A DNA stretch of 64,000 bases, taken from NCBI GenBank assembly GCA_023374045.1, contig CM041776.1, positions 40,864,171-40,928,170 of the forward strand, read 5' to 3'. This document shows, one piece after another, positions 1-64,000 of the stretch. A program made the translations under genes and the position numbers. Numbering within the stretch: the first letter of the stretch is position 1; each line of letters opens with the position of its first letter. The notes beneath the pieces were generated by a model. It had not been told where the DNA came from. It did no database searches and saw only the letters and a list, made by a program, of their open reading frames with translations. The stretch is from Limonium bicolor. Its lineage: Eukaryota; Streptophyta; Magnoliopsida; Caryophyllales; Plumbaginaceae.

Positions 1-3000
1 ACAATACTTACTTACCTTCTTCTGAAGTACACATTCACGATACCTACACATTACATACTCACTCCATACTCAATACACAATACGGAGATACACTTCTCCA
101 ATCCATACATAAGGCTTGTTAGCTTCTTTACACACCCGGGTTAATCGGGTGTACAATACTTCTTTACTCAAGGTCGAGACTTACGCTAGTCAAGACCAAT
201 ACACATACGATACTTTATTTCTTACTTACTTTACTCAAGTCAAGTCGGTATGACCTCCGGGCAGGGATTACTACATCCCACCACCGGGCTTTAGGGTGGC
301 CCACTAATCCAGGATGCGACCTATTCAAGGGATTTGGTCCATGGAAAAGATTACAGCCAGGATTCGGATCCAACCTCATGTGTTTCCTTATCCTCACGCG
401 TGGCCGAAACTATATCGGACTTCTACTCATTCCATTTTACTCATTACTCAAGTTAGGAGTTAGATGGTTAGGAATTAGTAGAAGTCGTTACTTCCATACC
501 ATACATCAATACACTACTCCAGTACACAACATTTACACATGCTCTTCATCCTCATTCATATATTTCATGAATTATACGATCTAGATGTTTAAGAGGATAC
601 ATCCAGAACAATATAGTTCAAACACAATTAAGTGCAATAAAAGTCCGATTCGTGCATTTATCTTGTTTAAGTGATCACATAAGCACACAAATCGGGGTAA
701 CCAGGTTAGGATACAGAGCATTAAGAAATCATACCTTGTTCTGGAATTTACTTTACCGGGTGTCTCCTTGTTCCTTAGTCCTTACTTGTTCCTCGAGTCC
801 TAGTCTCGAACCAATGACTACATGCCAAATGGTTCAATTAATACTAAGTATTACAATACATGCATAATTGCTACTCCCATACTTACCCCGTTATCCCGTT
901 GTTTCGGTTTAACTTAGTGTTCTTGTACTCACTATTTTCATAATTTGTCTTCTTACTCACACGTGTATTTCCTTACTATTTCATTCCATTAATGATTCAC
1001 TACTGCATATACATATACATATGTGTATAGGCATATATATACATATGATAACTATAATCATATTATCATTATTTTATTTTATTTTATTTTTGTTTTGACT
1101 CGACCGACCTTACCCAGGGTTGGACCCAAGGTCGGTCGAAGTCAGTAAGTTTCATCGCTGGAAAAATCTGGTCCGACCGACCTTGCAAGTCCGGTCCCAA
1201 GGTCGGTCCATTCCAGTGAGTTACATTACGGAAAATTTTTAGACCGACCGACCTTGCAAGTCCGGTCCTAAGGTCGGTCCATTCCAGTAGGTTTCTTGAC
1301 GGGAAAATTTCAGGCCGATCGACCTTGCAAGTCCGGTCCCAAGGTCGGTCCATTCCAGTAGGTTTCCCGTCTTGTATTTTAAGGCTCGACCGACCTTGCA
1401 AGTTCGGTCCCAAGGTCAGTCCGGCCCAGTATTTCAGTTTTAGAATCTGTTTTCAGTTCTATAATTTGCCCATTGTTTTCCCCAATCTTCCTACATGTAA
1501 TCCCACATGTTTAAACACTATTTATGCCCTCCAAATTGCCTTAGTTCATCCACCAAATTCCTTACTCATTCCTAAACCCATATACACAATTTCTCCTCAC
1601 TTCCTTTCAACACTTACAATAATTCTCCTTCCTCTTTTGCTACAAATTTTCATTTTAACCTTTACCATTCAACACTCCTTCCACCAATGCTACTCCTAGC
1701 ATCCCAAATACGTTTCCAAGCAAATACAATATCTATACCCAAGTCCAACATTCATTTTACTAAGTCTTGCACTTTAATTCTTCCTAGTTCCTCCAATGCA
1801 ATCCAATACCTCTCGCTACAGATTTTATACTCTTTTATTCTCATACCACTAACACCATTCCATGGTCATTAAACTTCGCTACTATCCCTAATACACACCT
1901 TGGTTCTCCCATTCACCAAGTCATCCATAAATGCACAATTCCTACTAAAATTTTGCCATAGTTCACCTACTTTTCTTACTTAGCCACACATACTCATTCT
2001 CACCAAATTCATGCCTATTGTAGCCACACCCATACAAGGGTTCTACCAGTAATCAATACAATATAAATTACCAATACTTCCTCAATCCACAATGCTAATA
2101 CTCATACATAATTATTTGGCCCCAAGGCCTACAATCCACATACTAATTCACAAATACTCCAACTTCCACAATTACACTACTAATACATTAATTTGGGTTC
2201 CTTACTTAGTTCACCCATTCCCCTTACTCTAATGCATTAAAATTTAGCATCAAAAAGGAGCTCTTACCTTAAGCTCTTAATTCCTTCTTTCTTTTCCATT
2301 TCTCCTTCTTCTCTCTTTCTTGCCCAATTCGGCCATATGGGGAATGGAGTTGCCAAACTCCATTCCCATCACCCAAAGCACATAAAACAAGTATAATTAA
2401 TATACTAACCCTTTAGTTAATGCTAGTTCATAGAAATGTTTAAAGCAAGTTTTTTAGGGTTTACCTTTGGGGTGTTTTAGAAGGGGTTTTAGCCCTTGGT
2501 TCAAGAAGGAGAATCCACCACCATTTTATGGTGACATTTATGCTCAAAGGAGAGAGAGAAAAACAAGGCATTACAATGGGCAAAAATTGGTTACCAAAGG
2601 AAGATGAAGCAACATGCGTTTTTCATGTAGATTTTTACCTTAATGGAGAGAGGAGACTCCAAGCTACACATTGATGCTATTTTCTTCACCAATGGGGTAT
2701 ACCCACAAAAATAAACTTCCTCATTTTTGGATTTTGAAAAGAGAGAAGTGTAGAGGAGGATGAGGGGAGTAAGAATATGTAATTATTTTTATATTTGGAG
2801 CTCACATGGAGGTAGAGGATGGAGAAGAAGAGAGAGCTTCCATTGTTGTAGTAGGGAGCTCAAAATCACAGCAGGAAGGGAGGAAGAAGAGAGGGAAAGG
2901 GTGGGGAAGGAAAGGGTGGGAGAGAGAGGGGGGGGGGGAGGAAAGAGAGTACTTTTCTACTTTTTTGTATTTTTTTCCCTTCTTTCTTTCTTTACTTATT

Positions 3001-3567
3001 TCTTATGTGTGAGAGGGAAGGGAATCGGCTGACACACATCCCATTGTGGGTTTAAAAAATTTTATTTACAATAGTGGACACACTAGTTTGGTTTATTTAT
3101 GCTTTTACCCCACAACTTCCCGTTTTTGATAGTTTTTACTATTTTCTTGTTTTATTGGTTTTATTGGCTCTAGACCTTCACTAATGTTTATTAATGACTA
3201 TTTGGTTGACCAAAACTGTTACGAGTCTATTTGATCCGCTTAAAGACGCGTTTTCCCGGTTTCCTCGAAAAACGCGCTTTAAGGTTCGTTTGTGGTTATA
3301 ATCCGTTTTAAGGATCCGTTTTCTTCGGGACTTGTTCCCTCATGATTACTTAGGTCTTATTAAGCCTTTAGAATTCTTATAATACGCTAACCGAGGTCTC
3401 ATACCTCCTATGGTTATTTAACGCCTATCTAACGTTTTTCGCTTTTAAGCGTTTCTTTATTTCTTTTGAATTTATCTTTCCTTACTAATATTACTTGGGC
3501 GTCATTAGGCCCTTAAATTTGTATTAGATTAATTTTAAATCCCTATATTTAAGTTCGGGGTATTTCA
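1..3567 (-). mobile_element. Element J, 3' LTR (partial, left end outside window)
   Basis: This is the distal 3.57 kb of a long LTR read on the minus strand. On the plus strand it ends GGGGTATTTCA at 3567 and is followed at once by a polypurine tract complement, which fixes it as the 3' LTR. It matches J's other LTR (29501-31320 plus 45253-47679) along its length; for example, window base 1 corresponds to about 30198. The paired LTR is about 4247 bp, so roughly 0.7 kb lies outside the window. It holds a hairpin array at 1101-1424 and TA-rich DNA at about 1005-1050. The open frames here are short repeat or antisense products, not genes. Confidence 0.9.
1101..1424. repeat. Mid-LTR hairpin array of J, five units
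   Basis: Five units at a spacing of about 72 bp, near 1101, 1171, 1243, 1313 and 1386. Each unit has a left arm like GACCGACCTT, a loop of about 14 bases with a half copy of the motif (GTCCGGTCC), and a right arm AAGGTCGGTC. The arms pair almost perfectly. TA-rich DNA lies at about 1005-1050, downstream of the array in element sense. Confidence 0.85.
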
Positions 3568-3582
3568 ATCTACCCCCCTTAT
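3568..3582 (-). promoter_or_regulatory. Polypurine tract of J
   Basis: On the minus strand this reads TAAGGGGGGTAGAT immediately before the LTR start TGAAATACC. It is the expected plus-strand primer site and sets J's orientation. Confidence 0.85.
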
Positions 3583-6500
3583 GAACTTTGTCCTCAAAGT
3601 TGTTCGAGGTTATAAGTTTACAATGTTTACTCATTCTTACATGTCTAATACCAAGGTCACACATTCTTCCTCCTTACAATTCCCCGAATCCATTACTCAC
3701 GGTCTCTACATTCCATACCATACCAACGTGCAGTAATTACTCCAATCCGCATTACTACCAACCATCCAGTTCCTCATTACAAACTTTATACCTACATACA
3801 GTGCAGAGCTATCCCCAAAGCAATGCAATACACATTACAACCCCGCAGACACTCAGGTCATCTCGACATAGGACTCCTCTATATCCCGCTGCCCTTGGAA
3901 TAATAGAACATGCTACACTACTATCTTCTCCGGTATAAGCTTCTAACCAAATCCTTATTCTCAGTCTAAGGAAAATCCTTCCCAACAGCTAATTAAAAAT
4001 CTTTCTAAAGCATCCAACTCCAAGTTCCAATTTATATTCATTACTTCAATCCTATGTGTGATTCTTGTGACCACTTGAGGGGAGTTTCAAGAATCATTCG
4101 ACCCTGATGTGATCAACATCAGTGTTGAACTATCTTTCCACCCCAAATTGTGTTCGGTCTCCCTTGATCTGATCAGGATCAAGTTTGACTTCCCACATCA
4201 GTTTCAACAACCAAATAATTTGATTATGTCCATTTTCTATCTTTTTACTCTTCTAGTCACGATTACCATTTCACACATCTCCAAAGGATGGAATTCAGTC
4301 CATCAATCATTCTCAATCTACTTCCCAAATACTTTACTTCGAGATTCAATGCCTAAGCGCTAATTTCATTGACCTTTGCTACTTCATTCATTACTCTCCA
4401 TTATCTCAAATATTCTAACTACGGAATACGGTGCCTACTAAACCCAGTCGTCCTCAATTTACTTCCAAAGACTTACCTACGAATACACTACTCATGGCTA
4501 CCTTCATCTACTACTCTCAATCAATTCATACAATTTCTCTACGGGATACAATACTTGTGGAGTTCCATCCACTACTCATTCTCAATTGTCTCGAAACAAT
4601 TACCTAGGGAACTCACTTTCCTCTAGGTTCTACATCGGTTTTATACCGACTCATGCATCGTAATGCCATGTCTACGTTTAGATAGACATACACAATAGGG
4701 ATTATCATTTCCCAAAGAGTTTCTCTACTCTTCTTTACAAGTACTCTCACATTGGAGTTACAAGGTGGTTATATTCCTCCTATGGTATTCGCATCTCTCG
4801 TGCCTAATTACCATAATTACAATGTGAATGAATACATATGTTTATTTAACATAAGTACCAATCTTCAATTCGATTCTCATTTGTGCTATGCACATTATAG
4901 TTTAAGTGTTTTATTCATGGACTCATGTTGAGCGGTTTTCACTCTACCCCCTTAAAAGGGATTACGCCCACATAATCTACCATTTGTTATTATTGAACAT
5001 TGGTTTACTACGTTCGGGCACTCTGAAGCATTTAGCTTCACTACGGTTTATTACACAATATACTCCGGTCAAAGGGTCTTAACCATACCAATGGTTTAGT
5101 TTTTGCACCGAGAATTCCTATATGAGTTTATTTAACTCATAATTAATTCGGTTCTAGCCTAATAGGCTTCAAGGCATTAATAGCCATTCTATTATACTCA
5201 CTAGGTACATTAATCTCCTAGCTAGGGCCCACTAGCTTCTGCTGCGCGACCCTAATAACTTGGGTTATTCACCCTTCATGTTATCCTTAATGTGCTATAC
5301 ATCACCTTTTTATCCCTCTATTGTGGAAAGTAAGGTTTACTAGTAAGTGCGGTATTCTTTTACCGTGTTTGGATTCGATGGGTTTAGATTTATAACCAGC
5401 TCTCTGGCAATCTATTTTGCATACTATTCGTACTCCCACGATTATTCACTAAGTTTCTCCGACTTACTGTCGGGTGAGGTTAAGTCACTACTTAGTCGTA
5501 GTGCTTCCTCTGTTGTCAATAGCTTCTGAATTATACCAGTTCTTCTGGTTCAGTACAAGTGTTCTTTACTTGTATGACCTTGCATTTTCTATGCGTCGGT
5601 TCTAGTGACTTAATAAGTCTCCTTTGACTTTTTATTCCAACAGAATTCACATTTTGTGATTGTTAGTGTATTTTACACTCTTCGTGCTTCTTTGGCCTTA
5701 GGCCGCACGGTTTGTTGCTAAGCTTGCTTAACTGGCTAGTGCCATGTTTGTTGGTGAAAAGAAGGGTTTACTACGGTTTACATTTTCCATATCCCTAGCT
5801 ATCCCACTTGATCATTAGCTGTACAAGTGCAATACCAAAACACTCAGTCATACAGCGTGCAGAGGCATAAACGCTTGGCAGTAACTCACTTATGTGATCG
5901 CCTTAGGAATGGATATTACTTCCTCGTGTGCTCCTTGTTACATGGTTAAGACCGTAGGCTTCCATGCCCCGTCTATCTACTAATCCCTGCGTTTTGACCC
6001 CGCTGGGTCCAGCTCATGGTTTGTTTCCCATATTATGGTCTAACTACATTCTCATAATGGTCGCTTGTTGCGAACCATGTTCTTATTCGTTATACCACAT
6101 CGTTTTTACTGTTTTTGTTACTGTGATAGTTTCTCTTTACTCATTGCCATTGTCATTGGCACCATTTCTTTATGGTATGCATACCCTGGGGTTTCCAATG
6201 TTCATGTGTATGACGGTTGTCGTAGCATACCGCAATATTAATATCTTCCCAATGTGGAGATGTTTTATTTCAATTTAGGTTTCATGTGTAGGTTAGCTTA
6301 CCTCACATTATTTCATTGTTTATGATACAATTTACCAAGTATCTTGGTTGACAATGGATGAAGTGATTTATCGGGTTACAAGCTGTAACAACCCAGTCTT
6401 AACCCACATGTATGATATTGTCCGCTTTGGACCGCAGTCCGCACGGTTTTGTTCTCGGGGTACCATCCCCAAAACGCGTCTCACACAAGGGAAGAGTATC

Positions 6501-9221
6501 CCCACACCTATAAGGTGTGGTTCGTGCTCTCTCTCGATCGATGTGGGAGGTGATCCCTACCGTGGGTATCACACAAGCTCTCTTGAGCGTTGGTCATTTG
6601 CGGTGTGCAGTGTGCATCCACCTTAATTGTTCTGACAATTATTGTCTCCTCGGTGCTGAGCATTAGTTATAGGCTCTAGCTGTGCAATTTTATTTTGGTA
6701 AGTACATCGCCGGGACATCCCAAGAAACTTCAGGGGCTTCCTGGTCCCGTTCTTCAATTGAGGAGTACTCTGTCATTGGTAAATGAAAGTTCTTGCTGAG
6801 GGGTCTATCTCCACTCATATGCCCCATGGCAAGGTTACTATGTCAGTATCTCTTTATGTACTGCATATGGAGTATACTTACTCCTTTGGACCGTAACTGT
6901 TTGTTCAGTCGCCTCTTGGCAATATCTACATGCACATGCTTTGTTGGTATTGTTGATGGAAGCCTTCTCTAAGGGTTCACATCTTCACCACGTTGGTGGT
7001 CTTCGGTTACAAGGGTATCTTTCCCCAAGTCTCTCGTAGTGTCCAAGTGTGGAATAGGCCATTGTTGGCATTATCACAATTCTTATGCCTCTGTGCTACC
7101 ATTGCTACAGAAGGCATGAAGGTGATTAAAATCTTGTCAACTGTATACTAGACTGATGCTCTAGTGACAGTGACACTGAGTTGGCCATTACTCCAAGCCA
7201 CTCGGATGTTGGGTTTGAATTGATGGTCCCGTTGTTGATTTCTTGTAGTATAAGACAATATCTCCTGCAAGTCTTGTTATGAATGGTGTGGGTTCTACAA
7301 CCGTTCAAGTTTACACAACGTAGTTGGTTCATGGCTTTTAAGCCTTATTGGTGCAAGCTATGCTCTTTGCAAGCTGCTTATACATGTTTCCACTCCTTGT
7401 ATACCCCATAGGTTGGAGGTATTTACTGGGCTCCATGGCAAGTCGTGACATCACGCTTCCGTTCGTAGGAGGCCCTTCAGGCAATCTGGTGTTAATCAGT
7501 GCCTTCTTGTAGTTGAGGGTATTTCCCGTTGAGTGAAATCCCTTCGGTGTCCTAACCGAGTGTTCATTCTAGCTTCCGTGCTCTTATCATGACGTTTTGT
7601 TCGACTGTTGTCAACTCAGACACCCTTCAAGGATTGCTCCTGGGTGTTGTTGGTTACGCCGTTACATCCGGCTAACATTTATGATATATGTGTCCTCTAT
7701 ACCACCTTGTGGTATTGTATTTGAGTTATCCTATTTAGGGTTATACCGTCTCCCATTCTTGGGTAGACTGTTTATACCTTCTCCTAGCGATTAGACTGGT
7801 TTAAGATTCTCCCTATTAATGGATTACACCTCATGGTGATCTTGTGATCACTCCTGGGAACTCTGTCCCGTTTGTTGAGCATCGATATATTCACATTGGC
7901 ATTTGCCTTACTGTGTTCAGGCTGGGTATACTTTTCAGCTGCCATGTATTTGCTTGATGTCTTTGAGACATATCCAATGTCCATACTTACTAGTCTGTGC
8001 TTTTTGCACTTCCTAGTTTTCATTCCTTACTTCAGATGGATTCTCTGAGTTCCTTGGTACTCATTACTTAGTTGGGTTCCTTCTTCTCGATCGTCTGAGG
8101 TGTTCAGCTACTCTGCTTGAACTTACTAATGGTCCGTAGAATGGAGTTGACTACTTCCCATGTTTCGCGCACTACATGTATACATACGTGGGATACCGTG
8201 TTGATACGTTACCACTTACCTAACTATATGTCAGGCCCGCAAGCTCCTTCGGAGTGCGGTTGTCCCATATCCCGTAATTGGGTACACTCGTAGTATTCGT
8301 CACACGCCTAGGTGAAGTATTCTATTGTCAGCTCCTCTTGTATCATTCTATGATACTCACTGTAATTATGTTGGTTTGGTTTAAAATCCAAGGTTTTTAA
8401 AAGAAGGGTTGTGGTTTTGAAAGAAAATCTCAGTTTTGAAACCTAACGGTTCAGTGTTAAAAGATGTTCTTCATGGCATAGCCATGTTTGAGGTCTTGAC
8501 CAAGTCCAGCTTCTTGCTGACTGGTATGTCCTTATTACAATGGTCAGGCCACTAGGCCTTTCCAGGGTTTCATTCTTTCAGTTTTCAGGATTTGTGGTCC
8601 GGTAGTCGCTTCTTTCCGGTCTCGGTACATTACTATGTACTTGTGGTGTGTTAGTGTTCCTCTACATGTTCTCGTTCTTATTGCACTTGCCGTGGCAAGT
8701 GCGTGGTACTGGTGGTTTTTGGGTAACCCTATACCGGTCACGGTGTGGGTTCCACTCGTATTTGGGTAGTCTTGTTGACTCTTCCCTTGATCTTATTGAT
8801 CTATGTTTTGGATACTTGATCTTTTAAATAGTTCCTCTATGATCTTGACATGACTGTCATTGATCGGGGTACTTCTCCAATCCTTGGAGATCCCCATTTA
8901 TTTAGTTTGTGTTTTTGCTTGTTGCTCGTTCCCACTGGTTTACCGTGGCGATTGAGCCTTAACTGGTTTAGGCACTACCCTTGTAGTCCTATCGGTTCAT
9001 ATCCCGTGGATATCCTTGTAGCTGTGTAAGCTATGTCGGCCAGGTATTGTAACCTTTTGGCGTTATATTTTCGGAGTTAACCACTCCTGACTATGTCCTT
9101 AGTCAGCTAGCATACCATTGGTGGTATTACTTAGCTATTACTGTCCCGTAGACTTATGTTTCGGGTTTTGTTACAGTTCCTTTTTCCGCTCTGTTGCGCT
9201 TAGTGCTTCTTTTCCTGCTGC

Positions 9222-9226
9222 TGGTT
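9222..9226. repeat. Target site duplication of H1 (left)
   Basis: TGGTT precedes the LTR start TGTAACACC and is repeated at 29048-29052 after the LTR end GGTATTTCA. Confidence 0.9.
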
Positions 9227-9636
9227 TGTAACACCCCTACTCTATTTGGCTCCTAATCAACTTAACTAATTATGTAATCGCAGCGGTAAACTCAACAATT
9301 GTACTACTGGTGTTACCGTTCTTACTCGCCCATACGAGTAATAACGTGTTTACTGATACATTCTTAAATTCGAAACATTTTCTTGCAGTGACAACAAGAG
9401 ATAGATCTAAACTCCCAAAACCAATATAAAATACATTCACAGTGAGCTTTCTACGTATCCAAAACCTATACATGTTTCTAGGTTCGTATTAAAATGCAAC
9501 AGTGCATGTTTAAATAACTGTAATCAAACTACCCAGCGCGTCACTCTCTTTGCCGACACCGGAAGTTGCATACCTGCAAAAACGGTAGTTTGTGGTATGG
9601 AATCAGCCCCTGCTGAGTATGTTATTACCTGACTGT
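9227..9636 (-). mobile_element. Solo LTR H1, left part
   Basis: The first 410 bp (plus-strand order) of a solo LTR that resumes at 24480. It begins TGTAACACCCCTACTC and matches the reverse complement of the H2 LTR end at about 48520-48936. J internal sequence abuts both outer ends directly, with no primer site or polypurine tract, so this is a solo LTR and not part of a full element. Total length without the nested insert is about 4978 bp. Confidence 0.85.
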
Positions 9637-10195
9637 TAGCCGTTTCGGTTATGTGTGTACGACGTGTATTTGAATACATCGTCTATGTTATGTTGTTATG
9701 TTACAGACCGTTGTGTCTGAATGATGTGGATAATGTTGTATGGACCTTGTGTCCAATGTTATGTTATGTTGTATGGACCTGGAGTCCAATGTTATGTAAG
9801 TGTGTTGTTAGTAATGTATGGAAGTATTGTTTATAAGTATTCCCGTGTGCTAATATTTAGGATATGTGGAAGTATGAACTTTGAGGACAAAGTTCTTTTA
9901 AGGGGGGTAGATTGAAATACCCCAAACCTTAATATATTGTTTAAACACTTAAATATGGTGTATTAAGACTAAAAAGAGTCTTAGAAACATTAGTAAACAA
10001 ATTTAAACAAAAGGAAACACAAAATGTGCTTTAAAGTCAATAAGAGCCAAAATGTGCTCTAAGCTTGGGATAAACTTGGTTAAGACCTAATGAACTTACC
10101 AAGACCTCATTTATACACTAATGAACATATTTAATCAATTACCAAAGAAAACCAAGCTTGAAAACAAGTTTAAACACAAAATGTGCTTTAAGGAG
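9637..10195 (+). mobile_element. Inverted fragment of element B (3' untranslated end plus first 284 bp of LTR)
   Basis: This 559-bp piece runs on the plus strand, opposite to B. It contains the sequence before B's 3' LTR, the polypurine tract AAGGGGGGTAGAT, and the start of the same LTR (TGAAATACCCC at about 9911). It matches the reverse complement of about 13862-14415. It ends at GGAG inside the loop of the LTR-start hairpin, where the outer end of B's 3' LTR (TGTAACACC) is joined directly. Its left end joins H1 sequence at about 9636. Confidence 0.85.
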
Positions 10196-11506
10196 TGTAA
10201 CACCCCTAATACGCACATGATACTAAATGAAATCGCAGCGGAATTAAATGACTAAACAGTAACTAACGCTTCGGTGCTACAACGCCGTCAACCACCCACG
10301 TGGTTGACAAGGCAGAATAAATACAAGTGTACCGGTCTGATGATCAGACTCCCGAGCATAAAACTAAACCATAATTACATCATATACAATACCGAGTGTT
10401 TACATACATCCTTCACTGTATAATATCACTGTATACGCAACAACCAAAAGTATATAACGCCACAGGAGCACAGGCGCATCCCGGGCCAACATCCAAAGTA
10501 TACAAAAGTAATTACATCCTAGGATCTAAAGCCACTCCGCTTCTTCGATCCTCATCCTGCAGTATAAGAAATATGGATCCCCCGAGGGGGTCAGCAACCC
10601 TTGGCTGGTATGGCTAACGCGCAGCCCATCGGCTACCGGGATACGCGCAGCTACTTGTCATTATAACATGGCATTCAATTATATACATAACATAACATAA
10701 CATGGAGCATGGCATCAATGGTGCATAGCTCATCATCACATACACGGTGGATCTTCGTTCCACAATAACAAACCACAAGGGTCAAATAACATAAGAGCCT
10801 AGAGAGTGATTCACCCTCATGTTAAGCTCGTTAAACACACTCATTACCGTTCTGTTAGACGAACGAGTAACTTAAGTCACAGATGGTTTGGATTTAGTGA
10901 CCCGAACACACCACACAAACACAGGTTCCCACTAAACCGATCATAAGTCAGAATAGGTAAGCTTTGGAAGAAGCTAGCGGGAGATCGAACGCCAAATTAA
11001 GGTGAACAATCTTAACAACATAAGAGTCGAATCTGATTCAGATATCTACTCTTAACTTACATGCATGACCGGACAACCGGATTCCTCACTTCCCAGTTAA
11101 CACTTGTTAGAAGTTCATAGTGGAACTTAACAACCATCACACAACAGGTGGTAAGTCATGTTAGACACACACAAGGGAAAATGAGTCACAACAACACATC
11201 ACAATAATATGAACAACTGTAAACTCATTACATGTTTAAATCTTATAACGTTGTAAACACACAGAAAACATACAACACACAAACCGGTGTAAACCGCTAG
11301 ACAATAGACTGCAAGAAAACCATACCTTGGTCCTTGCCTCGTTTCGTTTCCACCTTGAGAGAATCCTAAACACATTAGTAATGTCGGTTAATTAACGCAC
11401 TAATCCATTATTAACATTATCTACTCAACATTACTAGTTTACTTTTATTTTACACTTGTTACATCTTTTCATCCTTTTAATTGCCTACAAAACCCACCTA
11501 ACATGT

Positions 11507-11514
11507 CTTATATA
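11507..11514 (-). promoter_or_regulatory. Candidate TATA box, B 3' LTR
   Basis: TATATAAG on the minus strand, about 90 bp downstream (element sense) of the hairpin array. The same box is at 21859-21866 in the 5' LTR, where it could start the element's transcript. Confidence 0.45.
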
Positions 11515-11600
11515 ACCTTATTATATCATTACTAACCAACTACTATTTTTAGATAACAATTCCCATCTTAAAACAACAATTTTTGGTCCATACAGTGGCC

Positions 11601-11922
11601 TGTCCGAACTTGTGTCCGAGCTTCCAAGTTCGGACACAAGCCGTGATTTTTGACAGAAAACAGACACATGTCCGAACTTATGTCCGGACTTCGGAAGTTC
11701 GGACATGAGTCGAGGAAAATCCTAACCAGAAGTCCATACGTCCGAACATGTGTCCGGACTTCCCAAGTTCGGACACAGTTCGAGGATAATCCCTAAGAAA
11801 TAACAGGTGCGTCCGAACTTCCAAATTCGGACGGTAGTTCGGACACTACCTAAAATCCAGAAAACTGTAAGCGTAACAGGGCATGTCCGAGCTTCCAAGT
11901 TCGGACGGAAGTTCGGACGTGC
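11601..11922. repeat. Mid-LTR hairpin array of B (3' LTR copy), five units
   Basis: Units near 11601, 11668, 11740, 11808 and 11883. The arm motif is GTCCGAACTT with its complement AAGTTCGGAC. Reading the plus strand, the first three units run arm, second forward copy, reversed arm; the last two run forward, reversed, reversed. The array is repeated at 21951-22270. Confidence 0.9.
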
Positions 11923-14145
11923 CATTATACTCAATTTCTAAGCCTTTAAACACTTAACCAAATTCCTCCAAAGCCTCCTAATGCTTCCTAACAACCTTTG
12001 GTACCCTTATATCCACATACAACATTCATGAAACTCATTTTCTAATTCCTTAAACCTTTACTTATTTCTTCACAAAATTCCTAACACTTACAACATTTTA
12101 CACTAGGTTTATAAATGGTGTTTCTCACCCATGATAACTACTATCCCAAAATGTTTTCTCCTTATCTTAACATCATCTCCCAAGCATCATCTCTCACACT
12201 AATTCCTTATATCCTTCTTGAAACTCTTTTCCTAGTGTACACTTTCTCCTTAATTTACCAAAGTTTGCCTAAGTATTTGCCTAAGTCCAAAATGGCTTTG
12301 GTATTACTAAAATCTCAAGCTCATGCCTAAGTCCTTGTTACATCCTAAATCACCTTAATGCATGTTTCCTACACAAGAACAACACTTAACCATTTTAAAT
12401 ACTCCTTAACTTATCAAACTCATTTTAACACCTAGAACTTCACATTTGTTACCCAAATTTTGGCATAGGTTCTCCTAGAACATTACTAAACCAAAACACA
12501 TTGTTTTTACCAACAAACAACCAAGAACACTAAAAATCCATCAAGTACTTATTATACACAAACTTCACTCACAAGGCACTACATCACAATATAGTGCACA
12601 ATTTAAATTGCATGGCACTTAGGCCCTTAAATGACATGGCTCTTAGGCCCTTAAAATGCACAAATCATAAACACTGAATTTCCACAATATATTTGCCTTT
12701 AACCTGCAAATACACTCAACAACACATATGCCTTTTACTAAGCTCTTGGGAACACTTTACTAAGTCATTCACCATTGGCTCTTTAGGTAGTTTTAATAAG
12801 CATTTATAAGCTCATTTCTCCTAAGGCATTAAAACAACATTAGGTTAGTAGATTACCTCTTTTGCAAAATAACTTCTTTCTTGTTTCCTTTAGAAAACCG
12901 ATAGAGTACTTGATTCTTTGACAAGTTCTAAACAATATACAAACATTATAATGAGTATTCAAGCTATAAGCTTCATCTCATTGTAAACCCTAGTTTTACA
13001 TTGTTTCAAAAACATTAATGTAGTTGTTTTACCTTGCTCTTTGAAGAGAGTTTGAATATCTAGCAAGAGAGGACTCCACCTAGTCCATGAAGGGTTGGAA
13101 TGAAGCTAGAACAAAGTCACATAAAAAGCTCCTTCAATGTGTATTTTCGGACATGACAAAAACAAGGAGGAAATGAAGTTTTTATTTGAGATTCCTTACC
13201 TAGAAGTCAAGGAGAGTAACAATATGTAAAAATACAAGCTCAAGCTCCTTCAATGGAGGAACTCCATGGCACCGAAATGGTTGTCTTGGACTTTTGAAAA
13301 GATAGGAATGAAGAGCTTGATGAGAGGAAGAAGATGGTGATGTTTGTTTTTGATTTGGACAAGTGAGCAAGGTTTTACAAGAGATCAAAGTGGGAGTTTC
13401 AATGGGGGTGTGTGTATTACCGTGAGAGAACAGCAAGAAGAAGGAAGAAGAGAGGTGGGAAACCGTGTGAGCAAGGAAAGAAAATGAGAGAATGAAGATT
13501 GGTTTAACTTTAGAAGATATTTGTAGTTTAAAAGCAAATAGTACATTCTTAGTCATCATTATTTACTTAACAAATTACAAGAGGGTGGTGAGTCACCAAA
13601 CCTTAGAAAACCGGCCCCCTAAATATATGAGGGTAATATAGTCTTTGTTTGTCAATTTAATTACTTATACAAACATATGTTACAAAATAGCTTATAAAAG
13701 TTACTATTCATAAAACAAGGCACATAGAAGTGAATTTTTGATTTCCCACTAATATAGACACCCAAATGTGATATTATATAGTACACATATATATTTAAGA
13801 GTAATGATGGACATCTAGCCACTCAAACTCATTTACAAGACAATTTTCAAAAATGTGCTTTAAGACTCCTTAAAGCACATTTGTGTTTAAACTTGTTTTC
13901 AAGCTTGGTTTTCTTGGTAATTGATTAATATGTTCATTAGTGTATAAATGAGGTCTTGGTAAGTTCATTAGGTCTTAACCAAGTTTATCCCAAGCTTATA
14001 GCACATTTTGGCTCTTATTGACTTTAAAGCACATTTTGTGTTTCCTTTTGTTTAAATTTGTTTACTAATGTTTCTAAGACTCTTTTTAGTCTTAATACAC
14101 CATATTTAAGTGTTTAAACAATATATTAAGGTTTGGGGTATTTCA

Positions 14146-14160
14146 ATCTACCCCCCTTAA
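14146..14160 (-). promoter_or_regulatory. Polypurine tract of B
   Basis: TAAGGGGGGTAGAT on the minus strand, directly before the 3' LTR start. Identical in core to those of J, K and L. Confidence 0.85.
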
Positions 14161-14460
14161 AAGAACTTTGTCCTCAAAGTTCATACTTCCACATATCCTA
14201 AATATAGCACACGGGAATACTTATAAACAATACTTCCATACATTACTAACACACTTACATAACATTGGACTCCAGGTCCATACAACATAACATAACATTG
14301 GACACAAGGTCCATACAACATTATCCACATCATTCAGACACAACGGTCTGTAACATAACACAACACATAGACGATGTATTCAAATACACGTCGTACACAA
14401 TAACCGAAACGGCTCTACCCCCTTAAAAAGGGGTACGCCCCGTACCCTATCACATAAGTA
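14161..14460 (-). other. B 3' untranslated spacer
   Basis: About 300 bp between the pol stop codon and the polypurine tract. It holds short direct repeats around ATGTTATG and TCCAATGT. No coding signal. The inverted fragment at 9637-9910 is a second copy. Confidence 0.7.
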
Positions 14461-14706
14461 CTAAGAAGTAAACAATGACGGGTACTTCGCCTTCATCTTG
14501 TCTTCCAGCTCCCAAGTGGCCTCCTCCACGTTCTGGTTAGACCAAAGAACTTTCACCAGTCTCACGGACTTATGGCGAGTGTCTCGAGTCTTAGCATCCA
14601 GAATCCGTACCGGAGTCTCCACTGATCGCATGGTCGGCTCTAAGGTTAGCCTTTCAGGCTGAAGCACATGAGACGGATGAGACATATACTTCTTCAACTG
14701 GGACAC
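14461..14706 (-). pseudogene. pol: B pol: chromodomain-like C-terminal tail
   Basis: An 81-codon open stretch ends the polyprotein. It starts in the integrase tail (SQLKKYMSHPSHVL) and ends with a chromodomain-like segment, VLWSNQNVEEATWELED, then KAKYPSLF and a stop. This W-x(8)-TWE pattern is typical of the degenerate chromodomain of Tekay/Del integrases, thought to tether integration to marked heterochromatin. That fits the nested insertions in this window. It is out of frame with the preceding integrase segment by an indel near 14700. Element L has a near relative of this tail at 58287-58550. Confidence 0.85.
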
Positions 14707-15927
14707 ATGAAATAATCATGTACCTTGCCCAGTTCGGCGGGTAGGTCTAGTCTATAGGCTACCGGGCCGATCCGCTCCGTCACAACATAAGGCCCCCATA
14801 CTTTGGGCTCAACTTGCCTTCTGGCCAAACGAAATACTCCCTTCATGGGGACACTCTCAAAAATACCTGATCGCCCACGGCGACTCCAGGTCACGTCGGC
14901 GCACATCTGCGTACGACTTCTGTCTATCCTGAGCTGCTTTCATATTAGCCCTGATCTGAACTTCTGCTGAACTTGCTCAAGATACTCTGGTCCTATAATG
15001 ACCGTCTCACTCGATTCATCCCAGCATAATGGCGTGCGGCATGGTCTACCGACAAGGCCTGGAAGGGAGACATCTTGATCGAAGCATGATAACTGTGTGT
15101 TGTAACTAAACTCGATCAGATGTAACTTATCAATCCAGCTGGTCTGGAAGTCCAGTGCACAAGCACGTAGCATATCCTCCAAGTGTCTGAATAGTGCACT
15201 CACTCTGACCATCGGTCTGTGGATGAAACGCTGTACTCAATTTCAATTCAGTACCCAATGCCTCTCGTGTGGACTTCCAATATCTGGATAAGAATCTGGT
15301 ATCTCTGTCAGATACATCGTTTTTGGTACACCATGATGTCTTACAATCTCTTTATCAAACAGTTCTGCCAATCTTGCCACTTTCCAAGTGTCCTTCATCG
15401 GAATGAAATCGGGCCACCTTGGTCAGTCGGTCAACTATCACCCATATCATATTCAGACCTCCCCTTGTAGGCGGAAGCCCCTACTACAAAGTCCATGGAG
15501 ATATCATGGAACTTCCACTCAGGCACTGGCATTGGCTGTACCATACCACCAGGCCGTCGGTGCTCAAACTTGACCTTCTGGCAAGTGAGACACCTCAACA
15601 CGTAATCAACTAACATCTTTCTTCATTCCAGTCCACCAAAAATACCTCTTCATACTCTTATACATCTTTGAAGCTCCGGGGTGAATCGAGTAGTAGAACA
15701 ATGGGATTCACTCAGATGCGCTCCTTCAACTCAGCGCTACTCCTAGGTATACACCAATCGGCCATTCAGCCTACTCAGGTCATCATCGTGGAGTCTGAAG
15801 TCGTACTTCTGACCCTCGAATGTGCCTCAAGCTTCTGCCGGATCTCCAGCATGTACTGATCCGTCATCTGAGCACTCCGCACCTCTTCAACCAAGCCAGT
15901 ATGAGAGACTAGCGAATGGAGAGAGTG
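14694..15927 (-). pseudogene. pol: B pol: integrase (frameshifted)
   Basis: Integrase inserts the cDNA into host DNA. Visible pieces in order: the zinc-binding region (HPGASKMYKSMKRYFWWTG near 15630-15690, then CLTC at about 15581-15592), the first catalytic aspartate in ISMDFVVG near 15490, the PQTDGQSE block with the catalytic glutamate near 15190-15215, then [17 protein letters not shown] and the GPYVVTERIGPVAYRL segment of the C-terminal domain. These lie in at least three frames, so several indels have broken the gene. The L element encodes a close homologue at 58550-58940. Confidence 0.85.
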
Positions 15928-16290
15928 TGCTCGGCGACTCAGTGTGTCAGCTACCACATTTGCCTTACCCTCTTTGTATTGCAGGTTAATATCGTAGTCA
16001 TTCAGAAACTCAACCCACCTTCTTTGCCTCATGTTCAACTCTTTCTGAGTGAACAAGTACTTTAAGCTTTATGATCAGAATAATTGTCACACTTACCCCA
16101 TACAAATAATGTCGCCATATCTTCAATGCGAACAATGGCACCCAATTCTAAGTCGTGGGTAGGGTAGTTCTCCTCATGCTTCTTCAGCTGACGGGAGGCG
16201 TATGCTACGACCTTCCCGTGTTGCATCAACACACAACCCATACCCCTGCCTGATGCGTCGCAGTAGACCTCAAACCATCTGGATCGTCTG
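15928..16290 (-). pseudogene. pol: B pol: RNase H (frameshifted)
   Basis: RNase H degrades the RNA strand during reverse transcription. The start is marked by [16 protein letters not shown] with the first catalytic aspartate at about 16257-16259; a second acidic residue lies in HDLELGA near 16147. A frameshift follows near 16060-16130, in the segment that normally leads to a TDHKSL-like motif (SDHKA here). The domain resumes with [17 protein letters not shown] and closes at [10 protein letters not shown] near 15930. All hallmark blocks are present but not in one frame. Confidence 0.9.
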
Positions 16291-17195
16291 GTATAGTCAG
16301 GACTGGTGCAGATGTCAGAGCATCCTGAGACTCGCAAAGAACTCTCACAGTCAACTGTCCACTCGAATGGTGCATCCTTCTTCATTAAGGAAGTCATCGG
16401 CTCGAGATACTGGAGAAGTCCTTCACAAACCTCCTATAATATCCTGCCAGACCGAGGAAGCTCCTGATATCAGTGACTGTCTTCTGCCTGGGCCAGGTGC
16501 GCACTGCATCTATCTTTGCCGGATCAACAGCGATCCCGGCCTCAGAAATCACATGTCCAAGGAAAGTACTTGGTTCAACCAAAATTCACATTTCGAAAAT
16601 TTTGCATACAACTGGTTTCTCCTCAGAGTTTGTAACACATCTCTCAGGTGGCTTTCGTGCTCACCTCTAGATTTAGAATACCAAGATGTCATCGATGAAG
16701 ACTACCACTGACTTGTCCAACTGATCTTGGAAAAACGGTTCATTAAGTCCATGAACTTAGCTGGTGCATTCGATAAGCCAAACGGCATAACTGTGAACTC
16801 ATATGCCCATACCTCGTTCTGAAAGCTGTTTCGATATCACTGTCACGGATGGCAATCTGATGGTATCCGGAACGTAAGTCTATCTTGGAGAATACTGATG
16901 CACCCCTCAGCTGATCAAATAGATCGTCGATGCGTGGTAAAGGGTAACGGTTTTTCACCGTAACAGCATTCAGCTCCCGATAATCAATACACAGGCGGAG
17001 GCTACCGTCCTTCTTCTTCACGAAGAGGACCGGCGCTCCCCATGGTGAAACACTAGGGCGGATAAAGCCCTTGTCGAGTAGGTCTCTCAGCTGCTCCTTG
17101 AGCTCTGTCATCTCTGCTGGAGCCATACGATAAGGTGCTTTCGCAATGGGTCCAGTGCCCGGAACTAAGTCGATCTCAAACTCAAACCTCTCGTG
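16291..17195 (-). pseudogene. pol: B pol: reverse transcriptase (frameshifted)
   Basis: Copies the element RNA into DNA. Conserved blocks in order: [55 protein letters not shown] and [12 protein letters not shown] in one long frame (17231-16743). After an indel near 16810, the palm segment carries the active-site box FIDD at 16688-16699. After another, the thumb/connection blocks [15 protein letters not shown] and [12 protein letters not shown] follow. The YRMAP, FIDD and YYRRF blocks are standard for Ty3/Gypsy chromoviruses. At least three indels make this copy non-functional. Confidence 0.93.
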
Positions 17196-17812
17196 CTGGC
17201 GGCATGCCCGGCAGTTCCTTAGGAAATACATCAGGAAACTCCGACACTACCGGCACATCTGGGCTAAACTCAGGGTCTCTCTCTATGTCCTGGACATAGC
17301 AGAGGTATACATCACTCCCTCGTCGTAACTCACGATACATGGCCATGGCGGTGATGATCTGTGTCGAAGGCTCCCTGGGCCTCTGGCGGTATGATATGGT
17401 AACCCCAGATGGACTCCGAAGAAGCAGTCGATGCTCGGCACACAGGATTCTGCCCTTGTACCGCTCCAACCAGTTCATCCCGACAATCACATCAAATCCA
17501 AGTCCGTCGAACTCTATCAGGTCGATCGGGAACTCTTCACCTCTGATTCGTACAATGACATCTCGGTGGTAGCGGGTACATCTGATCCGCTCTTTCGATG
17601 GGAGAGTGACCAAGAAGTCTGGCATCTCCTCTCCATCTAACCCCAGCCTCTTCGCAAAAGATAGCGAAACAAATGTGTGTGAGGCTCCAGAGTCGAACAA
17701 GATCGATGCATCCACGCCATTCACTGGAAAGGTACCGGTGAGGATTGTGCCGCTCTTGCCGGCTTCTGCCTCATTGCAGACACTCATGTACCTCCCGTTC
17801 CGAGTGCACAGC
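17182..17812 (-). pseudogene. pol: B pol: aspartic protease
   Basis: Retropepsin-type protease that would cut the Gag and Pol polyproteins. The active site DSGASHTF lies at about 17671-17694, followed by the flap region and the FDVIVGMNWL motif typical of plant Gypsy proteases. The domain is open for 201 codons from an ATG at 17787, then loses frame near 17190, just before the RT. Codons upstream of that ATG stay open back to a candidate splice acceptor at 17813, so the true start of this segment may be an exon boundary and not the ATG. The AlkB stop codon lies 184 bp upstream. Confidence 0.92.
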
Positions 17813-17990
17813 CTAATTCATTGGCAAACTAATAAGTACTGGGTAACAACACGGTTGATATACTTCAATAACTCCACTTTATTCATTAACACTTCCTCTT
17901 TACAACATTGTTGGTTTACATGGTTGATATAACTTAACACATACATAACTCCCTTAACATATACTGGCTTAACACATTACAAAAGTATAC
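17813..17990 (-). other. Candidate intron 4 between AlkB and protease
   Basis: A 178-bp AT-rich segment that begins GTATAC and ends ATTAG on the minus strand. Removing it puts the AlkB stop codon (17996-17998) and the protease in one reading frame, with only two codons plus one split codon between the stop and the new exon's first full codon. No other function is visible. Splicing is inferred from sequence only. Confidence 0.4.
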
Positions 17991-17995
17991 AAGGC

Positions 17996-18752
17996 TTAGA
18001 ATTGTCTGAAGGTCAAATTCAAACGTCCGGGTTTCATGTGTGTGGCATTGATCACTGCCGACGGTGCGGTATTCAGTTTGATCTTTCTGATGCCGTGATA
18101 TAGCATCCTTGACTGCCCACCCATGATTAGTACATCTCCTGACTTTAACATTAACTTCCTTGCGAGATCAGCACGCTTCTGCTCGCCATACACAAATACT
18201 GCGGTATCACCAATGGACCAAGACACCACGGGTACTCCCTTACTTAGAGACTCGGGTGACTCGTCCTTATCTTGGTGTAAACCTAACCGTCCACCTTTCT
18301 GGTAGAAGTTCACAATACACAAATCTGCTTCACATTTGGAATTGAATCCGTTTCAACTTGTTGAGCAATTCCCACGGCGTGATTAACGACCGCACGGAAC
18401 TCCTCTGGTATACTTGGTACCGTTGCTCCATCTTCAGCTCGCACTTCTTGATATGACTTGGTGTAAGGGTTCCAGTCCTTACCCATGCACATCATCTTCA
18501 ATTGCATTCTTGATCCGTTCGGATATTCAGGTGTGTAGAAACCTCCAGGTTTAGCTCCAAGTTCGTCGCATCGTCTGATGATATGGACTTGTGCTTCCGG
18601 TGTCAGGTATCCACTTAAGAGTATCATACCTGGCTGGATAACCTGACATTGCTCCATTGGAAAGTCGGTGATGTTGATGGTGGTCTCTTCAGGGTTTGGT
18701 GTGGGTGGGATTGGATAACATATATTGAAGGTTCCTTTCAGTTTAGAATTAT
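17996..18752 (-). pseudogene. ALKBH1-like 2-oxoglutarate/Fe(II) dioxygenase domain captured by element B
   Basis: AlkB enzymes oxidatively remove methyl groups from DNA or RNA bases using iron, oxygen and 2-oxoglutarate. About 250 residues are visible. The N-terminal half (18752 to about 18340) has FNICYP, then PGMILLSGYLTPEAQ, GGFYTPEY and LKMMCMGKDWNP, blocks I recognise from plant ALKBH1-type proteins. After one indel near 18325-18345 the catalytic half follows: CIVNFYQKGGRLGLHQDKDE with iron ligands H at 18275-18277 and D at 18269-18271, then SIGDTAVFVYG, SGDVLIMGG, the distal histidine in MLYHG at 18095-18097, and RLNLTFRQF with both arginines (18023-18025, 18005-18007) just before the stop. 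It lies in the same orientation as gag and pol, between zinc knuckles and protease, where Tekay elements normally have nothing. The single frameshift makes this copy inactive; the identity of the domain is very secure. Confidence 0.95.
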
Positions 18753-18881
18753 CTAATTAGGTGTCTTTCACACTATACTTTAACTCCTTACTCACATGAT
18801 AATACACTTGAACTCACTAATACACACAAGCATGAAATGCGGTATGCAATCACTTATTACATTCAACAGTTTAGGCGGTAC
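18753..18881 (-). other. Candidate intron 3 between gag and AlkB
   Basis: 129-bp AT/GT-rich segment that starts GTACCG and ends AATTAG on the minus strand. It contains stops in the flanking frame. Removing it joins gag codons ending ...SSRP to the AlkB exon in frame through a split codon (G|AT). Inferred, not proven. Confidence 0.45.
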
Positions 18882-19221
18882 CTGGTCTAGAAGAGGGCCC
18901 TGGCGCCTCAGACCGGTCCACCACATTCAGGGTGGCCTTGCTAGGTCCCGACCCTTCCCCTTCTGGGAATCAGTATGCCTCTGATCAGTGGGTGGCTGGT
19001 TAGCCGTCTTCGGGCCATCAATAGCTGCTGTGGCCTTACCCTTCCACTGCCCCTTGGGCTTGTTGACTCTGCTGTTGGGGTTCCGGTAACACTCGTGGTC
19101 ACGGTGACCCCACTTCTCGCAGTATCGACACTGCACCTCATTCCCTTGCAGTCCTTGCCGGGGTGGTCTCCATTGCACCACTTACAGTAATAGTGGCGCT
19201 CCGGTCCAGAGCCCGTGCTAG
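18882..19221 (-). pseudogene. gag: B gag block 3: two zinc knuckles and linker
   Basis: The nucleocapsid-like part of Gag, which would bind the element RNA. Two zinc knuckles are visible: C-K-W-C-N-G-D-H-P-G-K-D-C near 19151-19190 (CX2CX3HX4C) and C-R-Y-C-E-K-W-G-H-R-D-H-E-C near 19090-19131 (the usual CX2CX4HX4C). A one-base indel separates them and another follows the second knuckle. A lysine-, proline- and glycine-rich linker runs to ...SSRP, where the candidate donor for intron 3 lies. The AlkB exon follows, so a spliced product would place the dioxygenase behind an RNA-binding module. Confidence 0.85.
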
Positions 19222-19302
19222 CTGCTAACACAATACACACTCAGTACTTGTTTCACAACTTATCAACATACACATCAACTTATTACAATGATTAAAAATT
19301 AC
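19222..19302 (-). other. Candidate intron 2 in gag
   Basis: 81-bp AT-rich segment, GTAATT to TAGCAG on the minus strand, with in-frame stops. Removal joins PPK and ASTGSGPERHYYCKWC in one frame. Confidence 0.45.
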
Positions 19303-19564
19303 CCTTTGGTGGGTAAGAGCGTAGGGGCTTCGCCGCATAAGCATATGTGAGCTTCAGTGGCTCCTCAGCTGTGGTGGTTTGGGCTTGGCCCTTGTCACCC
19401 TGGTGCTGACTCTTCTGGGGCTGGGGATAAGGTTTCTTCTTCTTCTTTCCTCCCCCGTACCCCTGCGAACTCTGGCCCTCGCTCGTGGCCTTGCGCTTGT
19501 GCGCATTCTCCTCGTCCCTCAGACGGACGGTGATCTCCACCTTAGCAGCGGCATGATAGCACTC
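19303..19564 (-). pseudogene. gag: B gag block 2 (basic linker)
   Basis: An 87-codon open block that continues Gag after block 1: ECYHAAAKVEITVRLRDEEN, a KKKKK run, then a glutamine/proline-rich tract ending SYPPKG. It follows the capsid-like region and precedes the zinc knuckles, as the basic linker does in other plant Gypsy Gags. No catalytic motif. Confidence 0.75.
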
Positions 19565-19669
19565 CTGTATTTAGGATGATCAGTCATGCCCCGCAATACA
19601 TACTCACAAACTCACATTAATACTCACTTGTAGACTATACATATTCACATCACTCTTTACTTAAATTAC
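19565..19669 (-). other. Candidate intron 1 in gag
   Basis: 105-bp AT/GT-rich segment, GTAATTTAAG to ATACAG on the minus strand, containing stops. Removal joins ...EYTTLQ to ECYHAA at phase 0, giving a natural continuous Gag helix region. Confidence 0.5.
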
Positions 19670-20340
19670 CTGCAAGGTAGTATACTCAGCTGGCCCCATC
19701 CCATAGCGAAGACGGTGGCTGAGACCGTTGTAGAAACGGTTTACCAGCACCCGGTTCGAGTATCCCAGGTCCGGTAACAGGTGGACAAGGCCGGTGAAGG
19801 CGTGTATACTCATCAACCGTCACCTTGTCCCCTGCCTCAGACTATCCAGCTCCAGGCGCTTGGCCTCTTGAACGTGCACGGGGTAGTATTTGGCTCGCAG
19901 CAGAGCCGTGTACTCCCTCCACCAAACTGAGGATCCGCCATCCGGTCCTCTCTCACTAGCTTCCACCAGTTTTGTGCCGAACCCTTCAGGTAGTAAGCGG
20001 CAAGACGGACCTTAGCCTCTGCGGGCACAGCCAAGGTCTCGTAGGCGGTCTCCAACTCGGAGATGTACGCCTCCAACTTACGTGGGTCGGTCTCCCCATG
20101 AAATGAAGGGGGTCTCAGATCTGCCAATGCCTTGACCCAGTTGGTCTCTCGTGGCGGTGGCGGTGGTGGCTGAACTCCGGGCATCTGCCCCTGCTGGATC
20201 GCAGCTACAAGCTGGGGTACCATCTGGGCCACAGCGGCTGCTACAGCCTCAGCCATAACCTGAGCCGTAGTGTTCTCGCCCTGGTCACCCCCAGTACCAG
20301 TACCACTTCCGCGGCCTCTACCGCGTGGTCTACCTGACAT
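19670..20340 (-). pseudogene. gag: B gag block 1: N-terminus and capsid-like domain (frameshifted)
   Basis: Gag forms the virus-like particle. It starts with ATG at 20340 and an arginine/glycine-rich leader (SGRPRGRGRGSG), then an alanine-rich helix, a proline run and the capsid-like core: LADLRPPSFHGETDPRKLEA, then AAYYLKGSAQNWWKL. The frame is lost near 19924; the next frame has EYTALLRAKYYPVHVQEAKR, and further indels near 19830 and 19800 precede RVLVNRFYNGLSHRLRYGM. This order (WW, then F.RLKQG-like and RF..GL blocks) is normal for plant Gypsy Gag. At least three indels inactivate it. Confidence 0.9.
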
Positions 20341-20540
20341 CTGTATTCACATGAGTATTCATTAGCAATATGCTTACACACTTATCGGTCCAACGATCGT
20401 AAACGATTCCCGAAATAAGGTATTTCCACACTTAGTTAGTGGTTAACCTTTCCATAACTGATCACTTAGGTAACTGTAGTTAGGTTTCCTAACTCGGTAT
20501 ATTCCTAAGCTCGGTATTCTAGTCATCAGAGCGATACTTC
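20341..20540 (-). other. B 5' leader
   Basis: About 200 bp between primer site and gag. It contains two copies of a TACCGAG...TAGGAA motif (near 20485-20520) shared with J, K and M just downstream of their primer sites, a candidate packaging or dimerisation region. Confidence 0.5.
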
Positions 20541-20552
20541 GCTCTGATACCA
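20541..20552 (-). promoter_or_regulatory. Primer binding site of B (tRNA-iMet) in a hairpin
   Basis: TGGTATCAGAGC on the minus strand, five bases inside the 5' LTR. It overlaps a perfect inverted repeat, ATCAGAGCGA/TCGCTCTGAT, at about 20525-20548. Confidence 0.9.
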
Positions 20553-21858
20553 CTTTTTGTAACACCCCTAATACGCACATGATACTAAATGAAATCGCAG
20601 CGGAATAAATACTAAACAGTAACTAACGCTTCGGTGCTACAACGCCGTCAACCACCCACGTGGTTGACAAGGCAGAATAAATACAATTGTACCGGTCTGA
20701 TGATCAGACTCCCGAGCATAAAACTAAACCATAAATACATTATATACAATACCGAGTGTTTACATACATCCTTCACTGTATATCACTGTAACTGCAACAA
20801 CCAAAAGTATATAACGCCACAGGAGCACAGGCGCATCCCGGGCCAACATCCAAAAGTATACAAAAGTAATTACATCCTAGGATCTAAAGCCACTCCGCTT
20901 CTTCGATCCTCATCCTGCAGTATAAGAAATATGGATCCCCCGAGGGGGTCAGCAACCCTTGGCTGGTATGGCTAACGCGCAGCCCATCGGCTACCGGGAT
21001 ACGCGCAGCTACTTGTCATTATAACATGGCATTCATTATATACATAACATAACATAACATGGAGCATGGCATCAATGGTGCATAGCTCATCACACACATA
21101 CACGTGGATTTCGTTCCACATAACAAACCACAAGGGTCAAATAACATAAGAGCCTAGAGAGTGATTCACCTCATGTCAAGCTCGTTAAACACACTCATTA
21201 CCGTTCTGTTAGACGAACGAGTAACTTAAGTCACAGATGGTTCGGATTTAGTGACCCGAACACACCACACAAACACAGGTTCCCACTAAACCGATCATAA
21301 GTCAGAATAGGTAAGCTTTGGAAGAAGCTAGCGGGAGATCGAACGCCAAATTAAGGAACAATCTTAACAACATAAGAGTCGAATCTGATTCAGATATCTA
21401 CTCTTAACTTACATGCATGACCGGACAACCGGATTCCTCACTTCCCAGTTAACACTTGTTAGAAGTTCATAGTGGAACTTAACAACCATCACACAATAGG
21501 TGGTAAGTCATGTTAGACACACACAAGGGAATTGAGTCACAACATTACATCACAATAATATGAACAACTGTAAACTCATTACATGTTTAAATCTTATAAC
21601 GTTGTAAACACACAGAAAAACATACAACACACAAACCGGTGTAAACCGCTAGACAACAGACTGCAAGAAAACCATACCTTGGTCCTTGCCTCGTTTCGTT
21701 TCCACCTTGAGAGAATCCTAAACACATTAGTAACGTCGGTTAATTAACGCACTAATCCATTATTAACATTATCTACTCAACATTACTAGTTTATTTTTAT
21801 TTTACACTTGTTACATCTTTTCATCCTTTTAATTGCCTTTAAAACCCACCTAACATGT

Positions 21859-21866
21859 CTTATATA
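21859..21866 (-). promoter_or_regulatory. Candidate TATA box for the B transcript
   Basis: TATATAAG on the minus strand, about 85 bp downstream of the hairpin array and about 1.3 kb before the LTR end. Transcription toward gag would start about 30 bp beyond it. Confidence 0.45.
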
Positions 21867-21950
21867 ACCTTATTATATCATTACTAACCAACTACTATTT
21901 TTAGATAACAATTCCCATCTTAAAACAAATTTTTGGTCCATACAGTGGCC

Positions 21951-22270
21951 TGTCCGAACTTGTGTCCGAGCTTCCAAGTTCGGACACAAGCCGTGACTTT
22001 AGACAGAAAACAGACACATGTCCGAACTTGTGTCCGGACTTCGGAAGTTCGGACATGAGTCGAGGAAAATCCTAACCAGAAGTCCATACGTCCGAACATG
22101 TGTCCGGACTTCCCAAGTTCGGACACAGTTCGAGGATAATCCCTAAGAATAACAGGTGCGTCCGAACTTCCAAATTCGGACGGTAGTTCGGACACTACCT
22201 AAAATCCAGAAAACTGTAAGCGTAACAGGGCATGTCCGAGCTTCCAAGTTCGGACGGAAGTTCGGACGTG
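21951..22270. repeat. Mid-LTR hairpin array of B (5' LTR copy), five units
   Basis: Same five units as 11601-11922, with arms GTCCGAACTT and AAGTTCGGAC. Confidence 0.9.
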
Positions 22271-24182
22271 CCATTATACTCAATTTCTAAGCCTTTAAAC
22301 ACTTAACCCAATTCCTCCAAAGCCTCCTAATGCTTCCTAACAACCTTTGGTATCCTTATATCCACATACAACATTCATGAAACTCATTTTCTAATTCCTT
22401 AAACCTTTACTTATTTCTTCACAAAATTCCTAACACTTACAACATTTTACACTAGGTTTCTAAATGGTGTTTCTCACCCATGATAACTACTATCCCAAAA
22501 TGCTTTCTCCTCATCTTAACATCATCTCCCAAGCATTATTCTCACACCAATCCTTATGTCCTCTTGAAGTTCTTTTCCAAGTTACACTTTCTCTTATTTA
22601 CCAAAGTTTGCCTAAGTCTTTACCTAAGTCCCAAAATGACTTTGGTACATACTAAAATCTCAAGCTCATGCCTAAGTCCTTGTTACATCCTAAATCACCT
22701 TAATGCATGTTTCCTACACAAGAACAACACTTAACCATTTTAAATACTCCTTAACTTATCAAACTCATTTTAACACCTAGAACTTCACATTTGTTACCTA
22801 AATTTCATAGGTTCTCCTAGAACATTACTAAACCAAAACACATTGTTTTTACCAACAAACAACCAAGAACACTAAAAATCCATCAAGTACTTATTATACA
22901 CAAACTTCACTCACAAGGCACTACATCACAATATAGTGCACAATTTAAATTGCATGGCACTTAGGCCCTTAAATGACATGGCTCTTAGGCCCTTAAATGC
23001 ACAAATCATAAACACTGAATTTCCACAATATATTTGCCTTTAACCTGCAAATACACTCAACAACACATATGCCTTTTACTAAGCTCTTGGGAACACTTTA
23101 CTAAGTCATTCACCATTGGCTCTTTAGGTAGTTTTAATAAGCATTTATAAGCTCATTTCTCCTAAGGCATTAAAACAACATTAGGTTAGTAGATTTACCT
23201 CTTTTGCAAAATAACTTCTTTCTTGTTTCCTTTAGAAAACCGATAGAGTACTTGATTCTTTGACAAGTTCTAAACAATATACAAACATTATAATGAGTAT
23301 TCAAGCTATAAGCTCCATCTCATTGTAAACCCTAGTTTTACATTGTTTCAAAAACATTAATGTAGTTGTTTTACCTTGCTCTTTGAAGAGAGTTTGAATA
23401 TCTAGCAAGAGAGGACTCCACCTAGTCCATGAAGGTTGGAATGAAGCTAGAACAAAGTCACATAAAAAGCTCCTTCAATGTGTATTTTCGGACATGACAA
23501 AAACAAGGAGGAAATGAAGTTTTTATTTGAGATTCCTTACCTAGAAGTCAAGGAGAGTAACAATATGTAAAAACAAGCTCAAGCTCCTTCAATGGAGAAA
23601 CTCCATGGACCGAAATGGTTGTCTTGGACTTTTGAAAGATAGGAATGAAGAGCTTGATGAGAGGAAGAGATTGGTGGTGTTTGTTTTTGATTTGGACAAG
23701 TGAGCAAGGTTTTACAAGAGATCAAAGTGGGAGTTTCAATGGGTGTGTGTATTACCGTGAGAGAACAGCAGAAGAAGAAGGAAGAAGAGAGGTGGGAAAC
23801 CGTGTGAGCAAGGAAAGAAAATGAGAGAATGAAGATTGGTTTAACTTTAGAAGATATTTGTAGTTTAAAGCAAATAGTACATTCTTAGTCATCATTATTT
23901 ACTTAACAAATTAACAGAGGGTGGTGAGTCACCAAACCTTAGAAAACCGGCCCCAAATAATGAGGGTAATATAGTCTTTGTTTGTCAATTTAATTACTTA
24001 TACAAACATATGTTACAAAATAGCTTATAAAAGTTACTATTCATAAAACAAGGCACATAGAAGTGAAATTTTTGATTTCCCACTAATATAGACACCCAAA
24101 TGTGATATTATATAGTACACATATATTTAAGAGTAATGATGGACATCTAGCCACTCAAAACTCATTTACAAGACAATTTTTC

Positions 24183-24218
24183 AAAAATGTGCTTTAAGAC
24201 TCCTTAAAGCACATTTTT
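24183..24218. repeat. LTR-start hairpin in B 5' LTR
   Basis: Perfect 15-bp arms (AAAAATGTGCTTTAA and TTAAAGCACATTTTT) around a six-base loop, about 261 bp from the LTR start. Related hairpins lie at similar places in H1, J, K, L and M. Confidence 0.85.
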
Positions 24219-24479
24219 GTTTAAACTTGTTTTCAAGCTTGGTTTTCTTTGGTAATTGATTAATATGTTCATTAGTGTATAAATGAGGTCTTGGTAAGTT
24301 CATTAGGTCTTAACCAAGTTTATCCCAAGCTTAGAGCACATTTTGGCTCTTATTGACTTTAAAGCACATTTTGTGTTTCCTTTTGTTTAAATTTGTTTAC
24401 TAATGTTTCTAAGACTCTTTTAGTCTTAATACACCATATTTAAGTGTTTAAACAATATATTAAGGTTTGGGGTATTTCA

Positions 24480-27400
24480 ATGCACCCTCGGACCATTCAG
24501 TTATTTGGTCGAGAGTATGCAATTCGTTCCATACAAATAGTTCAATATTGAAACTGTAAAAACAACAATATATATGCAGTAATCTCAAAAACAAACAAGC
24601 CCCCGGCTTCACACATACATCGTAATAAAACACTGAAAGCGTTTACAGCGCTTATATGAGTACAGAGACTCCATTCCAAAAAAAAATAATTCATAATTGA
24701 GTTCAGCGACTCACTCGACAGACACCCAACCACAATCCACACATGAGTACGGTGACTCGACACCAGTTCACACACACAATATGAGCACAATGGCTCGTTC
24801 AACAAATCCACCAAACATACACCACATAACACAAAGCACAACCAACGAACAACAAGGCGAAGTAACGAGAATTATAAACGAGTATGAACTCTCGTTCTTT
24901 GGCATGCAGCCCAATAATGTTCGCCTAATGTGCGAGGTTAATATAGTCGTTCGTAATTGTTCAGTCATGTCTAATGACACGTCTCGTTAGAACGACGTGT
25001 CTCTAAGTTACCCATCTTATGGCGGGTCCCCCGGCATAGCCACTCCAGCAGTAGAGTCTCCGTCCTACGAACAATCTGTAGTTCGTTGGAAATTTATCCA
25101 GATACTTACAGCTACCACACGGTGTCCTAGTATCGTTAATGGATCACAGGCACAGCAAGAGCCACATCATGATAAACTTATCTATACGATCGCATCGCTT
25201 TACTATCTTTTTTTTTCTAAACAGCAGACCAAGGTGTAGTCCAATCCTGAGTATGCGACTCGGGATCCAGTGCTAGATACAAGAGCGCGTTAAAGAGGCC
25301 AATGTCCGTATAAGTCTCAGATATTTTATATATCTTATTATCCGAAGGCTACAACGTTTTACTTACGTTCCTTATATTACACATATAAGATAGCATCATT
25401 GCCGCTAGTTCGTTTTTATAATATGGTTCATATATACGAACGGTACTGTTATCGCACAACAGTAATAATAAAGCAGCATTATACACAACTCAAGCATATT
25501 AATTCACACAAGCAGACATTCAATTTATCACAGATTTTCACAACAAGTCTGAATGAGGAAATCCTCAGAGACAATCAAGCCACATAAATAACATACCGTT
25601 CACCCTGAAAGTATTCGGTGGAGTATGATCAGCTAGATCCGATGCTCCTCGTGTCGTCTCTAACAATCTATCAATATGCATCACACCATGCATCAGCATC
25701 ATATAACAGTACACTACGGCACCCCGTACCGTTACTAATCCATCCAGTTATTCCCCGTTGTTAGCTATAAACGTCTGTCGGGTTTTCGGTTTAACTCAGG
25801 ATTGGAACAATGTTATATACATGCGTAGTCTTGTCTCGTATATTAATATACTTATTGTTGAACTTTGTTATCGCATGTAACTTAATATCCCTTGTATATC
25901 ATGTAGTTTGTTTCTACATGTATGTATATTCTTAATCATGCATTATACATTTGCCTTAGTATTATTTTCCTAAGGTTTGTTTCCCACATTTAATGGAGTA
26001 TAATTCATGTAACAGTACTTTTGGATTTATAAATCCTCATTTCCATGTACACTCCTAACATTAGACTTCCATATCTAATGTTTGTAATTCCTTTTCCCCT
26101 TTTACCCCGTATATCATTTTAATTATGATATACATGGTTATTAAACCATATTATATTTTCTACTCCATAACATATATTTATTTGTATATATGATTATGGG
26201 ACTTATTTGTTTATATGGAAGTCTTTATAAATATATATTCATTCCTTTTAATGAATACCTCTTATTATAAATGTTATACCTCTTATAACACTTAAAAACC
26301 ATATTATAAATTTCATAAAAAATATTAATATTTCCGAACAGCACCTATGTTCTTAATTATTTACAAAAAATCCACCACATAATTTATACCAATGTTATAT
26401 TATAGTTATATAACATATTTTGACAACTATGTCATTAAGAAATTATAACTTATAGTTATATATTGTTATAAATACCAAACAGCCTTAAAACTCTCGATAT
26501 TAATTAATTCCACCAAACTTCCATAATTTAAACTCAACCCAAATTATATTTCCTTGTTACAACTATAGTATTATACCTTATATTATAATCCTTATTTCTT
26601 ATATAATTATAACCCATGGTTATATTTTCTCAAAATAACCGAACCGACCATGGTCTACTTAAATATTTTCCCCACTTAACTTTCTATATTCACCAATTTC
26701 CCCTCTTTATAAACATATAGTTTCCTTAATTCCATAAAACCATATTTATACATATGTCCTCATAAAACCTTGTATATAATTAAAAAATCGCCACCCAACT
26801 ATACCAAAAGGTTATAAACATTATTCCTAACCTTTTACTTTCTCTCAAATCTCAATTTTAAACATATGTTACCCATTTGTAACAATATTATGAAATACTT
26901 GTATTATACTTATTTAATTATATTACACTCCATTAAACCAAATCCAATTCCTAAAAATTCCTAAAACTTAAGGTTTGTACTAAACTCCTTTTAGTACCCC
27001 AAGTTTTCGAAAATCACAATACCACCCCAAGTATAAATCTTTTACAATTTATAAGTATTATTATAAGGTAGTATTTTAATTTCTTAATTTTCCAAAAACT
27101 TGGTCAAAGTCTCCTATATAGTCAACTTGACTTTAATACCAAATGGGAACCAATTTTTCCGGTAATCACTAATAATAGCCTATACTTTTCTATTTTTACA
27201 ATTTTGACAAAACTTTATAAAATGTCATAATTTTTATTAATTCATTTAAAAAAAAAACCTAAATTGCTCTAAATTAAGCCCACGGCTTTCTAATTTCCTA
27301 GTAATTACGAATTGGCCCCAATTTAATTATAAGCATAAATAAACTAATAGGCTTATAACTTAAATTAAAATGGCCTAATGACATGGCTTATTAAACCTTG

Positions 27401-29047
27401 AACTTGCAAAATAAATTACAAATAAATGTCTCAAAATATAGCATATATTTTCGGCTCACTTTGATTTAATTATTTTCCACATAATGTCATAATTTGACCA
27501 TTATGTTAATTAAATCTATTAAAACTAGCTTAATTTATCTTAGCCATTTTTTCCATTTTAGGTCAATATGACCTATATTTGTAATTTCACTCTCGGCCAT
27601 ATATATATATATGCTTAAAAATTATAAAAATCATAAGTTTAAGGTGATTATACCTTGATTAATCCTTGTATGAGCTCGGTCACTTGTAGGAAAATTCACC
27701 ACTTGATTTAGACATGTTTAATACAAAAAACAAGATATGGTTACACTCCAAGCTTGAGCTTAACCATAAGGAATAAATGTAAGATTTAAGGCAAAAATCA
27801 CCTTAAAAATGCAAGGAGTGTTCAAGATGGTTTCGACCTGAACCAAACACACCACAAGGTGTTAGATCCACCATATTGACATAGGAAATAGCTAGATCTA
27901 AACAAACTCTCTTGTTATTAGGTTTTACCTTGGGAAAATGCCTTAAAAGAGAGTATTTCCCTTGGATCTTGGTCACCCTTGCTCCAAATGGCTAACCAAC
28001 TGAATGAATATGTAAATATGAAGATTATAAGTGTATAAACTCATAAAAAAACAGAAGAAAGAAACCGCATGAAGAGTGGAGGTTCTTAAGGTATGTTTTT
28101 ACCTTAAATTGTAGATTTGAACAACTTTGGTCCCTCTACTGGTCTCAACCGAGTTTAGCTCTTTTTATAACCTTATAACACTGAGAATAAGCCATAGGAA
28201 TTGATGAGCCACGAAATCTAAGTGTTGGTAGTGAAGAGATGAAGAAAAAGGGCTAAAAATGACATTAAAACACTTACCTTAAGAGCTTAGGAGCTAGGTT
28301 TGCCTTCCAAGCTCAAGAACAAGCCTTGAGAGCTTCAAAGGAAGGGAGGAACTCGGCTGGGCAAGGTGGAATCGGACAAGGAAGAAAGGAGAAGGTGGGA
28401 AAGGTTTGAATTAATGAAAAAAGTAAAGTTACTATTGCAAATTGAACATTAGGTAGTAATTTGTCTCATAATCATTGCAAGCTGTCTCCTCTCTTATTTC
28501 CAGCCAATTTCCATGGTCCAAGTGGGTCAATTAATTGACCATTGACCATACTTGGTCAATATTGACTCATGCGGGCCCCACTTTAGGGTTTTATTAATAT
28601 TTTAATATTAATTTGTAAAAATTCGTAAATTTCTGGAATTAAATTCCTAATATGATACAATATGATAAAATATCATATTTAAGGATAATTATAATTTTTA
28701 AGCCCATTAAAAATCAATTTAAAAGGCAATCTCACAAAAACGTGCTTTAAGGAGTTTTAGCGCACATTTTTGTGTCACAGGGTGTTCCTGAGCTTAGTTC
28801 TCCTTGAGAACGGTTTTGTTGTGTTCCTTACTTCATTATAATACTTAGGAATCCCCTTTGGATCCTATTTGAGGTCATACAACCTTTATGGTGTCTTAAA
28901 GCACATTTTTGGCTTTACCGATCTTAAGGCGTGTTTTGCCTTGTTGAGATCTTTTAGATTGTTCCCCAACAGTATTTAGATGTTTAATAATCATCTTAGA
29001 TCATTAATAGATCATTTAATTATATTTTAAAGGTTAGGGGTATTTCA
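24480..29047 (-). mobile_element. Solo LTR H1, right part
   Basis: 4568 bp, continuing 9227-9636. The first 0.8 kb matches H2 (47680-48500, inverted). The rest, up to GGGGTATTTCA at 29047, corresponds to the part of H2 outside the window. It includes the GAGT...ACTC repeats (24655-24800), very AT-rich DNA at about 25800-27650, and an LTR-start hairpin near 28738-28772. I see no gene; short open frames such as 24697-24990 have no recognisable domain. Confidence 0.85.
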
Positions 29048-29052
29048 TGGTT
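29048..29052. repeat. Target site duplication of H1 (right)
   Basis: TGGTT, identical to 9222-9226. Confidence 0.9.
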
Positions 29053-29500
29053 GGTTAGCCAGGTTCCGCGACTGCTAAGCATGTCGCCCCATGTTGTTGC
29101 ATGTTGTAGTCTCCTTATGGTTGGAGTTCTCATTCTACCACTATTAAGTGCGGGTATTGTTGTTCAACCGGGATCCATTTCCGGAACTTCCATTTCTTGG
29201 AATCTACTACTTGTCAAGTTCTTGTTTACCGTGTGATTGTTTCACAACTGCCAGATCGGGTTTTCCCGAGTATGAGAGGACCTTCCTTCTCTCTGGCGTA
29301 CTTTCCCAAGTTATGCATAGGGGTTTGTGGAGGGTGGGTCTGGCATTGTAGGTATCCGGTACTCACCGGGAATTCCTATCTAGCATATCTATAATGCTAA
29401 CACTCAGCCCTTAGCCCTAAGCTTCTAAATCCTAACTCGGTATTTCCTAAACTCGGTATTTCCAGTCATCAAAGCGATACTTCGCTCTGATACCACTTTT
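29053..29500 (-). mobile_element. Element J internal region, proximal part, with primer site
   Basis: The 5' end of J's internal region on the minus strand, similar to K 35477-35925. It includes the iMet primer site at 29484-29495, overlapped by the hairpin (one arm mismatch here, AAAGCGA), and the TACCGAG/TAGGAA leader repeats. No coding potential. Confidence 0.85.
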
Positions 29501-31320
29501 TGTAACACCCCTACCGTTAATACTGTCATTACCGTCTAATCTCCTCATACTTCCAGATTCACGCAGCGGTACATACTTGCATACGGTGGGTGATACAATG
29601 CCGTTAGTCATCCACGTGACTAACAAAGCTACTACTACTACGTACAACATCGGTCTGATGGACCGGATATCCGAGTACTACACACTTACAATACATACTC
29701 CAATTACCAAACAAGTACTAGAACTCCCATTCATTACAATACTCCATAAGTTCAATACAATGTAATACACCGAGTTTACTAAGTTCCAAATACAAACACA
29801 ATACTCCTTCCAAGTTCATATATACTCATCAAGAGTCTAACCACTACCCATTCCTCACAAGCTACTTACTTTCTAAGTACAAGGGGTGTGCCACTTAGTA
29901 CGCTTATACATTTTACTTCTAACTATCCAAGTGTAGCCACCGGTCTCTTACCTTGACCATATCCACTTCGGGTACCTGCACACTAAAAACGTTCCCCCTA
30001 GCGGGTCAGCTTACGCTGAATATGACTTCCGCATACCCCGCGTACTAGCGAAGGTACGCCGACCACTTGGTCGAATACATGCAATTAATTTCATTCAAAC
30101 ATACATGCATACATGTTCTCATACACAATACTACAATACTTTACGCAAGGAATACACATATACACTCCAATACACACCAGGAGATTATACAAGTCCAACA
30201 ATACTTACTCACCTTCTTCTGAAGTACACATTCACGATACCTACACATTACATACTCACTCCATACTCAATACGCAATACGGAGATACACTTCTCCAATC
30301 CATACATAAGGCTTGTTAGCTTCTTTACACACCCGGGTTAATCGGGTGTACAATACTCCTTTACTCAAGGTCGAGACTTACGCTAGTCAAGACCAATACA
30401 CATACGATACTTTATTTCTTACTTACTTTACTCAAGTCAAGTCGGTATGACCTCCGGGGAGGGATTACTACATCCCACCACCGGGCTTTAGGGTGGCCCA
30501 CTAATCTAGGATGCTACCCATTCAAGGGATTTGGTCCATGGAAAAGATTACAGCCAGGATTCGGATCCAACCTCTTGTGTTTCCTTATCCTCACACGTGG
30601 CCGAAACTATATCGGACTTCTACTCATTCCATTTTACTCATTACTCAAGTTAGGAGTTAGATGGTTAGGAATTAGTAGAAGTCGTTACTTCCATACCATA
30701 CATCAATACACTACTCCAGTACACAACATTTACATATGCTCTTCATCCTCATTCATATATTTCATGAATTATACGATCAAGATGTTGAAGAGGATACATC
30801 CAGAACAATATAGTTGAAACACAATTAAGTGCAATAAAAGTCCGATTCGTGCATTTATCTTGTTTAAGTGATCACATAAGCACAAAAATCGGGGTAACCA
30901 GGTTAGGATACAGAGCATGAAGAAATCATACCTTGTTCTGGAATTTACTTTACCGGGTGTCTCCTTGTTCCTTAGTCCTTACTTGTTCCTCGAGTCCTAG
31001 TCTCGAACCAATGACTACATGCCAAGTGGTTCAATTAATACTAAGTATTACAATACATGCATAATTGCTACTCCCATACTTACCCCGTTATCCCGTTGTT
31101 TCGGTTTAACTTAGTGTTCTTATACTCACTATTTTCTTAATTTGTCTTCTTACTCACACGTGTATTTCCTTACTATTTCATTCCATTAATGATGCACTAC
31201 TACATATACATATACATATGTGTATAGGTATATATATATACATATGATAACTATAATCATAATCATTATTTTATTTTATTTTATTTTTGTTTTGACTCGA
31301 CCGACCTTACCCAGGGTCGG
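29501..31320 (-). repeat. Element J 5' LTR, first part
   Basis: Starts TGTAACACCCCTACCG next to the primer site and continues at 45253-47679. K splits it inside the first unit of the hairpin array. Near-identical to the first part of the window (30198-31320 versus 1-1120). The small open frames are also present in the other LTR and show no known domain. Confidence 0.9.
31316..31320. repeat. Target site duplication of K (left)
   Basis: GTCGG, repeated at 45248-45252. Confidence 0.92.
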
Positions 31321-34300
31321 TGAAATACCCCTAACTTAAATACAGGGATTAACATAATTCTAATATGTATTTAAGGGCCTAACAATGCCTAATTAATATT
31401 TGTAAGGAAAATAAATCCAAAGAAATAAAGAAGAAAGAAACGCTTAAAAGGCGAAAAACGCTAAATAAAGCGTTAATAACCATAGGAGGTATGAGACCTC
31501 GGTTAGCGTATTATATGGATTCCAAAGGTTTAATAAGACCTAAATAATATATGGAAACAACTCCCGAAGAAAACGGACCAAATAATGAATTAAAACACTA
31601 ATAGAGCTTTAGAGCGCGTTTTTCGAGAAAACCCGAAAACGTGACTTTAAGTGGTCAAACAGACCCGTAAAAATTTAAATCATTAAATAATAATTATAGG
31701 CATTTATGGAAGTTTGAATAACCAATAAAATAATTAAACAAGAAAATTCCGGAAAACGGGCCAGGTTAGTGAATAGTACCGAAAACGGGTAAAATAACGA
31801 GCGTTTTTCTGTAAAAAGAAAAAACGCTCCAACTAGTAATACTGAGTGGGACCAGATTTTTAATAAGTTAGATAACCCCCTCACACACACATGTAATAGC
31901 TAATTAAGTAAGAGAGCAAAAGAAAGTAAAGTGAAAAAGGTAAAAGTACCTTACATACTCTCACTCTCACTTTTCTTCTCTCTCCCATTCTTCTTCCCCA
32001 CCGTACTCCCTCTCTTTTCCCTTCCTCTGGCTGCGATTTGAGCTCCCCCTCTACAACCATGGAAGCTTCATCTTCTTCTCCTGCCATCTCCATTTGAGCT
32101 TCAATCACAAAAATAAGTACATATTTGGTAATCCCCTCATCCTCCTACATTTCCCTCTTTTCAAAATCGAAAAGGATGAGTTTCATCTCTATGGGTTTCC
32201 CCATTTGAAAGGAAAAGCACACCATGTGGGCTTGGAGTTCCTCTTTCAAAACAAGGTAAACAATCTACATGAAAAAACTCAGGTTTCCACCAACTCCTCT
32301 CATAACCGATTTTTACCACATATGATACCTTGTTTTTCTCTCTCTCTTTTGAGCATAATATCTACCTTGCAATGGTGGTGGATTCACCTTCTTGAACCAA
32401 GGGCTAAAACCCCTCTTAAAAGCTTCAAAAGGTAAACCCTAGAAATTGTGTTTTAACACTTTAAATGGATTAGCACTAATTTAAGGATTAGTATATTAAT
32501 TGTAGTTGTTTTGTGTTCATTGGATGATGGGAATGGAGTTTGGCAACTTCATTCCCCACATGGCCGATTTGGACAAGAAAGAAAGAAGAGGAGAATTGGG
32601 AGAAAGAATGAAGGAATTATAAGCTCAAGGTAAGGACTCTTTACTAATGTTAATTTTTAGTGCATTAGAGTAATGGGAATGGGTAAACCAATCTAAAGAA
32701 CCCAAATAATGTATTAGTAATGTAATTGAGGAAGTATTGATGTGCTAAAATTTTGTATGTGTGCTGGTAGGACCCTTGTATGGGTGTGGCTAGAATAGGA
32801 ATGATTTTGGTGAGAATGTGTATGTGTGGCTAAGTAAGAAAAGTAGATGAACTATGGCAAAATTTTGGTAGGAATATGTGCATTTATGGATGACTTGGTG
32901 AATGGGAGAACCAAGGTATGTATTGAGGATAGTAGAGATGTTTAATGACCATGGAGTAGTGATTATAGTATGAGAATGAAAGAATGTAAAATCTGCAACA
33001 AGAGTGTTGAATGGTATTGGAGGAACTAGGAGAACTTATGTACTTGACCTAGGGAATGAGTGTTGGACTTGAAGAGGTGAGATAATGCATTGTAGGCCTT
33101 GGAGATGGCATTAGGAGAGGAAATTATGTATGGAGGAAGTAGGGGCCAAAATCTGTGGCAAAGAGGTATCAAATTGTTAGAAGAGCTAGGAAAGATTAGT
33201 GTACAAGAATTGGTAAAAAGAATGTTGGACTTGGGTATAGAGGTACAATTGCTTGGGAATGAATTGGCATGGTAAGAGGAGGTGTTTGGGATGCTAGGAG
33301 TGACATTGGTGGAGGAAGTATTGGATGGTAGGAGTTGTAGTAAAATCTGTAGCATTAGAGAATGAAAAACTGTTATAGGTGTTGAGAGGAAGTGAGGAAA
33401 TTGTGTAAATTGGTTGATGGATTTAGTAATGAATATGATGGAGGGACTAAGGTGAATTAGAGGATTTAATTAGTGCTTAAACATGTAGGAAACATGTGGA
33501 AATGAGTAGGAAAAGATTGGGTGTGGATTGAGTAGAGTTTGAAGTTCAAAATGAGCAATTAAAATAAGTACTGGGCTGGACCGACCCTAGGACCGACCCT
33601 AGCAGGTCGGTCGACCCGAAAAATTGCAATCTCGGAAGCTTCTGCATCCGACCGACCCAGGAGACCGACCCTGACTGGGTCGGTCGAGTAGGAATTTTTG
33701 AAGGGAATTGCTTCTGTAACGGACCGACCCAAGGACCGACCCTGGCTGGGTCGGTCGGGTTGGAATTTCTGTAATTGGAGTCTCTGCAGCCGACCGACCC
33801 ATGGGTCCGACCCAGGGGGGTCGGTCGGGTCAAAACTTACAAAAAAAAAAACTAAAAGATTATGATTAGTATATATATATATGTATATGTAACCCACCTA
33901 TACATATGAGCATATATATGTAAGTATACCATTGTTAAACAATGAAAAGTAAGTAAATAAAATGTGAGTATAGGAATGTAAAGACTTAGTAAGTATGAGT
34001 TAGGAAACGTAAGGATAATCGAATTAAATTAATGATAGTTAGATTAATTATTCGATTGTATGTAAATCATAGGATTTGATTTGTGAACACCGGAGGAACG
34101 TTGGGATACAAGTACAACGGTGAAAGGTATGATTTCTTCATGCCCTGTATCCTAATCTGGTTACCCCGATTTGTGTGCTTATTTGACCACCTAATAAGAT
34201 AAATGCATGAATCGGATTATATTGCACTTACTTGTGCTTGTTTACATTGTTCTATATTTGTCTTGAACAATAGTTTGTATAATTCATGAAACATATGAAT

Positions 34301-35476
34301 GATGATGATGCGTATTGTATTTTGTAGTGTACTTGTATTGTAATGTATTCGTATGTATGTGTACATGGGTATTGTAGTATTGTGGCTTGGATGTTGACTT
34401 GTGCTAATTCCTAACTATCTAACTCCTAACTTAAGTGAGTAAATTGGAATGAGTACAAGTCCGATATAGCTTCGGCCACGCGTGAGGATGCGGAGTCACA
34501 AGAGGTTGGCTGCAATTCCTGACTCTTAAACTGGTCCGCGGCCCAAATCCCTTAAATGGGTAGCATCCCGGATTGGTGAGTCAAGTAAATCCCGGAGGTG
34601 GGACGGTGTAGTCCCCAGGGCCGGAGGTCCCGACGACTTAACTTGAGTAAGAGTAAGAGTAAGTAAGTATGGATCCGTAAGAGTATGTATGAGTATGTAT
34701 GTATGAAGTAACGAGTAAAAGAGTAATCTCCACCCGATTAACCCGGGTGGACCAATGAAGCTAACAAGAATTGTATTATGTGTATGTAATGAGTATGTGT
34801 ATTTCGGAAGAGGTAAGTATGTATTGGTTGGTTTATATTGTATTCCTTGTATGGACTGAAGTGTATGTATGTATGCCTTGCGTAAGTACTGTTGTATTGT
34901 GTATAAGAGCATGTATGCATGTATGCTTGTATGAAAATGAACCGCATGTATTCGACCAAGTGGTCGGCGTACCCTCACTAGTACGCGGGGTATGCGGTTA
35001 TCATGCTCGGCGAAAGCTGACCCCTTCGGGGGACATTTTTTAGTGTGCAGGTACCCGAAACGAATACGGTCAAGGAAGAGACCGGAAGCACACCCTGGTA
35101 TTTGGAAGTAAGTAGCGTGTGAGGAACGGGTAGTAAGTAGCCTCTTAGTGAGTATGTATGAACTTTGAAGAGATAGTACATTGTATAAGGATCCTAGTAA
35201 ACTCGGTATGTAGATTATACTGTATTGTACTTGGAGTACTGTATCGAACGGAGATTGTGGTAGCATCTGGTAAATGGAGAATGCATTGTAGATTTGTAGT
35301 ACTCGGGATTCCGGTCCATCAGACCGATGCTGTATGTAGAATCAGTAGCCTTGTTAGTCACGTGGGTGACTAACGGCATTGTATCACCCATTGTATGTAA
35401 ATATATATCCGCTGCGTGTATCTGATATGTAAGGAGGTTGGACGGTAAGCATGGTATTAATGGTAGGGGTGTTACA
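31321..35476 (+). repeat. Element K 5' LTR
   Basis: 4156 bp, TGAAATACC to GTGTTACA. The hairpin array is at 33578-33830, followed at 33870-33925 by TA-repeat DNA that could be a core promoter. The minus-strand open frame 34526-35266 (246 codons) is repeated in the 3' LTR (44291-45037) but is antisense, has no known domain and contains tandem-repeat-like TY/HT residues, so I do not call it a gene. Confidence 0.93.
33578..33830. repeat. Mid-LTR hairpin array of K (5' LTR), four units
   Basis: Units near 33578, 33650, 33721 and 33790. The arm is GACCGACCC, a second forward copy lies in the loop, and the closing arm is GGGTCGGTC. Repeated at about 43352-43597. Confidence 0.88.
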
Positions 35477-35481
35477 AAAAG

Positions 35482-35493
35482 TGGTATCAGAGC
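35482..35493 (+). promoter_or_regulatory. Primer binding site of K in a hairpin
   Basis: TGGTATCAGAGC, overlapped by a perfect stem ATCAGAGCGA/TCGCTCTGAT with an AGTA loop (35486-35509). Confidence 0.92.
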
Positions 35494-38400
35494 GAAGTAT
35501 CGCTCTGATGACTGGAAATACCGAGCTTAGGAATACCGAGTTAGGAATTAGAAGCTTAGGGCTAAGGGCTGAGTGTTAGCATTAGAGATATGCTAGTTAG
35601 GAACTACCGGTGAGTACCGGATGCCTACAATACCAGTCCCGCCCGCCGCGAACCCCATTGTATAACTTGGGAAAGGACGCCAGAGAGAAGGAAAGTCCTC
35701 TCATACTCGGGGAAACCCGGTCTGGCAGTTGTGAAGCAATCACCCAGTAAACAAGAACCGACGTATAGTAAATTCCAAGGATTGGAAGCCGGAAATGGAT
35801 CCCGGTTAAACCACAATGCCCGCACTCAACAGCGGTCGAACGAGCACTCCAACCACGAGGAGGCTGCAACTTACAACAGCATGGGGCGACGTGCTTAGCA
35901 GTCGCGAGACCTAGCTAGACAACCAGCAGCAGGAAAGAAGCACTAACTGTGCAATGAAATGGAAAAGGGAGTAATAACAGAACCCGAGACACAAGTCTAC
36001 GGGATAGTAATACTTGAATATTACCACCAACGGTATGCTAGCTGACTAAGGACATAGTCAGGAACGGTTAACTCCAAAAACCACAACGCCGAAGAGGTTA
36101 CAATACCTGGCCAGCATAGCTTACACAGCTACAAGAACATCCACGGGATATAATCCGATAGGACTACAAGAGTAGTGCCTAAACAAGGTAGGCTCAGTAA
36201 CCACCACAAATGTGTGGGAACGAGCCACAAGGAACGACACAAAACCAAATAGAATGGGAGTCTCCAAGGATTGGAGAAACATCCCGATTATCAACAATCA
36301 CGTCAAGATCATTAAGAAGCTACCTAAGGGAGCGAGTATACCAATTGTAGATCAACAAGATCAAGGGAAAGGTCAACAAGACTATTAAATACAAGCAGAA
36401 ACCATACCAAGATTGGTATAGGATTATCCAAAAACCATCGATACCGCGCACTTGCCAAGGCAAGTGCAGTAAAGACAGAGATATGTAAAGGAACACTAAT
36501 ACGTCACAAGTACATAGTAATGTACGGTGACCGTAACGAAACAACCACAGGATCAAACATCCTAAAACTGAAGGAATGGAACCTTGGAAAGGCCTGACGG
36601 CCCGACCACTGTACTTAGAACATACCAGTCAGCGGGAGGCTAGACTTGGTCAAGACCTCAAACGTGGCTATGCCATGAGAGATTTCTTTTAACACCGAAC
36701 CATTGTTTTAAAACCCAAAATTTTCTTTTCAAAACCACAACCCTTTTTAAAAAAAACCTTGGATTTTAAAACCAGACCAACATTATGGTGAGTATCATGG
36801 GATGATACAAGAGGAGTTGGCAATAGAATACTTCACCTAGGCGTGTGACGAACACTACGAGTATACCCGTTACGGGATGTGGGACAACCGCACTCCGAAG
36901 GATTGGGCCCGACATATAGTTGGGTAAGTGGTAACGTATCAATATGGTACCCCACGTATGTATACATGTAGTGTGCGGCACACGGGAAGTAGTCAACTCC
37001 GTTCTACGGACCATGAGTGAGTTCAAACCAGAACAACTGGACACCACCGACAATCAAGGAGAAGGAAACTCAGTTAAGGAACAAGTATAAGGAACTCAGA
37101 GAACCCATCTGGAGATAAGGAATGAAGACTGGGAAGTGCAAAAGCACAGACCAGTAAATATAGACATTGAACATGACTCGAGGACATCAAACAAATACGC
37201 GATAGCTGGAAGATATACCCAGCCCAAACACAGTAAGGCAGTTGCCTAACGTGAACACCACAATGCTCAGCAAACGGGACAGAATTCCCAAGAGCAACCC
37301 CGAGATTACCACAAGTATACTCCATTATTGAAGGGAATACCAAACCTAGTCTTAAACACTAGGAACAAGCATAAACAGTCTACCCAAGGACGGGAGACGT
37401 CATGACCCAAAAGGGGAAAAACTCAAACACAACACCACAAGAAGACACAGTGGACAACATGTCATCAACATTAGCCGGATGTAACGGCATGCTTCAACAA
37501 CACTCAGGAGCAATCCTTGAAGAGTGTCTGCGTTACAACAGTCGAACAACAGCGACATGATAAAAGCACGAAAGTTAGAACGAACACTCGGTTAGGACCC
37601 GAAGGGATTTCACTTAACAGGAAATGCCCTAAGATACGGAGAGGCACGTATTAACACCATTTGCCTAAGAAGGTCTCCTATGAACGGAAGCGTGATGCCA
37701 CGACTTACCATGGAGCCCAATAATACCTCCAACCTATGACGGTATACATGGAGTGGAAACGTGTATAAGCAGCTTGCAAGGAGCATAGCTTGCAGCAATA
37801 TGGCTCTAAAGCCATAACCCTGATGCGTTGTGTAACCTTAAAACGGTTGTAAAACCCACACCATTACTAACAAGACTTGCAAGAGGGATTGCCTCATACA
37901 ACAAGAAATCAACAACTGGACCATAAATTCAAACCCAACATCCTGAGTGGCTTGGAGTAATGGCCAACTCAATGTCACTGTCACTAGAGCATCAGCCTGG
38001 TATACAGTTGACGGAGTTCTTAATTACCGCCATGCCTTCTGTAGCAATGGTAGCACAGAGGCATAAGAATCATGATAATGCCAACATTGGCCTAGTCCAC
38101 ACTTGGACACTACGAGAAACCCAAGGGAAGGTACCCCTCGTTAACCAAAGACCACCGATGTGGTGGAGATGTGAGCCCTTGGTAAAGGCTTCCATCTACT
38201 AGAACAATAAAACCTACGCAATAGATATTGCCAAGGGGTGATGGGATAAGGAAATGAGATTTCCAAACCATTATGACTTAAGGAGTAAAGCATACCCCAT
38301 ATGCACCTAAGCATGTGTGAACCATTGTGTAAACACCAACATAGCAAACCTTGTCATTAGACCTATGAGTGGAGACAAACCCTCAACAAGAACTTTCATT

Positions 38401-41072
38401 ATCAATGACAGAGTAAACTACACAGCTAGAGCCTAAACCACTGCTCAGCACCGAAAGGCAATAATTATCAAAGCAATTAATGTGAACACACATTGAACAC
38501 CATGAATGACCAACGCTCAAGAGAGCTAGTAACCCGATAAATTACTTCATCCATGGTCAACCAAGACACTTGGTAAATTGTGTCACAAATGATGATAGAA
38601 TGGGAGGTAAGCTAACCTACACATGAAACCTAATTGGAAACAGAACATCTCCACAAAGGGAAGATGATAACGTGCAGTATTCTACGACAACCGTCATACA
38701 CACGAACACTAGGAACCTCCTAGTGTATTTACACCATAAGGAAATGGTGCCAACGACAATGGCAATGAGTGAAGACGAACTACCACAGTAACAGAAACAG
38801 TAAAGACAATGTTGTACAGTGAGTAAGAACACGGTGCGCAACAAGCGACCGCTATGAGGAAGTAACAGATAATGACACGGAGTATAAGTATGAAATGACA
38901 GACAAAAATATTCTTTCCTGTCACATAAGTGACTTACTGTCAAGCGTTTACGCCTCTGCACTCTGTATGACTGAGTGTTTTGGTATTGCACTTGTTCAGC
39001 TAATGATCTAATGGATGGTTAGGGATATAGAGAATGTAAACCGTAGTAAATCCTTTTTCACCAAAAACGGCAAGCCAGTTAAGTAAGCTTAGCAACAAAC
39101 CGTGCGGCCTAAGGCCAAAGAAGCACGAAGAGTGTAAAACACACTAACACTCACAAATGTGAATTCCAACGGAATAAAAGGTGAAAGGAGACTTTAGAAA
39201 GTCACTAGGACCAACGCATATCAATGCAAGGTCACACAAGTAAAAACACTTGTACTGAACCAGAAGAACTGGTGTAATCTGGAAGCCATTGATAGCAGGA
39301 AGCACTACAGTTAAGTGGTGACTTAACCTCGCCCGGCAATAAGTCGGAGGAACTTAGTGAATAATCACGGGAGTACGAATGGTATACATAATAGATTGCC
39401 AGAGAGCTGGTTATAAAGCTTAAACTCATGGAGTTCAAACAGCGGTAAAGAATACCATACTATTAGTACGCCTTATTCCCAAAACGAAGGAATAAAAGGG
39501 CCATAAGTAGCACATTTGGAATAACCAAAGAGCGAATTAAGCATTAAGGTTATCAGGGTCGCGCAGCAGAAGCTAGTGGGCCCTAGCTAACGAATGTAAA
39601 ACACCCAGTAAGTATGCGAGATTGGCTATTAATGCCTTAAAGCGTAATAGGCTAGAACCAAAGTAATTATGGGCCAAATAAACTCATATAGGAATTCTTG
39701 GTGCAAAGACTAAACCATCGGTATGGTTAAGACCCTTTGACCAGAGCATATTATATAGTATACCGTAGTGAAGCTAAACGCTTCAGATTGCCCGAATTAA
39801 ATAACCAATGTTTAATATTAACATATGGGAGATTACGTGGGCGTAATCCCTTTTAAGGGGGGTAGAGCGAAAACCGCTTAATGCAAGTTTTATGAATAAA
39901 ACACATAAACCGTAATGTGCATAGCACAAATGAGAATCAAATTGATGATTGGTACTATGTTAAATAAACATACGTACCCGCTCATATCGTAATTATGGTA
40001 ATTAAGCATGAGAGATGCAAATACCTTAGGGCGAACATACCCGCCTTGTAACCCAATGTAAGAGTATTAGTAAAAGAAAAGTAACGAGTAGTGGACGCAG
40101 CTCCACAAGTATTGTAACCTTTGAAGGAGCAGTATGAAATGAATGAGAGTAGTGGAGGAATGAATTCTAAGAGTAGTGTACTCGTAAGTAAAATTATCGG
40201 AAGTACATTGAGAACAATTAAACTCTACAAGTATGGTAATATCTAGTCAGAATATTTGAAACAATGGAGAGTAAGGGATGGAAGTAGTGAAGGTTGACGA
40301 AATGAGCACATAGGTATTGAACCACGGAGTAAAGAATTGTGGAAATAGAGTGAGGATGATTGATGGATTGAATCCATCCTTTGGAGATGTATGAATGACT
40401 AGGAAGAGTAAAAAGATAGAAAATTGAAATAATCAAACTATCTGTTTGTTTGAAACTGATGTGGGAAGTCGAACTTGATCCTGATCAGATCGAGGGAAAC
40501 CGAACACAAATTGGGGTGGAAAGATAGTTCAACACTGATGCTGATCACATCAGGGTCGAACGATTCTTGAAGCTCCCCTCAAGTGGTCACATGAGTCACA
40601 TAGGATAGAAGTAATGAATATAAATTGGAATTTGAGTTGTGTGTTTTAGAAAATTTTTAATTGGTAGTGGCGAAAGAATTTCCTTTAGTATGGAGAATGA
40701 GGATCTGCTAGAAGTGTGTACCGAAGAAGATAGTAATGTAGTATGTTGTATTATTCCAAGGGCAGAAGGACATAGAGGAGTCTTGTGTCGAGATGACCTG
40801 AGTGCCTGCGGGATTGTAATGTGTATTGCATTGCTTTGGGGATAGCTTTGCACTGTATGTATGTATAAGTTTTGTAATGAGGAGCCGATGGTTGGTAGTA
40901 ATATGGATTGGAGTAAGTATAGTACATTCGTATGGTATGGAATGTAGAGACCATGAGTAATGGATTTGAGAATTGTAAGGAGGAAGAATGTGTGACGTTT
41001 GGTATTAGACAGGTATGAATGAGTAAGTATAGTAATCCCGTAACATTGAACAACTTTGAGGACATAGTTTCT

Positions 41073-41086
41073 TAAGGGGGGTAGAT
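41073..41086 (+). promoter_or_regulatory. Polypurine tract of K
   Basis: TAAGGGGGGTAGAT directly before the 3' LTR. Confidence 0.88.
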
Positions 41087-44000
41087 TGAAATACCCCTAA
41101 CTTAAATACAGGGATTAACATAATTCTAATATGTATTTAAGGGCCTAACAATGCCTAATTAATATTTGTAAGGAAAATAAATCCAAAAGAAATAAAGAAA
41201 CGCTTAAAAGGCGAAAAACGCTAAATAAGCGTTAAATAACCATAGGAGGTATGAGACCTCGGTTAGTGTATTATATGGATTCCAAAGGTTTAATAAGACC
41301 TAAATAATATATGGAAACAACTCCCGAAGAAAACGGACCCAAATAATGAATTAAAACACTAATAGAGCTTTAGAGCGCGTTTTTCGAGAAAACCCGAAAA
41401 CGTGACTTTAAGTGGTCAAACAGACCCGTAAAAATTATAAATCATTAAATAATAATTATTAGGCATTTATGGAAGTTTAATAACCAATAAAAATAATTAA
41501 ACAAGAAAATTCCGGAAAACGGGCCCGGTTAGTGAATAGTACCGAAACTGGGTAAAATAACGAGCGTTTTCTGTAAAAGACGAAAAACGCTCCAACTAGT
41601 AATACTGAGTGGGACCGATTTTTAATAAGTTAGATAACCCCCCTCACACACACATGTAACTTGCTAATTAAGTAAGAGAGCAAAAGGCAAATAAAGTGAA
41701 AAAGGTAAAAGTACCTTACATACTCTCTCACCTCTCACTTTTCTTCTCTCTCTCCATTTCTTCTTCCCCACCGTACTCCCTCTCTTTCTCCTTCCTCTGG
41801 CTGCGATTTGAGCTCCCCCTCTACAACCATGGAAGCTTCATCTTCTTCTCCTTGCTCCATCTCCATTTGAGCTTCAATCACAAAAATAAGTACATATTTG
41901 TAATCCCCTCATCCTCCTCTACATTTCCCTCTTTTCAAAATTCGAAAAGGATGAGTTTCATCTCTATGGGTTTTCCCCATTTGAAGAGAAAAGCACACCA
42001 TTGTGGAGCTTGGAGTCTCCTCTTTCCAACAAGGTAAAAATCTACATGAAAAACTCATGTTTCCACAATCTCCTCTCATAACCGATTTTTACCCATATGT
42101 AATACCTTGTTTTTCTCTCTCTCTTTTGAGCATAATATCTACCTTGCAATGGTGGTGGATTCACCTTCTTGAACCAAGGGCTAAAACCCCTCTTAAAAGC
42201 TTCAAAAGGTAAACCCTAGAAATTGTGTTTTAACACTTTAAATGAATTAGCACTAATTTAAGGATTAGTATATTATTTGTAGTTGTTTTGTGTTCATTGG
42301 ATGATGGGAATGGAGTTTGGCAACTCCATTCCCCACATGGCCGATTTGGACAAGAAAGAAAGAAGAGGAGAATTGGGAGAAAGAATGAAGGAATTATAAG
42401 CTCAAGGTAAGGACTCTTTACTAATGTTAATTTTTAGTGCATTAGAGTAATGGGAATGGGTAAACCAATCTAAAGAACCCAAATAATGTATTAGTAATGT
42501 AATTGAGGAAGTATTGATGTGCTAAAATTTTGTATGTGTGCTGGTAGGACCCTTGTATAGGTGTGGCTAGAATAGGAATGATTTTGGTGAGAATGTGTAT
42601 GTGTGGCTAAGTAAGAAAAGTAGATGAACTATGGCAAAATTTTGGTAGGAATATGTGCATTTATGGATGACTTGGTGAATGGGAGAACCAAGGTATGTAT
42701 TGAGGATAGTAGAGATGTTTAATGACCATGGAGTAGTGATTATAGTATGAGAATGAAAGAATGTAAAATCTGCAACAAGAGTGTTGAATGGTATTGGAGG
42801 AACTAGGAGAACTTATGTACTTGACCTAGGGAATGAGTGTTGGACTTGAAGAGGTGAGATAATGCATTGTAGGCCTTGGAGATGGCATTAGGAGAGGAAA
42901 TTATGTATGGAGGAAGTAGGGGCCAAAATCTGTGGCAAAGAGGTATCAAATTGTTAGAAGAGCTAGGAAAGATTAGTGTACAAGAATTGGTAAAAAGAAT
43001 GTTGGACTTGGGTATAGATGGTACAATTGCTTGGGAATGAATTGGCATGGTAAGAGGAGGTTTGGGATGCTAGGAGTGACATTGGTGGAGGAAGTATTGG
43101 ATGGTAGGAGTTGTAGTAAAATCTGTAGCATTAGAGAATGAAAAAACTGTTATAGGTGTTGAGAGGAAGTGAGGAAATTGTGTAAATTGGTTGATGGATT
43201 TAGGAAGAAATTTGATGGAGGGACTAAGGTGAATTAGAGGATTTAATTAGTGCTTAAACACGTAGGAAACATGTGGAAATGAGTAGGAAAAGATTGGGTG
43301 TGGATTGAGTAGAGTTTGAAGTTCAAATGAGCAATTAAAATAAGTATGGGCTGGACCGACCCTAGGACCGACCCTAGCAGGGTCGGTCGACCCGAAAAAT
43401 TGCAATCTCGGAAGCTTCTGCATCCGACCGACCTGACTGGGTCGGTCGAGTAGGAATTTTTGAAGGGAATTGCTTCTGTAACGGACCGACCCAAGGACCG
43501 ACCCTGGCTGGGTCGGTCGGGTTGGAATTTTCTGTAATTGGAGTCTCTGCAGCCGACCGACCCATGGGTCCGACCCAGGGTGGGTCGGTCGGGTCAAAAC
43601 TTACAAAAAAAAAAACTAAAATTATGATGTATATATATATATGTATATGTATACCCACCTATACATATGAGCATATATATGTAAGTATACCATTGTTAAA
43701 CAATGAAAAGTAAGTAAATAAAATGTGAGTATAGGAATGTAAAGACTTAGTAAGTATGAGTTAGGAAACGTAAGGATAATCGAATTAAATTAATGATAGT
43801 TAGATTAATTATTCGATTGTATGTAAATCATAGGATTTGATTTGTGAACACCGGAGGAACGTTGGGATACAAGTACAACGGTGAAAGGTATGATTTCTTC
43901 ATGCCCTGTATCCTAATCTGGTTACCCCGTTTTGTGTGCTTATTTGACCACCTAAATAAGATAAATGCATGAATCGGATTATATTGCACGTACTTGTGCT

Positions 44001-45247
44001 TGTTTACATTGTTCTTGATATTTGTCTTGAACAATAGTTTGTATAATTCATGAAACATATGAATGATGATGAAGTGTATCGTACTTGTAGTGTACTTGTA
44101 TATAGTAATGTATTTGTATGTATGTGTATATTGGTATTGTATTATTGTGGCTTGGATGTTGACTTGTGCTAATTCCTAACTATCTAACTCCTAACTTAAG
44201 TGAGTAAATTGGAATGAGTACAAGTCCGATATAGCTTCGGCCACGCGTGAGGATGCGGAGTCACAAGAGGTTGGCTGCAATTCCTGACTCTTAAACTGGT
44301 CCGCGGCCCAAATCCCTTAAATGGGTAGCATCCCGGATTAGTGAGTCAAGTAAATCCCGGAGGTGGGACGGTGTAGTCCCCAGGGCCGGAGGTCCCGACG
44401 ACTTAACTTGAGTAAGAGTAAGAGTAAGTAAGTATGGATCCGTAAGTGAGTATGTGTATGAGTATGTATGTGTATGAAGTAACGAGTAAAAGAGTAATCT
44501 CCACCCGATTAACCCGGGTGGACCAATGAAGCTAACAAGAATTGTATTATGTGTATGTAATGAGTATGTGTATTTCGGAAGAGGTAAGTATGTATTGGTT
44601 GGTTCATATTGTATTCCTTGTATGGACTGAAGTGTATGTATGTATGCCTTGCGTAAGTACTGTTGTATTGTGTATAAGAGCATGTATGCATGTATGCTTG
44701 TATGAAAATGAACCGCATGTATTCGACCAAGTGGTCGGCGTACCCTCACTAGTACGCGGGGTATGCGGTTATCATGCTCGGCGAAAGCTGACCCCTTCGG
44801 GGGACATTTTTTAGTGTGCAGGTACCCGAAACGAATACGGTCAAGGAAGAGACCGGAAGCACACCCTGGTATTTGGAAGTAAGTAGCGTGTGAGGAACGG
44901 GTAGTAAGTAGCCTCTTAGTGAGTATGTATGAACTTTGAAGAGATAGTACATTGTATAAGGATACCAGTAAACTCGGTATGTAGATTATACTGTATTGTA
45001 CTTGGAGCACTGTATCGAACGGAGATTGTGGTAGCATCTGGTAAATGGAGAATGCATTGTAGATTTGTAGTACTCGGGATTCCGGTCCATCAGACCGATG
45101 TTGTATGTAGAATCAGTAGCCTTGTTAGTCACGTGGGTGACTAACGGCATTGTATCACCCATTGTATGTAAATATATATCCGCTGCGTGTATCTGATATG
45201 TAAGGAGGTTGGACGGTAAGCATGGTATTAATGGTAGGGGTGTTACA
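41087..45247 (+). repeat. Element K 3' LTR
   Basis: 4161 bp, partner of 31321-35476. Hairpin array at about 43352-43597, with the second unit shortened; TA-rich stretch at 43630-43680. No gene. Confidence 0.93.
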
Positions 45248-45252
45248 GTCGG
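45248..45252. repeat. Target site duplication of K (right)
   Basis: GTCGG. Confidence 0.92.
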
Positions 45253-47679
45253 ACCCAAGGTCGGTCGAAGTCAGTAAGTTTCATTGCTGGAAAAATCTGG
45301 TCCGACCGACCTTGCAAGTCCGGTCCCATGGTCGGTCCATTCCAGTGAGTTACATTACGGAAAAATTTTAGACCGACCGACCTTGCAAGTCCGGTCCCAA
45401 GGCCGGTCCATTCCAGTAGGTTTCTTGACGGGAAAATTTCAGGCCGACCGACCTTGCAAGTCCGGTCCCAAGGTCGGTCCATTCCAGTAGGTTTCCCGTC
45501 TTGTATTTTAAGGCTCGACCGACCTTGCAAGTTCAATCCCAAGGTCGGTCCGGCCCAGTATTTCAGTTTTAGAATCTGTTTTCAGTTCTATAATTTGCCC
45601 ATTGTTTTCCCCAATCTTCCTACATGTTTAAACACTATTTAGGCCCTCCAAATTGCCTTAGTTCATCCACCAAATTCCTTACTCATTCCTAAACCCACAT
45701 ACACAATTTCTCCTCACTTCCTTTCAACACTTACAATAATTCTCCTTCCTCTTTTGCTACAGATTTTCATTTTAACCTTTACCATTCAACACTCCTTCCA
45801 CCAATGCTACTCCTAGCATCCCAAATACGTTTCCAAGCAAATACAATATCTATACCCAAGTCCAACATTCATTTTACTAAGTCTTGCACTTTAATTCTTC
45901 CTAGTTCCTCCAATGCAATCCAATACCTCTCGGTACAGATTTTATACTCTTTTATTCACATACCACTAACACCATTCCATGGTCATTAAACTTCACTACT
46001 ATCCCTAATACACACCTTGGTTCTCCCATTCACCAAGTCATCCATAAATGCACAATTCCTACCAAAATTTTGCCATAGTTCACCTACTTTTGTTACTTAG
46101 CCACACATACTCATTCTCACCAAATTCATGCCTATTCTAGCCACACCCATACAAGGGTTCTACCAGCAATCAATACAATATAAATTACCAATACTCCCTC
46201 AATCCACAATGCTAATACTCATACACAATTATTTGGCCCCAAGGCCTACAATCCACATACTAATTCACAAATACTCCAACTTCCACAATTACACTACTAA
46301 TACATTAATTTGGGTTCCTTACTTAGTTCACCCATTCCCCTTACTCTAATGCATTAAAATTTAGCATAAAAAGGAGCTCTTACCTTAAGCTCTTAATTCC
46401 TTCTTTCTTTTCCATTTCTCCTTCTTCTCTCTTTCTTGCCCAATTCGGCCATATGGGGAATGGAGTTGCCAAACTCCATTCCCATCACCCAAAGCACATA
46501 AAACAAGTATAATTAACATACTAACCCTTTAATTAATGCTAGTTCATAGAAATGTTTAAAGCAAGTTTTTTAGGGTTTACCTTTGGGGCGTTTTAGGAGG
46601 GGTTTTAGCCTTTGGTTCAAGAAGGAGAATCCACCACCATTGTAAGGTGAAATTTATGCTCAAAGGAGAGAGAGAAAAACAAGGCATTACAATGGGCAAA
46701 AATCGGTTACCAAAGGAAGATGAAGCAACATGAGTTTTTCATGTAGATTTTTACCTTAATGGAGAGAGGAGACTCCAAGCTACACATTGATGCTATTTTC
46801 TTCACCAATGGGTATACCCACGAAAATAAACTTCCTCATTTTTGGATTTTGAAAAGAGAGAAGTGTAGAGGAGGATGAGGGGAGTAAGAATATGTAATTA
46901 TTTTTACATTTGGAGCTCACATGGAGGTAGAGCATGGAAAAGAAGAGAGAGCTTCCATTGTTGTAGTGGGGAGCTCAAAATCGCAGCAGGAAGGGAGGAA
47001 GAAGAGAGGGAGTACGATGGGGAAGAAAGAAATGGGAGAGAGAGAAGGAAAAGTGAGTACTTTTCTACTTTTTTGTATTTTTTCCCTTTTTTATTTTCTT
47101 CTATCTTTCTTTACTTATTTATTGTGTGTGAGAGGGAAGGGAATTGGCTGACACACAGCCCATTATGGGTTTTAAAAATTTTATTTACAATAGTGGACAC
47201 ACTAGTTTGGTTTATTTATGCTTTTACCCCACAACTTCCCGTTTTTGACAGTTTTTACTATTTTCTCGTTTTATTGGTTTTATTGGCTCTAGACCTTCAC
47301 TAATGTTTATTAATGACTATTTGGTTGACCAAAACTGTTACGAGTCTATTTGACCCGCTTAAAGACGCGTTTTCCTCGAAAAACACGCTTTAAGGTTCGT
47401 TTGTGTTTATAATCCATTTTAAGGATCCGTTTTCTTCGGGACTTGTTCCCTCATGATTACTTAGGTCTTATTACGCCTTTAGAATCCTTATAATACGCTA
47501 ACCGAGGTCTCATACCTCCAATGGTTATTTAACGCCTATCTAGCGTTTTTCGCTTTTTAAGCGTTTCTTTATTTCTTTTGAATTTATCTTTCCTTACTAA
47601 TATTACTTGGGCGTCTTTAGGCCCTTAAATTCGTATTAGATTAATTTTAAATCCCTATATTTAAGTTTGGGGTATTTCA
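45253..47679 (-). repeat. Element J 5' LTR, second part
   Basis: Resumes inside the first hairpin unit (array to about 45560) and ends GGGGTATTTCA at 47679. It matches 1121-3567. The total 5' LTR length without K is about 4247 bp. The open frame at 46875-47303 is a low-complexity purine-rich stretch, shared with 2760-3032, and not a recognisable gene. Confidence 0.9.
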
Positions 47680-48936
47680 TCCCGAGTCGAAATACTCAGG
47701 ATTGGGCTAACGACCTTAGTCTGATGTGTTAGAAAAATAGTAAGACGATGCGATGGTATAGATAAGTTAATCAAGAGGTTGTGGCTCTTACTGTGAATTG
47801 TGATCAACTAACGATACTAGGATGCCGTATGGGTATTTGTAAGTATCAAGATAAATTTCCTACAGACTACAGATGGTTCGTCGGTCGAAGACTCTACCTC
47901 TGGAGTGGCTACTGCCGTGGGTGACCCGCCATAGGAGATGGGTAACTTAGAGACACGTCGTTTTAACGAGACGTTGTCATTAGGCATGACTGAAAAATTA
48001 CGAACAACTACATTTTAGCTCGTACAATAGGCGAACATTATTTGGGCTTGCATGCCAAAGACGAGAATTTATACTTGTTTATAATCCTCGTTATTTCGCC
48101 TTGTTGCTCATTGGTTATGCTATGTGGTTATGTGTTGTATGTTGGTGGATTTGTTGCAATGAGTCGTTGTACTCATATGTGTGTTGTAAATGGGTTTAAT
48201 TGAGTCGTTGTACTTATCTCTATGTTATGAACTGGTTGAGTCAAGTCGCTGTACTCGTGTGTGAATTATTGTGGATTGTTTGGTCGAGTGAGTCGCCGTA
48301 CTCAGTTATGAACTATTAAGTGTTTGTTGGAGTGGAGTCTATGTACTCATATAAGCGTTGTAACGCTTTCAGTTGGTTTATTACGATGTGATGTGTGAAG
48401 CCGGGGGCTTGTTTGCTATTTGAGTTTACTGCAATATATTTGTTGCTTTACTGTTTTTATATTAAACTACTTGCATGAAAATGAATTGCATGCTCTCGAC
48501 CAATTAATTGAGGGTCTGAGGGGGTATGACAGTCCTGTAGTAACATACTCAGCAGGGGCTGATTCCATACCACAAACAAACATTTTGCAGGTATGCAGCT
48601 TCCGGCGTCGACAAAGAGCGGGACGCGCTGGGTAGTTTAGTCACAGTTGTTTAAATATGCACTATTGTATTTTGATACGAACATAGAAACGTGTATAGGA
48701 TTGGGATACTTAGAATGCTCACTATGATTGTATTTTATATTGGAATGGAAGGATAGATCTATCTCTTGTTGTCACTGTGGGAAATTGTTTCGTATTTATG
48801 AATATATCGGTAAGCACGTTATTACTCGTATGGGCGAGTGAGAACGGTGACACCAGTAGTTTAATTGTTTAGATTACCGTTGTGATTACAATGTTAAGTA
48901 AGACGATTAAGAGCCGATTAGAGTAGGGGTGTTACA
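47680..48936 (+). mobile_element. H-family LTR H2, 3' end
   Basis: The last 1257 bp of an LTR on the plus strand, ending GGGGTGTTACA at 48936. It is the inverse of H1 (24480-25265 and 9227-9636). J inserted at its left edge, so the first 3.7 kb lies outside the window. No primer site follows 48936, so it is a solo LTR or a 3' LTR. It contains several GAGTCG..GTACTC repeats at about 48170-48345. Confidence 0.8.
48170..48345. repeat. GAGT...ACTC repeats in H2
   Basis: About five degenerate copies of GAGTCGTTGTACTC spaced 45-60 bp. GAGT and ACTC are complementary, so each can form a small stem. The matching region in H1 is 24655-24800. Confidence 0.65.
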
Positions 48937-50527
48937 TATGATGGAACCGAAGATCTAGCTTAACTTGTCAAGAAGTTCATGTTTGCCATGAACACTTAGG
49001 GGATCAATTCTTTGGCACTTTGCAAGTTGTTCCTTGGAACTCTAACAAAAAAGCCTTAAGCTGGATTTCCACAAGGCCTGTACAATCCATCTCGAGCTTA
49101 GACAATAGACCGAGGAGTTCCAACAATACTTCGGTGCCAACAAAAAGGTTAAGAAGGAAACAATAGAAATGAGTGATATCAAACAAACGAAAGAGAAGTC
49201 GGTGAAGGAATATAGCGATCGATTCCATAAGTAAGTAGCAAGGATCATATATATGAGAAGATTCTCGTAAAGGCTTTCACAAATGGACTCGCTCATCCAA
49301 GGTTCGCATGAAGGATAACAATGAAAGCCCCAGAATCACATGGTGAGCTTTTGGAGATGTTGCATGAATTTCTTAAATAAGAAGCAGCCAAAAACAAAAC
49401 CAAAGAGTTGATTGCCAGTTTCAAAGCTCCCGCACAGGTGGAAAAGAATGGAGGAACCGAAAGAAGTTACTCTAGAGGAAGCTACTTCAAAGGAGGATTG
49501 ACTGGGTGTTACCGGCCATATTTCAAAGCATAAACAAACACTAGCACGGGTTACGAGGGAATGCGTGTGATCCATATCAACCCTGGCAAGTACGTTGCTG
49601 TTGTAAGATAAGGATTCCTTCCCCAACAAAAAAGCCCTCCGGGGATGAACTCTCGGTGGCCTTTTGTGAATTCCATGGTTATTACAATCACAGAACTGTC
49701 AATTGCGCTGGATTGTCAAAAGATCTCAACATAATAAATGAGCATAAAGAAAGGGGAAGCCATCCTTTGGAACATAGCGATCAAACAACAACCAGGCAGT
49801 ACGAATGATTATAGGTTTGTAAGACATAAAAAGATTATATAAATAAATAATAAGACTGTAACCAGAGAAAAAAAGGGTTATAATAATTGTTTTGTATATA
49901 GAGCTAATGTTTTCTTTCCTATTAAGTAAATTCACAGGTTTGTTCTTGGAGGGGGGGACCTTCAACACCTAATGAAAGGAAAAGGAATTCATGAGGTTCG
50001 ATAGGAGTTTCCCAAGAAAAAGTGTCAAAGAAGGATAAGTTACCTCCAATATGTTTCACGGAAGATGATGAGGATGGGGTATCGCACCCGCATAATGACC
50101 CTGATGATAAGGGCTCAGGTAAATGATAGGATGAGGGAAAGGATCATGGTGGACGGAAGAGTAAGGGCCCATGTCTTGTCTCTTGATGGTTTAAGAAATT
50201 GGAAATACCGGAGGAGAAAGGGAAACCTTACTCAACAATGTTAGGAGGTTTTATGGGCTGAGTTTCCACTTAATCCATCGGGAGTGTAGACATCAGGATG
50301 ACCTTAGGACAAGGAGATGAAAGAAAGACAGAAAAACTCATAGTCCACATCTTACCTGGACTTTCTAGTTATAACATGTACCTTGGATGACCGGGGATCA
50401 ACGCTTTTAGGGTAGTATATTGTACGTATTACCTAAAGTTGAGATACTTAACAAGGACAGGGAAAATGGTAACCATCAAGGAAGCCAAAAAAATTACGCG
50501 AGTATGCGAGGTACGAATAATGGAGAA
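48937..50527 (+). pseudogene. Degenerate Tat/Athila-like gag and protease remnant (O)
   Basis: Plus-strand fragments in shifting frames fit an old Gypsy element of the Tat/Athila type. Near 48940-49290 are KKFMFAMNT, LCKLFLGTLTKKAL, SVKEYSDRFHK and ILVKAFTNGL, the usual Gag core blocks. Near 49670-49740, FCEFHGYYNHRTVNC matches the CxFH...HxxxxC knuckle of this group. At about 50055-50100, CFTEDDEDGVSHPHNDP precedes a lost protease core, and near 50370-50430 YNMYLG and PGINAF mark the protease end. Many stops and indels. H2 interrupts its left side and N its right. The minus-strand open frames here are shadows. Confidence 0.75.
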
Positions 50528-52427
50528 TGAAATACCCCATAAATTAATCTAAATTTATTTAGGGGATTTCTTTTATTAAACCCCAATTAATACTATTAAA
50601 CACTAAATTATTATATGGTATTATGAATTTAATAATAAGATTTATAAGTCAATAAATCTTGGAAAACTTGATAGACACTCCAATTATATTATAAAGATTT
50701 TAGAAATAATTGGGGCATTGATTTCAATCATAAAAATCAATATAAAATCAAAGGACCTTAGAGCTCCTTAAGCCTTGCTAGGGTTGACTTTTTGAGAATG
50801 GTCAAACCAGCCCATGAAACCTATACCAATAAAAAGGTTATGGAAAACCAAGAAGATTGATAATAAGAACATTAAAAACAGATCATCCTAGCCAAAGATA
50901 TGATAAAAATGAAGTTTAGAGCCAAAATTTAGAGGGTTGCTGACGTGGCTAGGGTTTGTTGACTCGGCCGCTGACTCAGGTGCGCGCCTCGGGAGTCGTG
51001 CCAAGCCAGGTCGCCACTTTCTCACCCAAAAATTTGCTAAGTCTTCTTAGCCACTTCCAGAACGTTGGCCTATCTTCAGACCTCTATTTCTCAGCTGTCT
51101 CTTGGCATTTTTGAACGCCGTCTTCTTCATTCTCTTCTCCTACAAACCTAGTTTCAAACCATTACTCATACTTGACCTAATTCCTCCTACATTCGCGAAA
51201 AAGTCGATCTGAAGTTTCCTCCCCGAGAATCTGCAACACAGAATTCCCAGAAACCGATTTGATAAGGTAAACTTCGTCTTATCATATCTTCTTCATCCAT
51301 GAACGAAAATTTAAGTTCTATAGCTCATTGTTTAGATCTTTAACTCCTCTACAACTTTACTTTTTACACCCAAGGCTAATTCTCAATCGTGTGGAAGATC
51401 GAGGCGTCTAAAGTTCCCAACTTGATCACCGCACTATCTTGCCCAGGTTTTTCCAGAAAATGATTAGGTAAACTCAGATCTTGTGAGATCTGTAACTTTC
51501 TCTCTAGTCGATCAATTTCAATAAGTCTTCCACCAGTTTTTAGAGTTGCATGTCTACTTTAAAATGTGGTAGGTTTCGTGGATCAAATCCTTCTCAATTA
51601 GCACGAGTTGGTCTGTGAAGTTGCCTACTTGAACTTCACATAAAATCATAGATTTTCTAAAAAAACGCAAGGTATAAACCCGAAACGTCGACTTAGATTA
51701 CATCCTGTGTATTACGTATTAGATCAAGATGTTTCTATTAAATTGTAGAGCTACATTTACTCTTTCGATTAAGCCCAAAAACATGTCCTAATTCGATCTA
51801 AACCGTATTTTATAGATCTGTAAAGTTTGCTACTTGAACTGCCTAAAGGTTCAAACTTTTCCAGAAATCAATTTCGATTTTTACTCGCCGGCGCGTCTCC
51901 GGTAAGTTTCCGATCAATTCCACCGATAATGTCATCCGATTTTTCATTCTCGAACTAACCCAACTACCAATTTAACTTATAATGCATCGTAGAGCGAGAA
52001 TTTGTAGAAATTCGAATTCCCAAACCGTATAAACCCTAAGTCGATGAACCCAGATTCGAAATCAGTGAGCCGTGCATTATAATTCACGAAATTGGTACCA
52101 TTGAAACCGTCTTTAATTTCGAATCCAATGAAACAAAAATCAACGAATTTGGTTCTATAGATTTTGAGAAAACGGGGAAAACGTATTCGGAAATCGATTG
52201 GGCATTATCTGATGAACTCGCCGATTCTAGGCCGTCCGATCGTAGTTAGGAGGAACAGACGGCCGAGATTAAAACGTGGAGGATTAGTAATATATTAAGT
52301 TAATATAAATCCCAGAATAAACTCTAACTTGTTGAATTTATTTAGTGGCCTTCTCTAAAGTATATTGACACGAAATTTTAACCATAGATTCCTTATAAAA
52401 TCTAGTTTATTTTCATGTAAATTAATA

Positions 52428-52665
52428 CTATCTCTGTCCCGTCATAAGTGTTCTGTTTGCTTTTTGGCACGTTTTTCCACTTCAATATTAAACATATAAG
52501 ATAAAATAATTTTTAAAAATTAAGTTGTATAATATATAGTTTTTCACATAAGGATTCTATTATAAAACATAAATTTATAAAAATATATTATCTTACAGGT
52601 TAAATATTGAAGTCAAACGACACATCCAAATAGTAAAGTGGACAGTCAACTTGGGACGGAGGGAG
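52428..52665. mobile_element. Stowaway-like MITE
   Basis: 238 bp with terminal inverted repeats (CTATCTCTGTCCC on the left; GGGACGGAGGGAG on the right, i.e. CTCCCTCCGTCCC), flanked by TA on both sides. It fits the Tc1/Mariner-derived Stowaway family. No coding capacity. Confidence 0.85.
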
Positions 52666-53439
52666 TATGAGTTTTGAGTTTTTAAACGTAAGTTATAATT
52701 TTTGTAAGTTCTAAGTATTATGAATTTATTTAGATAATTAGCAAAGATATTTTTGTGAAATATAATTTTTATAATATGTCTAAAATATCATAGTTACTAT
52801 ATATTAAATTTGTGAATTTTTAGACAAGGGTAAATAGGTCTAAAAATTGTGTTCATACATTTTTCATAAGTTATCTTATAAGCTATGGTTTTAATGAAAC
52901 AAAAAATTAAAGTATAGTTGATTAATAAACTTTATGGGTTGGAAATAATATAAGAAGGCTAAACAAACATTTAATACAGAATGTTAACAAATATTTTAGG
53001 CTATAGACTTTTGAGTTAGAATGAAGAAATAAAAGAAATAAAAGCTTATCTTAGGTTACATCAAGGAATTAAAATAATCTACATTTACGTTAATTATATA
53101 CTATGGAAGTTAATATACTTAATTGAAACTAAGGAAATTACTTTATTTTATAAACCATATATCGGATGATATGTGTAAAAGTTAATAAAGATAATTAAAT
53201 ACAATAAAACTACATTAAGAATGTCATGAATAAATCCTAATATATATATACATTAAAAATAAATAAAATAACATTCCTTATGGGAAATATAATAAAAGGA
53301 ATATATATACTAAACTTTAGGACTTTAATCAGTATTAAAATAAATTAGTCAACGGTAACTTAAGAGCTTAATTAAGCTAAACCTATGATTAAGAGTAAGT
53401 AATTGAAATAAAATTAAATGTACCCTTAAGACATACAAA

Positions 53440-53517
53440 CTCAATGGTGTAGATGGTTAAGTTAAACTCGGAACTAAATTGAGGTTGCATGTTCGAAACC
53501 TCGCAAACCCTTTTTTT
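53440..53517 (+). repeat. tRNA-derived SINE-like sequence
   Basis: A box-like TGGTGTAGATGG at 53445-53456, B box-like GTTCGAAACC at 53491-53500 and a T run at 53511-53517. Spacing fits a tRNA-type pol III promoter. Too short and degenerate to be a functional tRNA gene. Confidence 0.45.
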
Positions 53518-53792
53518 AAAAAAATTAATCAACTAACGAAAAGGTAAGCGGACTTGGGCTATCCTACTGGGCCTAAGTCCATGAACTCCAAAAGCCCACT
53601 TAAACAATTCAACAAGAGTTTGAGCCACTCTTAGGATAAAACCCTAAATCATTCCAGATTAAATGAAATGGGCCTAATGAAGATTTAATTAACAAGATCT
53701 AGCCCAGATCCTTATGAGAGAGTAATTGTTAACCAGAAACTATTAGCCAGTAAGAATTAAAGATGTTTGGCGTTATAAGTTCCTTAACTAAT

Positions 53793-56700
53793 TGTAACAC
53801 CCCAACCGCTAATCCTTCAATTATCTCTAATCATTCCCATAACTACCTTACTCGCAGCGGAATACTTACCTACTCCCGGCGGGTGATACAACGCCGCTAG
53901 CCATCCAAGGCTAACAAGGCTACTACTACTTACCGTGTCGGTCTGATGATTAGAATAAACTGCATACACACTACTTACTTTACAATGCCAATTACTTACA
54001 TACATTTGATTACCAAGTATATTGAGTATATGAATTACATTCCATGACTACTTCCCAAAAATGAAGAGTTTATACATCCTCTCCTTACTATCCAATCAAG
54101 GTTTCAATATCCAAAAAGGTGTACCACATGGTACACCGGCTACTCAAAAAGGCCTTAGCCGTGTACAACTCAGTACACCGTTTCAATCCTACTATCTACC
54201 CAAAAGGATCACATTCCGTCCTTACCCTTCCGTCACGCCTCGCGGGTACCTGTGGAGTAAAAACATTCCCCCTAGGGGGTCAGCTTACGCTGCATATGAT
54301 AACCGCATACCCCGCGTGCTAGCGAGGGTACGCCAACTATTTGGTCGAGTACATGCGGTTCGTTTCATTCATACATACATACATGCTTTATACAATACAA
54401 TTCAATACATTCCACACACAAGGCATACATACATACAATACATACAAGGAAGACAATTCAAGTCAACCATTCATACTTACCGAATACTCACCGCACTACG
54501 GAGATACAATTCTCCAATACATACAAAGGTCTTGTTAGCCTCATTACACACCCGGGTTAATCGGGTGTTCAATACTTTTACTCCGGGTCAATGACTTACA
54601 ATAGTCAAGACCAATACAAATACAATACTTACTTCTTACATACTTTACTTCCAGTTAAGTCGGTATGAACTCCGGGCAGGGATTACTACATCCCACCACC
54701 AGGCTTTAGGGTGGCCCACTAATCCAGGATGCTACCCATTCAAGGGGATTGGTCCATGGAAAAGATTATAGCCAGGATTCGGATCCAACCTCTTGTGTTT
54801 CCTTATCCTCACGCGTGGCCGAAACTATATCGGACTTCTACTCATTCCATTTACTCATTACTCAAGTTAGGAGTTAGAATGTTAGGAATTAGTAGAAGTC
54901 AGTACTTCATTTCCATACATACATACAATACACAAGTACGCAATACTTACACATACTTCTCATTTCCATTCATTCATTTCATGAATTATACAAACTAATT
55001 GTTCAAGAAGATACAACAAGAACAAATAGTTCAAACACAATTAAGTGCAATATAAGTCCGATTCGTGCATTTATCTTATTGGTGATCACATAAGCACACA
55101 AATCGGGGTAACCAAGTTAGGATACAGGACATGAAGAAATCATACTGTTCACCGACGTTTTCGTACTACCGGGTTCCTTCAACGTGCAACTATTCGATTC
55201 CTATACATACATGAAGTAGTGTGATCAATGATCTGTTATTGATCTATTACTCCTTCATTGATACTTTCAATATATACTTACTACTTTGTCACCTTCTTAC
55301 TTGGTTATAAAACCATTCTTTTCTTTACTACTTCTTAAACTTGTTTCCTTACTCATTCACTTACTTTCTTACCATTATTACTTCATTAATGGTGTATTAC
55401 TACATATATATCAATACATGTGTATAGGCATATATATATACATACATATGATTACTACAGTCATATCATAAAAACATTTTTTTGTATATGTTTGGGCCGT
55501 CCGACCCACCGTCCGACCCAACATCTGGGTCGGACCATTCCAGTAAGTTTTCGTTCTCTGAAATTCATCCGTCCGACCCAGCACTGTTCTGTCTGACCCA
55601 TACACCTCTGGGTCGGACCATTCTAGAAAGTTTCGGTTCTGTTGCCCAAGCTATGTCCGACCCATGTCCGACCCAACCTCTGGGTCGGACGAAGTCAGAA
55701 ACTTCGGCACACAAAAATTTTTGCCTGTTCGACCCATGTCCGACTCACGGCCCTAGGTCGGACCATTTCAGAAGGTTTTATTCTCGTCACTCAAGCCTTG
55801 TCCGACCCAGCGTCCGATCCAGGCTGTGGGTCGGACAGTAGCAGAACACTGCTACAGGCTTGTTTTTCAATTCCTTTCTTACCCATCTCTTCCCCAATCT
55901 TCCTACATGTAATCCCACATGATATAATGCCATTTAGGCCTCCTAAAATACCTTAATCCATTCTCCAAATACATTACTCAATCCTAGTTATACTTACACA
56001 TTTTTCCTCCTTTCATTTCAACACTTATACTAGTTTCCTCACACTAATGCTACAGATTTTGGTTTTCCATATTATGCTACAGATTTTTAACCTATCCTTT
56101 ATTCCTTCATTACTCTCTCAACTAATGCTACTCTTAGCATCTTAAATGCACTAGTTCACTTCTAGTTACATCCCATTAACCAACTCTTCCAAATCTGTTT
56201 CGAACCACAAAACTACTCCCAATTATACTCTCCAAATACACTAGTTATCACCTAGGTTACTCCATCTTCTTAAACAACTTAAGTCCTCTCATTCCTAAGT
56301 AAAATTGGACATAGTCTCCCCTATATTTTTAACATTCTCCACACATTATCTCAGCTCACACATTCTCATTCTCACAACCTATTTATACAATACATTATAC
56401 CCACAATTCAACACTACTACAACAACTTAAAATTTGCACATACTCAATCAATACCCAATGTTTTCCCAAGCTTTTAAAACTCATTTAAAACTTCAAAAAC
56501 TTACATTCTTTTCTCCAATACATTACTACATTACTACTACTCATACTACATACATTCCACATTGTTATACTTAAAAATCTGTTACAATGCAATACACCAA
56601 CTAACCCAAGGTAAGAGCATTACCTTGACTTGCTAGTTTTCTCTTTCTTTCCTTTCCTTCTCTTCTTTTCCTCTTCTCTTCTTCTTGTTTTCGGTTTTTA

Positions 56701-57774
56701 TTCAAGGAATGGGCAACGCTACAGCAACCCATACCAATACACACAAACACTTAGCAAGCATTTATACTAACCCTAGAATTTAGGTTTTAGGGTTTAGAAA
56801 AGGATGTTACCTTCCAATGGATGAATGGAGTTCTTGACTAGCAAGAGAACAAGTTTCCTAGCCCAACAAGAGAGCCAAAATCGGCTGGAATAAAGAGGCA
56901 CCAAACAAGGTTTTAGTTGAATCTCGTTTTGCCCACAAGGCCTAGAAAAAGATAGGTTTTCAAGGATGTTTTTACCTCAAAATGACAAGGAGGTGAAGGT
57001 GCTTCTAATGGTGGACTTGAATCTTCAAATGGAGAATACCCATAAAAACGAATATTGAGCTTTTGGATTTTCAAAAGGAGGGAAATGTTCTCCTTTGCAA
57101 GGGGATTCCAATGGTACTAATTTTGTAATTTTTGGAGCAAGATTAATGGGTTAACATGAGGAGAGAAGGTGAGTTTTGTGTGAGCTTCTTCAATTCTCCA
57201 TGGATGTCGCAGGAGGAAGAAGAGAATAGAGAAAGAGAGGGAGGGGGAGCCGTGAGGGGAAGAGGGGAGTGAGGAGAGAGAGTCTTCCTTTTTCTTTCTT
57301 TATTTCCTTGTCTTTTAGCTAATAAGAGAGAAATAAAGAGAGTGGGGGAGAGGAGTCCATCGGCTACACACATGCCCCTCTCCAGATTTTTGCTTTTTAT
57401 TTGCAAAGTGGACACACTAAGTTTGTTTATTTGCATTCTTACCCCACAACTTCCCGGTTGTTACAGTTTTTACTAACCGGTACCCGTTTTCCGGAATTTT
57501 CTCGTTTAATTAATTTTATTGGTTCTAAAGCTTACTAATATTTATTAGTGACTATTTAGTTGACCAAAATTGTTACGAGTCTATTTGACCCGCTTAAAGT
57601 CACGTTTTCCCGGTTTCCTCAAAAAACGCGCTTTAAGGTTCGTTTATGCTTTTAACCCATTTTAAAGGTCCGTTTTCTTCGGGATTTGTTCCCTCATATT
57701 TATTTAAGTGTAATTAAGCCTTTAAAAATATAACTAGCCTAATTAATCACTGTTTTTAATTACGGGGTATTTCA
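53793..57774 (-). repeat. Element L 3' LTR
   Basis: 3982 bp, TGTAACACC to GGGGTATTTCA, followed by a polypurine tract complement. The first 200 bp (element sense) resemble J and K, and part of the other end (about 54640-55140) resembles J's LTR, so L is a relative. Hairpin array at 55499-55836, with TA-rich DNA at 55400-55450 downstream. No gene inside; the open frame 54061-54594 resembles repeat-derived frames in the J LTR. Confidence 0.9.
55499..55836. repeat. Mid-LTR hairpin array of L, five units
   Basis: Each unit has GTCCGACCCA, usually a second forward copy, then TGGGTCGGAC, at a spacing of about 70 bp. Confidence 0.85.
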
Positions 57775-57789
57775 ATCTACCCCCCTTAA
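57775..57789 (-). promoter_or_regulatory. Polypurine tract of L
   Basis: TTAAGGGGGGTAGAT on the minus strand next to the LTR start. Confidence 0.85.
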
Positions 57790-58286
57790 GGAACTTTGCC
57801 CTCAAAGTTGCTCAAGGTTTACGGTTTACTACTTCTACTCCTTTGGCAAGTCAATTTCCACAATACATTCTACTACCACCTTACAAGGTGTTCACAATTC
57901 TTACACTACCAGCATACACAATTCAGATACCATACATCATACTCAGTTCAATTTCCATACACAATACTCAATTCATACACAATACTCCATTCGAATACCA
58001 TACACAATACACTTCACAATGTCATTCGTGTCATATACCGTACAACACAATGCATTACTCATTACACACATACCATACTCATTGTACTACATACTGAATG
58101 CTACTAGCACTGCTTTGTGCCAATAAATACAATTAGCACTACATGTGCCAACAAAATACAATTACCATACATACATACTATGCAATGCTAACCCGAAGCA
58201 ATGCAAAAGCAAAAAGGCTCTACCCCCCTTAAAAGGGGTACGCCCCATACCCTTCGTACTATACGGATACTAGACATCTAGTCTAC
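57790..58286 (-). other. L 3' untranslated spacer
   Basis: About 500 bp between the pol end and the polypurine tract. Simple ATAC-rich repeats; the plus-strand open frames at 57796-58107 are low-complexity and not genes. Confidence 0.6.
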
Positions 58287-58949
58287 AAATAGATTCGGGT
58301 ACTTCGCCTTCATGGCGTCCTCTAATTCCTAAGTCGCTTCCTCGACATCATGGTTAGACCACAAGACCTTCACCATTCGTACAGATTTATGGCGAGTGTC
58401 TCTTGTCTTCGTATCCAGGATTCGCAATGGAGTCTCGACATATCTCATCGTCGGCTCTAGGGGTAAGTGTTCGGGTTCTAATACATGAGAGGGATCGGCT
58501 ATGTATTTCTTGAGTTATGATACATGAAAGACATCATGAACACGCCCCAATTCTTCAGGCAATGCTAGCCTATATGCTACGGCTCCAATCCTCTCGGTAA
58601 TGGCATACGGGCCTACAAATTTCGGGCTCAGCTTGCTCTTTTGGCCAAATCGAAAGACACCCTTCATAGGTGAGACACGCAAGAACACTTGGTCGCCCAC
58701 GGCAAACTCAAGGTCGCGTCGTCGCACATCCGTATAGGATTTCTGTCTATCTTGGGCTGCTTTCATATTTGCTCGGATTTGTTGTACCTCAGCTTGTACT
58801 TGTTCCAAACTTCGGTCCTATGATGACCGATTCGCTTGACTCATCCCAACACAACGGGGTACGGCAAGGTCTACCATACAAAGCTTGGAACGGCGACATC
58901 TTAATCGAAGCATGATAGCTATTGTTATACGAAAACTCGATAAGATGAA
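58287..58949 (-). pseudogene. pol: L pol: integrase C-terminus and chromodomain-like tail
   Basis: Tekay/Del-type integrase end, close to the B protein. In order: [20 protein letters not shown] and CWDESSE near 58840-58900, a frameshift near 58810, then QDRQKSYTDVRRRDLEF, GDQVFLRVSPMKGVFRF, GPYAITERIGAVAYRL and VHDVFHVS. A stop replaces glutamine at the start of LKKYIADPSHVL (near 58516), and a second stop (58329-58331) stands where B has the tryptophan of EEATWELED. The tail ends KAKYPNLFVD. Upstream sequence is cut by M, so whether L carried an AlkB domain cannot be seen. Confidence 0.88.
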
Positions 58950-61900
58950 TGAAATACCCCAAACCTTGATATGTGGTTTAAATATCAAACTATGTTATAT
59001 AAAGGCTAAAAAGTGCCTTAGAAACATCAGTGGACAATTTAAAACATAGTAAAATGCAATAAAGCATTAAGACACAGTTTGAGCAAAAAACATGCTCTAA
59101 GCTATGAGTGAACTTGGTTAGGACCCAAAGAGCCTACCAAGACTTAATAATATTCAATTATGATTTAATAAGGCTAAATAAGTCCTTAGGAAACCTTGGT
59201 GGGCAGTTAAACCAAATAAAACACAAGAAAATACCTTAAAGTCAATATGAGCAAAAATGTGCTCTAAGCTTGAGATGAATTTGTATAAGACCTAATGGTC
59301 ATACCTATACCTTATTTATATGTTAATGAACATATTAAATCAATTACTAAAGAAAACCAAGCTTGAAAACAAGTTAAAACACAAAATGTGCTTTAAGGAG
59401 TCTTAAAGCACGTTTTTGAAAAATGTCTTGTAAATGAGTTTTGAATGGCTAAATGTCCATCATTACTCTTTAATTAACATGTGTACTATATAGTATCACA
59501 TTTGGAAGTCTATATCAATGTGAAATCAAAAATTTCACTTCTATGTGCCTTGTTTTGTGAATAGTGATTTTTTATAAGCTAGTTTGTAACACATAATGTT
59601 ATAAGTAATTAAATTGGTCAACAAAGACTAAAACACCCTCATTATAATAAAGGGGGCCGGTTTCTTTAGTGTGGTGACTCACCACCACTTGTTAACTTGT
59701 TAAAGAAATAAAGATGACTAATATAGTTACTATTTGCTTTATAAACACAAATATCTTCTAAAAAGCAAACTTATCTCATTTCTCTCATTCCTTCTCCATT
59801 TCACACGGTTCCAATCTTCTTCCTCCCTTCTTGCTGTTCTCTCTCGGTAATACACAATACCACCATGGAAGTCCACCTTTGAACTCTTGTAAAACCTAGC
59901 TCACTTAACCAAATAAAAAACAAACACCACCATTCTCTTCCTCTCATCAAGCTCTTCATTCCTATCTTCTCAAAATTTCAAGATCACCATTTCGGTGCCA
60001 TGGAGTTCCACCATTGATGGAGCTTGAGCTTGTCTTTCCACATATCATTGATCTCCTTTGCTCCTAGGTAAGGAATCTCAAAGAAAAATCAAGTTTCCTC
60101 CATGTTTTGTGTGTGACCGAAAATATTCATTAATGGAGCTCCTTGTGTTGCTTTGTTCTAGCTCCATTTGAATCTTTCAAGGACTAGGTGGAGTCCTCTC
60201 TTCATAGATATTCAAACACCCTTCAAAGATTAAGGTAAAACAACTACATAATGTTTTGAAATAATGTAAACCTAGGGTTTACAATGAGATGGAGCTTAAA
60301 GCTTGAATACTCATTATGTTGTTTGTATATTGTTTAGAAGTTGACAAACAACCAAACACCCCACCGGTTTTACAAGGAAACAAGAAAGAAGTTTGTGAGG
60401 AAAAAAGGTAAACAAGCTATCTCAATGTAGTTTAAATGCCTTAGGAAATTGAGCTTGATTTGCTTAATAAAATACCTAAGGAGCCAATGGCAAATGAGCT
60501 AGTAAAATGCTCTCCAGGAGTTTATTAAGGGCATATGTATTGTTGGGTGTATTTGCAGGTCAAAGGCATTACTTATGTGGGAAATTCAGTGTTTAAGGTT
60601 TATGCAATTTAAGGGCCTAAGAGCCATGTTATTTAAGGGCCTAAGTGCCAAGCAATTTAGGTTATGCACTATATTGTGATGTAGTGCTTAATGTGTGAAG
60701 TTTGTGTGTAAAAATGTTCTTGATGGATTTTAGGAGTTCTTGAATGAAATAAGGTAAAAACCTAAGTGTTTGGATGTGAGTATATACAAGGGAAGCTATG
60801 GCCAAATTTGGGAAAATGTATAAGGAGTTTAAGTGCTTAAATGAACTTGGGTGAACTAGGAATTGTTAAGGAAGAAAACATGCATTAAGTGTTCTAAGTG
60901 CTACAAGGATTTAGGCATTATCTTGGAAGTTCTAGAAATCCAATGAGTATTTTTAGGATGTATTAAAAGTCTTGGAGAAGTTTGTTTAAGGTTTAGGTTA
61001 TGATAATGTGCAAGGTGGGAATAATGTCTAGGTAAGGTTTTGAGAAAGGAACTTTGAGGAGTTGTGAAAAAGAAGGTTTGGTTAGTAAGAGAAGATGCTT
61101 GGGAGATGATGTTATGATGGTGAGGAAACACTTTGGTATAGAGGTTATTATGGGTGAAACACCACATAGGAAACCAAATGTAAATGTTACAAGTGTTATG
61201 AGATTTTGGGTGGAAATTGAGTAACAATCAACATGGAACTAGGTGTGTTTGAGATGATATTTGGCATTAGAATATACCTAAGATCATTTGGGAAGTTTAT
61301 ACCATTAAAGGAGGTGGAGAACTAATGCAACAAGACATGGAAATGCAATTTTGACAATTCGTAGCTTTGGTCCGGGACCTAGGTCATGGGTAATGTCCCG
61401 GACCAGGCATTAAAAAGGCCGAGAGCTGAACAAGGTTTTGGTCCGGGACTTGGGGTGAGTACAAGGTCCCGGACCACCCTATTAAAATCGCCCGAGAGTT
61501 TTCTAATGTGTTGGTCCGGGACTTAAGGTAAGGACCAAGTCCCGGACCACTCTAAAAATGTTGTTTAAGGTTGGAAAATGATGTCTAATGATGGGGATTG
61601 ATGGTTAATGATGTTATGAGGTTGTTAAGGACATGTTAGGTGAGTTTTAATGACAATTAAGTGGGTGGAAAGTTGTAATAAATGTGAAAGTAAAACAAGT
61701 TAAAAAGTGAAGTTATGTAACTAATTAACGGGAAAAATTATAAGCATATACATTAAATAATCAAGCGACCCCAATGTTAATAAAAACACATGTAATGTTA
61801 ATAGTTGTTCGAGAATTGCTCGAGGAACGTAAGTGGACATGATAAAGTGGACTCCGGTGACAGTATGGTTTTCTTGCAACCTGTGTCCTACCGGATTACA

Positions 61901-63434
61901 CCGGCTTGTATGCCAATGTGTTTTCTGTATGTTTGCCACGTTATGAGATAAATCATGAAACGAGTTTACAGTCGTTATTGTTATTGTATGTTTACGTGCC
62001 GATACCGGTAACCTCGAATGCGCTTGAAGGGCTAGTTGACCACTATTAGGTAACGTAGGAGAACGGTATCCGGTGATAACGTTTCCGACCTAAGGACGTT
62101 CTAACCACGGCTATGCGTGAGTTTGTTATGTAATGTTTGTGTGTGATGTTGGTGATGAATGTATGACTCTCCCTTCCCTTGTGTGTGTCTAACAAGACTT
62201 AACCCAATGTTGTGATTGTTTAACTAAGTTCAAGATGAACTTCTGACAAGTTGCTAACGGGGGAGTGAGGAGTCCGGTCTGTTCGGCCACGCGTGTGTAT
62301 GGGGGTCGTTGTCATAGCAGGTTCGATCCTCTCTGTATGTTATGGTTGTTTTCCAATTTGGTTCCCAACCTTCCCTTTAGCTTAACCAAGGCTATACTGA
62401 CTCCGTCGGGCCACAGGGGCATACATTGTTATGTTTGTTTCGTGTGCCTTGGATCACTATATCCGAGACACCTTGTGTTAGTTAACCGTTCATTTAACGA
62501 GACGGTAACGAGTTTATGTAACGAGCTTATCATGAGACTGGGCAACATTCTCTAGGCTCACACAGTGTATTAGCAATGTTGGGGTCGGTTCCTAAGAGGA
62601 CCATTCCCGTTATGTTATGTATCTTTGTTGTGATGCAATATCTATTGCGTGTTATGTTGTGCACGTGGAAACGTGCAAAGTGTTGTTAAGTGTTGTTATG
62701 TAGTGTATGTATAGTTGTAAAATGTGGAGTGTGGATCATGGGTATGAGACCCAGTTTGAGAAAGAGGCGTTTAAGGATAACCCGATTTAAGGGTAAGTGT
62801 CGTCTGTTAAGGAGGTAGCTCCATTAAGGAGGAATACTCTAGGGATATTGAATACCTTGAGTGACTTATTAAGTAAGGATATATTATCCCTTGTTGAGCC
62901 GTTGAGGCGAAATGATTATTGTTGTGTGTTTACAGTTGCCATGCATGATTTAAAAATCAAACCGCATGCTAAGACGACAATTAGTTTGTGCGTTGCCCGG
63001 TAGCATGTGGGCTGCGGGATTACCATACCAGCAAAGGTGCTGAGCCCCTTGGGGGCCACCCTTTCTCTCTTTTCCTATTTCAGGTACGAAGTGCTGGAAG
63101 CCGTTCGAGAGTAGGATGGGTAGTCGTTGTACATGGATAATCATGTAAGTGTATGCATACAGTAGGTGTAGTAAGACCGAAATTGTTGTCGGCATCAGTT
63201 TTATAAATACTCGGTATAGTTGGAAGGTGTATGTTGTTGTTGTGGTTAATGGAGGGATATATGTGTAGACGCTCGGGAATTTAGCCCATCAGACCGGTAC
63301 AATGTGTAATGTATTATCCTTGTTTACCACGTGGGTGGCTAACGGCGTGTAACCCAACGAGTTAAGTAATGTGATGAGGTTGTTTTTCCGCTGCAGTTTA
63401 TTGTAAGTGTGTTAATGTTGGATGGGGTGTTACA
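58950..63434 (+). repeat. Element M 5' LTR
   Basis: 4485 bp, TGAAATACC to GTGTTACA, inserted in L's integrase. It is a diverged relative of the B LTR: for example, about 59985-60030 matches the complement of 13241-13285, and both contain paired AAGGGCCTAAG motifs (60610 and 12630). About 190 bp near the start look duplicated. The LTR-start hairpin is at about 59386-59418 and the hairpin array at 61369-61548. No gene. Confidence 0.9.
61369..61548. repeat. Mid-LTR hairpin array of M, three units
   Basis: Units at about 61369, 61440 and 61513, with arms GGTCCGGGAC and GTCCCGGACC around 14-16-base loops and a spacing of about 72 bp. Confidence 0.88.
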
Positions 63435-64000
63435 AAAAGTGGTATCAGAGCGAAGTATCGCTCTGATGACTGAATTACCGAGCTTAGGAAGTACCGAGTT
63501 AGGATTTTAGTACTTTGGGTTAAGGGTTGAGTGATAGCGTGAGAGATACGCTAGTTAGGAACTACCAGTGAATACTGGAAACCTACAGTATCCTTCCCAC
63601 CCTCCACAATCCCTATTTTATAACTTGGGAAAGAACGCCAGAGAGATGGAAGTCCACTCTTACTCGGGAATACCCGATCTGGCTGTTATTAAATACCTTT
63701 AGGGTACGGAGAACCTGTCATACGGTAGATCCCGAAAACTGGGAATCCCGGAGACGGTTCCCATCTGAACAGTGTTAACCACATTTAATAGCGAAGAATG
63801 AAGGATTTTGTGTATAAGAGAATAGAATTTCCGACAACCTGGGTCGACATGCAGAGCAGTCGAGAATAACCAGCTTGCAACGCACCTACCGTGCAACAGG
63901 CAAGAAATGGATTAAACACCCGAGACAAGTGTCTACGGAACCACAGTTGATAAATAAAACACCAACGGTATACCAACCGACAAGGAACTACAACGTAGTG
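63435..64000 (+). mobile_element. Element M internal region, 5' end (LARD-like, continues past window)
   Basis: 566 bp after the LTR, similar to K 35477-36060 and the J interior: TACCGAG/TAGGAA leader, CTTGGGAAAG, CGCCAGAGAGA and GTCTACGG blocks in the same order. No gag start is visible, unlike B, where gag begins about 200 bp after the primer site. Confidence 0.8.
63440..63451 (+). promoter_or_regulatory. Primer binding site of M in a hairpin
   Basis: TGGTATCAGAGC, with the same perfect stem and AGTA loop as K (63444-63467). Confidence 0.92.

Follow-up and report, generated by a model that had tools for sequence, protein, structure and literature searches.

A chromodomain Ty3/gypsy retrotransposon lineage of Limonium bicolor with an ALKBH1-type AlkB domain between the Gag zinc knuckles and the protease

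Element B, an LTR retrotransposon on the minus strand of a 64,000-nucleotide stretch of the Limonium bicolor genome (the window), belongs to the chromodomain-bearing Ty3/gypsy elements and carries an AlkB domain of the ALKBH1 type between the zinc knuckles of Gag and the protease. Two strongly diverged families have the same gene order. The domain derives from a host gene as a processed copy, has conserved iron ligands and is under purifying selection. All things considered, we regard it as fairly probable that a chromodomain Ty3/gypsy lineage maintains an intron-free ALKBH1 copy under purifying selection in thousands of copies, joins the AlkB to Gag by predicted alternative splicing and likely uses it on its own RNA or cDNA.

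Element B is bordered by a 5′ LTR of 3922 bp (20558..24479, with the ends TGAAATACC...GTGTTACA) and a 3′ LTR of 3950 bp (10196..14145), both with TG..CA termini; these and all following features of the element lie on the minus strand. The primer binding site TGGTATCAGAGC (20541..20552), which we take to be of the tRNA-Met type, is located five bases inside the 5′ LTR end, and the polypurine tract region AAGGGGGGTAGAT (14146..14165) adjoins the 3′ LTR. The N-terminal open stretch of gag (19837..20346), broken further on, gave a weak match to the Ty3 capsid below the cut-off (E 1.4e-4). Next come the predicted intron 1 within gag (19222..19302, GT...AG, phase 1), a zinc-knuckle exon (18882..19221, CKWC..., CRYC...) that is broken in the window copy, and the predicted intron 2a (18735..18881) with the phase-1 donor CCAG/GTACC and acceptor GAAAG/GAACC. 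The AlkB terminal exon (17996..18734) has its own stop and, in the window copy, one frameshift. It is followed by the predicted intron 2b (17813..17995), the 3′ part of a larger, potentially AlkB-skipping intron; its acceptor AATTAG/GCTGTG is in phase 1 wherever a copy has the usual pol frame. The pol exon starts with the protease (RVP_2, 17182..17812, Pfam E 2.2e-28), continues with Pfam-detected fragments of reverse transcriptase (16743..17246) and RNase H (16062..16397) and ends with a chromodomain (14461..14706, Pfam E 4.6e-5, 23.7 bits at a cut-off of 25.1). LTRs, primer binding site, polypurine tract, gag-protease-reverse transcriptase-RNase H and a chromodomain 1.4 bits under the Pfam cut-off identify element B as a Ty3/gypsy chromovirus, presumably of the Tekay/Del clade. 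The LTR pair differs by 61 substitutions against 36 indels. With the substitution rate of 1.3e-8 for LTR dating, their K2P distance of 0.0158 would place the insertion at about 0.6 million years ago.

Past the 3′ LTR (9638-10196), an inverted piece of the element's own 3′ internal end is joined to the first ~283 bp of the LTR (98% identity), a junction as in aberrant or auto-integration. The unit consisting of element B and this inverted piece (9638-24481) interrupts another element, a homolog of which is present at 48228-48936. A related chromovirus fragment at 58212-62296 has a 78% identical chromodomain and a similar inverted LTR junction; no AlkB match was found in this fragment. Two direct repeats of 4.2 kb with 97% identity (31321-35476 and 41087-45247) are likely the LTRs of another element.

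An AlkB domain of the ALKBH1 type, located between zinc knuckles and protease on the same strand and including N-terminal FNICYP and LKMMCMGK blocks, had been proposed by the sequence-only reading, and both position and type are confirmed. Two CCHC knuckles were read by eye upstream of AlkB, and Pfam detects the protease RVP_2, reverse transcriptase, RNase H and the chromodomain downstream of it. Each half of the domain has a minus-strand match to Pfam 2OG-FeII_Oxy_2 (PF13532), at 18310-18741 with E 1.1e-8 and at 17996-18322 with E 2.8e-34, and the iron-binding HxD (HQD, 18269..18277) and the distal H codon (18095-18097) are at the positions given. The FNICYP and LKMMCMGK blocks are present in the window AlkB, the C-terminus of which reads RLNLTFRQF directly before the stop at 17998-17996. 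Rice OsALKBH1 (5xeg) is the best solved relative of both halves (E 3.8e-27 and E 3.7e-38). Given these E-values and the number of copies, the match is not a matter of chance. In the predicted fold of the public relative P0002 (pLDDT 94.8), similarity is highest to OsALKBH1 (TM 0.92), followed by E. coli AlkB (0.81-0.83), and reaches only 0.57 for ALKBH5. With PF13532, the HxD...H ligands and OsALKBH1 as best solved match, the element AlkB is of the plant ALKBH1 type and not of the ALKBH5 type. Both knuckles and AlkB are frameshifted in the window copy. Its single AlkB frameshift, located between 18310 and 18352, is absent from all other 41 aligned rows and may be assembly noise.

In the 2.92 Gb source assembly, an AlkB core 26-mer was found at 4,821 places with at most one mismatch, while its reversed control was found at none. 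A search with the C-terminal piece of AlkB resulted in 39,763 loose candidates, 150 of which were scored, all with 98-100% identity; 41 of these copies were cut out as the AlkB-picked sample of the window's own family, group 1. In 18 of the first 21 distinct copies, the alignment from the knuckles into pol covers at least 2,460 of 2,521 bp; of the remaining three, L001 is truncated by a contig end, L014 lacks the 3′ end and L019 the 5′ part. AlkB was also present in 20 of 20 stretches picked by their protease (taken from 150 protease matches), and at the expected distance from all nine protease matches on C1:0-64 Mb, including the window copy (eight by exact pattern, one by a match to the AlkB C-piece). 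A coconut ALKBH1 query (139 places scored of 46,892 loose candidates, 30 loci cut out) revealed a strongly diverged second family, group 2, with a protease downstream of AlkB in 30/30 loci and knuckles upstream in 29/30 (the exception being L062). The identity of group 2 to the window AlkB is 45-52% in the N piece and 67-72% in the C piece, and to the window protease mostly 51-58%, with lower values in L067 and part of L073. Synonymous sites have reached saturation between group 1 (L005) and group 2 (pS 0.87), with pN at 0.27. The position of AlkB between knuckles and protease is the standard design of the element family and not a one-off. The other copies with AlkB at the same place that the sequence-only reading called for thus exist, and their absence, which it would have taken as refutation, is contradicted by the thousands of core matches and the recurring arrangement. 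A late one-off insertion of AlkB is ruled out by its same place in the AlkB-, coconut-ALKBH1- and protease-picked samples.

AlkB is under purifying selection in both families, comparable to the protease. The neutral N:S ratio, about 2.5:1 for AlkB and about 2.45:1 in the group 2 comparison, was taken from the copies' own singleton spectrum. In the 42 rows of group 1, the N-half of AlkB, which was unused in picking, has N28:S30 (p 1.5e-4), next to N9:S24 in the knuckles and N37:S57 in protease-reverse transcriptase. The corresponding values of N3:S34 for the C-half and of 0.076 for the group 1 pairwise ratio are biased low because this sample was picked by the AlkB C-half, and weight was therefore put on the N-half and on the protease-picked sample. 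There, AlkB has N24:S43 (p 1e-9, with 7 variants unresolved), and each half is significant on its own (N-half 17:20, C-half 7:23). Variants shared among copies of group 2 (N:S of 94:150 in AlkB, 83:144 in protease-reverse transcriptase and 55:100 in the knuckles) all fall below the neutral ratio, and 190 pairs of 20 intact copies have a median dN of 0.055, dS of 0.38 and dN/dS of 0.14. The comparison of dN/dS across copies, suggested earlier from the sequence, accordingly indicates constraint. Neutral decay in all copies together with the boundaries of a one-off late insertion, the other outcome that would have counted against the idea, is at odds with this selection and with the existence of two families, and a neutral passenger AlkB was rejected on N:S and dN/dS.

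Among 49 copies picked as intact, HxD and the distal H are kept in all 49 and N-x-Y in 48 (29/29 in group 1, 19/20 in group 2). The RxNxTxR motif in 49/49 is not counted as evidence since its core had served to pick these copies and its conservation is partly by construction. Intact AlkB frames had also been looked for and were found, in 1/20 protease-picked copies versus 30/40 scorable rows of the AlkB-picked sample. Much of the breakage in the protease-picked sample may be due to assembly indels, and real decay is possible. As the duplicated host gene region described below and the LTR pair are rich in indels, short frameshifts, including that of the window copy, are unreliable as a sign of decay, whereas the substitution tests are reliable. 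One AlkB frameshift is common to four related group 1 copies (L022, L023, L024 and L025), suggesting that mobilisation may still occur in copies whose AlkB is broken.

The proposed capture of a host gene is borne out by the structure of the ALKBH1 gene of the host, which is located at C3:0.70 Mb and C3:133.83 Mb. It contains introns at PEQ/VKII and GLHQ/DRDES and an N-terminal block that is missing from the element AlkB; intact element copies read through both intron positions and end at the host stop. Being devoid of both introns, the element AlkB is a processed copy. The host introns, the host N-terminal block and the separate location of the host gene also rule out that a host ALKBH1 gene simply lies beside a retrotransposon in the window. 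The two host regions (L081 and L082), near-identical and 133 Mb apart on C3, differ by 40 mismatches versus 102 gap openings in 8.7 kb and represent either an assembly duplicate or a noisy recent duplication.

In a tree of 32 proteins, including the element AlkBs, the plant's own ALKBH1 and the public sequences P0001-P0004, P0018 and P0019, the host ALKBH1 falls within the clade of sampled flowering-plant ALKBH1 proteins (100/100), where its group comprises those of Impatiens, Artemisia and legumes (87/89). The element AlkBs and the public sequences named fall outside this clade. The best tree nests the host clade within the element AlkB set; with p 0.33 for monophyly of that set, these sequences would neither show nor reject the element AlkBs as one clade, and the tree does not date the capture. 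A clade of the plant's own element copies and own host gene was rejected in a tree test that is not a fair one, as the public element relatives had been kept out of that clade. Among 120 listed of 158 protease matches, only P0108, P0109 and P0188 exceed 60% identity, the next one reaching 38%. The protease P0109 is located on a contig of 23,054 bases and the AlkB P0019 on a contig of equal size, as are the protease P0188 (26,621 bases) and the AlkB P0002, so that equal-sized contigs pair two of the six nearest public AlkB relatives with two of the three nearest proteases. No protease partner for P0001, P0003, P0004 or P0018 was found among the 120 listed of 158 matches, and no AlkB partner for the best protease P0108 (contig of 13,509 bases). 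The equal sizes are an indication, though no proof, that in other genomes AlkB sits on the same contigs as the protease; such genomes therefore probably carry the lineage. The viral contigs scanned contained no relatives.

Knuckles, AlkB and protease are encoded in separate reading frames with stops and two intron-like stretches between them. In open-frame copies, the knuckle frame ends with ...SSRPGTA and a stop, and is followed by the AlkB frame and by a pol frame that begins upstream of the protease. These stops rule out a direct knuckle-AlkB fusion in one frame. The fusion behind the knuckles envisaged by the sequence-only reading therefore does not exist in the DNA itself and would come about only via predicted splicing, for which conserved in-phase sites are present. 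In both families, one phase-1 donor after the knuckles is accompanied by two phase-1 acceptors, one before AlkB and one before pol. In the covered rows, of 42 in group 1, the knuckle donor is GT in 41/41, the AlkB acceptor AG in 41/41 and the pol acceptor AG in 40/41; intron 1 has GT in 38/38 and AG in 39/39. This conservation says little because the group 1 copies are too alike, and their donor CCAG/GTACC is not a strong consensus. Group 2 has the same three sites in the same phase with different intron sequences (donor GT in 29/29, AlkB acceptor AG in 30/30 and pol acceptor AG in 28/29 rows covered), 24 of the 29 donors reading CGGTAAGCC. Indels shared among group 2 copies are concentrated in the predicted introns, with 10 in 230 bp against 0 in 1,712 bp of predicted exons (p 7e-10). 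The contrast in group 1 is weak (gag1 2, knuckles 2, AlkB 1, protease-reverse transcriptase 3, introns 4). Predicted in-phase GT-AG introns are conserved across diverged copies, as in spliced LTR retrotransposons. The predicted gag intron before the knuckles, read from sequence and uncounted across group 2, is common to both groups. An extra GT-AG intron-like stretch in gag of the group 2 copy L059 (about 640-730) is seemingly absent from group 1. The hexamer AGGTAC flanks the AlkB stretch on either side in group 1; the phase-1 splice sites shared with group 2 account better for these borders than an insertion with target duplication would.

We infer that either of the two phase-1 3′ splice sites is joined to the single phase-1 5′ splice site that follows the knuckles. 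Use of the AlkB acceptor would produce a Gag-knuckle-AlkB protein with its C-terminus at the former host stop, use of the pol acceptor would skip AlkB and produce Gag-Pol, and the unspliced RNA would serve as the genome. More speculatively, Gag-AlkB might enter the particle together with the RNA and remove methyl groups, i.e. m1A/m3C-type blocks, m6A or 6mA on single-stranded cDNA, that could otherwise bring reverse transcription to a halt or flag the nucleic acid as a target of silencing. Since single-stranded cDNA, RNA:DNA hybrid and methylated RNA are all possible in reverse transcription, a Gag-tethered enzyme would be expected to meet its substrates. In its most specific form, the model states that an alternative 3′ exon joined to the one post-knuckle donor yields either Gag-Pol or Gag-AlkB, and that Gag-AlkB brings a demethylase into the particle, where the removal of methyl adducts from template RNA, nascent cDNA or primer tRNA lets reverse transcription proceed unhindered. 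We consider this version less likely than not, though by no means remote.

Several other explanations have to be weighed against it. AlkB might be translated on its own, starting at MEQC... (internal ATG at 18657) or from a subgenomic RNA, the intron-like stretches being mere spacers. This in-frame ATG lies ~26 codons past the AlkB acceptor, and an AlkB-bearing orchid element uses a separate ORF2 (PMC9289625), yet a homologous F-x-I-C block sits upstream of the ATG, in frame in both families. As same-phase splice-site pairs are also kept in two diverged families and the shared indels of group 2 are confined to the predicted introns, we consider separate translation unlikely. The enzyme might also act on the host instead of the element, demethylating host RNA or 6mA at R-loops and thereby relaxing silencing. 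In rice, ALKBH1 promotes gene expression and acts as an eraser of 6mA on single-stranded DNA and at R-loops (PMC10469495), whereas the predicted fusion to the RNA-binding part of Gag would favour the element's own RNA or cDNA as target; action on the host seems to us rather doubtful.

It is very improbable that AlkB is a passenger without a role, a piece of a host gene caught once and amplified by hitch-hiking. The frameshifted window copy, the frameshifted subfamily of four related copies and the 19 of 20 broken frames among protease-picked copies would fit such an origin, but long-term purifying selection comparable to that on the protease (dS 0.38 within group 2, saturated synonymous sites between the groups) and an HxD and distal H without exception in intact copies do not, and the substitution ratios largely refute it. 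A normal host ALKBH1 with a retrotransposon nearby, or an assembly chimera, can be dismissed with near certainty, as the host gene lies elsewhere with its introns and N-terminal block and the arrangement recurs in every sample.

The sequence-only reading knew of no AlkB as a standard domain of Ty3/Gypsy elements, but the category as such is not new: Gypsy_Pa_2799 elements of Phalaenopsis, Ogre-like gypsy elements published in 2022, carry an ALKBH5-type 2-ODD/AlkB that removes m6A in vitro, and in 121 plant genomes screened, 2-ODD occurred only in two Phalaenopsis species, in Ogre-related elements (PMC9289625). Gypsy_Pa_2799 and element B are alike in being plant Ty3/gypsy elements with a captured AlkB-family domain, many copies and conserved ligands. 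The orchid element is 25.5 kb long, is sister to Ogre within Tat and encodes an AlkB of the ALKBH5/9B/10B type in a separate ORF2 of 565 aa. In contrast, element B has an AlkB of the ALKBH1 type (nearest to OsALKBH1 and E. coli AlkB) between knuckles and protease, a chromodomain and predicted alternative introns, and does not belong to the orchid 2-ODD gypsy group defined by ALKBH5 type, separate ORF and Ogre/Tat affiliation. The own ALKBH1 of the plant carrying it groups with eudicots. Apart from the orchid case, no other AlkB-bearing LTR element was found in the literature searched, and no mention of AlkB in the searched passages of PMC11963269 and PMC6338049.

Splicing has precedents in plant elements. 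Ogre contains a spliced intron between GAG-PROT and RT (PMC6317226), and Ogre and EVADE are named as intron-bearing plant elements in a review (PMC12786077). Ogre and element B are both plant gypsy elements in which the whole polyprotein requires splicing (predicted in element B); in element B, by contrast, the skipped stretch would hold a terminal AlkB exon, located between knuckles and protease, and further introns are predicted in gag. In the Ty1/copia elements EVADE and BARE1, alternative splicing separates Gag-only from Gag-Pol (PMC12786077). Splicing in these two removes the protease and ends Gag, whereas the predicted alternative 3′ exon of element B would instead extend Gag by an enzyme.

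AlkB domains of plant RNA viruses are located within the replicase proteins, whereas that of element B lies beside Gag and is of the plant ALKBH1 type; both are carried by parasites. Retrotransposons of dinoflagellates and charophytes have reportedly captured cytosine methyltransferases. Those enzymes, likewise element-encoded, are writers of DNA cytosine methylation, whereas element B encodes an eraser-type enzyme in a flowering plant. For the viral AlkB of Alphaflexiviridae, Betaflexiviridae and Closteroviridae, maintenance of the RNA genome has been proposed, as cited in PMC9289625.

In comparison with the orchid case, the AlkB class, the element lineage, the position of the domain and the predicted splice switch are new here. 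Element B appears to be the second case in which a plant retroelement independently captured an AlkB eraser, here with another enzyme class and a predicted Gag-coupling switch. E. coli AlkB is used before reverse transcription in sequencing and removes methylations on the base-pairing face (PMC9072684); element B may exploit the same principle. Taken with the orchid case, our findings suggest that elements face a real barrier in the methylation of their RNA or cDNA and repeatedly evolve to remove it. As one genome contains thousands of young copies as well as a diverged sister family, this barrier becomes testable with respect to the mark, the nucleic acid and the step concerned.
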